Assembly (NCBI GenBank): GCA_037501455.1
Contig: CM074855.1
Location: 51,777,001 to 51,841,000 of the forward strand
Reading direction: 5' to 3'
DNA: 64,000 nucleotides
Source: Lantana camara
Lineage: Eukaryota > Streptophyta > Magnoliopsida > Lamiales > Verbenaceae
Shown: piece by piece, positions 1 through 64,000 of the stretch
Numbering within the stretch: the stretch's first letter is position 1
Layout of the letters: each line of letters opens with the position of its first letter
Position numbers and translations under genes: made by a program
The notes under the pieces: model-generated
What the model was told of the DNA's origin: nothing
Seen by the model: the letters and a program-made list of their open reading frames with translations, nothing else
Databases searched by the model: none

Positions 1-1801
1 GAGACTTGGTGCATGATATGATTTGAATTCTTAATGTCCTACTTTATTTTATGTAATTAATGTTATGAATTTTATAAGTTATGCATCTTTTGATATGGAA
101 TATGAATTATAATATGCTCTGAATGACTTGATTGAATAGATATGGATTATATGTTGCATCATTTGTATTCGTGAGCATGGCCGTGCGTCTTTGTGGTTGT
201 GTTTGGAGTCTGAGTGTTGTGTTCTGTGTGTGTTCAGTAGTTCAGGGGTTTTCCAGGGAGTGTCTGTCAGCTGTTTGGGTTCCAGTGGGACTTCTTGGCT
301 TGGGTTTTCCGTTTCGTCGGTGAAAGGTGAGGTTTTAGGATTTCTGTTTTAGTTACAGCGACCTACAACCCTCTGTGCTCGTTTTCAAGCCTGCATGCGA
401 TTATTCTGTTATATTTATATAATAGATATGTGTTTATATGATATGTTTATGAATTTGTCATACGATTAAAGGTTTTTGAACTGTATATGTACGAGCATAT
501 GTAAGCTTGAAATGTTTTGCAACGAGGCTATGCTCCAAACCGTGTGTCTTCATACCAGCTGCGGATTAGGATGACACGGAGAGGTACGTTTATAGCATAT
601 GCTAAGTTGCAAGGTATGGTATGCTCCGATAAGGTATGTACGTATGATTTTGATATGATATGATAAGTTTGTTATGTAGCGAGTTATGATTTGTTCGGAT
701 ATGTTCTGTTATGTTGGGCCCCGGTGACTGTGGGTAAGGAACCCCGGGACGGTATCGGGCCGTCGGGTTAAGCCTGTGCATAGTCTCCATTTGAGGTATC
801 TCGTGCGACTCAGGGAGATAGGGGAGGCGAGATATTCTTGAGCCGGTAGCGTAAAACCTGCCGAGGACTCGTAGGGGATCATTACCCCTCGAGGTATGTA
901 TATGATATGGATGGTTAGGGGCGTATACACCCCTTCCATCACCCGGAGTTGAGGATGTTATGTTATGATGTTTTCTGTTTTGATATTATGATTTGGAAGT
1001 AAGGTTGGAGACCCGTACTCGCCGGGTATATGAATATGATAAGTTATGTTGATTATGAAACGGGATAGGAGCTTTCTCTTCCAATATGTTACGAGTTTGT
1101 TCAGTCTGATATGATTTGATTAAGTATAAAAATTTGGTATGAGTATGCTCAGTTTGTTTAGTTTTGAATAAGATAAGATAAGATATGTATAAGTTTGATT
1201 TGAAAAGATATGTATAAGTATGTTTTGTAAATGGTTTTGGTATGCAAAACCCTAGTCCCGGTTCATAATCTTTCTTTTGATACGTGCTCTGCTCCTTATT
1301 ATGTATAGTGTGTGTGAGTTCAGCCCCCTCGCTCAGTCCCCTCGCCCCACCTATGTTTTAGTTTGCAGGTACAAGTTGTTGGAGTTCGAGCTAGGCGGCT
1401 TTGAGTCGGGTCTGTCGAGTCTGTGTCTGTCCGTTGATTTTGTTAATTACTTTGTTCCGATTTATGTATGAAAATTATGTATATAATATGTTCTGTACCA
1501 GTTGATGTTTATGCTTTGATCATATGAATTTTCGGGACAGATTAGGACAGGTTCGTGGAATTAGTTGAACCCGTTTATTTATGTTCGTGATTAAAGTTTT
1601 TGTTAGTTCATATTTTGTATCGCTTCCGCATTCAGGTTTTGTACATTTTACTTGTACAGGGTTAGGTACCGCCTAGCTAGTGTGTGTGCTTTTGTTTGTC
1701 ACCCGTTCGCTGTGACTTGGTGCGTGTGCGGACTTTTCATTTCGTACCACGTGTCGGGTCTTAGTGCGGGGGTGTGGTGCCCCACCGCTTGGGGTGCTAC
1801 A
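1..1801 (+). repeat. G1 5' LTR (partial)
   Basis: This is a copy of 6976-8776 and ends in TGCTACA at 1801. Short reading frames inside it (for example 132-323 and 1277-1471) recur unchanged in the other LTR. That only reflects the copying of the LTR and is not evidence for coding. About 1.8 kb of this LTR lies left of the window. Confidence 0.93.
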
Positions 1802-4033
1802 TCTTAAGTGGTATCAGAGCTACCAGGTTCAGAACCGGTGCTCTGGAGTCGTGTCATGTCAGTTTAGGTCGTACGGCATAGGAATACTTGTGCATTGCAT
1901 TCGTCTGATGTGAAATTTTGACTTCTCTGTATGAATTTGACTGAGCTTATGTGATTGTGTGCACACTACGATTATGATTTTTGCAAAATTATCATTGTTT
2001 TGCTTTAAATTTTATTAAATTACGTATTGCTTCTGCATTACTTATGTGTTCTTAATTGCTTTTATTACTTGACATATCCATGTACTAACCCGCATGCATA
2101 GATATTTATTCAATTTGTGAATTACAGGGTGTTGCCTCGACGCCAAAATTTTAAATTGATCATGACAACACTTCCCACTTCTACAAAATTATGAAGGAAG
2201 ATTTGAAACTTCCGTCTTCTGACTACTTGGATGAAAAGCAAATGGACCTCTACAAGAATTTATAACAAGGAATCAATGCTACTGCTATAAAAACGGGTAT
2301 TATGCATACATGGCACGTGCATCATGCATTGGAGTAAATTTTAATTATTTTGGATATTGTTCTACGTGCTTGATTGCTTTCTTTGCTGGATATGAGTGCA
2401 CTCCATTCACATCCCTAACCCCACATGCATTAGCTTCGTGATTATATTTAGGTGACTTCCTTACCTGTTCCAACGAGGATCGATTTTAGTGGAAGCTGCA
2501 TTGGGATCTGAATAAGGGTGGATCAGAAAGTGTACAGTTGATTTAACAAACTCACGGTATAGGATGGATAAAAGAGGATGTTTGTATACAAGGGAAACAA
2601 GAGACCTTCTAATTAACGAGGTGCCTTCAGGATATATACTTAACTACTTGGAGGTGACTATGAAGAAATCGAGACACTTGTACCATTCGGAGATTCTCAA
2701 ATGGAGGTCAGGTTATTGTGAAGACACCAATGAGAGCAACTTAGCGGTGGGAGTGTAGTTGGTGGATGCTCGATGAAGAAGAGAAGCAGGGTGACGTCTA
2801 CAACTTGCAAGATCAACATTCACCCAACTACACTACAAACTCCTTTCAACTGGATTCCATAGAATTTCTCAAATAAAGGAAGAGTGAAGAAAAGGTCGAG
2901 GATGTTTTGGATTCGATATTATATCAACACAAAGGTGAGAACCTTCAAGAGAATTAAAGTAAAGGAGGTTCGTGGTAATCAGCAACAAAGCTTAACTTAC
3001 GTGGAAAGAAGCAAAGGAAAGTATGGAAAATGGTATGGCTTAAGATTTCGATCGCGGAAGGAATAAAGGAAGTCAATCAATCCGGTGGATATAAATCTTG
3101 GAAGACAATAATGTTAAAGGTTTTATCTAGTTGAGGTATTTTCTAGATCCAATCTGAATTGTCGTGTTGTGGGATTACGTTGAAAGACAGGAAACAACAA
3201 ATGGGAACGATAAAGAAAAGTAAAGAAGTTCTGGGTGGATTTCGGGCGATCAAGTATAAACAATTGGAAAAGGGGGTTCATTTAATTATACGAACTCCTA
3301 AAGAGTGAACCAAGGAAGTTTTGATCAAAGTGACAACCATGAAGAAGACTCGGGAAGCAATCGGAGAGTAATTACTAAAGAAAAGGCAAAATGTTAATTC
3401 CATGAGCGCAGAAGGCTTCAGGTTTTAGAAATCGTACTTCCAAGCTGTGGAAATGTTCAAGTGATGCTAGATAATTCTGAAGATAAGAAGACCGTGATCA
3501 ACAGAAACAAACAAACAAACAAGAAATGATCAACAGTTTGAGACAAGCTTATAATTCAACAAACAAGGAACTAGGTGGCAAGATAAAGCTTACCATTACT
3601 ACGGTGAACGGTACCTTAAGCATTCATGGCATTTGCACACATACATTTCATAAGTAATTGTATTTATTTTATTTTGCTTGACTATTGTGACATGACTAAC
3701 TGCTTCAATTTTTCATAACTTGAGATTTATTGTTGTTGTGAATTCTTGTAAACTGAATGGATTACATGCTTATGTGGATTGTTGTGTTTCAGTGTTTATA
3801 AAATTTCCTAAATGGCTCACTAACCCTACATGCACCTACATGCATATTATAATTTTATCTTACAGTGATCCCATCGCGATATCCCCCTTGAGTTGAGCAT
3901 GAATGATGAGTCTATACTCTAGGGACACCGATATCAGTCGGGTAAAGGTACACTATACATGCATCCCATGTTTTGCATTCGGTGCTACTTTAATGTGTGT
4001 ATGTATGAATGCTGTGTAAGTGTACTTGTGTGC
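1802..4033 (+). other. G1 internal region, non-coding left part
   Basis: The segment starts with the primer site and a leader resembling those of G2, G3 and the Tekay element. At 2084-2127 a branch-like ACTAAC, a CATGCAT and a CAG occur exactly where other elements here have them just before the gag ATG. Here the ATG is absent (GGTGTTGCC follows), so gag is lost. The rest has only short frames, such as 2564-2758 and 2884-3066, with no domain I recognise. Around 3150-3300 the sequence is related to 23455-23600 in G3, so the two non-autonomous elements share internal ancestry. Confidence 0.75.
1809..1820 (+). other. G1 primer-binding site (initiator-Met tRNA)
   Basis: TGGTATCAGAGC lies seven bases after the LTR end. 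It is the usual plant sequence complementary to the 3' end of initiator methionine tRNA, which primes minus-strand cDNA synthesis. Confidence 0.92.
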
Positions 4034-4270
4034 TAGAGAGTTGTTGAGATCTCTCTATTTACGTGTTAGGGAGATGTGGGATTCTCCCTATTTATGTGAT
4101 AGAAAGATGCTGGATTCTTTCTAAATTATGTGAGCAAGAGATGCTGGATTCTCTTGGAGTTAGATGTTTGAGAGATGCTGGATTCTCTCGAATCTAGGGT
4201 TTGAGAAATGCTGGATTTTCTCAAACATGGATGTTTGGAAGATGTGGAAGTCTGCCAGACCTAGGTTGAG

Positions 4271-4447
4271 TGTAATATCCCACATCGGATTGGAGGGTGG
4301 ATTGAAGCTGCTTTATAAGTAGTGGAGTTCCCCTCCCCTGAGTAGAGGCCTTTTGGGCCACTGGGGTAACCAGTGGTTCGAAACGTAAAACCGTGGGGCT
4401 TGGACCAAAGCGGACAATATCGAAGGGCGGGTCTTAGGACTGTTACT
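4271..4447 (+). repeat. TRIM left LTR
   Basis: 177 bp direct repeat, starting TGTAATATCC and ending GTTACT, with the TSD TTGAG immediately before it. Confidence 0.9.
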
Positions 4448-4451
4448 GTAA

Positions 4452-4464
4452 TGGTATCAGAGCC
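4452..4464 (+). other. TRIM primer-binding site
   Basis: TGGTATCAGAGCC lies four bases after the left LTR. It is complementary to the 3' end of initiator-Met tRNA. Confidence 0.9.
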
Positions 4465-4518
4465 AGGGCCCGGGTTCGGTGTGCCAGCGAGGACGCTGGG
4501 CCCCTATGGGGGGGTGGA

Positions 4519-4695
4519 TGTAATATCCCACATCGGATTGGAGGGTGGATTGAAGCTGCTTTATAAGTAGTGGAGTTCCCCTCCCCTGAGTAGAGGCCTT
4601 TTGGGCCACTGGGGTAACCAGTGGTTCGAAACGTAAAACCGTGCGGCTTGGACCAAAGCGGACAATATCGAAGGGCGGGTCTTAGGACTGTTACT
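4519..4695 (+). repeat. TRIM right LTR
   Basis: 177 bp, one mismatch to the left LTR, preceded by a run of seven G within a purine-rich stretch and followed by the TSD TTGAG at 4696-4700. Confidence 0.9.
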
Positions 4696-5109
4696 TTGAG
4701 AGACGGGGCTCTCTCGATTACGTGGTTGAGAGACGGGGTTCTCTCAATTCTGTGCCTGAGAGACGGGGTTCTCTCCTTTGATGTGCTGGGAGACGGGGTT
4801 CTCTCTTTCTTATGTGCTGAGAGATGTGATTCTCTCTTGTTTGTCGCGGCTGAGTTACGTGTGGCCTGTTGTTGGGTTGCAATCGACGAGGAAGCGACGG
4901 TATCGAGCTTTGGGTGCAGTGGCCTAGTGGGGGATCGAACGAGTTTGAAGCGACCAACGATCAAGTATTTGCACAAACCTCTGTGACTACGGAACTCTGC
5001 AGGGAGTTGATGCAATCAGTGAGAGTAAACTTCTCAGTCAGGGCTGACTCTACATGATCTCAGGAGATGGATTGAAGTATTCCAGCTCGAAGATTTACGA
5101 CTCAGTGGT

Positions 5110-5146
5110 AGGACCTGAGGACAGGTCCTTTTGAAGGAGGGGAGAT
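5110..5146 (+). promoter_or_regulatory. G1 pre-PPT hairpin and polypurine tract
   Basis: AGGACCTG (5110-5117) pairs perfectly with CAGGTCCT (5122-5129) across the loop AGGA. The purine-rich tract GAAGGAGGGGAGA (5133-5145) follows and abuts the 3' LTR. The tract is the expected primer for plus-strand DNA synthesis. The hairpin recurs before the PPT of G2, G6 and the Tekay element. Confidence 0.85.
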
Positions 5147-5444
5147 TGTGACACCACGTTCGTCCGACGTATAAGGTACGCCGCGTTCCAACCTTTTAAT
5201 GTGTTTAATTATGTGATTTTATATTTTTCGTGGCCCTATTTTGAACTCTTTTAGAGTTTAGGGGCCCCTTTGTAATTTTCTCCTTTAAGGGGTTTTTCCG
5301 TCATTTCTCGTTCGGTCGAGATTTTGACCTCTTTGACCCCTTCAACGCGTCCGGGGCTGCGAAACGAGTCCGTAAACTCTAAGTTTGCCCCATTCTGACT
5401 TCGTTAGCGCGTTCGTTCGATCGTTTTTGCGTACGAGGACCCGA

Positions 5445-5513
5445 GATATATACCCCGAATCCTCGTAATTCGTGCCAAAAAGATCAGACCTCAGCTCTCT
5501 CTCTCTCTCTCTC
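5445..5513 (+). promoter_or_regulatory. Predicted G1 LTR promoter (TATA and CT-rich start region)
   Basis: GATATATA (5445-5452) lies between inverted arms CGAGGA (5434-5439) and TCCTCG (5460-5465). About 45 bases downstream is a (CT)n tract (5495-5513), typical of plant 5' leaders. The solo LTR has the same arrangement in reverse with TTTATA at the TATA position. Transcription start is inferred. Confidence 0.55.
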
Positions 5514-5639
5514 GCGACATCAGCCTTTGGTCACTATTCACGCAGTTGAGGGGTAAAAACACACACAAGCTCGTTCTTGCTCGTTTCTCGATGGAATTCG
5601 ACTTGTGAATAACGAAAATTTATCAGCTCGACGAGCCCG

Positions 5640-6600
5640 TCACGATGATACCAAAATCATGGCCTGAAAACCAGCGGAGGCGGCGCTATGGCGAGTTGCA
5701 GGCGGCGGCAGTGGTGCCGCGAGCTTCAGCCCTGTCTCGCGGCGGTTTACGGCGGTGCTTTCGGCCGAAATTTGGCCAGGCCTGGAGCGGATTTTCCCGA
5801 CGGGTCCATTCCCGTTGGTGGCGCAGCAAATGGGGCGGCGACGGAGCCTCACGCGCGGCCTGAAAGTGGCGCACGGCGGCGGCGTTACTGTAGCAGCGGC
5901 GTTACTGTAGCAGCGGCGAACTCGCCATTCCGGCGAGTTTTTCAGACGACCCTTGGTACTACCCCACCTTTTTCGACCTCCTGAGTTCGATTCCGGTGTC
6001 GGTTTGAGCAAACGATGGCCGTAGGTGGCGGTTTGGGGCAACGCAGCGGTGACGGGATATCGGTCGCGGTTTTGGACCTTTTCCGACAGTCTTTTGGCGA
6101 TGGTTTCTTCAGAGAAATTGTTCCTCACGTCAAGTCCGAGCCATTCGTGGTGGTGGCGGCCCAAGAACCGGCCGGCGGCGGCGAACCGGTGGCGGACCGG
6201 GGCTGGACCGGCGGACCGGTTTTCCGGTGATTTTTCGGGGGTTTGGCTATGGGGCTTTCGTAGGGCTCGTTACAAGCTTTCCAGCGGTATGTCCGGATTT
6301 TATTTTCGTTTAGCGGTTTGTGTTTAATTTCAGTTTTCGTCGTTGGAATTTAGTTCGGTTTTCCGTCAACGAAGTCCCGTGTGTTTGGTATTTTCTGAAA
6401 TTGATTGAGGGCTATTGTCTAGTAGGCCGAGGCGCTTGTTTCTGTCCTTCCGGGGATTTTTCCGACCACCGGAGGCGGTGTTCCGGTGGCGGCCGGTGGC
6501 TGTTCGGCCGGCCACGGTGGTGGCTTTCCGGCGACTTTCGGACAGTAGGTTCCTTTCGTCGTGGTGAGTTCAACGCCACTTCCCGTTCGTCAATCGGATG
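5640..6600 (+). repeat. GC-rich GGC/CCG-biased block in the G1 LTR
   Basis: This block is rich in GGC and CCGG words inside otherwise AT-rich DNA. A 17-base unit (CGGCGTTACTGTAGCAG) is directly duplicated around 5880-5915. Overlapping open frames occur on both strands, as expected of GC-rich DNA with few stop words. The solo LTR carries a diverged counterpart at about 39010-39970. I regard it as non-coding LTR sequence. Confidence 0.6.
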
Positions 6601-7151
6601 TCCGGTTGATTTTATATGAATTTTTGAAGCTATTGTATTTTATTCGTTAATTGATTTTAATTGTGCAATTTGATCCCGTATGTGCTATAAATTGAAATTA
6701 TGAGTTGTATGATACGAGGAAGTATGCTATGATGTATGAATATTTGATTCTTGATTTATCGAATTTAGTTGTCTAGTTTTACGCCATCTATTTGAGAATA
6801 ATTATTGTTTGAAGGGGTGTTAGTGTAATTTTGGAAACTAAATTGATTATGAAATTTTATAAAACATAAGAAATGAATTATGAAAAGATACGTTGTATTT
6901 AATTTGAATAAATTGATCAAGTATGCCAATGTGTAATTTGTATATAAATTGTTATGTAATTCATGTTAATTTCGTGAGACTTGGTGCATGATATGATTTG
7001 AATTCTTAATGTCCTACTTTATTTTATGTAATTAATGTTATGAATTTTATAAGTTATGCATCTTTTGATATGGAATATGAATTATAATATGCTCTGAATG
7101 ACTTGATTGAATAGATATGGATTATATGTTGCATCATTTGTATTCGTGAGC

Positions 7152-8343
7152 ATGGCCGTGCGTCTTTGTGGTTGTGTTTGGAGTCTGAGTGTTGTGTTCT
7201 GTGTGTGTTCAGTAGTTCAGGGGTTTTCCAGGGAGTGTCTGTCAGCTGTTTGGGTTCCAGTGGGACTTCTTGGCTTGGGTTTTCCGTTTCGTCGGTGAAA
7301 GGTGAGGTTTTAGGATTTCTGTTTTAGTTACAGCGACCTACAACCCTCTGTGCTCGTTTTCAAGCCTGCATGCGATTATTCTGTTATATTTATATAATAG
7401 ATATGTGTTTATATGATATGTTTATGAATTTGTCATACGATTAAAGGTTTTTGAACTGTATATGTACGAGCATATGTAAGCTTGAAATGTTTTGCAACGA
7501 GGCTATGCTCCAAACCGTGTGTCTTCATACCAGCTGCGGATTAGGATGACACGGAGAGGTACGTTTATAGCATATGCTAAGTTGCAAGGTATGGTATGCT
7601 CCGATAAGGTATGTACGTATGATTTTGATATGATATGATAAGTTTGTTATGTAGCGAGTTATGATTTGTTCGGATATGTTCTGTTATGTTGGGCCCCGGT
7701 GACTGTGGGTAAGGAACCCCGGGACGGTATCGGGCCGTCGGGTTAAGCCTGTGCATAGTCTCCATTTGAGGTATCTCGTGCGACTCAGGGAGATAGGGGA
7801 GGCGAGATATTCTTGAGCCGGTAGCGTAAAACCTGCCGAGGACTCGTAGGGGATCATTACCCCTCGAGGTATGTATATGATATGGATGGTTAGGGGCGTA
7901 TACACCCCTTCCATCACCCGGAGTTGAGGATGTTATGTTATGATGTTTTCTGTTTTGATATTATGATTTGGAAGTAAGGTTGGAGACCCGTACTCGCCGG
8001 GTATATGAATATGATAAGTTATGTTGATTATGAAACGGGATAGGAGCTTTCTCTTCCAATATGTTACGAGTTTGTTCAGTCTGATATGATTTGATTAAGT
8101 ATAAAAATTTGGTATGAGTATGCTCAGTTTGTTTAGTTTTGAATAAGATAAGATAAGATATGTATAAGTTTGATTTGAAAAGATATGTATAAGTATGTTT
8201 TGTAAATGGTTTTGGTATGCAAAACCCTAGTCCCGGTTCATAATCTTTCTTTTGATACGTGCTCTGCTCCTTATTATGTATAGTGTGTGTGAGTTCAGCC
8301 CCCTCGCTCAGTCCCCTCGCCCCACCTATGTTTTAGTTTGCAG
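7152..8343 (+). other. G1 LTR conserved splice-like module
   Basis: The block starts with GCCGTGCGTC followed by a GAGTCTGAG word. A GAAAG/GTGAGG donor-like site lies at 7302 and a TTTGCAG/GTACAAG acceptor-like site at 8342-8343, followed by GAGCTAGGCGG. The same order and words occur in the LTRs of G2, G3, the Tekay element and the fragment at 58576-59900. Splicing is inferred from sequence only. Confidence 0.45.
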
Positions 8344-8776
8344 GTACAAGTTGTTGGAGTTCGAGCTAGGCGGCTTTGAGTCGGGTCTGTCGAGTCTGTG
8401 TCTGTCCGTTGATTTTGTTAATTACTTTGTTCCGATTTATGTATGAAAATTATGTATATAATATGTTCTGTACCAGTTGATGTTTATGCTTTGATCATAT
8501 GAATTTTCGGGACAGATTAGGACAGGTTCGTGGAATTAGTTGAACCCGTTTATTTATGTTCGTGATTAAAGTTTTTGTTAGTTCATATTTTGTATCGCTT
8601 CCGCATTCAGGTTTTGTACATTTTACTTGTACAGGGTTAGGTACCGCCTAGCTAGTGTGTGTGCTTTTGTTTGTCACCCGTTCGCTGTGACTTGGTGCGT
8701 GTGCGGACTTTTCATTTCGTACCACGTGTCGGGTCTTAGTGCGGGGGTGTGGTGCCGCACCGCTTGGGGTGCTACA

Positions 8777-10403
8777 GTGGTTATGTACTCGTTTTGTGAT
8801 AATCCATTTATGCTCTTAGATCTATCTTCTATAGATCTGAATGTCGAGAATTCAGGATAATCACTAAGATCTTTCATGCCGAATTGTTTCTTAAACAAGA
8901 ATTGGTAACTTTCACATCATCCTTGAAATTCTTGGATAAGAATAATTAGGGAATTTAATATGCCACATTGCATAGTGCAACTAAAGGACTGATTTTGGAA
9001 GGTACTAAATTCAAAATCTCGAACTGCATATTCTAGGAGTTTATTCCTAGAATGATTATAAGTCAGTAAAGCTTACTATGGAATGGACCATATTCTATTA
9101 GGTTTCATTCCCTCATTCGGAAACACTGAGGTGTTCTCGAATTAGTTTACTGAGAGATAATCCTTTTATCTCTAAGATGACTAAGGAATTAGTTGCTAAG
9201 ATATTGGCTATCTCGATCATATCGATTTACCTATAACTTATGACTACTTTGGTTCCTAATCTCCTTTTGAAATTCTAAGAATTTCATATAAGTTTCGAAT
9301 TTGTACTTCAACAAGTACATTCATTAATAATGATTAAACTGACGATTGTATCTAGTGCTTACATTATTCATCTTACACTCATCAGCATGGATCGAAATCC
9401 ACTAGAACTTTTGGCGCGTTCCACGTTTCACCTAAACCATGTTTCGGGAACGTTTCCCTTTAAGATAGGATTCATAGGAAGTTAACTCTCTAGGTTCATT
9501 TTCGAAAAATGATCCTAAGATGTCTAACTTGCTAATCCTTTTATGTCTCAACGTTCCAAAGTAATTCGAAGCTTTGTCATCTCACTTACTTTTGTTATCT
9601 CGTTGTATGTTCAGAACATTAGTGTTGTGTGTCTTTGCATAACAGACTATGCAGAATCAACTCAAGACTTGTGAATTTTATTCCTAGTAGAATTACTAAA
9701 CGAGGTAACATTTCAGAGTACTCGTACTCTTTGCAGTTCCCTTTCAAAGTCCTTATTTGCTACCATAGAAGAAAACGTCCAATTTGATCTCTAATGTCTT
9801 TTGGGCGTACCCCTTACATGCCCCTCCATTGGGCTCTTAAGGGTTTCTTCTTCTTTAGGCCTTCAAGCCTTTAACTTAGTGAGTCTAGAAGAAGAATTAA
9901 CCATCACAACCTTTTGTTCCTTCTTAAGGATGCTCTCAATCATTATCAACAAAATGATTAACTATGCTACATTAGCATCATTCTAGTTGAGCATAAAGGG
10001 TTTGAATGATGGTGGAAGCAATGTAAGCAATCAGTGCATTGAGAACTCTTTTCTCAGTTAATGATCGAGACCACAAGATCTTCAAATAAGATCTTCAGAC
10101 CTTGTTCGTGTGCACTTGTTTTCTCATTTGGAATATTTGAATAATTCCATAATGTTATACCTTGTAACATTTTTATGAGGTGGTTCAATTGCTCTTAAGT
10201 GGTTTGGAGAAATCCATTCACCTCAGATTGCTTCTCTTTTAGCCCAAGTCGAATTTTCACAATTGAAAACTTTGCCCTTTAGAGAACGCCTTTCTCTATT
10301 TGGAATCTAAAACCAATTTTAGGGTCCGAAGCCAATCAGAGTTAGTTAGGACTTAGTGAACTCTATTGACTTAAGGATGGATACGAATGGGTTTGCATTT
10401 CAT
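8777..10403 (-). pseudogene. Copia A gag-pol remnant
   Basis: A start codon at 10403-10401 (minus) opens a frame that is soon broken by several stops. The recognisable Copia gag stretch SDWLRTLKLVLDS aligns with the Copia B gag at 46566-46610. The lysine-rich region and the former zinc knuckle lie near 9780-9900, with the knuckle cysteines lost. The last bases (8777-8880) correspond to the integrase catalytic-core region of Copia B near 58140-58230. No functional product is possible: stops and frameshifts occur throughout. Confidence 0.7.
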
Positions 10404-10583
10404 ACTGTAGAGAATCATAGAACTACAACCTAGATGCTAAGCAGAGAAAAATGTGAGCATGCTGAATTATAACGATATGCAAAAGTTAAGGTCTTTAATC
10501 TAATGTAGCTCCCACTGTTTTTCAAAGATCTAAGAGGAACGCGTTTCCCAATGGGTACTAAGATCCTAAGCATTTTACCTCGA

Positions 10584-10903
10584 ACCCACGACTCGCGGAC
10601 ATTCTAAGTAAAACCCTAGGTAGGTACAACTTACCAATTCTAAAACCTTTAGAACTCTTAGTAATTGTTTTGCATCACGTATCTTTCAATTTGGACCCAC
10701 GACTCGTGCGACATCCATATTTACTTAGGCGTTAAGCTAGAGCCATCAATCATAAGATCATGATTAAAACTTAGTTCGAACGACCCACGACTCGCGGACA
10801 TCGCCCTTGCCAAAATTAACCACGAAATATTGATCATTTAAAATGATCAATTAGGTAACTAAGAACTAATAAGCTCCACTAGCTATCCCACGACTCGCGG
10901 ACA
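10584..10903 (-). repeat. Four-fold leader motif in Copia A
   Basis: The motif CCCACGACTCGCGGACA (plus strand) or a close variant occurs at 10584-10601, 10695-10713, 10783-10800 and 10886-10903. Spacing is about 90-110 bases and flanks are unrelated. The Copia B leader has the same four copies, in the element's own orientation, at 45980-46300. Function is unknown. Confidence 0.85.
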
Positions 10904-12009
10904 ATAACTAGCTTCACTTACTAAACTTAAAACCTATTGATGGAATGCTAGGAATTTAATTCAAAATTTGCATCTCGAATTAAATACATATTATTCGAAA
11001 TGAGCTTAATATTTAATGGGGATTTTCGAATCAAGTGAAGAGTTGTTCGGTTCGACCTCACCAACATATATGTTATCCAATTTTATTAGTCTTGATTAAT
11101 GCAAGTACACTTAAATGCATTTCAAACAAGCACATAAACAGATAACATGTCATAGCATGATACTAACATGTAATGATCATGGGTTCTAGCTATCTTATGT
11201 GTGATATGTGGGAGCCACTCCATAATCACAAGTTCTAACATACATGCCACATAAACAGTTTAAATCACATAAGGGAAAGCGGTAACAAAATACGAGCCCT
11301 ATCTCTATTACATTTTTACAATTGAGATTCCCCTCCCTAACATTTTGAGGGGTCTTCACTTATGGACACCTTGTTACTTGAATGTGGTACATCTTACTCT
11401 ATGGGTGCATTGTCTCCAAAATGAAAATAAAACCTCACCACCTATCTCTACTCTCAAATTACAATAAAAAGAAAAAGACATAAAGTAATAAGGCTCAATC
11501 TTAATATTGGCCTTAGACAATTACACGGGGCATACCCCGGCCTCAAAACAGTAATATGGAAAGCCACATAATAAATCACATAACAGTACGTACATAAGTG
11601 AGGCTCCAACCTCAATTGAAAAACGCAACTATAGGGCTCCAACCCCAATTTAAACCATCCATGTGCATAAATTAAAACCTTACATAAGTCTAAACCCATG
11701 ATCACCTAACATGCTTTTGCGAGAATTTAAATTAGCCAATAAATAAAAATTCTCGTTTCAAGTCCTAATGACTTAAAACACGACTTGATGCGAGTCTTAT
11801 TTATAAAATTTTTCAATAAATCCCAATTTACAAAAACCAATAAAATTCCAATTAATTTCTGAAAATTAATAATTTTATCAATGATGTATTTTCCCAAAAT
11901 ATAAACCGTTTCTATTTCTCAAAAATCCCAATTTTAAGTTTTATTCAAAAATTAAAATAAATATTCAAAAATAAAATTTTAAAATTAAAATAAAAAAAGT
12001 TGGGACTGG

Positions 12010-12260
12010 ATTGCACGAAATACGAAAAATCGGATTGCGATGGAGAAAACGGGGCCCGTACGCGAAAGGGCTGCGCGCTCACGCCGCGCGCTGGTACGCG
12101 TGGCCCTCTCGGCTAGTGCGGGCGGGCGGCTGGGCGGTGACGGGCGGGCGCGCCAGAGAGGCTCCCGCACAGGTGTGCGGGAGGTGCTGGGCGGCTGCCC
12201 GGCGCACGCCTAGGCCAGGCGGGCGGTGACACGCGACGCCTTCGCGCGCAGGGTTTCTCG
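12010..12260 (-). other. GC-rich block in Copia A leader
   Basis: About 250 bases of very GC-rich sequence with many CGCG, GGGCGG and CCCG words are set in AT-rich surroundings. The equivalent block in Copia B is 44515-44830, at the same distance from the primer site. The two blocks are clearly less alike than their flanks. Confidence 0.7.
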
Positions 12261-12535
12261 TGTTCGTCGTAATCCGGGTTTTCGGTTCGTGTTTTTGTTC
12301 AAAAGCAAAACCAATCCAAGAAATCCAAAAACAGTTTATATAGTTTCAAATCTAAAATAGTTTTCAAAAATTAAATTTTGCAAAAACCAATTTTCAGAAA
12401 CTTTCAGGAAAAAAAAAATACAGTTTCGTAATTCAGGCTTTCTAAAACAATTACAAATACTCAATCGCATCAAGCCTAAGAATTTCTTCCAAATTCAGAA
12501 TAATTGAGACGAATCAGAAACAAGATTAACGAGGT

Positions 12536-12548
12536 GGCTCTGATACCA
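12536..12548 (-). other. Copia A primer-binding site
   Basis: Reverse complement TGGTATCAGAGCC lies two bases inside the LTR boundary (LTR ends CCAACA on the minus strand). It is complementary to initiator-Met tRNA. Confidence 0.9.
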
Positions 12549-13265
12549 CTTGTTGGAAAACAGGAATTAGAAAGCAGCGGAAATTTAAAATTCTTTCCAA
12601 CAAAAGGATCTTAGACTCGCAATCGTGAATCCAAATTCGTAGAGATCAAGAAACTCACTTGGGTAGTAGCTTTCTTGACACGTTTTGAGCTGCCCTCAAA
12701 CGCGCTTCATGCGGTAATGGCAACCCGTTCCTCGAAAGTCTGTTTCTACTTCAGAATCCATTGTAGGAATAACAATCCATACCAACCTGGATTCAAATCA
12801 TGTTATGGAAGTTCTTAACAATACAACATAAAGAAAGAAACATGAAACGAGAAAGAGATGATTGAAACTCCCTTCGAAAACCAGTTTTGCGAAAGTAGAA
12901 ATCTGCAAGCCATAAAACCCTTGTGAAAAAATTCATCCTTCAGGATATGGACGAACGGTTTTCGCCATCTTCTTTGGTTCGATTTTTTCACTCGTTTTCT
13001 ATTGGGTTTAGAATCGTTTCATCATCCCTTCTGGTCATTTTGCTTGATCCCCACTTTTGGTAAAGCTCGAATCTTCAAAACTTCTAACTTGAAGCTCTCT
13101 AGAGATAGTCCACCAACTTGGCTACAATCTAACTAGTAAGGATGCTAGTTCTCTAGTTAGTGTTTAGGCTTAACCTAGGGTTTCGTTTATCTTGGAGAAA
13201 GGATGGTGTTCAACACATGAACCAAAAGAATTCTCGATTAGCTCTTAGGGGAGCTCGAGCTCCCA

Positions 13266-13274
13266 TATATATAG
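13266..13274 (-). promoter_or_regulatory. Predicted TATA box of Copia A LTR
   Basis: An alternating TA tract at 13266-13274, read on the minus strand, is followed by GGGAGCTCGAGCTCC, as is the TATAAATA of Copia B. The position relative to the G-box cluster is conserved. Confidence 0.6.
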
Positions 13275-13594
13275 GATGAGAGTGGCCGAAAATCCTAGTC
13301 CTTATGGACTAAGGATTTGGTCCCTCTCTCCTATTACTTGATCATCAAGTAATTTTGACTTTGACTTTGAATTCAAATTCAAATCAACTTTCAAGAGAGC
13401 TAAAATATCCAAACTATTTTTGGATAATTTTATACTTTATTTATTTAAAATAAATAACTTATTTTATCTAATTAATTAATTAACAATTAACTAGATTATT
13501 TTTCTCCAAAATAAGACTTTCTTTTTAATTCAAAATTAAACCAAAGTCTATTAAATAATTAACAAATTAATTATTTAATATATAATTAAATAAT

Positions 13595-13663
13595 CACGTG
13601 TGGCACACGTGTCACAATGACACTTGTCCACTCACGTGACCCACACGTGTGGTTTCACACGTG
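13595..13663 (-). promoter_or_regulatory. G-box cluster in Copia A LTR (5 CACGTG)
   Basis: Five palindromic CACGTG cores lie at 13595, 13606, 13633, 13644 and 13658 within 69 bases, several extended to ACACGTGT. G-boxes bind plant bZIP and bHLH factors and form the core of ABA-response elements (established knowledge). The cluster is upstream of the TATA motif in element orientation. Confidence 0.75.
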
Positions 13664-14806
13664 TGGAACCCTCTAGGCCCGATTAACTCGTTTAATCATT
13701 TTGAAGCCTTAACTCATGTAACCAAGTTGTTGTGTGTGACCCTCTAGGTTCTCAATTCAATTAGCAATGACCCTAATTAATTAATCAGTCCACAGATTAA
13801 ACGACCATGGTCTAGCAACAGGTGTTTAACCCCTAGCTGAATTGGAATGTTCGGATTCGACAGAACCTTTAAGTCATTGATTCATGTGAGATACAATCCT
13901 CCTACTTACTATCTCTCAACCTAGATCTAGGGTAAGAGAATAATCAGAACCCTAATAATCTGGTCTTAAAGCTAAGTGCATTTAAAGCTAAGTGCATTTT
14001 ATATCCATTTGATCTCAATCCAAGAAACCCTTTTCTTTATGTCTTGATCTACTGCCTTGGCCAAGGACTCCATATAGCATATGAATGACTTACACAATAA
14101 TAGATCACCTTGCATATGCAAGTGTAGGTCCTTTCTTGATTCTCATTCACTTTCATGAGTCACTTGTGCAGCCCCAGCATAAGCCTTGAATCAGTTATCT
14201 AAGGCGACACCCTTTAAAGCTTATACCAAAAACTACAGAGTTAACTCATAAAGTGACATGGAACCTCAAGTCTAAGGATCAATTAATCACATCAATGACT
14301 CGTGAGATTTTTCCTAATCTGGAAGTTTCCATTTCCTGAAATAGAAACTTCCTTTCCCATTTAGGAATCTTCTCACACGGGGCATCTCAGTGAACTTACT
14401 TATTGAAGTAAGCACCCTCATGTATCACACACGTATCAACTATACACTTTGCACCTCCATGAAACAAGGTGGTCCTTCTTAAGGGCGTGATCCCACAAGC
14501 AAGCCTTACAGGAGTCAGGTTGACACTCCCACTGTCTGTAGGACTCATCGGCTTGGAGTATTTTACTAATCATGACTTATGTGAAATAGGGCTCGTTTCA
14601 TGAACCATTTAACCTAAATGGTAGACTCCTAAAGTCATCAGGATTAGGGGAGTTCTCATACATGCACAGCTAAAGTAAACGGATTATGAAGAAGTGTTTG
14701 CCTATGATATTAATCAATCGTATATTATTCAAAGATTGTCTATGATACTAGGAAAGTCCCAAAATGGATTATCACTAATCGGCTTTCTAGGGCACTATTC
14801 CTAACA

Positions 14807-15191
14807 GGGGTTGCATTGTGCAATGAAGGGGAAGAGAGATGGAAAATTGCACTTTGGTCCTTCGATAATTTAAGTACTTCGTTTGGGTCTCGAAAGTTTG
14901 GTAGGTGAGTAATTGGAGTCAAATTCAAATTTCGATTAAGTCCAAGGATTTCATATGAGTTCAAATACGTACATGATCAAAATAAAACATTTCTTAGCAA
15001 GTGAACATATTAAAAACGAGTTTAAATAACATAATCACTTAAATCATATTTGTCACATAATATCAATTACTTCACGAAATTATTAAATTAAATGTTCACT
15101 TAGCAATTAAAACATAATTAAATCACATAACACTCGGTCTAAACCCACTCGTGACATCATACCTGACTTATCGAGAAATCGGGGCGTTACA
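14807..15191 (-). repeat. Start of a minus-strand Gypsy LTR, truncated by Copia A
   Basis: Read on the minus strand, the sequence starts TGTAACGCCCCG at 15191, the typical 5' LTR terminus of the Gypsy families here, and ends abruptly at the Copia A LTR. The rest should lie beyond Copia A, left of the window. The plus-side flank (from 15192) is G2 LTR sequence, so this element appears to have inserted into G2. Confidence 0.7.
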
Positions 15192-16950
15192 TTTATTTTA
15201 AACGCATGAGGTGATTTATGTGCATACATGCAACGTGTGACCTCTATGCAATCTCATGCTTATCGTTCCTTATTACATTGGCTATTTCTTGGGTTATTAG
15301 CCTCGTTTATAATTTATGAACTTGTTAACTTGTTGTATAATGTGTTATATGCCTTATTACGATCTATAATGTGATTTCGGTGTTTTTATATGCATTATAT
15401 AACAAGATATGTGTTTTCGTATGCTTCGTTTCATTACTTTGTATGATATGTCTTCGCTCTTTTATGATATGTATGCCTTGTATAAGAATTATAGGTTCAT
15501 ATAACGTGAAATATGCCCGTTATGGCTTGGTATGACTTAGATGCTACTTTGTTGCATATCATTAGCATCACTTGCATTCATATGCATATGCCGAGCGTCT
15601 AATTGGTGCATAATGAGTCTAAGTCATCCCTTGTTGCCTGTTTTGTACAGAGTTTCGCCCCAAGGGTGATGAGGTCGTCTCGTAGGCATTCTTTGCTACC
15701 TTTTGTCTTCGTTGCTTCTTCAAGGTGTGGTTTTATTTCTTTTAGTTATATCGACCTAAAACCCTATGTGTTTTGAAACCCGCATAGGAAATATATATAT
15801 ATATATAGTATATGATAAATACATGTATGATATGTATTTGAGGGCTTATCCCGCTTGTGAAAGATCTTGTAAATGTTTTTATATGTATATACGCTACATT
15901 TTACTTTGTTTTATAAAGGCTTTTGATACGTTTTCAACTTGTCGCGAGATATGACCTTGAAAGATAGGTCCATTGAACTTGTAATTGACATGATAGGCCC
16001 TAGAGATTGTGGGACAGAGAATCCGGGTCGGCCAAGGGGTCGCCGGACAAACCTCTCATTCATGATCTCCACAGGTAAACCCATTAGGAGGTTGGTGGGG
16101 GATGGAGTCCGACAGGCGTGAGTGTCGCAAAACTCACGTCCTGCTTGCTTACATGGATGGTTAAGGGTAGGATCCAACCCTTCCATCAGTGGAGTTGAGG
16201 TGGGATTGTTTTGTTTTGAACATGCTTGATTTGTACTTGTCTTAACATGGAGAAAGCCGTACTCGCCGAGTTAGTAAGTGTTGTCTTGTCTTGTCTTGAA
16301 TCTATAAAATGAGAATGGATTTCCTAATTAATTAAAATTGGTTATTTTGGCCGTCAACCTTTAACTTCTTTTATTATATATATCTATTACCACGGGAAAA
16401 GATTTGGTATGCAAAACCCATCCCCAGTTCATGGGTTGTTTACGCTCTTGTTACTTGCTTTGCTCTATACGTATATGGGTGTATGTTAGCCCCCTCACCA
16501 GTCTGTAGGAATGACCCTCGTTGTTTCTCTCTTTCTCCCCCTTGTTTCTTGAGTTGCAGGTGCAAGAGTGGTTCGAGCTAGGCGACGGTCTATCTTTTGA
16601 GTCTTTAGAGTCGTGTAGTTTGAGTCTCATGCATTCCTTCTGGGTTTATTTTTTATTTTCGAGCTTCTGAACACATGTGTATGAATTTGATATGTTATGG
16701 AAATCATGTATTATGATTTTTTTGGCCCGTAGAGGCCTGACATGTATAATTGTTTATAAGTTTTGCTAGTGTATTATATGTATGTATACTTGTATCTTTG
16801 CGATCCTGTTGCATCCGCTTATGTTTTGAATTTCGTTTGCGCACTCTGGTATAGAGTCTAGACCGCCTAGCCTAGGGTTTCTTTTGCTTATCTCCCGTTC
16901 GCTATGGCTTGATGCGTGTGTGGAGTCCTTGTTTCATTAGAAAATCGGAG
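15192..16950 (+). repeat. G2 5' LTR, truncated at both ends
   Basis: This is related to 29490-31030. It carries the conserved GCCGAGCGTC block (about 15590), an acceptor-like CAG at 15649-15650, a donor-like GTGTGG at 15725, and a GTTGCAG/GTGCAAG acceptor-like site at 16558-16559. The right end lacks the usual TGCTACA and primer site: LTR-like sequence passes into leader sequence around 16940-16955, indicating a deletion. Confidence 0.78.
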
Positions 16951-17120
16951 CTCGTGTCGTATCGGGTTTGTCTAGTTCATTCAGCTTAGGATTATGTGGT
17001 AGTTTGCATTCACTACTTCACTTGTGTGATTTATTTGTTATTAACTGAATTAATTGTTCACATGAACATGCACTAAAAACCCGCATGCATCGGTATTTTG
17101 TATTATATCTCCTTTTCAGG

Positions 17121-18062
17121 ATGTCTTCCCAACACTCATTATCGGGAGAAGAACGAGTACAATTGATCTATCGAGAGTTGCAAGGTTGCAATCCTCCAAT
17201 GTGGTTCAGAGGTGATGATGTCAAAGCCTAATTATGGATTTCAGAGATTTCATGGATTTGGAATACTCTATCTGGAACACCACAAGATAGAGTGAATTGT
17301 ACTTCCCATTTGGTTCAAGGTCAAGCTTCCATTTGGTTCAATGAAGTAACATCGGAAATGGTAAGGTCCGGAAAAGAGCTTACATGGGAAAATTTTATTC
17401 GGGAATTCCACAATAGGTATATTCCTTCTAGTGCAAGAGTAAAGAGACTTCGGGAATTTCTAGATCTCTGACAAGATTTGAAGATGAAAGAGAATTATAT
17501 GGAAGAACTTGAAATATCGGACCCTTATGTTACACAAGTCGTCAACAACTACTAACTTAAAGCCCGAAATTTTAAGTTAGAACTTAAGAATGACATCCAA
17601 CAAACTCTTGGTGTTTCAACGGTGAATCTTTGGTCCGAGGCAATGAGGAAGGTGGTTCAAGGTGAAATGGATAAACAACAACTGAAGCTTCACGCCTTTC
17701 AATTGGAACAAGGATCCGGTTCGAGTTCAAGTTTGGGTAAGAGGCCCATACCACAAGAGAAATCCCAAAAATTTCAAGATGTTAACTCATTCAAGAAAAG
17801 GAAGCTTTGATTGCCGAGACCGATTCCGGTGCCTATTCTATCGACCCCGATTCATTGTGCTTTTTGTAAAGGTCCATATCATACAGAGGAAGAATGTCGA
17901 AAACGGTTAGGTACTTGCTATGGGTGTGGTCAGTTGGGACATAAGGTGAACACTTGCCTAGAGAACAAGTACCCAAGACTTTTGAAACGCCGTGGTTCCG
18001 CGATCTCTACTCAAGCTCAAGTCGACATCGAACTCGACACTACCACCATGGTGAAAGGTACA
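17121..18062 (+). pseudogene. G2 gag pseudogene with two zinc knuckles
   Basis: The ATG at 17121 follows TTTTCAGG, the same start context as in the Tekay and G6 gag genes. The frame stays alignable to chromovirus gag (for example LTWENFIREFHNRYIP) and ends with two CCHC knuckles, CAFCKGPYHTEEEC and CYGCGQLGHKVNTC (about 17856-17960). In-frame stops lie at 17229, 17469, 17553 and 17808. After the knuckles it reaches the linker before protease and then loses homology near 18062. The product would have been the nucleocapsid precursor; this copy is dead. Confidence 0.85.
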
Positions 18063-19248
18063 CTAAAGCATACATGGCATCTCATACATGCATATCTTAT
18101 TCTCGGGAAACCTATCTCTTTGTTACCTATCTCTCTTTGTTGCTTTTAGTGTTTGCATGTTGCTTGCGTTGTTACTTCTATTCTTTAGTGTGAACTCTCT
18201 TCCTTGGGAGAGTTTTGTGAGGAGAGTGCCCGAGTGGTTGGTGAGTTGTGAGGGCCGAGCTTTTGGTGGTTGCTTGAAGGCGCCTTGTTAAGGTATGAAG
18301 TTACCTTAGGTGTGGGTTTGTTGTTCGGGCACTGTTTTGTGTTGGTGGTTGCTTTTAGAAGGTCCGTTTGGGCTCAACGATATTTTCGGGAATTAGATGA
18401 AGGCTAACCCGTCTATATCCGTTGAGGAGAGGTTGTTCAATCCGGGACCGTGCGACAAGCTTTGTGGCTTACCTTTAGGTTAACTGAGGGATCGAGCCAA
18501 GCTTGAGGAGATGAAGATCGTAGTAAGATTTTCTTGATGTATCCTTGAAGATGGAGATCTTTATCACTTAATGGGAGCATTTAGTTATCGTGATCTTTAT
18601 CCCGGAAGTTGGACTTTGCTTGAAGATTCTCTTTTGGAAGACTGTAACAGGGTTGTTGGAGTTGAAGGTGTAGTTTGACAAGCTCTTAGAAGGTGGTTCA
18701 CTTGTTCGGGTACTTCTTCGTGGGGTGCTTTGTTCTATCTAAAGAAGAAGACGGGACTTTAGAATGAGCAAACCACCGTGAGATGCACAATTTAATTATG
18801 GAAGATTAACACCCTTCACTTGCTTCTTGAGTTGTTCGTTCTTCTTCAGAGTTTCGTGGTCTACGCCGAGGTTGGTTCAACAAGGGTATTGTCAACTAAG
18901 TGATCGAGTAGAAGAACCGGTAAGGGTAACGGCGTAAGAAAAGATGTTGCAAACTCTATGTAGCAATGTTAAAGTACCTTCGGTTGAAGACCGAGCATCA
19001 AGGACCGGTTGGATTCTCTAACTACTTCCGAATTTTATTTGGAAGTGGGAGCAAACGGCCATGGACTTTGTGTCCGGTTTGCTAAGATTCAGGGGACTTC
19101 ATGAGATTTGAGTGATTGCTCGTTTTAGTGAGTTAATCCATGAGATTTGAGTGATTGCTCATTTTAGTGAGTTAATCCATTTACTAATGACTTTGTTGTT
19201 CGACAAGGGTTCGAGAGCTTTGTGGTTTGGAGATGAAGACCCTTCTTT
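18063..19248 (+). pseudogene. G2 decayed pol remnants
   Basis: This is mostly unrecognisable sequence with scattered pol scraps. The clearest is near 19045-19110, where EWKWEQ-like and MDFVSG-like stretches match the integrase core of the Tekay element (53286-53340). Protease, reverse transcriptase and RNase H are absent or unrecognisable, so large deletions have occurred. A 39-base unit is duplicated in tandem at 19101-19178 with one mismatch. Confidence 0.55.
19101..19178 (+). repeat. 39 bp tandem duplication
   Basis: Two adjacent copies beginning ATGAGATTTGAGTGATTGCT (19101-19139 and 19140-19178) differ at one base. It lies in the decayed integrase region of G2 and is probably a replication-slippage product. 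Confidence 0.85.
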
Positions 19249-19285
19249 AGGACCTGAGGACAGGTCCTTTTGAACGGGAAGAGAT
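19249..19285 (+). promoter_or_regulatory. G2 pre-PPT hairpin and polypurine tract
   Basis: AGGACCTG (19249-19256) and CAGGTCCT (19261-19268) form the same perfect 8 bp stem, with loop AGGA, as in G1. A purine tract (GGGAAGAGA) follows, then the LTR start TGTAACATCC at 19286. Confidence 0.82.
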
Positions 19286-19500
19286 TGTAACATCCCAACT
19301 TTTTGGCCGTTCAGTTATGCCGTATCGAGAGTGCTATGTGCGTATTTTAATTTATTTAATTACGTTATTCTATGATTAATACATTGATTATGTGATTAAT
19401 TGAATTATATGAATTAAATATTATACTTTGAATATGAATTTTAATACATTTATGTTCGTTATTCGTGTACCTTGACCCGTATATGCCCGTATGTGATTTC
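19286..19500 (+). repeat. G2 3' LTR, left part
   Basis: It starts TGTAACATCC after the polypurine tract and is interrupted by G3. The last five bases, ATTTC (19496-19500), are duplicated after G3. Confidence 0.85.
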
Positions 19501-22500
19501 TGTAACGCCCCAGTTTTTAGGTAGTACAGCATGACGTTTGTGTTTACCAAATTGCGCGTGATAATTATTTATACGTTTTTTATATATTTTAATTTTATTT
19601 TAAATATATTAAATGTTGATTACTTTATTTTAATGTTATTAATATCAAATATATTTATATATATATATATATATTAAGGCGGTATGAGTTGTTTATTAAC
19701 ATATTTGCATGAACTCATGAAATCCTTTTTAATTAATAATTATGCATGCATGTATTTATTATGCATTTGAATTTTTATATTATTTGGAAATATTATGAAT
19801 TTTATTGTTACATTGCGTATGAGTGACATTTACGTGCTTCATTTCTATTTAAATGGATACTGAAATTTCGTGTAAATTTAATATGTTGGACTTATACGTG
19901 TCTTGTATATGAATATATGTTCGTTTCGCATTTTCGGATTCAATTGCATGTGTTTCGAGTTTATTTTAATTTTGGAATCCAAGTCGGGGGCTAACGAGCA
20001 CTTAGCACACCCTTGGTTCCGTATTTAATATCTCGAGCTCGGGAACTCGGAATCGAGTTTCATCAACTTCGTTGAACTAGTATCAAAGATTCGGGTTTAA
20101 TAAACTTAGCCTTATATTTTTCCAAAGTCATTTGAACCTCCGAAATCCAACCGAAAAACGAAACGGCGACCAAACTGACCTTGTTGCACATAAATGGCCA
20201 TAACTCATTCATTTGTTGACCAAATTAACCATGGTTAGACTTTATAGAACCCTAAATCAAGCCTATAACCTGCCATAAACCCCCCAAACCGAACCAATCC
20301 TTCCCACTTGCTGAAAATTGACCAAACATCCTCTGCTTCCCAGTTTTTCCACTAGCTCAAGCGCTACCAAGAGATTCAAGCTCAAATCTTCTTCCAAACC
20401 TCCATTAATCCACAAGGTAAGCTTAGATATGTTATGTACATTCAATATGAGTCATTTTCATTTATTCATCCCTAATTTTGATCATTATTTCATGGATATA
20501 TGGCTGCCTTGAGTAGATCTTTAGGTTTTGAGCATTTTGGTTGATCTCTTTCAATTCTTGAGGTTTTTGTATGATTCCAAGCACGGAAATGATTGTTTTG
20601 ATCTCCTCTTTACATTTATGGTGATGTATTAGCTGTTAGTTGAGGCATTTATGAGCCACCATTAATGAGTTGTTGAAGCTTTGGCATGAAATGATCACCA
20701 TACACCCCACCTCACGTCTTGTTGGTTTGAGAGCATGGTTGCACGTTGGTTTGGAGTTATTTTGCTGCATACTTGTGATTAATTGATGGCTGAAAGTGTT
20801 GGGAAGGTTGTGCCTTAGTTGTGCTTTGTTTTGTTGTTGCTCTGTTTTTCTGCTGCGTACTTTAAACACGGGCGTGTCAACTTTTTCTTTTTCAGCATGA
20901 CACGGGGGTACACGACTGTCTGGTCTTGCTGTACCGAGACACGGGGGTGTCCCGGTTTGCTTTATAATGGTGAAACGGGCGTGTCACCTTCTGAACTTCA
21001 TGCATATTGTTATTGCATGCTGCTGTACGTGCATGTGTTATAAATATATACATATATATATATATATACATTATAATATAATATATGTAGGTATATTTAA
21101 TTATATATTTTTATATGTTTATTAAATAATAAATGTTATTTGATTTAATTGAATGTGTTTAATTGTTTATGTTCTAATTGTAAATGTGATTTAATACGTG
21201 CTATGCTCCTATTTGAGTTATTTGATTAATTGGATTGAAAATGTGGAATTATGAATCCGAATGAAAGTGAACGAATGAATGAATGACTTCATTATATGAT
21301 TTAAATTCCTTAATAGTGCACATGAACATTTTCACGACATAATGTCATCTTTTAACATTCATATCATGATCTTTGCATTGTCGAGCGTCTTATATGGTCA
21401 TATTGAGTTTCACTTCACCTTTATTGCACAGATTTTGATTCCGTTGGAGATGATGCCGGTCCGTGAGGCTCGTGTGTTCTCCTTTTTGCCGTTTAAGGTG
21501 GGTTTCTCTTCTAATTAGATAAATGACCCTATATACCTTCAATATGAAAAGCTTTCGACCAAAAATGAATATATATATATATATAGAGTCGTTTTGAAGA
21601 TTAAATGTTTTCAACGTAAAGCCTTATTTTATGAATCCTACCTAATGTTTTGGCGAGAAATGAATGAATGAATGCACTGAATGGGGCCCAGGGACTTGGT
21701 GTGAGTTGTGACCCAAGGAGGCAAGGGCTGGCGGTGATCCCTCATACTAGTCCCACTAATGAACGGCATAACCGAACCTCGCTAGGAGTGAGCAAGGAAT
21801 GGACGCTGAGTGTCATCTGGGGAGTCATGTTCCCCTTTTGGTCAATGAATGGGTGGATGGGCCTTGCAAACCCGCCACCAACCCGGAAGAAGAAGGTGTA
21901 AATGTTATTGAATGCGCACGAAAGAATGATATGCATGAAAAGAAAGAATGAATGAATGTTAATGAATTACACGAGGTGTTGGTTGGAGATAATGCACGCC
22001 CACTCGCCGGGCCACTATTGACCTAATGTAAATGAATCATTATAATCCCTTTTGACGATTTCTATTCACCTACTTGGGAAATTCTTTAAAAACCTCACTT
22101 GGGATTATAGCTTGCATGTGATTGTTAAATACCGTCGTATATTATATTTGTACCCTGTTTTATACCAACCAGTCCCTTTTGGACTGAACCCGTTTGGCTT
22201 TCAGTTCTGTTGTGCAGGTGCCAAGGGAGCTAGGCGGGATTTCGAGTCATAGGTCTTGCATTCGCTTTTAGCCCTTGTATTTTGGTCTAACACTCACATA
22301 TTGCACTTTTGATCATTGTATATGAACTTTATTGGAGCGTACTTGTTTTGAGTCTTGATGGCATTTGAGGGTGTATATGACTGAAAATTGGAACTGTGAT
22401 GCTCATTGCATATATACATGATGTATGTTCGTTTATTGCTTCTGCAAATGTATTTACTCAGATTTTATGGTTTTAAAGGTTAGCACGCCTAGCATAGCGT

Positions 22501-22609
22501 GTGTGTGTGTCCCCGTTCGCCGGGACTTAGCTCGGGTATGGATCGTCAATTTCATATTCGGGTTGGGTCTCGGTGCGGGGGATGTGGTACTTTGCGCTCG
22601 GGTGTTACA
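19501..22609 (+). repeat. G3 5' LTR (3109 bp)
   Basis: It begins TGTAACGCCCC and ends GTGTTACA. It contains a cluster of GACACG-GG-CGTGTC-type palindromes (20866-20990) and donor-like CAAG/GTAAGC at 20417. Further right are a GTCGAGCGTC block near 21379, an acceptor-like CACAG at 21430-21431, donor-like AAG/GTGGG at 21498 and an acceptor-like GTGCAG at 22216-22217. AT repeats occur near 21045-21070 and 21570-21586. Confidence 0.9.
20866..20990 (+). repeat. Palindrome cluster in G3 5' LTR
   Basis: Four related inverted repeats include ACACGGGCGTGT (20866-20877), GACACGGGGGTGTC (20938-20951) and GTGAAACGGGCGTGTCAC near 20970-20987. The 3' LTR copy of the last is a perfect 8 bp arm pair (27211-27228). 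The cluster sits upstream of the conserved GTCGAGCGTC block. Confidence 0.8.
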
Positions 22610-22617
22610 TCCTTAAG

Positions 22618-22630
22618 TGGTATCAGAGCC
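22618..22630 (+). other. G3 primer-binding site
   Basis: TGGTATCAGAGCC lies eight bases after the LTR end and is complementary to initiator-Met tRNA. Confidence 0.92.
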
Positions 22631-25474
22631 TCGGGTTGCAAAACTCGGGTTCTCGTGTCGTGTGGATCTGTCTAGGTCGTTCGGCTTAGGAACTACGTGA
22701 CAATGTGTGCATTGCATTGATCTTGAATATGTATTGCTTTCCTTTTTGAATTACGTTGAATTATTTGTTGTATTTTACATTGGATTAGTGCCTTTCATGT
22801 TGAATACGTGCCATGAGCATGCACTAATAGAATGCATATATCCTTGAAATAAGTTATGAATTACAGGTTATGAAGATACTATTAAAACACGGCCAAGTAT
22901 CATGCTAACAACGCCTTATTGCAAGTTCTTACTGAGACGTGGAGGATAGGAATGATGCATAGGGGAAAGATATAGAGAATTCGAGAGGCGTGGTCCTCAT
23001 AGATAGAGCTAGAGTTCAAGGGATAGGAGCTGAATTGGAAGTTCGACTTAAGATATGTAACTATAGAGGGACATTTGTAAATATAGGAATTGATCGGGAA
23101 ATATTTATGACTCCGAAGATTGACATATGCAGCTCTCTTACATAAGAAGCCATAATTGGACTCAACGGGGTCATTCAAATTAAGGAATGGAGAGATAGCG
23201 AGAATTGTGAAGATTCAAGCTAAAATACGTTCAGCGGTAGTTATGCATCAAGAGTCGTAAAAATGAGAATGTCTAACTGAACCTAATGGATAGAAAAGAG
23301 GTCAAGGTCGGGAAGAAGTGAGTCTGGGAGCCCTAAATTTCAACTAAGATGGGAAAACGAGTCAGGAAGGGATTGGAAGGAGCCAAGTAGCGTGGAAAAT
23401 ACAATTTCATGGAAGGTGATAATTCTACAAGCAAGATTTGAGTTCGTTTTCCCAATCCAAGCTAAATTGTCGTGTTGTGAGGGTGAATTGGGAAACATAG
23501 AGCAACGAATGGAAACGATAAAGAAAGGCAAAGACGTTTTGGAAGGAAAGCATGCACGCAAGTGGGAGCAATTGGAAAGCAAGTTCTATTCCCAATCTAA
23601 ACTCGTAAAGGATAAACAAGGGAATCTTGATCCGGGTGACCACTCGAAGTAGGATTCGGAAACACAGTCAGGGTGATTTTTTTTTTAGAGAGTTGATGCA
23701 CAAAGATTCATGGAAAACTTGAAGACCGTGGGAAAGACGAAGCATGATTAGCAAGTCAAAGTGACCTCATGATTGGAGGAACGAGGAAAAGCTATCGAGC
23801 TAACAACTTACCACATTAGTGCAGGTTCCAAAACATTCATAGCACGTGCATCATACTTCGCATCCATTATTTATTCTTCTTTACCTATGTTCGTGCGTGC
23901 ATTTTTTTTTTTATTGATTTCGTTGCTCTAATGTGCGGTATATTTGCTTATTGTAAATGTGACACATGCATTGACATCTTTACCCGACATGCATTTTAGT
24001 GTTTACTTCGTAGGAAGTTCTTTCACCTCACTTATCAAGTATCTCTGCGACGGGGCCACATCTGAGTTAAGAGGAAAAGAGAGAGTGGTATGGCACATGA
24101 TAAGGAAGATGATTTCAGAAATGAAGAACTTCATGTAAGAGTTAGGTCGGTGGAAAGGAACTCCGAAGGAAAGTAAGACTATATTTGCTTTCAGGGTGTT
24201 GGGATTGAATAAGAATAGAGAAGGGAGTTTCGATTACCAAGAGAATTGAAAAGGAAGATGAGATGATTGCGATGAAAGAAGGATCGATGGAGTTTAAAGT
24301 GTAATGATAAAAATTTAAGGGGCAGAGCATAACCAAGAGGCAAAATTGAAACTTGAAGTGGTGGCCGAAGAAATAATTAATAGAGATAACGGAAATACAT
24401 TTAAGGAAGTCCTAATGGTGGTGGTCAGAAATGAATAAGACGACCTTAAGGGTTGATCATTAAAATGAGAGCTAAGCCACTAAATTCGGGATGAAGGTTT
24501 TTATGGGGGATAGAAAAGGTAGCTCGTTAAATTTTTTTTTCTACGTATGTAAGTCGATTTGAAGATATAGGAGTTTTGAAGGAGTTAGAGAAACTCCTAA
24601 GTTACGATGTCAAGAGAGAATTGATTCAAGTTATCATAGAAAGGGATGCCGTCAATAAAGCTTGGTACAAAGAGTTCGGAAAGAGATTTTAGAAGCAACA
24701 AACCGGCAAGGATAAACATTTAGAAGATTTAAATCAAACTTCGAGAATCATCAAGAACATCCTTTCTCCGATTAGGGAATTGTAGGAGGCGAATACCAAA
24801 TATTCCCTTAAAGGTTTAAAGGGAGTGAGGAAAATTGAACGGAAGATAGGGAAAGATTGGGTGATATGTATTAAGGTCGGGCATAAACTTTTAAAGACGC
24901 CAAGGGAAGTTATCTTCATTGGTAGGTAGGTTTTGATACGGGAAAAGGAAATAACTATGGATCCCAATTTGGGATAGATGGATTAAGGGTATTCGGGGAG
25001 GTCAAGCTCGACTAAGTAAAAAGAGTTGATTGGTTGAAAGAAGATTATCAGAAATGATGAAAGATCGGAGAAGATTGGAAGCAGGACAAGTCAGAAGGGA
25101 ATAAAGAATAAAATCCTTAGAGGATCTATCAATTGCTTCGCTGGGGTACCCTGAAGAGCTTAAAGACAAGTCGAGTACTAAACTCACTTTCGGGACAGAT
25201 CATGCAGTGGACCCCAAAACTCACAGCTCTAAATTATGCAATTACGGTGAACGATACATGAAGCATCCATGATACATACATCCAGGCAAATTTAACTTAA
25301 ATAATTTTTATATTAGGTGCTTTGGTTCCTTATTATGTCAACTTACTTGGAGTAATTGATGATCAACGTGGATGATAGCTATGACCTGCTTTGGGTGTCT
25401 TAAGTGACTTTAATTATTGTTTTGCGTTGTGTTGCTCGGGAGTATTGGAGACTTCCTTGCTTTGTTGTTGTTTG
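22631..25474 (+). other. G3 internal region, no recognisable genes
   Basis: The leader carries the branch-like CACTAAT (about 22822-22828) and acceptor CAG (22864-22866), followed closely by ATG in the position of a gag start, but no gag follows. The longest short frame (23392-23652, 86 codons) encodes a charged peptide with a run resembling coiled coil (RMETIKKGKDVLEGK). G1 has a related stretch near 3195-3300, broken by a stop. I recognise no domain and do not call it a gene. Confidence 0.6.
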
Positions 25475-25692
25475 TAAGAGACGGGGATTCTCTTATTTTT
25501 GTTCGAGAGGCGGGGTACTCACTCTACTTGCGAGAGACGGGGCTCTATCATTGTTGTTCGAGAGACGGGGTTCTCTCATTGTTGTTCAAGAGACGGGATT
25601 CTCGTTGTTGCTTTTGAGAGATGGGGTTCTCTCATTGTTGTTGAGAGATGGGGATTCTCTCCTTGATGCTTGTAAGGAACAGGGTTCCTTCA
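25475..25692 (+). repeat. Tandem stem-loop array in G3 (about 8 units)
   Basis: Repeated hairpins with GAGAGA-type arms and CGGGGT-type loops include AAGAGA/TCTCTT at the left and GAGAGA/TCTCTC in the middle. The last is AAGGAAC/GTTCCTT (about 25674-25690), which keeps pairing while departing from the GAGAGA word. Two units (near 25503 and 25530) pair poorly. The array sits about 55 bases before the polypurine tract. Confidence 0.82.
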
Positions 25693-25734
25693 CTAATTGT
25701 TTTCAGACAGATAGTGAATCCGAGGACAGATCCT

Positions 25735-25750
25735 TTTAAGGGGGAGAGGT
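25735..25750 (+). promoter_or_regulatory. G3 polypurine tract
   Basis: AAGGGGGAGAGG precedes the 3' LTR start at 25751. The pre-PPT hairpin seen in G1 and G2 is recognisable in sequence here, but its arms no longer pair well. Confidence 0.8.
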
Positions 25751-27792
25751 TGTAACGCCCCAGTTTTTAGGTAGTACAGCATGACGTTTGTGTTTACCAA
25801 ATTGCGTCATAATTATTTATACGTGTTTTATATATTTTAATTTTATTTTAAATATATTAAATGTTGATTACTTTATTTTAATGTTCTTAATATCAAATAT
25901 ATTTATATATATATATTAACGTGGTATGAGTTGTTTATTAACATATTTGCATGAACTCATGCAATCCTTTTTAATTAATAATTATGCATCCATGTATTTA
26001 TTATGCATTTCAATTTTTATATTATTTGGAAATATTATGAATTTTATTGTTACATTCCGTATGAGTGACATTTACGTGCTTCGTTTCTATTTAAATGGAT
26101 ACCGAAATTTCGTACAAATTTAATATGTTGGACTTATACGTGTCTTGTATATGAATATATGCTCGTTTCGCATTTTCGGATTAAATTGCATGTGTTTTGA
26201 GTTTATTTTAATTTTGGAATCCAAGTCGGGGGCTAACGAGCACTTAGCGCACCATTGGTTCCACATTTAATATCTTGAGCTCAGGAACTCGGAATCGAGT
26301 TCCGTCAACTTCGTTGAACTCGTATCTAAGATTCGGGTTTAATAAACTTAGCCTTATATTTTTCCAAAGTCATTTGAACCTCCGAAATCCAACCGAAAAA
26401 TGAAGCGGCGACCTAACTGACCTTGTTGCACATAAATGGCCATAACTCATTCATTTGCTGACCAAATTAACCATGGTTAGTCTCTATAGAACCCTAACTC
26501 AACCCTCTAACTTGACATAAACCCCCAAACCGAACCAATCCTTCCCACTTGCTGAAAATTGGCCAAACATCTTCTGCTTCCCAGTTTTTCCACTAGCTCA
26601 AGCCCTACCAAGAGATTCAAGCTCAAATCTTCTTCCAAACCTCCATTAATCCACAAGTTAAGCTTAGATATGTTATGTACATTCAATATTAGTCATTTTC
26701 ATTCATTCATCCCTAATTTTGATCATTATTTCATGGATATATGGCTGCCTTGAGTAGATCTTTAGGTTTTGAGCATTTTGGTTGATCTTTTTCAATTCTT
26801 GAGGTTTTTGTATGATTCGAAGCATGAAAATGATTGTTTTGATCTCCTCTTTACATTTATGCTGATGTATTAGCTGTTAGTTGAGGTATTTATGAGCCAC
26901 CATTAATGAGTTGTTGAAGCTTTGGCATGAAATGATCACCATACACCCCACTTCACGTCTTGTTGATTTGAGAGCATGGTTGCACGTTGGTTTGGAGTTA
27001 TTTTGCTGCATACTTGTGATTAATTGATGGCTGAAAGTGTTGGGAAGGTTGTGCCTTAGTTGTGCTCTGTTTTGTTGTTGCTCTGTTTTTCTGCTGCGTA
27101 CTTTAAACACGGGCGTGTCAACTTTTTCTTTTTCAGCATGACACGGGGGTGCACGACTGTCTGGTCTTGCTGTACCGAGACACGGGGGTGTCCCGGTTTG
27201 CTTTATAATGGTGACACGGGCGTGTCACCTTCTGAACTTCATGCATATTGTTGTTGCATGATGTTGTACGTGCATGTGTTATACATATATATGTACATTA
27301 TAATATAATATATGTAGGTATTTTTAATTATATATTTATATATGTTTATTAAATAATAAATATTATTTGATTTAATTGAATGTGTTTAATTGTTTATGTT
27401 CTAATTGTAAATGTGATTTAATACGTGCTACGGTCCTATTTGAGTTCTTTGATTAATTGGATTGAAAATGTGGAATTATAAATCTGAATGAAAGTGAACG
27501 AATGAATGAATGACTTGATTATATGATTTAAATTCCTTAATAGTGCACATGAACATTTTCATGACATAATCTCATCTTTTAACATTCATATCATGATCTT
27601 TGCATTGCCGAGCGTGTTATATGGTCATATTGAGTCTCACTTAACCTTTATTGCGCAGATTTTGATTCCGTTGGAGACGAGGCCGGTTTGTGAGGCTCGT
27701 GTATTCTCCTTTTTGCCGTTTAAGGTGGGTTTCTCTTCTAATTAGATAAATGAGCCTATATACCTTCAATATGAAAAGCTTTCGACCAAAAA

Positions 27793-27845
<53 letters not shown>

Positions 27846-28868
27846 TCGTTTTAAAGAGTAAATGTTTTCAACGTAAAGCCTTATTTTATGAATCCTACCT
27901 AATGTTTTGGCGAGAAAAGAATGAATGAATGCACTGAATGGGGCCCAGGGACTTGGTGTGAGTGGTGACCCGAGGAGGCAAGGGCTGACGGTGATCCCTC
28001 ATACTAGTCCCACTAATGAACGGCATAACCGGACCTCGTTAGGAGTTAGCGAGGAATGGACGCTGAGTGTCATCTGGGGAGTCATGTTCCCCTTTTGGTC
28101 AATGAATGGGTGGATGGGTCTTGCAAACCCGCCACCAACCCGGAGGAAGAAGGTGTAAATGTTATTGAATGCGCACGAAAGAATGATATGCATGAAAAGA
28201 AAGAATGAATGAATGTTAATGAATTACACGAGGTGTTGGTTGGAGATAATGCATGCCCACTCGCCGGGCCACTAATGACCTAATGTAAATGAATCATTAT
28301 AATCCCTTTTGATGATTTCTATTCACCCACTTGGGAAATTCTTTAAAAACCTCACTTGGGATTATAGCTTGCATGTGATTGTTAAATACCGTCGTATATT
28401 ATATTTATGCCCTGTTTTATACCCACCAGTCCCTTTTGGACTGAACCCGTTTGGCTTTCAGTTGTGTTGTGCAGGTATCAAGGGAGATAGGCGGGATTTC
28501 GAGTCATAGGTCTTGCATTCGCTTTTAGCCCTTGTATTTTGGTCTTACACTCACATATTTCACTTTTGATCATTGTATATGAACTTTATTGGAGCGTACT
28601 TGTTTTGAGCCTTGATGGCATTTGCGGGTGTATATGACTTAAAGTTGGAACTGTGATGCTCATTGCATATATACATGATGTATGTTCGTTTAGTGCTTCC
28701 GCAAATGTATTTACTCGGCTTTTATGGTTTTAAGGGTTAGCCCGCCTAGCATAGCGTGTGTGTGTGTGTCCCCGTTCGCCGGGACTTAACTCGGGTATGG
28801 ATCGTCAATTTCATATTCGGGTCGGGTCTTGGTGCGGGGGATGTGGTACCTTGCGCTCGTGTGCTACA
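25751..28868 (+). repeat. G3 3' LTR (3118 bp)
   Basis: It matches 19501-22609 with scattered substitutions. It ends TGCTACA and is followed by the TSD ATTTC. Palindrome copies lie at about 27107-27228, including the perfect GTGACACG/CGTGTCAC pair. Confidence 0.92.
27796..27842. repeat. (AT)n microsatellite
   Basis: About 23 AT dinucleotides. The equivalent tract in the G3 5' LTR (about 21570-21586) is much shorter, so it expanded after insertion. Confidence 0.95.
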
Positions 28869-28873
28869 ATTTC

Positions 28874-31096
28874 GATTTATGTCCCAACTTGCCATTCATG
28901 AATTATGTGGTTTATGAATGTATGCCTATGCTGGTTTCTCGTTTTTAAGTTCGTTTGATATGGTTCTTAAACCGTTTTATTTGTTAAGGCACTTGAGGGC
29001 CTAACTCGTTTTAGCGTACGTTGGGTTCTGGAAGCCGTAACTTGAGCTCGAGAACTTGGATTTGAATTCTGAAAGAGGCGTTGGACTTGTAACAAAGATT
29101 GGAAGCTAAACCTAACCTTGTATTTTTCTAAGCCCGTTTGAACCTCCAAATTTTTTCCAAACCAAGCATCACGTGCGTAACTGGCACCTTTTACGGTTTT
29201 GGACATAACTTCTTCATTTCTTGACCAAATTACCCCATCTTTGGACCCATACACTCCTAAAAAAACAACCTATCTCTCCCTTAAGCTCTAATTCAGCTAA
29301 TTGAAGAAAAACGGAGAGAGAGCTGAAGCAACCGAGACCAAGAAGAAAGAGGGGAAAACACTATTCATCTTGCAAGATTTGAGCTCAATAATCCTCCATC
29401 TCTTCTCCAACTTGAAAGGTATGTCCATGAGCTGATTCTACAACTTCCTGTGATTCTTTGGACCCATGATTTGCTCATTTTCATCCATCTCTTCGTTTCA
29501 TTGCTTTGTATGATATCTTTTCACTCTTTTATGATGCGTATACATTAATAACATGTTATATGATATGTTATGTGCCTTGTATAAGAATTATGGGTTCATA
29601 TGACATGAAATATGCCCATTATGGCTTGCTATGACTTAGATGCTACTTGGTTGCATATCATTAGCATCGCTTGCATTCATATGCATATGTCGAGCATCTA
29701 ATTGGTGCATATTGAGTCTAAGTCGTCCCTTGTTGCTTGTTTTGTTCAGAGGTTTACCCCGAGTATGAGGCCGTCGTCTCGTAGGCGTTCTTTGCTACCT
29801 TTTGGCTCTGCTGCTTCTTGAAGGTGAGGTTTTATTTCTTTTAGTTATATCGACCTAAAACCCTATGTGTTTTGAAGTCCGCATGCAAAATATATATATA
29901 ACTATATGATAGATACGTGCATGATACGTATTTGAGGGCTTGTCTCACTTGTGAAAGATCTTGAAAACGTTTTTATATGTATATACGCTACGTTTTGCTT
30001 TGTTTTCTAAAGGCTTTTGATACGTTTTGAACTTATCATGAGATATGAGCTTGAAAGATAAGTTCCTTGAACATGTACTTGACATGATGGGCCCTGGAGA
30101 TTGTGGGACAGAGAATCCGGGTCAGCCAATGGGTCCCCAGACACACCTCTCGTTCATGATCTCCAAACGTAGGATCTACCGGAACCCACTAGGAGGTTGG
30201 TGGGGGATGGAGTCCGACAGGCTTGAGTGTCGCAAAACTCAAGTCCTACTTGCTTACACTTAGGTTAAGGGTAGGATCCACCCTTCCATCACCGGAGTTG
30301 AGATGGGATTGTTTTATTTCGAACTTGCTTGATTTGTACTTGTCTTGACATGCAGAAACTCGTACTCGCCGAGTTAGTATGTCTTGTCTTGTCTTGTCTT
30401 GAATCTATGAAACGGGAATGGATTTCCTAATTAATTAAAATTGGTTATGTTGGCCCTCGGCCTTTAAATTCTTTTATTATATATATCTTTTACCACGGAA
30501 AAAGATTTTGTGTGTAAAACCCATCCCCGGTTCATAGATTATTTATGCTCTTGTTACTTGCTTTGCTCTATACGTATACTGGGGTGTGTGTTAGCCCCAT
30601 CACCAGTCTCTAGGATTGACCCTCATTGTTTCTCTCTTCTTTCCCCTTGTTTCTTGAGTTGCAGGTGCAGGAGTGGTTCGAACTAGGATGCGGTGTGTCT
30701 TTTGAGTCTTTGGAGTCGTGTATTTTGAGTCTCATGCATTCCATTTGGGTTTATTTTATATTTTCGAGCTTTCGAACACATGTATATGAATTTGATACCT
30801 TATGGAAAGCATGTATTTTGATTCTTTTAGTCCTTAGAGGCCTGGCATGTAATTATTTTTACGTTTTGCTAATGTATTTTATGTATGTATACTTGTATCT
30901 TTGCAATCCTAATGCTTCCGATTATGGTTTGAATTTCGTTTTGCACAATCTGATATAGGGTCTAGACCATCTAGCCTAGGTTTTGTTTTGCTTATCCCCC
31001 GTTCGCTATGGCTTGATGTGTGTGCGGAGTCCTTATTTCGTTAAAGTGTCGAGCTATGGTGCGGGGGATGTGGTGCCCACCGCTCGGGGTGCTACA
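28874..31096 (+). repeat. G2 3' LTR, right part
   Basis: It continues the LTR begun at 19286 after G3 and its TSD, and ends TGCTACA at 31096. It has a donor-like AAAG/GTATGT (29419), the GTCGAGCATC block (about 29690), a donor-like GTGAGG (29824) and the other LTR landmark words. The bases that follow, GAGCA, would be the right TSD of G2; the left one is not in the window. Confidence 0.85.
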
Positions 31097-31322
31097 GAGC
31101 ACGTACCTAAATAATTTGAAATTACGGGGCGTTACTGTAATAGATAGGGCTTTTCTATTAAATACTGAACCCTTATGTGAGATATCTGTTTATTTGGCAT
31201 GAATGTTTAGAACTAGTGATTATGGAGTGGCTCCCATAATTACGTATAAGAGAGGATACACATGATCATCTCATATTAGTATCATGCTAGGACATGTTAT
31301 CTGTTAATTGCTTCTGTGATGT
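31097..31322 (+). repeat. Copia leader fragment
   Basis: From about 31136 the sequence follows the Copia B leader (about 45588-45745) base by base with moderate divergence, including GGAGTGGCTCCCA and ATCATGCTAGGACATGTTAT. The first 39 bases resemble a reversed Gypsy LTR start (GGGGCGTTAC) but are too short to assign. This is a scrap of a third Copia copy, cut on both sides. Confidence 0.7.
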
Positions 31323-32885
31323 TGTAGCACCCGCAACGATAGGCACCACATCCCTCTATAGGTTTAATCCACATATGAAATGGATAATCCAAGCATGAAC
31401 AAGACCCATAGCGAACGGGGTGACAAAAAAAAAAAAAAAAAAACCTGGCTAGGTAGAATCTAACCCCGTACCAATTAATAAAGAATATCCAAAATGCGGT
31501 GCGGAAGAAATAATGTTAAATACATGAATTCCAATAATAGCTACAAACCCAACAATTTCATAAGATAATTAAAATCCAACATGCATCCTAACAACGGGTT
31601 CAACTATGCATACGACCTGTCCCGAATCAATATTCCATAATCATAATTGACACACAGGCCCGAATAAATAAAGTGATACAATTAATTCATAACAACGTAA
31701 AATGTGACTCAAGTATACAAGTGAGACTCGAATAACACCAAGACTCGACTCCTGCCTAGCGGAGCCTGCGAGAAACTAGAAATGTGGAAAAGAGGGGTCA
31801 GTCTTTAGAGGACTGAGTGAGAAGGGGCTATACATATATATAGAAACATGCACATGCAAGTCATAGATCCCGAGCAAAGTTTTATTGGAAGTTAGTTCCC
31901 ATGAAGGGCAAGAAATAGCTTAAGCATTCTCGGACTTTACGACTGATTCATATTAAATTCATTATGTTTGCATTCCATAATAATCATTGTGGCTCGGCGA
32001 GTGAGCGTGCGTAATATACAACCCAACTTCGACCGTGTACAATAAACATGATTAAGACATTTTGAATACGTGATCATTCATTACATAATAATACATGCAA
32101 GGCTTATACATGAGACATATTCGTTTCGGTAATCCGTATCCCGACCTTCCCGCACGGTGCATAATAATAAACTTAATCGTGATCGTAATAATAATAAGTT
32201 CCAACCTTTTCCCTCCTCTGATCGGGCTTGCAGACCCGAACCAATCCATAATAGTATCAAGACGGGGGATCATGACTCCTACCCGCTCCTTCGATGGGGT
32301 AACACCATCGGCTCAAGAATAACTCACCTTCCATGCTTCTCGGTGGTGTGATAGATTCTCAATGAATACTACATGCGAAGGGGTTGCCCGACAGCCCGAT
32401 ACTGTACCGGTGTCCAACCTCACGTTTACCCAGGCCCAATAACATGAACATGATCAATGTGCATAATCTCGCCAAAATAATTAAGTCATGAGAATCATAA
32501 TACGTTCAAGTCCTTTGCAATAATTTATTCGATAAGAATTTACTTGATGACTCCACTTGAAAATGATATATATATATATATATATAGGTTTTTGGGCTAA
32601 AACTTATCACATAAATGTTGTAGGGTTTGATACGTAACTAGAAGGAAAACACCCTCACCTGGAATAGGACGAGACAAGAAACATGAGTAATACGGGTGCC
32701 TATTCGATCCGGAATTCTCCGCCCTAGAAACGAACTGTACAAGAAAAGGACCAATGTGTACTCGTGAGAAATGACTCAATATGAAACCAATTAGGATGCA
32801 CAACATTGGTATGAGGTGTTCGTGGCGAGGTATGGAATGATAGAGTACGCACATGAAAATTATAAAATGATATTGTAATTCTTCT
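31323..32885 (-). repeat. Minus-strand Gypsy LTR fragment
   Basis: It starts TGTAGCACC, the reverse complement of the usual LTR end, and carries the reversed landmark words: a GTGACAAAAA tract near 31420, an (A)n run at about 31427-31442, CTCGGCGAGTGAGC near 31990 and CCCTCACCTGG near 32650. The reversed GACTCAATATGAAACC block lies near 32770. It is most like the right half of an LTR. It stops near 32885, so the left half is missing. Confidence 0.7.
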
Positions 32886-34059
32886 GCCGTACAGATGACG
32901 TCATGAGTGTGTTTCTTGCGTTTTCAATTATTTTTTTATTTTATGCACTTATATGTTTATTTAATGTTTAATTTTTATAATTGTTGTATTTGAATTATTT
33001 GATATGCCTTGAACTTGAAATAATTGAACTATATGCTTGTTACCTTGGTATTTGCTCCATACTTGCTCGATTTTAATTTCGATTTTTGTGCCAACTTGCC
33101 ATGCATGAGATATATGTGTTATGAATATGTTATCATGCTTGTTTTCTGTTTTTTAGGTTTGTTTGATCGTGTTTTGGTTCGTTTATTTGGAGAGGAACCC
33201 AAAAGGGGCTAAAACGTTTTTATAGTAGCTTGGGTTCCGGGCGGTGTATCTTGAGCTCGGGAATTCAGATTTGAATTCCGTCATCTCCATTGGACTTTTG
33301 TTGATGATTCAGATCCAATGAAATAAGCCTTGTATTTTTCCAAGCACTTTTGAACCCCCGAAACTTTGTAGAATAGAGCCCATTTTACGAAATTGCCAGC
33401 TTTGACTTAATTAACCACCATTGACTCTATACTTGACCAAATAGAGCGAAACTTGAACCTATCTAACCATGGTTTAGTGTAGTTTCTCCTCCTTAACCCC
33501 TTCATGACTTAAGCAAGAGAGAAGGAAAAACTGGACTGAAAAGTTGAAGAAAGGAAGAAGCACCTAGGCATTATTCATCCTTCACCTTTGAGAGCTCATA
33601 AATTGACCATTTCTCCACCATTTCAAGAGGTATGTATAAGGATTTGTTCCCCTACTCCTTGTGGTTCTTTTAAGCCCTCTTTTGTGAATTTTCTTGGATA
33701 TTTGAATGAGATATGGTTCCATACATGAATAGGAAGGGTTTGGGGTCATTTTTTAATTCATGGTGTTAGCATGGCTTTGGGGCTGAATAGATGCATTATT
33801 CTTGATCATTGGAACTTCTTGAAATCAATTAGTCCATCCTAATTTATGGTAGTTGAGTATAGCATGAGATACCATTAATGCATCCATGAAAACTTAAGTT
33901 TTGGGCATGAAACTTGATCATATAGCTTCCTCTTTCTACATTCGAATTGGACAACTTTCTTGGCATGGAAATTGGGAGATTTTGCATGTTTATTGTGTCC
34001 CTTAGCTGTTGTATCCTTGATCCCCTTATTCCCTACATACAGCCATGTTCATGCACATT
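32886..34059 (+). repeat. G4 LTR fragment
   Basis: It is related to the reverse complement of 41100-42210 (G5 LTR). The first about 30 LTR bases are absent and the right half of the LTR is also absent. It contains the GAATTC-rich inverted repeat (about 33262-33282) and a donor-like AAGAG/GTATGT at 33630. It joins abruptly to gag sequence at about 34060. Confidence 0.68.
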
Positions 34060-35043
34060 TTCTTATTGCAAAGGGCCACCGCTACTACCTATCGTGCCCG
34101 CTCTTCCGGCTCCCATTGAATGTTCTTATTGCAAAGGGCCCAATCACACGGAGGCCGAGTGCCAGAAGAAGTCCAAAAATTGTTATGGTTGTGCTCAACC
34201 AGGGCATAGGGTGAATGCTTGTCCTCAAAACAAGAACCCAAGACCGGTGACTGCTATTCCTCCAAGACCACCAATTTAAGCTGGGGCTTATGCTATTGAG
34301 GGTGAGGAAGAGAATACCGAGATCGATGAAAACGCTGTGATAGAAGGTATTATACATATTCATGGCATTCCATTGCATGCATTATTTGATCCAGGAGCAA
34401 CGCATTGCTTCATTGCTTCCCAACTTGTTCCTACTCTTTCTTTGCCGGTGGTGTGTGTTGGTGATTCTTTTGTTGTAAGTTCTCCTCTCGGGGGGAGCTT
34501 GGTGATGAATCGAGTGTTCCGTGAGTGTCCGGTGAGTATCAAGGGCCAAGAGTGCTCGGTAGACTTGATCGAGATGCCCATGAAGAGATATGGGGCGATT
34601 CTGGGTATGGATTGGTTGTTTTGGCACAGAGCTATGATGGATTGCCACGCTAAGAAGGTCTCCTTAGGGTCTACAGTGTTTTCGGACCATAGATTGAAGG
34701 CTAGCCTGTTCATTTCCTTCGTGGAGGCTAATACGTTAGTTCGGGATGGTGCAACTGGCTATGTGGCTTATCTCTAGAATAAACCTAAGGACCAAGTCAA
34801 GCTGGAAGAGACGGAGATTGTGAAGGACTTTCTTGATGTTTTCCCGGAAAGTTTGGGATCTCTACCACCTGATCGGGACATCGAGTTTGTTATTGATCTC
34901 TATCCCGGGGCTGAGCCTTTCGCAAAGACTCCTTATCTGATGGCTCCAGCAGAGTTGAAGGAGCTGAAGGCGCAACTTGAGGAGCTCTTAGAATGTTGTT
35001 ACATTCGTCCGAGTACTTCTCTATGGTGTGCTCCCATCCTATT
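34060..35043 (+). pseudogene. G4 gag-protease-RT fragment
   Basis: Chromovirus polyprotein sequence runs from the gag zinc knuckles (CSYCKGPNHTEAEC and CYGCAQPGHRVNAC) through the protease ([12 protein letters not shown], near 34378-34413) to the first residues of reverse transcriptase (PSTSLWCAPILFV). In-frame stops occur at 34277-34279 and 34775-34777. The 18-base word TTCTTATTGCAAAGGGCC is present twice, at 34060-34077 and 34123-34140, at the junction with the LTR fragment. The reading frame ends where the G5 LTR begins, so RT is cut in two. It aligns closely with residues 298-600 of the intact polyprotein at 49936-54480. Confidence 0.88.
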
Positions 35044-36369
35044 TGTAGCACCCCAAGTGGAGGGTACCACATCCCCCGTACTAGAGCCCGACACGTGTAA
35101 CAAAATGGAGAAGCCATACATGCACCAAGCACTAGCGAACGGGTGACAAAAAAAAGACCCTCCTATGCTAGGCAGTCTAAACCCTGAAACAGAGCTCACA
35201 TAAAAGCAACATACAAAAGCGGAAGCATTTATATAACAAAACTAGTCATAAGACAAGGTTATACAATACTTAAAACAATTTATATATACATACTTGCCAC
35301 AACAGGCCAAAGCATACCAAATACAAATCCAAACTCCTCAAATTAAAAATACACCAACTTATAAATGCAAACAAACTATATATGAGAATGCATACTCGAA
35401 CTAAGCTAGAGACTCCAAAGGAAACCACAAACCAGCCAGCTCGAACCAACGGACCGGAACTTGTAAACTACAAACATAAAGAGGGAGGGTTTAGTTACAC
35501 TGACTGAGTGAGGGGCTACGCACGCTCACATACATACGTATAAGGACCCCAACACTTATCATACGAGGGAGTTCATGAACCGAGTCGGGGTTTTTACATT
35601 CTAAAAAATTTTCACACGTGATACTGTATATAGGGGGTAAAAGAGTTAGGACGAAGGCCAAAAAAATAAAATTTTACATAATTAAGAATCCACTCGCGCT
35701 TCACAAACTATTACATAACCAACTAACGTAACAAAAACACACACACACAACATAAACTCTAAGCAAATGGGGAAATGTGCACAGGGATATTATCCGTCTC
35801 GAATCTCCCTTACTCACATGAGTAATACTCGTAGCTCCGAGTCTCCCTTACCTATAATCATCGAGCCCCGAGAAACACAAAGTCGGAGCCTTACCAGAAT
35901 CCGAGCAAAACAAGGTCCAAGACCAAGTGCATATTCATATCCGGAGGCACATCAGAGGTATATCAGACATAATCATATCCATAATCATAGAATAGGCATA
36001 ATCATAATCATATTCTAACATAATCATATTCCTAGCATATCCATATCCGTACTCATATTCATAACATAATATTTATAGCAAACTTACATACTCTAGCACC
36101 TAGCATATCATATTCCATAGCATAAAACATAATCATACGTATCCTTAGTCCACATATACTTACATATTCATAAGGCTTATAGTTACATGCATACACAACG
36201 GCCTCATTTCATTAGGGTTTATCTATAACCTAACCTCACCTTACACCGTCAAAACCGGGGAAACGGGGACAAAACCAACGCCTACGGAGCAACCTCGTCA
36301 CCAACGGGATACTCCTCTGAACAAGACAAACATCAAAGACATACTAGACTCAAAATGAACCATATAGAC
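35044..36369 (-). repeat. G5 LTR, 3' part
   Basis: It begins TGTAGCACCCC directly after the broken G4 RT frame. It carries reversed LTR landmarks such as GGTGACAAAAA and the CCTAGCATAGG-type block. Interrupted at 36369; the last five bases TAGAC are the TSD of the solo LTR. Confidence 0.85.
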
Positions 36370-39300
36370 TGTAGCACCCCAAGCGATGGGGCACCACACC
36401 CCCGCACTATGGCCTGACATGTGTACGAAATGGAAAGTCCGCACACGCACCAAGTCACAGCGAACGGGTGACAAATAAAAACCAACCTAAGCTAGGCGGT
36501 ACCTAAACCATGTACAAGCGCAAATATGCAAGACCTGAAAGCGGAAGCGATACAAAATATGAATTATCACAAAACCTTAATCAGCAATCATAATTCATAT
36601 ATTTCAAAAAGTAACTCAACATCAGCTAAACGGGTTCAACTGTCCTAGAAACCTGTCCTGATCAAACATATAATCAAAACGGGTTCATCTAAATCGAGCA
36701 CCTGTCCTAACTTGTCCCGAAATTCATACATCCAAATCTCGAGTACCAACCTGCATAATATATACATATCATATACATAGTTTCCTACCCAAATCAAAAC
36801 AAGGTATTTAACAAATCAAACAGACCGACACAGACTCAATAGACCCGACTCAAGTCCGCCTAGCTCAAACCTGCAAGAACTGAAAAGTGGAAAAGAAGGG
36901 GGAGGGTCAGTCTCTAGAAGACTGAGCGAGCAGGAGCGATAAATATATATAAAAACATGGACATGCAAGTCATAAATCCCGAGCAAGGTTTTATTTAAAG
37001 TTAGTTCCCAAAAAGGGCAAAAGAATGACTAAGCAATGCTCAGACTTTATGACTATTCATATTAAATTCATTACGTTCATAATTCATACATAATCAATAA
37101 GGCTCGGCGAGTGAGTGTGCACAATCTCCAACCAAACTCCGACCGTGTACGACAAATATCATTAATACATTAAATAGGTGATCATGCAATATATCATAAT
37201 ACACACAAATCATATATCATATCCTAAACATATTCGTTTGGGCAATCCGTGTCCCGGCCTTCCCGCACTGTGCCTATCAATCATAAACATAATCATAGTC
37301 ATAATCATAATCATAATCATAAAATAAGTTCCAACCTTCTTCCTCCGGGTGGTGGACGGGTTAGCAAGACCCGACCACCTCATACATAGGCCAATGGGGT
37401 TTCATGACTCCCCCAAGGGCACTCAGCTCCCATTCCCCGCTAAACCTCCTAGTGAGGGCCGGTATCACCGTACATAAGGTGGGACTAGTACAAGGGATCA
37501 CCGTCGGCCCTTGCCTCCCCGGATAGCCACTTGCACTAAGTCCCTGGGCCCGTGAACATATCATACATGCATAATCTCGCCAAAACATTTCAATTAATAA
37601 GAACATAACATATTTCATAATTCATTTGAAAAGGGTTTACTCGATCAAAGTTTACTCGATGACTCTATTTTAAAAGCAATATATATATATAAGGTTTTGG
37701 CCAAAATTTGTCACATAAAGTTGTAGGGTTTAATATGTAACTAGAACGAAAACACCCTCACTTGGAACCAAACGAAGCCAAACCAAAAGCAAATGGTCCA
37801 CCCCGGAACCTGCACGACCACAAATCACCACCCCGGGTGCACCTGTACCAACTGATCACACAAAACACAGTACAAAACTCAGACTCAGACTCAGACAACC
37901 ATATAAAGACGCACGGCACATGCTCAAGTACTTAAGAAATGCAATCACATAAGCCAAGTTCATAATCATACTAATTACTTGTAAAATAAAATATCACATA
38001 GCTCAACATATTCACAAAGTAGATCAAGAGATGTTCTTATGCACAATCAATTCAAATAAACAAAATGGAAAGGCAATGCATGTCACATTATTTCATATAA
38101 ATTCATATATCAAATGACTAATTCATATTCATACGAATAACTTATTTCTTACGTGCAAAAGTTCTAATTGAATCATATAAGTTTCATACAATTCATATAT
38201 TGCATAATAGGATTATTCTAAATTAAGTAATTAAACCTAAATTACAAAGTTTCAAATTAAATCACCCAAGGCATACTAATTCAATTCTGACTAAATCATA
38301 AATTGCATAACAAATTCTTATATCATATAATAAATTCCAATTCAAGTCATATTTCACATTTTACACAAAATCCACACATTACAAGATCAATTGAATCGTA
38401 TAATAGCATGTGACGAATTCATTTAAACCTATGGGGTTACATCCCAAATTTCGACTAAGCCATTTAATCATTCAAAGTTCATATATTGCATAATAGATTC
38501 AAATTAAATTTAGGTAATTAAACGTAAATCTCAAATTTAATTATTCAAGCCATAATAAATCAACTTTTACTTCATCAAAATTAGCATAATCGTTTTCAAA
38601 TGATAAGGTTCAATTAATTCAAGTTATACAAATTTACATTTTCTAAAATTACATAAACACCCCTTCTACAAGGGCTATATTACATTTAATGGCATGAAAC
38701 GAAACTATTATCAACAACAATCATGAAATCATACATTCATCATTCATTAAACGTTTTCAAATACCATACAATGCATATTCACTAATTTATCGAGCATACA
38801 AGAGCCAATTACATTTTAAAACAATTAACAACTAATATAATTCGACATAACGGGGTTCAATTTGCGAATCAATATATTCATACATATCACATTTCACTTA
38901 ATACATGATTTTATATCCGTTGGCATACATATTGATCGACAAATACAACAATACACAATTTATTGCAATTAAAACAATTAATTCCAAATATTCAAATTAT
39001 ACAAAATAAATCACAATAAATCAACCGGGTATCCGATTGACGAACGGAAAGTGGCGTTGAACTCACCACAACGAGAGGAACTTACTGTCCGAAGGGCGTC
39101 GGAACGCCGCCACCGAAACCAGCCGAACCGCCACGCACAGTCGCCGGACCACCACCTCCGGTGGTCGAAAAATTCCCCGGAAGGACAGAAACATGCGTCT
39201 CGGCCTGCTCGACAAAAGCCCTCAACCAATTTCAGAAAATAGCAAACACGTTGGACTTGGTTGACGAAAAACCGAACCAAATCCGAACGACAAAAACAGA

Positions 39301-40453
39301 AATTAAACGCAAACCATAAAACGAAAATGAAATCCGAGCATACCGTTGGAAAGCCCGTAACGAGCCCTACAAAAGCCCCATAGCCAAACGCCGGAAAAAT
39401 CATCGGAAAACTGGACCGCCGGTCCAGCCACGGTCCGCCATCGGTTCGCCTCCGCCAGCCGGTTCTTGATTCGGGGCCAACGTCATCCGCTACTTTCCAT
39501 TATTCTGAGCAACTTTTGTGAAGGAACAACCACCAAAACCGGCCGAAAAAGGTCCCAAACCGCCACCAAAAGTCCGCAGTTGCGCCACTAGGCGGTTCAG
39601 CCACCTCCGCCGCGATTCGCTAAAAAAGGAGGCCGGAAATGGAATCAGGAGGGTCGAAAACCTTGGAAACCAACCTGAGTAGTCGGAAAAAGTCGCCGGA
39701 AAGCGGCGGGAGAATCCGCTACAGTGACACGCCGCCGCTGCGTCCACTTCAGGCGGCGCATGAGCCGCCGTCCAGCCACTAATGGCCTCGCTGTTAAAAC
39801 TGGAGTTGTTCCGGGAGTTCCTTGTTCAGGTGGGGTGGCGCGTGTCTGAGAAAAATCGTCGGAGACCGCCGCGAAGTGGCGACGAAGTGGCGGGTGTTCG
39901 TTCCGCCGCCGCTGCTCTGCCGTAGCGCCACCACCGTTGGTTTTCGGGCCGTGATTCTTGTACCATCGTGACGGGCTCGTCGAGCTGATAAATTTCCACT
40001 ACTCACACTTCGAATTCCGTCGAGAAACGAGCGAAAACGAGCTAGTGTGTGTAATTACACCTTGACTGCGTGAATAGTAACTGATCACTGGAGGAAGACG
40101 ACTACGTCTGGAGCTGAGGTTCTGGCACGCAAAACGAGGATCTGGGGTATAAATCTCGGGTCCTCGTACGCAAAAACGATCGGAAGAACGGGCTAACGAA
40201 GTCAGAATGGGGCAAACTTAAAGTCTACGGACTCGTGTCGATGCCCCGAACTCAAAGCAAGGGTCAAAAAGATCGAAATCTCGACCGAACGAGAAATGAC
40301 CGAATAACCCCTAAAAAGAGAAAATTACAAACAGGCCCCTAAACTCTAAAAGAGTTCAAAATAGGGCCAGGAAAAACACAAAATAATATAATTAGACACA
40401 TAATATAGTTGGAACGTGGCGTACCTTATACGTCGGACGAGCGGGATGTTACA
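36370..40453 (-). repeat. Solo LTR of the G1 family (4084 bp)
   Basis: A single LTR, from TGTAACATCCCG at 40453 to TGCTACA at 36370 on the minus strand, is flanked on both sides by TAGAC (36365-36369 and 40454-40458). There is no internal sequence, so this is the product of LTR-LTR recombination. It is related to the G1 LTR (5147-8776) along its length, including the terminal CGTCCGACGTATAAGGTACG word, the TATA region near 40150 and the GC-rich block (39010-39970). Confidence 0.94.
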
Positions 40454-40458
40454 TAGAC

Positions 40459-42253
40459 GTTCGACAATTGCGTAAGTATGCGAATAATGCAATGCAAGTC
40501 ATAACCGTTTCACACTTAGATAAAGTCAGAGCACTTAATACTTATCACATAAACGACACTTAAATCAAACACACAACAAGCTAAACAAACATGTAATTCA
40601 AAAAATGATATCATATCACATCATATTCCAGGCACGCTCAAGTTCAAAACATATAAGGAATGCAATTAGGTGCAAAGAGACGTCACACTTAGCACTTAAG
40701 GCAAACAAGTTCACAACTTTCAAACATGCATCGAAAGCATACCAAAACGAACACGTACACATCATATCACATTGTTCATACATAAAACATATCAAAATCA
40801 AACATTAACAAGTCATAGCAAAGTAATACATACGTAAAAGCAAGCATACAACACCAAGGGATCAAGTTCAGGGGAAAAAACGAACAAAACAAGCAAACTA
40901 ACAAGCAAAACAAACAAATGGGCCAACTGGGGGTACAAACGGCCGTTAGTCCCCACCTTTCTATCCTCCACTAATGGACGTTAGTGGGGACAGAAGCTCT
41001 TGCTGCTACTATCGGCCATTACCTCCAAGAGAACTAACGGCCGTTAGCTCTCCCCTGCTTCATCTGTTTCTCGCGAAAACCTGCAAATCAGTCCCAAAAC
41101 CACGCAAAACACACACTAAAGCTAAGTAACACACAAAGGCATGTTAGGATATAAAAAACTCATGAAATTAAAGCCTTAAAGCATGCAAAAACCGAAGCAC
41201 AACAAGAATCAAAGGCAAGAGACTAAAACCTATATATACATTACATACAAGCTTGAAGCATCAATGGTATCTCCAAGAAAACTCAACCACCACTTAATTC
41301 ATGAACATAGAAACATAAATGAAGGTCTTGTGATCATATATCATGCATTAAACCAAAAAAAATCGCAAGGAAAGGCACATAATTCATGCAAGAACTCAAA
41401 ACCTCTACTATTCACCACTATTCATGTTCTTAACCATAACTCTAGCAAATCATGCTCAAAATCTGAAATTAATGGATGAAAAGAACAAAAATGGATATAA
41501 ATCACAAACATATGCTTACCTTGAAGATTAGATGAAGGATGGAGAAGATTTGAGCTCAAAATCTGAAGATGTGAATAGTGATGGGATTTCTCTCTTCCTG
41601 TTGCTTCAGCTGATATTTCCTCTCTTTCTTGATGTGTTGCTTGAAATAAGAGAGAGATAAAGTATACAGGGCTGAGTTGGGTTCAAGTGGGCCCAAGAAT
41701 CACCTCATTTGGTCAAGAAATGAACAAGTTATGTTTAAAACCTTAAAAGGTGGTCGTCACGTATGCGAGGCTCGGTTCGGGCCAAAATTCAAGAGTCTAA
41801 ACGGGGTTAGAAAAATACAAGGCTTGTTCCATCGAACCTGAATCATTGGAATGAGTCTAATGGAGGTTTCGAAATTCGAATCCGAATTCCCGAGCTCAAG
41901 TTATGCCGCCCGGAACCCAACGGACGCTACATGCTCCTTTGCCCCCTTTGAGTTCCGTTTCACCAAAACAAACATAAACCCAGCCAAACAAGTTATAAAA
42001 CACATATTACCCATATTAGAATATTTATAATTCACATATTTCGTGCATGGAAAGTTGTCACCAAAGACGGAATTAAAAACGGAGATAAACAAGCCTAAAA
42101 CGAGTAAAAGGTATCAAACGTTTAAAACTGAAACATAAAGCATATAACAAATATTCAAATAAATCATATAATTGCATGATTAATTAATTTAAAAGCACAT
42201 TTAGCACACTCGTGACGTTTGGACCTGGAAGGCCGAAGAGTCGGGATGTTACA
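40459..42253 (-). repeat. G5 LTR, 5' part
   Basis: It contains palindromes such as CTAACGGCCGTTAG (41034-41047) and the arm pair CCACTAA/TTAGTGG (40968-40987). It also has a donor-like CAAG/GTAAGC (GT at 41519-41518 on the minus strand) and the GAATTC-rich inverted repeat near 41878-41895. A TATA-like motif is near 41655-41670. The solo LTR interrupted the conserved GTCGAACGTC block. Confidence 0.85.
40938..41047 (-). repeat. Palindrome cluster in G5 LTR
   Basis: It contains AACGGCCGTT (40938-40947), CCACTAA-TGGACG-TTAGTGG (40968-40987) and CTAACGGCCGTTAG (41034-41047). It is in the same LTR slot as the clusters in G3, the Tekay element and the LTR at 62176. Confidence 0.75.
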
Positions 42254-42300
42254 AACTACCCCCCTTAAAAGGACTTGGTCCTCCAGGTCCGACTGCTCAG
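42254..42300 (-). promoter_or_regulatory. G5 polypurine tract and pre-PPT sequence
   Basis: On the minus strand, AAGTCCTTTTAAGGGGGG ends just before the LTR. Upstream, GGACCTGG and CCAAGTCC pair with one mismatch, a diverged form of the pre-PPT hairpin. Confidence 0.8.
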
Positions 42301-43438
42301 GTTAGTGTTAGGAATAGTGCCCTGGAAAGCTGATTGTATATCCGCTTTGTGCTTTTCCTTATTGTAATCACAGATAATCTTTGAATGAAATAACGAATTG
42401 AGGCAACACTTCTTTATATGCTCTAGTTTGGTATGCGTTTACTTTATGTGTGCATGTATGAGAACTCCCCTAATCCTGATGACTTTAGGACTCTACCATT
42501 TAGGTGAAATGGTTCTTGAAACGAGCCCTATATCACATAAGTCATGATTAGTAAAATACTGCAAGCCGACGAGTCCTACAGACAGTGGGAGTGTCAACCT
42601 GACTCCTCTAAGGCTTGCTTATTGGATCACGCCCTTAAGAAGGACCACCTTATTTCATGGAGGTGGAAAGTGTATAGTTGATACGTGCGTGATACATGAG
42701 GGTGCTTAATTTAATAAGTAAGTTCACTGAGGTGCCCCGTGTGAAGAACATTCCTATATGGGAAAGGAAGTTTCTATTTCAGGAAATGGAAACTTCCAGA
42801 TTAGGAAATATCTCACGAGTCATTGATGTGATTGATTGATCCTTAGACTTGAGGTTCCTTGTCACTTTATGAGTTAACTCTGTAGTCTTTGGTATAAGCT
42901 TTAAAGGGTGTCGCCTTAGACAACTGATTCAAGGCTTATGCTGGGGCTGCACAAGTGATTCATGAAAGTGAATGAGAATCAAGAAAGGACCTACACTTGC
43001 ATATGCAAGGTGATCTCTTATTGTGTAAGTCATTCATATGCCATATGGAGTCCTTGGCCAAGGCAGTAGATCAAGACATCAAGAAAAGGGTTTCTTAGAT
43101 TGAGATCAAATGGATATGAAATGCACTTAGCTTTAAGACCAGATTATTGGGGTTCTGATTATTCCCTTGCCCTAGATCTTGGTTGACAGATAGTAAGTAG
43201 GAGGATTGTATATCACATGAATCAATGACTTAAAGGTTCTGTCGAATCCGAACATTCCAATTCAGCTAGGGGTTAAACACCTGTTGCTAGACTATGGTCA
43301 TTTAATTTGTGGACTAATTAATTAATTAGGGTCACTGCTAATTGAATTGAGAACCTAGAGGGTCACACACAACAACTTGGTTACATGAGTTGAGGCTTTA
43401 AAATGATTAAAAGAGTTAATCGGGCCAAGAGGGTTCCA

Positions 43439-43506
43439 CACGTGTGAAACCACACGTGTGGGTCACGTGAGTGACACGTGTCCTTGTGACACCTCTCCCA
43501 CACGTG
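43439..43506 (+). promoter_or_regulatory. G-box cluster in Copia B LTR (5 CACGTG)
   Basis: CACGTG cores lie at 43439, 43453, 43464, 43475 and 43501. Number and span match the cluster in Copia A, although the intervening bases differ. Confidence 0.78.
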
Positions 43507-43844
43507 TAAATATATATATTGTATATATATATATTAAATAATTAATTTGTTAATTATTTAATAGACTTTGGTTTAATTTTGAATTAAAAAGAAAGTCTAA
43601 TTTTGGAGAAAATAATCTAGCTAATTAATTATGAATTAATTAATTAGATAAAATAAGTTATTTATTTTAAATAAATAAAGTATAAAATTATCCAAAAATA
43701 GTTTGGATATTTTTAGCTCTCTTGAAAGTTGATTTGAATTTGAATTCAAAGTCAAAGTCAAAATTACTTGATGATCAAGTAATAGGAGAGAGGGACCAAA
43801 ATCCTAAGCCCATAAGGACTAGGGATTTTTGGCCACTTCCCTCT

Positions 43845-43852
43845 TATAAATA
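43845..43852 (+). promoter_or_regulatory. TATA box of Copia B LTR
   Basis: TATAAATA lies about 340 bases after the G-box cluster and is followed by GGGGAGCTCGAGCTCC, an inverted repeat. Confidence 0.72.
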
Positions 43853-44240
43853 GGGGAGCTCGAGCTCCTCTTGGAGCTAATTTGGCAATTCTTTTGGTTC
43901 ATGTGTTGAACACCATCCTTTCTCCAAGATAAACGAAACCCTAGGTTGAGCCTAAACACTAACTAGAGAACTAACATCCTTACTAGTTAGATTGTGATCA
44001 AGTTGGTGGACTATCTCTAGAGAGCTTCAAGTTAGAAGTTTGAAGGTTCGAGCTTTACCAAGGAGAGGGGATCAAGCCGCGAGAAGAGCGTTCTTGGGTG
44101 GCTTGAAACGCTTCAAGAAAGAATAAAAGAAAAGTAAGTTTCTTATCTCTACGACTTTGGGTACACGATTACGAGTCCAAGGTCCTTTTTTGGAAAAATT
44201 TTAAATTTCCGCAACTTTCTGATTCGTGTTTTCCAACAAG

Positions 44241-44253
44241 TGGTATCAGAGCC
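44241..44253 (+). other. Copia B primer-binding site
   Basis: TGGTATCAGAGCC lies two bases after the LTR and is complementary to initiator-Met tRNA. Confidence 0.92.
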
Positions 44254-46505
44254 ACCTCTTTAATCGTGTTTCTGATTCGTCTCAATTATTCTGAATTTGG
44301 TAGAAATTCTTAGGCTTAGATGCGAATTAGGTATTCTTAAGTTCTTTTAGAAAGCCTGAAATACGAAACTGTATTTTTTCCTAAATGTTTCTGAAAAACG
44401 TTTTCGAAAAATTGGATTGAAATTATTTTGGATCAATTATATTTAAATCGTGTTTTAAATTTTGGATTGTTGTTGGTTTTTGAACTAAAAGTACGAAACA
44501 CGAAATCGCGTTACGAAAACGCGAGCCTAGGCGTGCTAGGCCGTCGTACGACCAGGCCCGTACCGTCCTACATAGCAGTCTTGCAGCCGCGCGGGACTGC
44601 CCACCCATCCCTCCCGCAGCCGCGCGGAAGGCCGCCCGCTAGTGCCTAGGCGCGTCCGCCTGCCCCTCCCGCAACCGCGCGAGAGCCTACTGGCCACACC
44701 CGCCCTTTTCCCGCCCAGCGGCTGCGCGACGCACGCGAGGATGCGAGCCATGCGCGCGATGCTGCACAGCTGCCGGGCATGGTCTCGGGTTGGCGGGCGG
44801 TCTGTTCCGGGACGTTCGTTTCGCGATCTTGAATTTCGTGTTTAGTCCAATCCAATCCCTATTTAATTTTTCTGAAAATTTTTATTTTATTAAATTTGGA
44901 TTATTTTTGAAATAATTGTTTAAATTGGGATTTTAAAAAATTAAGCGATTTAAATTTTGGGAAAATTGCGAACTTTATTTTATGAAAAATATTGAATGAA
45001 TAAAATTATTAATTTTCAGAAATTAATTGGAATTTTATTAGTTTATTATTTTTCGGCTTTTATTGAAAAGGCTGTTGAACAAGAATTGCATCTAAGTCGT
45101 GTTTTAAGCTTTTAGAGCTTAAAGCGAGAATTTTAATTTATTGGTTAAATTTAAATTCTTGCAAAAGCCTGTTAGGTGATCATGGGTTTAGATCTATGTA
45201 TGGTTTTAATTTATGTACATGGATGGTTTAAATTGGGGTTGGAGCCCTATAGTTGCGTTTTTCAATTGAGGTTGGAGCCTCACTTATGTGCGTACTGTTA
45301 TGTGATTTATTATGTGGCTTTCCATATTACTATTTTTGAGGTCGGGGTATGCCCCGTGTAATTGTCTAAGGCCAATATGAAGATTGAGCCTTATTACTTT
45401 ATGTCTTTTTCTTTTTATTGTAATTTGAGAGTAGAGATAGGTGGTGAAGTTTTATTTTCATTTTGGAGACAATGCACCCATGGAGTAAGATGTACCACAT
45501 TCAAGTAACAAGGAGGCCATAAGTGAAGACCCCTCAAAATGTTAGGGAGGAGAATCTCAATTGTAAAAATGTAATAGAGATAGGGCTCGTATTTTGTTAC
45601 CGCTTTCCCTTATGTGATTTAAACTGTTTATATGGCATGTATGTTAGAACTTGTGATTGTGGAGTGGCTCCCACATATAACGCATAAGATAGGTAGAACC
45701 CATGATCATTACATGTTACTATCATGCTAGGACATGTTATCTGTTTATGTGCTTGTTTGAAATGCATTTAAGTGTACTTGCATTAATCAAGACTAATAAA
45801 ATTGGATAACATATATGTTGGTGAGGTCGAACCGGACAACTCTCCGGTTGATTCGAAAATTCCCATTAAATATTAAGCTAATTTCGAACAAATAGGTATT
45901 TAATTCGAGATGCAAATTTTGAATTAAATTCCTAGTATTCCATCAATAGGTTTTAAGTTTAGTAAGTGAAGCTAGTTGTTGTCCGTGAGTCGTGGGATAG
46001 CTAGTGGAGCTTATTAGTTCTTAGTTACCTAATTGATCATTTTAAATGATCAATATTTCATGATCAATTTTAGCAAGGGTGCTGTCAGCGAGTCGTGGGT
46101 TGTTCGAACTAAGTTTTGGTCATGATCTTATGATTGGTGGGTCTAGCTTAACGCCTAAGTAAATATGAATGTCGCACGAGTCGTGGGTCCATATTGAAAG
46201 ATAGGTGATGCAAAAACAATTACTAAGAGTTGTAAAGATGTTAGAATTGGTAAGTTGTACCTACTTAGGATTTTACTTAGAATGTCCGGGAGTCGTGGGT
46301 TCGAGGTAAAATGCCTAGGATCTTAGTACCCATTGGGAAAGGTGTTCCTCTTAGATCTTTGGGAATTATAGTTCTTTGAAAAACAGTGGGAGCTACATTA
46401 GATTAAAGACATTATCTTTCGTATATCGTTATAATCCAGCATGCTCACTAGTTCTCTGTTTTACCATTTAGGTCGTAGATTCTGTGATTCTCTACGTGTT
46501 TTGAA
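44254..46505 (+). other. Copia B leader region
   Basis: A long untranslated leader of 2.25 kb, syntenic with the Copia A leader. It holds the GC-rich block 44515-44830 (repeated CCCGCAGCCGCGCGG-like words) and the four-fold GAGTCGTGGG motif. Overlapping short frames in the GC block on both strands look incidental. Confidence 0.72.
45980..46300 (+). repeat. Four-fold leader motif in Copia B
   Basis: TGTCCGTGAGTCGTGGG and close variants occur at 45980-45996, 46083-46100, 46170-46188 and 46283-46300. The invariant core is GAGTCGTGGG. It matches the four copies in Copia A in order and spacing. Confidence 0.85.
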
Positions 46506-47079
46506 ATGGCAACCAAAAACCCTCTTGTATCGATCCTCGAGTCAAACAAGTTGACTGGTCCCAACTATTCTGATTGACTGAGGAATCTAAAAATCATTTT
46601 AGATTCTGAGAAGAGAACTTATGTTCTCTTCGAAGGGGAGCCTAGTCCCGAAGGGGAGGCTCCCACTCGGGCCGAGCGGGACGCGATTCAAAAGTGGAAG
46701 GATGATAATCTCCAAGCCCGTTGCCTTATGTTGGCTAACATGTCTCCTGACTTGCAAAGGCAATATGAGGCCATGGAATTCGCTTGGGAGATTTACGACC
46801 ACTTAGTGCAACTTTACCGCCCTCTTGAACGTGTTACAAGGTATAACACTTCAAAGGAATTATTCCACTTAAGAATGAGGGAAGGTTCAAGTGTCCATGA
46901 ATATGGACTCGAGTTTCTCGCCCTTACTGAGAAACTTGCTTCCATGGACATGCCACTGAAAGATGAGCTTTCAGTGGATTTGTTGCTAGCTTCGCTCCCA
47001 CCATCATTCAACCCATTTGTCCTTAACTTCAATATGAATCATGCTGGTGCTACTGTAGCTGAGCTGATTAGTCAGCTTG
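46506..47079 (+). pseudogene. Copia B gag, left part
   Basis: The ATG at 46506 opens a Copia-type gag (N-terminal TGPNYSD...LRNLKIILDS, then WKDDNLQARCLMLANMSPDL and LLASLPPSF). One in-frame TGA at 46575-46577 interrupts it where a tryptophan is usual in this family; otherwise the frame is open for about 190 codons. It stops at the Tekay insertion, and the last five bases GCTTG are the TSD. The frame resumes in phase at 57062. Confidence 0.88.
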
Positions 47080-47922
47080 TGTAACACCCCGACTCACAGT
47101 CGGTACAGGTAAATTATGTGATTTAATAATATTTGCGTTTTGAATTAATTGTTTATGACTTATATGAATTATTTGAACTATATGAATTTATTTGAATTAG
47201 TGTTGCATGTGTTTTATTCGTTTTATTTTGAGTTGGCCTTATTTGAACCCGTAATTGTTGAATCGAACCAACTTGAACCGGAAACCTTGAACCGAACCCG
47301 TGAACCGAACCGGCTCAGCCTTAAAGGCTGAACCATTTTCCTTCTCTTTCATTTACGTTCAACAACAGCAACATCAAGCCAAGCAAGAGCCAAACCCTCA
47401 AGTTTGATCATCCAACTTTCCAAGCCGATATCTCTCCCGTTTCTTCGCCTTTTCTCGAACTTAGGTAGGTTTCGGAATCCTCTCGTCGTGCTTGTCGTTT
47501 CCATGGTTTAAATTCTGAGTTTGGAGTGAGTTTTGCATGCCTTTGCTCCCTACGTGAATAGTAAGGGTTTTGCTAAAAACTTGGATATGTGCTCGTTGCT
47601 TGAAGTGTTTGATCCCTAGCTTTATATATGAGTGGTATATGCTATATATGTTGCATTTATTGCATTTTATCCATGGTTGGTTGAGCATTTATGATTGAGC
47701 ACGAATTTGGCTTGAATTTTGCATTTATTTGATCATGCCATTTCATTCCGTTTTCTTGCATTATTTGAGTGTTTATATGTCAAGCATGAATTATATGTAT
47801 TGTGTGTGCATTTTGGGAGGTTGTGGCAACTCTTAGGGATGAATTTTTGGCCATTTTTGGCTCTTAAATGAGCTCCCCTGTTTCTGTAAGAAAATTTTCT
47901 GTTTCAGACTTCGAACCAGGCC

Positions 47923-48044
47923 GGAACGGCCGTTCCCGCCCAGTTTTAAAACTGGGAACGACCGTTCCCATGCCCGGTACTGTTCATCCCGAGAGTGGGA
48001 ACGACCGTTCCCCGTTTGTACTGGGAACGGGAACGGTCGTTCCC
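47923..48044 (+). repeat. Palindrome cluster in Tekay LTR
   Basis: GGAACGGCCGTTCC (47923-47936), GGGAACGACCGTTCCC (47954-47969 and 47997-48012) and GGGAACGGTCGTTCCC (48029-48044), plus the palindrome CAGTTTTAAAACTG (47941-47954). The 3' LTR has the same cluster at 55260-55381. Confidence 0.88.
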
Positions 48045-48070
48045 AGGGCCGGAACCCCTCCTTCTGGATC

Positions 48071-48192
48071 AAATCCGCGATCGTGGATTTTTCCTTAAGG
48101 AAAAATCCGCGAGGGTGGATTTGAGGCAGTAGCTTGGGAAAAATCCATGGGGGTGGATTTTTCCCTTTGGAAAAATCCGCTAGGGTGGATTT
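48071..48192 (+). repeat. Four AAATCC/GGATTT hairpins in Tekay LTR
   Basis: Units of exactly 20 bases (AAATCC, eight loop bases, GGATTT) lie at 48071-48090, 48103-48122, 48141-48160 and 48173-48192. Loops vary while arms are invariant. Short TTTTCC...GGAAAA inverted repeats lie between them. A second copy of the set is at 55408-55529. Confidence 0.85.
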
Positions 48193-49727
48193 TGCCCTTT
48201 CTTCTCTTTGCTTTACTTATGCATTTGTATGATTTTAAAAGCTTTTCTTTTGCATATTAATTGTATAATTTGATTGTTTTGCATAATTAAATTGTAATTA
48301 AGCATGTGTGATATGATTTTGTGAATTTTATGAATTAATTGTGACATTTTATCTTGAATATGAACCATGCATTTTGCCGAGCGTCCTATTTGGTTCATAT
48401 AGAGTCTAAGTCTTGGGCTTTCGTGTTTTCTTTTCAGAGGAGGTTCCAGTTGACGAGCCCGAGGCGTAGGTTCACGTCTGCTCATTTTTTTGATCACGCA
48501 CAAGGTGAGGTTTAGGATTTTATTAGCTAAGCGACCTAAAGCCTTATGTGGTGTTTTCAAGCCGTGCATGTGACTATATATTATATATATAGATATGTAT
48601 GTGTTGATTAGAATATGATTATGATCTTGTGAACAACTTTGCTTTGGGAAAAGATATTAAGTAAGCCTATGTAAGCTATGTTTTGGAAAAGCTTTACGTT
48701 TCTGTTAGCGAGATCGCCATGAAAGATTTGGCATGTGCTATGATATGATTTGTATGTGTGGATCCAAGGAGCTACGGGTAAGGAACCCTCGGGACGGTTC
48801 GGGCCGTCGAGGTTCGGCCTGTGCGTAGTCTCCATCCGATATATCACACGCGACCCCTGGGAGTTTGGGAAGGTGTGATATTTCGATGCCTTCGGCGTAA
48901 AAACCGGGGAGGGCACGATGTGGGTTCGCTACCCCTCGTGAGTCTGTATATGTATGGATGGTTAGGGCCGCCGGTGGCTCTTCCATCACTGGTGTTGAGG
49001 AGTATGTATGATTTCTGTTTTGTTTGTTCTGAGGAGTAAAGGTTGGAAGCTCGTTCTCGCCGAGCATTATGTTTGTTGTGTATGTTTGAGAAGTATGAAT
49101 CGGGATAGTGTTTATAAAAGGTTCTAAAGTATATGTATTTGTTTTGGAAAGTTATAGCTTGTAAAACCTATTCCGGTTCATAGTTTCGCCTTTGCTTTGT
49201 GCTCTGCTCTATATATATGTAGGGTGTGGGTGTGCGTTAGCCCCCTCACTCAGTCAGTTGACTGACTCCTCGTTTACTCTTTTAGTTGCAGGTTTTGGGA
49301 GCGTGAGCTAGGCGGAGAAGTGTGTCTGCTTTATGCACTTGTCAGTCTAGGTCTCGTTAGGTGCATTTACCTTCTTGCACTTTATTATTTTGTAGTTATG
49401 CAGCTATGATTTGTATATACCTACTGATTATTTTGTTCGAGCCGGGATGGCTTTTGTAAGTGATGCGTTGGTACTTATATGTAAATACTATATGGATAGG
49501 TGTGAGTTGGTACCTACGTATATATATATGATGATTCTGTTTATGGTTTTATTTATTGCTTCCGCGCACTCTGTTTCGTTGTTGGTTTAGCTCCGCCTAG
49601 CCTAGTGTGTGTGTTTGGTCTCCCGTTCGCTATGATTCGGATTCGGGTGCGGACATTCCATTTCGTATTCGGGTTCGGATTATGGTGCGGGGGATGTGGC
49701 CCTACGTGTGGGTGCTACATCCTTAAG

Positions 49728-49739
49728 TGGTATCAGAGC
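49728..49739 (+). other. Tekay element primer-binding site
   Basis: TGGTATCAGAGC, eight bases after the LTR, is complementary to initiator-Met tRNA. Confidence 0.93.
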
Positions 49740-49935
49740 GCGGTTGCAAAACCGGGCTCTAGTGTCGTGTGGGTCTGTCTAGGTCGTACGGCTTAGGACA
49801 ACGTGATTGTGTGATTATGTGCATCTATGATTTGAATGTGTGATTACTTGATTATTTGATTATTTTCTTAAATTGTATACATATTCATACACTAATGTAC
49901 ATGCATCCATATTGCTTGAATTTGTGAATTTCAGG

Positions 49936-52900
49936 ATGCCTCCAAGAAGACATAACAACCGTGAACAAACTCCTGATTTGAATGAACCGGCTCTACATAA
50001 CGCACCTCCGCCACCACCTATGAACGCGGAGAATGTTGTCCAAGCCCTACTCAATCAACTCCAACAAAATCAAAGGGGTAATGCAAATCTGGGTGAAGGA
50101 CAAGATATTTCAGCTGTATATCGGGACTTCCGGAACAACAACCCTCCAAAGTGGTATGGAGGGGATGATATTAGGGCGGAAGAGTGGTTGTCGGAGATCC
50201 GAGGTATTTGGGAGATATGTCCGGGAACTTCTCAGGACAAGGCTATTTGCACTGGGCGAATTATTCAAGGGCCAGCGGCTATTTGGCTACGGAGTGTGAG
50301 GTCCAAGTTGGAGAGGATGGGTATGGAATTTAACTGGGAGACGTTCGTGCAGGAATTCCATGAGAAATACATCCCTCATAGTGCACAAGAACGTCGCCTC
50401 CAAGAGTTCACTAATTTGAGGCAAGGCAATCGGACGGTGGAGGATTATTTATTGGAATTTGAGAGGCTAGCACCTTATGCTACTCACATCACCGACCATG
50501 ATGATCATAAGGCCCGAGCTTTTCTTCATGGACTTCGCCGGGATATTCAAGAAGCTTTACAAGCGGCGAATGTGAGTACCTGGGCCAAGGTTACCAAGAG
50601 GGCAATCCAAGTTGAGGCCCAAATGGCTCGGTTGAAGCCTCCGCCTTTCTCTTCTACACGGGTTGCAGGATCCGGTTCTGGATTGGGTAAGAGGCCCATT
50701 TCTTTTGCTCCACGAGCTCCTGTCCCACCGGCTTTTCGTCCCCAAGGTTTAGGGAACAAGAAGCCCCGTATTACCGGTCCCGTAGCACCTCCTGTTGCTC
50801 CAGTTCGACCGGCTCCAGCTCAGGGACCACCCGTTTGTTCACATTGTCAGGGGAGACACCCAGTGGAGCGGTGTTGGAGACTTCAGGGCAAATGCTTTGT
50901 GTGTGGGTCCTCTGATCACTTGGTGAATGCTTGCCCGAATAAGAGGCCGGTTGTGCAGGCACGTGTATATGCTTTGGACGGAGAGGAGGAAGCTGCTGAT
51001 GTCGACCCAAACGCCGTGATAGAAGGTACAATCAACATTCATGGCATATCACTACATGCATTGTTTGATCCCGGGGCTACGCATTCATTTATTTCCCGGG
51101 ATATTGTTGCTTCTTTGCCTTTACTTGATGATTTATCTGCGCATGTGTATGTGGTGAATACTCCTTTGGGAGGATCTGTGGAAGCGGACAGGGTGTTTAG
51201 GGAGTGTCCGGTGGTGTTTGAGGGCCGAGTTTTTCCTGCAGATCTGATAGTTCTACCGTTGAAGAAGTATGGGGTTATTCTTGGTATGGATTTTCTCTTC
51301 AGATACCGAGCTCAGTTGGATTGTCGTGAGAAGAAGGTTTCGTTGGGGTCAGTGGTCTTTACGGGTGAGAGGTTGAAGTCTAGCCCGTTTGTGTCTTTTA
51401 TGGAAGCAAGTAAGCTCCTCCGGGACGGCGCGACAGGTTTTGTGGCCTATCTTTTGAATAAACCGAAGGATCAGGCCAAACTTGAGGAGACAGAGGTCGT
51501 GAGCGAGTTTCCCGATGTATTCCCTGAGAATTTGGGTTCTTTGCCACCCGATAGGGACATCGAGTTTGTAGTCGACCTTTATCCTGGAGCTGAGCCTTCC
51601 TCTAAGACACCGTATCGGATGGCTCCTGCGGAGTTGAAGGAGTTGAAAACTCAGCTGGATGAGCTTTTGACTTGCGGTTACATCCGTCCGAGTACATCCC
51701 CGTGGGGTGCTCCTGTGTTATTTGTGAAGAAGAAGGATGGGACTTTGAGGATGTGTATAGATTACCGCGAGTTGAACCGGATGACAGTGAAGAATAAGTA
51801 TCCTTTACCTCACATCGAAGAGTTGTTTGACATCTTGCAAGGGTCGCAGGTGTACTCTAAGTTAGATTTGAGGCAAGGGTATTACCAACTTCGTATCCGG
51901 GAAGAGGATATCTCTAAGACTGCGTTTAATACCCGTTATGGACACTTCGAGTTTGTAGTGATGCCGTTTGGGTTAACTAACGCTCCAGCCGTGTTCATGG
52001 ATATGATGCACCGAGTGTTCAGACAGTATCTTGACAAGTTTGTGGTCATTTTCATAGACGACATCTTGGTGTATTCTAAGTCTGCGGAAGAGCACGCGTC
52101 TCACCTCAGGATCGTTTTGGAGACACTTAGAGAGCACAAGCTTTATGCTAAGTTTAGCAAGTGTGAGTTCTGGCTCGACAAAGTGTCTTTTCTGGGTCAT
52201 ATTATTTCAGGTAAGGGAATTGAAGTTGATCCTTCTAAGATTGAGACCGTGGTTCAGTGGGAAAGACCGAAGAATGCCTCCGAGATAAGAAGTTTTCTCG
52301 GGTTAGCGGGTTACTATAGGAGATTTGTAAAGGATTTCTCCAAGATTGCCTGCCCGTTGACTCGATTAACTAAGAAGGAGGTGAAGTATGAGTGGGATGA
52401 TGGGTGCGAGAGAAGTTTCCAAGCTTTGAAGGAAAAATTAACTTCAGCACCAGTTCTTACCCTACCCGAGGGATCCGAGGGCTATTCAGTTTTTGCAGAT
52501 GCTTCTAAGGAAGGACTCGGATGTGTATTGATGCAGAATGGCCGAGTGGTGGCCTATGCTTCTAGGAAGTTGAAGGAACACGAGAAGAACTACCCCACTC
52601 ATGATCTTGAGCTTGCAGCGGTTGTATTTGCTTTGAGGAAGTGGCGTCATTACCTCTATGGGACAACTTTCGAGATATTCACGGATCATAAGAGCCTCAA
52701 GTATCTTTTCACTCAGAAGGAATTGAATAACAGACAGAGGCGTTGGATGGAATTCTTAGAGGATTATGACTGCACGATTCAGTATCATCCAGGCAAGGCT
52801 AATGTCGTAGCAGATGCTTTGAGCAGGAAAGCAAGTGTTTCCGGTTTGAGTACAGAGTCTTCAGGACAGGGTTCGACAGTTTTGGTTTCAGTGGCTCGAT

Positions 52901-54480
52901 TAGCTAACATCTCAGTTCAGCCGGATTTGAAACAGAGGTTATTGGATTCTCAGGCTTCGGATGCAGAGATTCAGAGACTAGTGGTTCGGTCTAGGATAGA
53001 CCCCGAGACGAAGTTTGGGTTTGATGATTCCGGTTTGTTCAGGTTCAAGACCAGGGTTTGTGTCCCAGAAGACCTCAAGAGGTTAATACTTGAGGAAGGA
53101 CATCGTTCTGGATATTCCATTCACCCCGGTGGTACGAAGATGTACCGAGATTTGAAGGAATACTTCTGGTGGAATGGCATGAAGAGAGATGTCGCGAACT
53201 TTGTGAAGCGGTGTCTCACGTGCCAAGTGGTGAAGGCAGAACACCAGAAACCGGGAGGAACCCTCCAACCACTTCCGATTCCTGAATGGAAGTGGGAGCA
53301 AGTGACTATGGACTTCGTGTCCGGCTTGCCAAGATCAAGAGGAGGTTATGATGGAATTTGGGTGATAGTCGACCGATTGACCAAGTCTGCTCATTTTCTC
53401 AAGGTGAAGATGTCTTACAAGACTCCGAAGTTGGCCGAATTGTATTGTAATGAGATTGTGAGACTTCATGGGGCGCCTGCCAGCATTGTCTCAGATCGTG
53501 ATCCGAGGTTCACAGCTAAGTTTTGGCAGGATCTTCAGAGTAGGTTGGGTACAAGGCTTAATTTTAGCACCGCTTTTCATCCTCAGACAGATGGACAATC
53601 AGAGAGACTGATTAAGTATTTGGAGGATTTGTTGAGGGCGTGTGCTTTGGATTTCCAGGAGAAATGGGATAAGCATTTAGCTCTGGTTGAGTTTGCCTAT
53701 AACAACAGTTTTCAGACTTCTATTGGTATGGCTCCGTATGAGGCACTTTATGGAAGGAAGTGTAGATCGCCTCTATTTTGGGATATGGAAGATTGGCGGT
53801 GGACCGAGGAGAATAAGCTCGAAAGAGCTACACCTCGAGAGAGATTGGATAAGACCACTGCCAAGGTTAAGTTGATCCAGCAGAGAATGAAGGCAGCTCA
53901 GGACCGTCAGAAGAGCTATGCGGATAAGAGGAGAAGGCCCCTTGAGTTTGAAGTCGGAGATAAGGTGTTCTTGAAAGCATCTCCGAGGAAGGGATTTTCT
54001 CGAATAGGTCGAGGTGGGAAACTTAACCCGAGATACCTTGGACCTTTTGAAATCCTTGAGAGAGTTGGAGAAGTGGCGTATAGGTTGGACCTACCGCCGA
54101 GATTGACCGGGATACATAATGTGTTTCATGTTTCGCAGCTCAGGAAATTTTATCCCGAGGAATCAACTATACTCCCTGTGGAAGAGGTACAACTTGAGTC
54201 GGATTTGACGATAGTAAGACATCCGGTTGAGATTCAAGACCGGAAGATACAAGTGTTGAGGAATAAACAGATTCCCTTGGTCCGAGTTCTTTGGAGAGAT
54301 CAGAAATCTGAAGAGTCTACTTGGGAGACTGAGGAGAAGATGAGACAGTTGTACCCAGAGTTGTTCTCAGGTCAGACAGTTAACCTGGGGACCAGGTTCT
54401 CTGAAGGGGGGGAGGTTGTAACACCCCGACTCACAGTCGGTACAGGTAAATTATGTGATTTAATAATATTTGCGTTTTGA
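49936..54480 (+). CDS. Gag-Pol polyprotein of Tekay-type Ty3/Gypsy element
   Basis: A single 1514-codon frame. I chose the ATG at 49936 (MPPRRHNN) over the upstream one because it directly follows TTTCAGG, the context shared by the other gag genes here. Order: Gag; two zinc knuckles ([13 protein letters not shown] from residue 301, [14 protein letters not shown] from 320); protease ([11 protein letters not shown]378); reverse transcriptase (FIDD 706-709); RNase H (FADAS, D855); integrase with H1056, H1063, C1093, C1096 and a D1126, D1187, E1223 triad (D-35-E). A GPF-type module (about 1368) and a C-terminal chromodomain-like region (about 1420-1480) follow. The chromodomain would direct integration to particular chromatin. 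The frame runs through the polypurine tract into the 3' LTR. No stop or frameshift is visible, so it is probably functional and a possible helper for non-autonomous neighbours. Confidence 0.96.
54382..54416 (+). promoter_or_regulatory. Tekay pre-PPT hairpin and polypurine tract
   Basis: AACCTGG (54382-54388) pairs with CCAGGTT (54392-54398) around GGA; GAAGGGGGGGAGG then precedes the LTR at 54417. Both are inside the last codons of gag-pol, so the structure is kept within coding sequence. Confidence 0.88.
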
Positions 54481-57056
54481 ATTAATTGTTTATGACTTAT
54501 ATGAATTATTTGAACTATATGAATTTATTTGAATTAGTGTTGCATGTGTTTTATTCGTTTTATTTTGAGTTGGCCTTATTTGAACCCGTAATTGTTGAAT
54601 CGAACCAACTTGAACCGGAAACCTTGAACCGAACCCGTGAACCGAACCGGCTCAGCCTTAAAGGCTGAACCATTTTCCTTCTCTTTCATTTACGTTCAAC
54701 AACAGCAACATCAAGCCAAGCAAGAGCCAAACCCTCAAGTTTGATCATCCAACTTTCCAAGCCGATATCTCTCCCGTTTCTTCGCCTTTTCTCGAACTTA
54801 GGTAGGTTTCGGAATCCTCTCGTCGTGCTTGTCGTTTCCATGGTTTAAATTCTGAGTTTGGAGTGAGTTTTGCATGCCTTTGCTCCCTACGTGAATAGTA
54901 AGGGTTTTGCTAAAAACTTGGATATGTGCTCGTTGCTTGAAGTGTTTGATCCCTAGCTTTATATATGAGTGGTATATGCTATACATGTTGCATTTATTGC
55001 ATTTTATCCATGGTTGGTTGAGCATTTATGATTGAGCACGAATTTGGCTTGAATTTTGCATTTATTTGATCATGCCATTTCATTCCGTTTTCTTGCATTA
55101 TTTGAGTGTTTATATGTCAAGCATGAATTATATGTATTGTGTGTGCATTTTGGGAGGTTGTGGCAACTCTTAGGGATGAATTTTTGGCCATTTTTGGCTC
55201 TTAAATGAGCTCCCCTGTTTCTGTAAGAAAATTTTCTGTTTCAGACTTCGAACCAGGCCGGAACGGCCGTTCCCGCCCAGTTTTAAAACTGGGAACGACC
55301 GTTCCCATGCCCGGTACTGTTCATCCCGAGAGTGGGAACGACCGTTCCCCGTTTGTACTGGGAACGGGAACGGTCGTTCCCAGGGCCGGAACCCCTCCTT
55401 CTGGATCAAATCCGCGATCGTGGATTTTTCCTTAAGGAAAAATCCGCGAGGGTGGATTTGAGGCAGTAGCTTGGGAAAAATCCATGGGGGTGGATTTTTC
55501 CCTTTGGAAAAATCCGCTAGGGTGGATTTTGCCCTTTCTTCTCTTTGCTTTACTTATGCATTTGTATGATTTTAAAAGCTTTTCTTTTGCATATTAATTG
55601 TATAATTTGATTGTTTTGCATAATTAAATTGTAATTAAGCATGTGTGATATGATTTTGTGAATTTTATGAATTAATTGTGACATTTTATCTTGAATATGA
55701 ACCATGCATTTTGCCGAGCGTCCTATTTGGTTCATATAGAGTCTAAGTCTTGGGCTTTCGTGTTTTCTTTTCAGAGGAGGTTCCAGTTGACGAGCCCGAG
55801 GCGTAGGTTCACGTCTGCTCATTTTTTTGATCACGTACAAGGTGAGGTTTAGGATTTTATTAGCTAAGCGACCTAAAGCCTTATGTGGTGTTTTCAAGCC
55901 GTGCATGTGACTATATATTATATATATAGATATGTATGTGTTGATTAGAATATGATTATGATCTTGTGAACAACTTTGCTTTGGGAAAAGATATTAAGTA
56001 AGCCTATGTAAGCTATGTTTTGGAAAAGCTTTACGTTTCTGTTAGCGAGATCGCCATGAAAGATTTGGCATGTGCTATGATATGATTTGTATGTGTGGAT
56101 CCAAGGAGCTACGGGTAAGGAACCCTCGGGACGGTTCGGGCCGTCGAGGTTCGGCCTGTGCGTAGTCTCCATCCGATATATCACACGCGACCCCTGGGAG
56201 TTTGGGAAGGTGTGATATTTCGATGCCTTCGGCGTAAAAACCGGGGAGGGCACGATGTGGGTTCGCTACCCCTCGTGAGTCTGTATATGTATGGATGGTT
56301 AGGGCCGCCGGTGGCTCTTCCATCACTGGTGTTGAGGAGTATGTATGATTTCTGTTTTGTTTGTTCTGAGGAGTAAAGGTTGGAAGCTCGTTCTCGCCGA
56401 GCATTATGTTTGTTGTGTATGTTTGAGAAGTATGAATCGGGATAGTGTTTATAAAAGGTTCTAAAGTATATGTATTTGTTTTGGAAAGTTATAGCTTGTA
56501 AAACCTATTCCGGTTCATAGTTTCGCCTTTGCTTTGTGCTCTGCTCTATATATATGTAGGGTGTGGGTGTGCGTTAGCCCCCTCACTCAGTCAGTTGACT
56601 GACTCCTCGTTTACTCTTTTAGTTGCAGGTTTTGGGAGCGTGAGCTAGGCGGAGAAGTGTGTCTGCTTTATGCACTTGTCAGTCTAGGTCTCGTTAGGTG
56701 CATTTACCTTCTTGCACTTTATTATTTTGTAGTTATGCAGCTATGATTTGTATATACCTACTGATTATTTTGTTCGAGCCGGGATGGCTTTTGTAAGTGA
56801 TGCGTTGGTACTTATATGTAAATACTATATGGATAGGTGTGAGTTGGTACCTACGTATATATATATGATGATTCTGTTTATGGTTTTATTTATTGCTTCC
56901 GCGCACTCTGTTTCGTTGTTGGTTTAGCTCCGCCTAGCCTAGTGTGTGTGTTTGGTCTCCCGTTCGCTATGATTCGGATTCGGGTGCGGACATTCCATTT
57001 CGTATTCGGGTTCGGATTATGGTGCGGGGGATGTGGCCCTACGTGTGGGTGCTACA
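54417..57056 (+). repeat. Tekay element 3' LTR (2640 bp)
   Basis: A copy of 47080-49719 at a constant offset of 7337 with two substitutions and no indels. It is followed by the TSD GCTTG. It holds the termination signals for gag-pol (stop at 54478-54480). Confidence 0.97.
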
Positions 57057-57061
57057 GCTTG

Positions 57062-58575
57062 TGACTGCTGAAAGCACGATCAAGAAGGACAATAAGTTTT
57101 TGATGGTGAATGCTCCATCTTCCTCTTCTGGGCCTTCTAAACGTAAGGCCAAGAAAGCCCAAAAGAAGAAGAAGAAACCCCTTAGGCCCACTGGTGGCGT
57201 TTCGAAGGGGAAGGCCCAAAAGAAGAAGCGTGATCAGAAAGAGGATGTTTGCTTCCATTGTGGCAAAGCGGGACATTGGAGGAGAAACTGCTCAGAGTAC
57301 AAGGCTACTCTAAAGAAAGGTATCTTTCTCGTTGAACTAAATCTTTCTATTAATTCTAGTTCTTGCGTACTTGATACCGGTTGTGGAACTCATATCTGTA
57401 ATGCTATACAGATGCTAAGTGAAGTCCAACAACTCAAAAAAGGAGAATGTGTCTTGAAGATCGGCGATGGTTCAAACGTTGAAGCTCGAGCTTTAGGCAC
57501 AATTAGATTAGATTTAGGTAGTTTTGAGTTAGTCTTAAATAAAGTCCTTTATGTACCGAGCATTATTCGTAATATAATTTATGTTCCAATTTTAGATTGT
57601 GAAGGTTATGAAACTTATATTAAGAATAGTAAATACTTTATCAAACGGAATAACTCTTTCGTTCACATCGGTACTCTAAGTAATGTACTTTATCTAACTC
57701 AGAATATCAATATCATGAATATACAACGAGAAACGAAGCGTAAGAGAGGTGACAAAGTTTCAGCTCCCTTATGGCACGCTAGATTAGGACACATTTCAAA
57801 GAACAGAATTAGCAAGATAAACACTTTAGGATCATTCTCTGAAAATGATCTTAAGGAGTTAACCTCTTGCGAATCCTGTCTCAAAGGAAAAATGTCCAAA
57901 GTCCCATTTAAAGGAACTGTGGAACGTGCCATTAAGGTTTTGGATTTGATCCATACTGATGTTTGTGGACCGCTTAGTGTAAGCACAAGAAACAATCATC
58001 GGTATTTCATAACCTTTACCGATGACTTTAGTCGGTATGGTTATGTATACTTAATGAAGTATAAATCTGAAGCTTTTGAGCAATTCTTAGAATTTTCAAA
58101 AGGAGGTTGAGAACCAAACTGGTCACAAGATCAAAGCACTTCGATCTGATCGAGGAGGCGAGTATCTTAGTGAAGAATTCCTTAATCATCTCAAAGATAA
58201 TCGGATTATCTCTCAGCGGACTCCTCCGAGAACTCCTCAGCTTAATGGAGTTTCTGAGAGAAGGAATCGAACCCTACTTGATATGGTTCGTTCCATGATG
58301 AGTTTCACTGACTTACCACCTTCTTTCTGGGGTTATGCCCTAGAAAGTGCAGCAAAGATTTTGAATCTAGTTCCTTCTAAGTCAGTCCCTATAACTCCCT
58401 ATGAAATGTGGCATGGTAAAATCCCTGGTTATTCTTACTTAAGAATTTGGGGTTGTCCTGCTTACGTGAAGAGGACAGTGGGAGATAAGTTAGAATCTCG
58501 TTCTAACTTATGCTACTTTGTAGGTTATCCTAAGGAATCCATAGGATATTGCTTTTATGATCAATTTGAGCAATG
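57062..58575 (+). pseudogene. Copia B gag end, protease and integrase
   Basis: It resumes the gag frame after the Tekay element. Visible parts are a lysine-rich tract and zinc knuckle (CFHCGKAGHWRRNC, about 57250-57291), the protease motif (CVLDTGCGTHIC), the integrase zinc-binding HARLGH...CESC and a catalytic core starting LIHTDVCGPL. A one-base frameshift in the T run at 58093-58096 moves the rest (SDRGGEYL, TPQLNGVSERRNRTL) to another frame. The sequence then breaks at about 58575, within the region before reverse transcriptase. Function is lost. Confidence 0.9.
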
Positions 58576-59900
58576 AATTATATGACTTATATACTTGGTT
58601 TATTGATAATTATGCTTTTATTTGACATTCCTTAATTGTTATTGGATGGCCCATTGATCATGACTTTGTCGTGCGTCGTAATTGGTTCAATAGAGTCGTG
58701 TCTCACAAACACTTGTCCCTTTTTACACAGATTGTCTTCCCGTTGGCAAGGAGGAAGCTTCATAATTATATCCTTGTTGTATTGTCGGCACAGGTGAGGT
58801 TTAATTTCTAGATATATAGAACCCATATAACCCTATGTGGCATTTTAAGCCAAAATGTATCTATATATCTATAGTTTTCCAAAATCTATTGATTTTCAAC
58901 TGGTTTCACAGATCGAACGGATTGATTGATGTTTTGGCGAGAATGAATGAATGAATGTTGAATGGGGCCCAGGAGGTATGGGTTAGGGGGACCCGGGATG
59001 ACCATAGGGGTCACCGGTTAACCTTGTGCTCACTCTCCACATGATTGATAGGACTAACCCGAAACCCACTAGGAGGTTTGGTTGGGTGATGGGAACCTGA
59101 GGGTTTGAGTGTTCGCGCTCCCCTCGTCTGATTGGATGGTTCAGGCCGATCACCCGACCATCACCGGAGGAAGAAGGATGGACGGAAATTGCTTATTGTG
59201 CACTGTAATAACTTGCATGCTCACTTAATCATTGATAAGCTAAATATTGGTAATGTTCACTGCCGGAGTAAGGTTGGAGATTTGCCCTCACTCGCCGGGC
59301 TACGAATTGATTGTATTGAATTCATTAAATTGATAAATTGAATTAGTTGTAACCTCGGGCGATAGTATCTCTTATTTTACTAAATTGTATTGTTATTTTC
59401 CTAAATTATTACTCGAGATTATACCTTGCATGTATGTGCGCATATATTTATCTATACCCCTCACTCAGTCTTTGGTTGACTGACACCTCACACTTTTCAG
59501 GTTTTCAAGGGTTGCATGCTAGGCGAGATCGAGTCAGGTCTTTTGTTCTTTGGGTCTAGCACTTGTCTTCCTCACTTTATTGAACATTATTTATGCATAT
59601 ATGTATTGTTAGGTCTCTTGGTACCTATGTATTAAGTATGACCTATTTGGATATCTTTGGAATTGGATTTATGTAAATGATGGAAGGTTTATGTTAAAGA
59701 CATGAATGTATATTATGCTTCCGTTTTATTGATTATGCATGATCGTATTTAATTGAGGGCTAGTCCTGCCTAGCTAGCGTGTCGTTTTTTTTACTGTCGC
59801 CCGTTCGCCATGAGTCCGGTTCATATATGGACTACCCATTTCATGAGTGAGCTAGACTTATGGCGCGGGGGTGTGGCATCTCGGCATCCCGGGTACTACA
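58576..59900 (+). repeat. Gypsy LTR fragment (right half), possible G6 5' LTR
   Basis: It starts without a TG terminus, so the left half is missing. It has the GTCGTGCGTC block (about 58668), an acceptor CACAG (58726-58730), donor CAG/GTGAGG (58794), GAATGAATGAATG and GGGGCCCAGG words like G3 (about 58940-58972), an acceptor TTTTCAG (59494-59500) and a terminus TACTACA at 59900. The primer site that should follow is absent: leader sequence GTACGGCATAGG follows at once. Confidence 0.75.
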
Positions 59901-60098
59901 GTACGGCATAGGATAACTTGGTTATGTATGCATGAACATCTCAGTTTGTTAAGCTATACATTTGAATTCTCATCACATTGCTGGATTTATATAACATGAA
60001 ACATTACTTGCCTTTGATGTTGATGATTGATTTATTATGTGACATGAGCATTTACTAACCGACATGCATACAGGCGTTGTAATTGTTGACATTTCAGG

Positions 60099-61380
60099 AT
60101 GCTACCCTACGATCAGTCTTCCCAACCTGATCTGTACAATCAAGGGCAACCTTCAACCGACTTACCGCCTATGAACCCCGTGGCGAGGTTGTATCTGGAG
60201 TTCAAGTCTTTCAACCCTGCCCTATTCGAAGGAGGTGATGAAATTTGTGCTAGTCAATGGCTTTCGGGGATAGAGGGCTTATTTGAAGCGTGGCCATGCA
60301 ACACTCTCAATATGGCACGACTTACCTCACTACTTTTACGTGGGCCTACAAAACAATGGTGGAGAGAAATTGTTCAGAGGTTTGGGGCAACGGGTGAAGA
60401 ATTGACATGGGATGTGTTCGTCCTAGAATTTAGGAAGAGGTTCACACCGGCCACCCTACAGAGGAAGAAATTGGAAGCCTTTTTCACGTTGAAGCAAGGG
60501 GATAAGACCGTTGACGGCTACATGGAGGAGTTTGAGAGATTGGGTATGTTTGTACCCCACATCATGGGAAATGATTGGATGAAGGCTAGGTATTTTTTTG
60601 AAGGTCTTCGGGATGAGTTCAAGGAAGCCTTAATCGCAGAGGATACAAGCACTTGGGATAAAGCCACGGAGAAAGCATTACGAGTTGAAAATAGGTGGTT
60701 GATAAAAAGTAAGGAAAGAAACGTGTCGGGGCCTAGACCTGAGCTGGGTATATGCTCAAATTTATACGTGAGAGGGAGGTCCGATCAACAGGGGACTCGA
60801 ACCAAGAAGATTCGTGGAAAGAAGCATAAGAACAAAGACCCTCGAAAGTTGAAGAAAGAAATCCAACCGTATACCCATTGTGGAGGAATCAACCATGCTT
60901 ACGACGCGTGTCGGGATCGATTGAAGAGGTGATAGGCTTGCGGGTCAAAGGACCACAAGGTTTTCGATTGTGACCGATCGAGAGCTAAGATGCGACGAGT
61001 ACGAGAGTGGCGTATTCAAATCAAAAACCAACAAGGACCCGATGTTTCCGATACCCCTATCGGACCACAGGACATTATCAATAAGAAGCCCTGAACTACT
61101 ACTCCTGCAGCACCTCCAGTTCTACCGGTCCCAACTCAGGCTCGTTGCTCTCACTGTCAGGGCTTTCATCCATTGGAGAAGTGTTGGAGGTATTTGGGTA
61201 GATGCTTGGTATGTGGTTCTACTGATCACATGAGGGGTACCTGTCCTAAGAAGAGGCCAGCTGTTTAGGCTCGTCCATATGCCCTTGATAGAGAGGAGGA
61301 AGCAGCAGAGGTGGATCAGAATGCCGCAGTTGAATGTACAATAAACATTCATGGCACGAGCATACATACATCGTTTATTT
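60099..61380 (+). pseudogene. G6 gag with duplicated zinc-knuckle region
   Basis: The ATG at 60099 (MLPYDQSS) follows TTTCAGG. A 277-codon open frame ending at 60932 contains the retrotransposon gag core (QWLSGIEGLFEAW, FRKRFTPATLQRKKLEAFFTLKQGD, VDGYMEEFERLG). Its end has a degraded knuckle (YTHCGGINHAYDAC, first Cys missing), and two adjacent stops (60930-60935) hit the start of the next (ACGSKDHKVFDC). Further on in the same phase is a second, Tekay-like pair: CSHCQGFHPLEKC and CLVCGSTDHMRGTC (about 61143-61235). The linker and first protease residues then end in stops near 61266 and 61379. The N-terminal 277 residues may still be made. Confidence 0.82.
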
Positions 61381-61497
61381 GACTCTTATTATTATGTGAT
61401 ATACTTGCTAATTGTGATATGCGTTGATTGTTGTAATTTTCAACTGTGCTACTTTGATGTGCGTAGGCACAAGAGCTTCAAATAATTCTACTTACGT

Positions 61498-61904
61498 GCT
61501 AGAGAGATGTCAAGATCTCTTGTTCTCAGTGTGAGAAAGATTTAATTCTCTCTAATTACGTGCTTGGGAGATGTTCATTCTCTCAATTTATGTGTTAGAG
61601 AGTCGCAGGATTCTCTACTTATGTGATAGAAAGATGCTGGATTCTTTCTAAGCTTTGTGCACGAGAGATGTTGGATTCTCTTGTACTTAGATATTCGGGA
61701 GATGCTGGATTCTCTTGAATATAGGGGTTTGAGAAATGCTGGAATTTCTTGAACTAGAATGTTGGAAGATGCTGGAATCTGTCCAACTTAGGTTGAGAGA
61801 TGGGGTTCTCTCAATTGCCTGCTCGAGAGACGGGGTTCTCTCGCTTCCTGTGTTCGAGAGACGGGGTTCTCTCACCTTTTGTGCTGAGAGATGGGATTCT
61901 CTCT
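61498..61904 (+). repeat. Tandem stem-loop array in G6 (about 12 units)
   Basis: It is homologous to the array in G1, unit by unit: TAGAAAGA/TCTTTCTA (61627-61634, 61643-61650), CGAGAGA/TCTCTCG near 61823-61842, and GAGAGA/TCTCTC further right. Left units have TGCTGGA-type loops and right ones CGGGGT-type loops, in the same order as G1. The single TTGAG at 61793-61797 is the unoccupied equivalent of the TRIM target in G1. Confidence 0.85.
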
Positions 61905-62140
61905 GTCTATCTTGGTTACGATGCACGTCGATGATTACGGACTACAAGAAGCAAGAACGGGGCGTCCTTGAAGAGACGTTGGTTCAACACCGAAGAGTCG
62001 ACTGCTCTTATGATAGAAGAATTACCATTTATTTCGGACTTGATGATTACGAAGTATCCGGACGAGATTCAAGATCGGGTTGTGGAAAGGACTGAAATCG
62101 AAGGAACCAACTTGGGAGGGTTTATTTGAAGCCGAGCAGC
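61905..62140 (+). pseudogene. G6 chromodomain scrap
   Basis: Near 62050-62085 the words KYPDEIQDR resemble the RHPVEIQDR motif that starts the chromodomain region of the intact element (about 54217-54243). The rest of pol is missing. No frame of useful length remains. Confidence 0.5.
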
Positions 62141-62175
62141 GAACCTGGGAACCAGGTTCTCCTAAGGGGGGAGAT
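62141..62175 (+). promoter_or_regulatory. G6 pre-PPT hairpin and polypurine tract
   Basis: GAACCTGG (62141-62148) pairs perfectly with CCAGGTTC (62152-62159) around GAA. AAGGGGGGAGA follows and abuts the LTR start at 62176. Confidence 0.88.
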
Positions 62176-62467
62176 TGTGGCGCCCCGTCCGATAAATCGT
62201 ACAGGTATGCGTCACGAGAGAGTTTACCTTACGCACTTATGTGATTTAATTCCCTTTTTATATGTTTAATTCCAACTTTGATTGAAAATGTGACTTAATT
62301 CACTAAAATCCAAAATGGTAAAATATGAATTCTTGCATGACAACTTAGGAATGGAACTTGGTTGAATTTAAATTAGTTGTTGGCGTTGGATTTAAATAGG
62401 ACTTGGACCTATTTGTGTGTTTCGGGCCTAACTCAAGTTAGGTGTGTTTGGGACCAATATGAGCTCG

Positions 62468-62487
62468 GGAATTCGAATTCGAATTCC
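62468..62487. repeat. Perfect 20 bp palindrome
   Basis: GGAATTCGAATTCGAATTCC is fully self-complementary. Diverged forms (GAGCTCGGGAATTC...GAATTCC) occur at the same place in the G4 and G5 LTRs, and weaker ones in G2 and G3. Confidence 0.9.
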
Positions 62488-63314
62488 GACACCACCATTG
62501 GGCTTGATTCGGTGATTCGGGTCCAACAGAATTTACTTTATATTTTTCGAAAACCGTTTAGACAGTAAACCTTTTTAAGCTTGACCTATTGGGTCGAAAG
62601 TCATTTATTTGAGCCCAAATCCTAATAAAGCCTCTAGCCTCATATTATATCTTGGAAACCCTAATGAAATCTTTAGCCACCATATATATACCATAAAACC
62701 CTAACCTAGCTTCATTTTAACCTTCACTTCACACAAATCATATTATCCATGGAAGAGCTTCAAGAGAGGATGAAGATCTAAGACTTTCCTACACCTTCAA
62801 GAGATCATACCTCCCTCGTTTCTTCATAATTCAAGAGCCAAGGTAAGCTACGGATTTCCCTTGATGTGTATTTCATTTCTATCTATGAATCCTAGCATGA
62901 AATTGAATGTATGAGCTTGTATGAGGAAGTCTTGTGAAAATGGTGATTTATGCCCAACTTGAAGAATATGACTCTAATGATGAATCCTTGAGTTCTTGAG
63001 CATGAATATGTGTTTCTCCATGTTGAATATGTGTTATAGTTGTTAATGGTATTATAGGGAGTGAGTTTGGATACATCTTGCCATGGTTGAAGCTTGATTT
63101 TCATGAAAATGGGTTGTATGAGTTTTCGCCAAAATCACCCTTGTTCTTTAGCTAAATTGATATTTATGTGATAAGCATAATTTATGTGATAATATATATG
63201 ATTTTCGTGGAAATTTTATGGTTTAAATGGTGTGAAATCGTCCATTTTCGGCCATGGTTGTCTTCTTCCCGAAGCTGTGAAGCTTCTGCACAAGACAGAC
63301 GCCCAGATCTGGCC

Positions 63315-63505
63315 GGAACAGCCGTTCTCGTTTGGCCTTGGTGCCCGGAACGGCCCTTTCCGCCAAGGGCTGATGTCAGCACGCGTGAACGGGAAGGGCC
63401 GTTCCCGTTTTTACCTTGAGATGGGAACGGCCGTTCCGATGCTCGGTAGGTGGGTTCTGGGAACGACCGTTCCCATGCTTAGTTATGCATGGGAATGGTT
63501 GTTCC
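63315..63505 (+). repeat. Palindrome cluster in LTR at 62176
   Basis: Six variants of GGAACG-GC-CGTTCC: 63315-63328, about 63347-63361 (imperfect), 63391-63406 (imperfect), 63424-63437 (perfect), 63459-63474 (GGGAACGACCGTTCCC) and 63492-63505 (imperfect). Confidence 0.85.
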
Positions 63506-64000
63506 GGAGCTACTGTTACACTTTACACTTTCCTTCTCCGTGTTTACTTGATCCGTTTGGGTTGCTTTATGAATTATATGTTATGATATGACTTCAATTG
63601 TACTCCTTGATCATAATACATCATTTTAATTGAATAACTTTGTATGAAAGTTTGTTCTGTGTTATGCTACTTGACCTAGGTGATTCTTATCATTCCATAA
63701 TTCATTGTTAAACCTTAATACTTCGTTAATTGCACGATTTGGTGGAATATGTGAACTATGCTACGTGACCTATGTGTACGCTTCATTCCATATTACATAT
63801 CATTCATCTCTTGATACGCCGTGCGTCCTACTTGGTTCATATAGAGTTTAAGTCTGGGCTTCTGTGTGTCTTGTCATAGAGTTTGGTGGTGCCGGTGGGC
63901 CCGAGGTTAGAGTGTTTTGCCCTTCACACTCTCAGACTCTACTTGCACAAGGTGAGGTTTAGGATTTTTGTATAGTTAAGCGACCTGTGGCCTTAATATG

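Follow-up and report, generated by a model that had tools for sequence, protein, structure and literature searches.

Tandem hairpin arrays 5' of the polypurine tract in three plant LTR retrotransposons without pol

Three LTR retrotransposons without pol (G1, G3 and G6) each carry a row of tandem hairpins 5' of the polypurine tract. All three lie in one window of 64 kb, the whole stretch of DNA analyzed here, which holds plant LTR retrotransposons nested in one another, and the evidence below comes from the three arrays in this window. The hairpins are probably a selected, sense-strand RNA structure. Tentatively, we read the array as an RNA element that acts in cis, located 3' in the untranslated portion of the full-length transcript of a LARD-like lineage without pol, perhaps for packaging via a helper Gag, a reading slightly more likely to fail than to stand.

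A preliminary description of this DNA had reported tandem hairpins in all three elements, with two loop classes in a fixed order. The rows were confirmed, with 12 units in G1, 8 in G3 and 13 in G6 (Table 1), but the G1 row is split by a nested TRIM of 425 bases. The order of the two loop classes, TGCTGGAT (class A) and CGGGGT (class B), holds for G1 and G6; G3, however, shows the CGGGGT class alone and ends in an AAGGAA/TTCCTT unit. At least six contiguous standard pairs adjoin the loop in 26 of the 33 units (11/12 in G1, 5/8 in G3, 10/13 in G6), all of which were placed by eye in one register, a procedure that favors pairing. The mismatch in G1 unit 7 is A-G, and G6 unit 4, unpaired in the common register, has a pairing of 8 bp in another. 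The last array hairpin lies 310 (G1), 60 (G3) and 274 (G6) bases before the 3' LTR.

Table 1. Positions of the arrays and related features in the 64-kb window
Feature	Position	Strand	Details
G1 array, first part	4034..4260	+	Units 1-7; loops mostly TGCTGGAT (class A); stems 7-10 bp, differing words; mismatch in unit 7
Nested TRIM inside G1 unit 8, not array	4271..4695	+	425 bases; LTRs 4271-4447, 4519-4695; TSD TTGAG 4266-4270, 4696-4700
G1 array, second part	4696..4836	+	Units 8-12; loops mostly CGGGGT (class B); stems 6-10 bp
Single hairpin 5' of polypurine tract, G1	5111..5128	+	GGACCTG-AGGA-CAGGTCC
G1 3' LTR	5147..8776	+	3630 bases; 5' LTR ends at 1801, its start beyond the window
G3 element	19501..28868	+	LTRs 19501-22609, 25751-28868; TSD ATTTC
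G3 array	25475..25692	+	8 class B-like units, the last AAGGAA/TTCCTT; 3/8 broken
Intact Tekay-like element	47080..57056	+	LTRs 47080-49719, 54417-57056 (99.9%); single gag-pol ORF 49873-54480
G6 gag ORF	60099..60932	+	277 aa; Pfam Retrotrans_gag, Ty3_capsid; 5' of array
G6 array	61498..61904	+	13 units; class A then class B, order as in G1
LTR palindrome/hairpin rows	47919-48200 (also 55256-55537), 63350-63510, 20866-20990, 27113-27230, 40930-41060 (-)

The two LTRs of the TRIM, each of 177 bases, are 99.4% identical, and TGGTATCAGAGC follows its 5' LTR. A GGTTCGAAAC motif in the TRIM LTR resembles a pol III B box; ARAGORN found no tRNA in 4271-4695, and there was no Rfam match there. On the minus strand, a 190-aa antisense ORF (4443-5015) covers the class B stretch of G1 as well as some of the TRIM, and its repeated ERTPSL-like word results from a 30-base period. 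A protein-coding tandem repeat was rejected as an account of the arrays: the periods given by Tandem Repeats Finder, 33 and 34 in G1 class A and 28 in G3, are not one multiple of three.

The three elements differ in age and completeness. G1 is a young insertion, with one difference in 1801 LTR bases, and G3 is the oldest copy (LTR identity 94.4%). The primer binding site, TGGTATCAGAGC after the 5' LTR, is present in G1 and G3 and missing in G6, where the site and the first part of the leader are absent directly after the 5' LTR (59895-59920); a similar loss was seen in a further element, G2, near 16940. The zinc-knuckle motifs of G6, at 61146 and 61203, lie past the stop of its gag ORF. Inspection by eye also showed a TATA box and, after it, a donor-like splice site, CAAG/GTAAG, in the G6 3' LTR (62680-62845), a TTTCAG acceptor-like site before the gag ATG (60085-60099), and GTATGT sites resembling this donor-like site in other LTRs too; an intron across much of the G6 LTR is conceivable. 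Elsewhere in the window, 10292-14806 and 42306-46617 (minus strand) are two large copies in opposite orientation, 79-91% alike piecewise and ~27 kb apart.

Because a tandem repeat of a single hairpin pairs everywhere for free, each arm was judged by its fit to its own partner relative to the arms of other units. Own arms formed 204 Watson-Crick pairs over the 33 units, against 163.9 (sd 5.7) when arms were permuted, and none of 10,000 permutations gave as high a count. By class, none of 10,000 did so for class A (13 units) and 6 of 10,000 for class B (17 units), three units belonging to neither group. The corresponding figures for the outer pairs alone were 2343/10,000 in class B and, for G3 alone, 3536/10,000; permutation of the 26 distinct stems gave 0/20,000. 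A neighbor-offset control agreed: own arms averaged 6.92 (G1), 6.00 (G6) and 5.38 (G3) Watson-Crick pairs of 8, against 5.00-5.27, 4.90-5.25 and 4.00-5.20, respectively, at other offsets. The covariation that the preliminary description expected is thus above chance as arm-to-arm fit in 33 units of three arrays. Its claim that stem words differ while pairing is usually kept is borne out by the better fit of own arms, but not by three of the eight G3 units, which are broken.

Fixed class alignments could hold 26 of the 33 units, the seven with other loop lengths being excluded. Among the 12 aligned class A units, all with 8-base loops, 93.8% of cells were paired compared with 81.6% after shuffling (0/500 shuffles), and a double change occurred in six of the eight pairs (6/500), amounting to 15 such cells compared with 3.9. 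The class A covariation score was 0.492, against 0.267 for shuffled arms (0/500) and 0.095-0.214 for slid partners; the number of further pair types was unremarkable (116/500). Class B gave 83.0% paired cells compared with 81.2% (109/500), a double change in three of eight pairs with five cells compared with 2.9 (59/500), and a covariation score of 0.107 compared with 0.073 (13/500). Covariation is strong in the TGCTGGAT-loop class and weak in the CGGGGT-loop class; the covariation case therefore rests on class A.

Class A also carries a strand signal. Its alignment contains nine G-U and no A-C cells in 12 units; three of the six unpaired cells are A-G, and the other three are G-G, T-T and T-C. 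In sense RNA, G-U forms a stable pair, whereas the same cells are A-C on the opposite strand, so this count favors sense-strand RNA. Offset pairs between neighboring arms over G1 and G6 comprise 150 G-U and 99 A-C, and on that background the chance of nine G-U to no A-C is ~0.01. In the 13-unit grouping of class A, the ratio of G-U to A-C is 12:2, with both A-C cells in G6 unit 4, a misfit to that register. Ratios elsewhere were 7:5 in class B, 5:4 in G3, 11:4 in G6 and 20:8 over all placed units.

Comparison between elements adds a second line of evidence. The arrays of G1 and G6 are collinear, with 82-84% identity, and those of G1 and G3 match at 77%. In blastn searches at E 0.01, the G1 3' LTR matched neither the 1821 bases of the G6 3' LTR inside the window nor the G3 3' LTR. 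Comparison of the whole window with itself aligned 1670-1901 with 22486-22718 at 70%, that is, the last ~130 bases of the G1 and G3 5' LTRs plus the leader. Other alignable internal pieces were the leader, a 199-base piece at 68% and two short ones between G1 and G3, and pieces of 36 and 65 bases between G1 and G6, for which the array is the longest. Stems and loops are identical between G1 and G6 at 197 of 225 positions and spacers at 90 of 128 (p = 1.1e-4; stems alone 136/152), a count in which G1 unit 7, missed by the rule, was scored as spacer. When the 83 stem pairs defined in G1 were read in G6, 62 were the same, nine had a one-sided change that kept pairing, two were broken, two were doubly changed and kept, none was doubly changed and broken, and eight fell in gaps. 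Reading the 83 pairs defined in G6 in G1 gave 58 the same, 11 one-sided and kept, five broken, two doubly changed and kept, one doubly changed and broken, and six gaps. Six of eight one-sided changes from Watson-Crick pairs kept pairing (p = 0.14 for an expectation of one half and 0.02 for one third).

Fewer than six contiguous pairs are seen in 1/12 units of the young G1, 3/8 of the old G3 and 3/13 of G6, which is damaged and has no primer binding site. In these three copies, the pattern fits selection before insertion and decay afterwards. Broken pairing in recently inserted copies, named in the preliminary description as evidence against selection, was not the state of the young copy: with one difference in 1801 LTR bases, G1 has 11 of its 12 units paired.

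Clusters of at least five purine-arm hairpins were sought in the window, with 60 dinucleotide shuffles of the plus strand, in blocks of 500 bases, as the control. The plus strand contained three clusters (~4069-4227, 4697-4843 and 61502-61756), two in G1 and one in G6; the single cluster on the minus strand was the G1 array seen from the other side, and the 60 shuffles of the plus strand contained none. G3 lies under the cut of five hairpins and was found, with four units, in a looser scan that also picked up clusters of three units in each LTR of the intact element. Covariance models of classes A and B were built from 26 array units and run over both strands with filters off. Matches at E < 0.1 in the whole window occurred only in G1, G3 and G6, including two minus-strand images of G1 units; that most matches lie inside the arrays follows by construction because the models were made from 26 of these units. 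The best matches outside the arrays (E = 0.12) were to a hairpin in both G3 LTRs, and Rfam at the gathering score gave no match in the whole window. As a separate observation, the LTRs of several elements, the intact one included, have their own short palindrome or hairpin rows (Table 1), with family-specific words (GGAACGGCCGTTCC, GGGAAAAATCCATGGGGGTGGATTTTTCCC, GACACGGGGGTGTC, CTAACGGCCGTTAG); under a stricter hairpin rule, no row was found in the G3 5' LTR.

The intact element is the natural comparison. Tekay is the name given to it in the preliminary description; its Pfam Chromo match is weak (21.6 bits against a curated cut-off of 25.1, E 0.0002), and this match, although below the cut-off, speaks for a chromovirus. 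The element has two zinc-knuckle motifs. Neither the hairpin scans nor the covariance models found an array in its internal region, and for that region the earlier statement that it lacks one holds. Similarity between G6 and the intact element breaks off at 51066 and begins again at 54181; the array thus occupies the place of ~3.1 kb, comprising most of protease, reverse transcriptase, RNase H and the integrase zinc-binding domain. The pieces that match the intact element are 61114-61376, 62016-62078 and 62142-62178 in G6, 22606-22739 and 25697-25759 in G3, and 1803-1883 and 2072-2131 in G1. The proposal that the array replaces pol therefore fits G6 but describes G1 and G3 less well, where gag is gone too, given that the ORF listing has no sense-strand ORF of 180 aa inside either element.

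A single further hairpin lies at the polypurine tract of six element ends (5111-5128, 19250-19267, 25716-25733, 54382-54398, 62141-62159 and, on the minus strand, 42271-42290). Its words are the same in G1 and G2 (Table 1), AACCTGG-GGA-CCAGGTT in the intact element and GAACCTGG-GAA-CCAGGTTC in G6; families differ by a double change, G-C to A-T. There is one mismatch in G5, the minus-strand element, and there are two A-C mismatches in G3. This hairpin is common to the intact element, whereas the array is not.

Folding predictions gave a mixed picture. RNA fold energies relative to dinucleotide shuffles were low for the first part of the G1 array (z = -5.86) and for G6 (-5.92), and unremarkable for the second part of G1 (-1.05) and for G3 (+0.37). 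With pairing spans of at most 30 bases, the six core pairs had a mean probability of at least 0.7 in 19 of the 33 units (7/7 in the first part of G1, 2/5 in the second, 4/8 in G3, 6/13 in G6), and with no span limit in 8 of 33 (3, 1, 0 and 4, respectively). In duplex energy, the own 3' arm was unbeaten within its own array for 16 of the 33 units. Unconstrained equilibrium folding is thus predicted often to prefer pairing between units, and a row of hairpins would need to form co-transcriptionally or with protein. It may be that stem words stay different because this limits mispairing from one unit to another, although the folding predictions show no such success. The earlier suggestion of a selected structure of the non-autonomous lineage accordingly gains from the sense-strand signs and the absence of the array from the interior of the intact element, but is weakened by the low covariation of class B and the unremarkable z values of G3 and the second part of G1.

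The preliminary description knew of no named element of this type. No row of hairpins appears in the accessible text of the literature listed, but two named kinds come near. LARDs are named non-autonomous elements with a non-coding core said to specify well-conserved RNA structures (PMC7215508), and Tat/Ogre/Retand elements commonly have tandem repeats ahead of their 3' LTR (PMC7004042, PMC11963269). Like LARDs of the Sukkula type, G1 and G3 have long LTRs (3.6 and 3.1 kb), a short interior without a 180-aa sense ORF, and a retained primer binding site, which G6 lacks; unlike them, G6 retains a gag ORF, and the text available on LARDs describes no hairpin row in which stems vary and loops are constant. 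The arrays resemble the Tat/Ogre/Retand repeats in lying after the coding region and before the 3' LTR, in being tandem and in varying in unit number, and such a repeat is indeed present here; in contrast, the repeated unit here is a hairpin that covaries, and the elements have a chromovirus-like relative. In PMC7004042 and PMC11963269, the word "hairpin" does not occur, and the Retand paper has no "stem-loop" and "palindrom-" twice. Among the matches listed, the accessible portions of open-licence papers contained no covarying hairpin row in LTR retrotransposons, non-autonomous ones included. On this text, LARDs and the Tat/Ogre/Retand 3' tandem repeats are the closest known kinds. Searches for relatives were negative: three patterns had no match in a collection of viral contigs, where the G6 gag and a piece of the reverse transcriptase of the intact element gave no confirmed relative, and one pattern had no match in a genome contig collection; absence there says little because these collections hold viral contigs and prokaryote genomes. 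A protein search with the G6 gag gave none at E 0.001 among 347 candidates.

If a protein or an RNA recognized such hairpins by their loops, constant loops on interchangeable stems would be the expected pattern. We suggest that selection acts on the folded RNA, with G-bearing loops on replaceable stems as the putative sites where a partner binds, this partner being most likely the nucleocapsid portion of a helper Gag. A pol-less element would thereby be captured into helper particles that carry reverse transcriptase, and many weak sites in a row could give the parasite high avidity. In the accessible text of their sources, Gag-less BARE2 is packaged into BARE1 particles (PMC3735527), and Gag binding in MMTV needs the looped purines of a stem-loop (PMC8096270). 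The likeness to BARE2 is that it, too, cannot make Gag and is packaged in particles of a related helper; however, BARE2 belongs to the Copia superfamily, and its packaging and dimerization signals are not described, in the text available, as a hairpin row. MMTV likewise has G-bearing loops on stems as possible Gag contacts, but its signal, as far as the available text describes it, has two named Gag-binding sites (one stem-loop and the PBS), compared with 8-13 units near the 3' end here as putative contacts. With zinc knuckles as a candidate reader, the need of a pol-less element to be captured and these two precedents, packaging is our first choice and another cis role the next; our analysis puts Gag binding and packaging as the purpose of the array at not quite an even chance. 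Counting against packaging are the 3' position of the array, the folding results and the zinc knuckles of G6 past the gag stop. Packaging sequences of Ty1 lie within 580 nt of the 5' end, and Ty3 packaging is said to depend on UTR or POL sequences, both according to the accessible part of one source (PMC4974528). Loop-loop kissing with the RNA's own sequence was also considered and rejected: the class A loop complement ATCCAGCA occurs twice on the plus strand (46434, 53875), AACCCCGT twice (31462, 60174) and ACCCCG 14 times, with no pattern.

A selected RNA array could have another job, namely nuclear export of unspliced RNA, RNA stability or shaping of the 3' end for plus-strand priming. The short distance of the last hairpin from the 3' LTR in all three elements suits such a role, as does the further hairpin at the polypurine tract with its double change between families, and retroviral export elements of the MPMV type also sit before the 3' LTR. 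That same polypurine-tract hairpin, however, is present in the array-less intact element, so priming seems not to need the array; overall, we regard another job as unlikely, though well worth keeping in view. We hold about equally doubtful a neutral origin, in which abnormal strand transfer multiplied an inverted-repeat unit into a hypervariable tandem repeat and template switching within the hairpin matched its arms. Unit numbers do vary (12/8/13), and class B differs little from a simple repetition of a single hairpin. Copying of arms nevertheless yields perfect stems, and the G-U cells of class A, nine with no A-C, speak against it as the sole cause; G1 and G6 agree in unit order and loops and conserve stems and loops above spacers, and the array, where neutrality predicts the fastest change, is instead the longest stretch that aligns between these elements.

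Recent exchange of the array is a less probable account still. Template switching between co-packaged RNAs would have spread it, its similarity would then be no sign of selection, and its place among the few alignable internal pieces agrees with this; yet spacers should in that case be as alike as stems, which at 90/128 and 136/152 they are not, and covariation between units is left unexplained. Far less credible is a DNA-level function, with the arrays as spaced inverted GAGA/TCTC motifs. Plant proteins that bind GAGA exist, and many units have GAGAGA and TCTCTC arms, but stem words vary (TAGAAAGA, CAAGAGA, AAGGAA) while pairing is kept, and the wobble of class A is strand-biased. A small-RNA precursor is disfavored in that stems of 6-12 bp are seemingly too short for Dicer. 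A selected sense-strand RNA is the preferred reading.

To our knowledge, little is known of how plant non-autonomous LTR retrotransposons enter helper particles. In its widest form, which we think rather unlikely, the packaging reading would mean that plant retrotransposon parasites swapped their enzyme genes for a multi-site RNA capture array of interchangeable stems and constant loops, with which they compete for helper Gag. If the array is neutral, it would show that covariation can arise through reverse transcription in the absence of selection, a caution for methods that derive RNA structure from covariation. If it is a capture signal, it would provide a compact, testable sequence for entry into helper particles and a marker for parasitic lineages.
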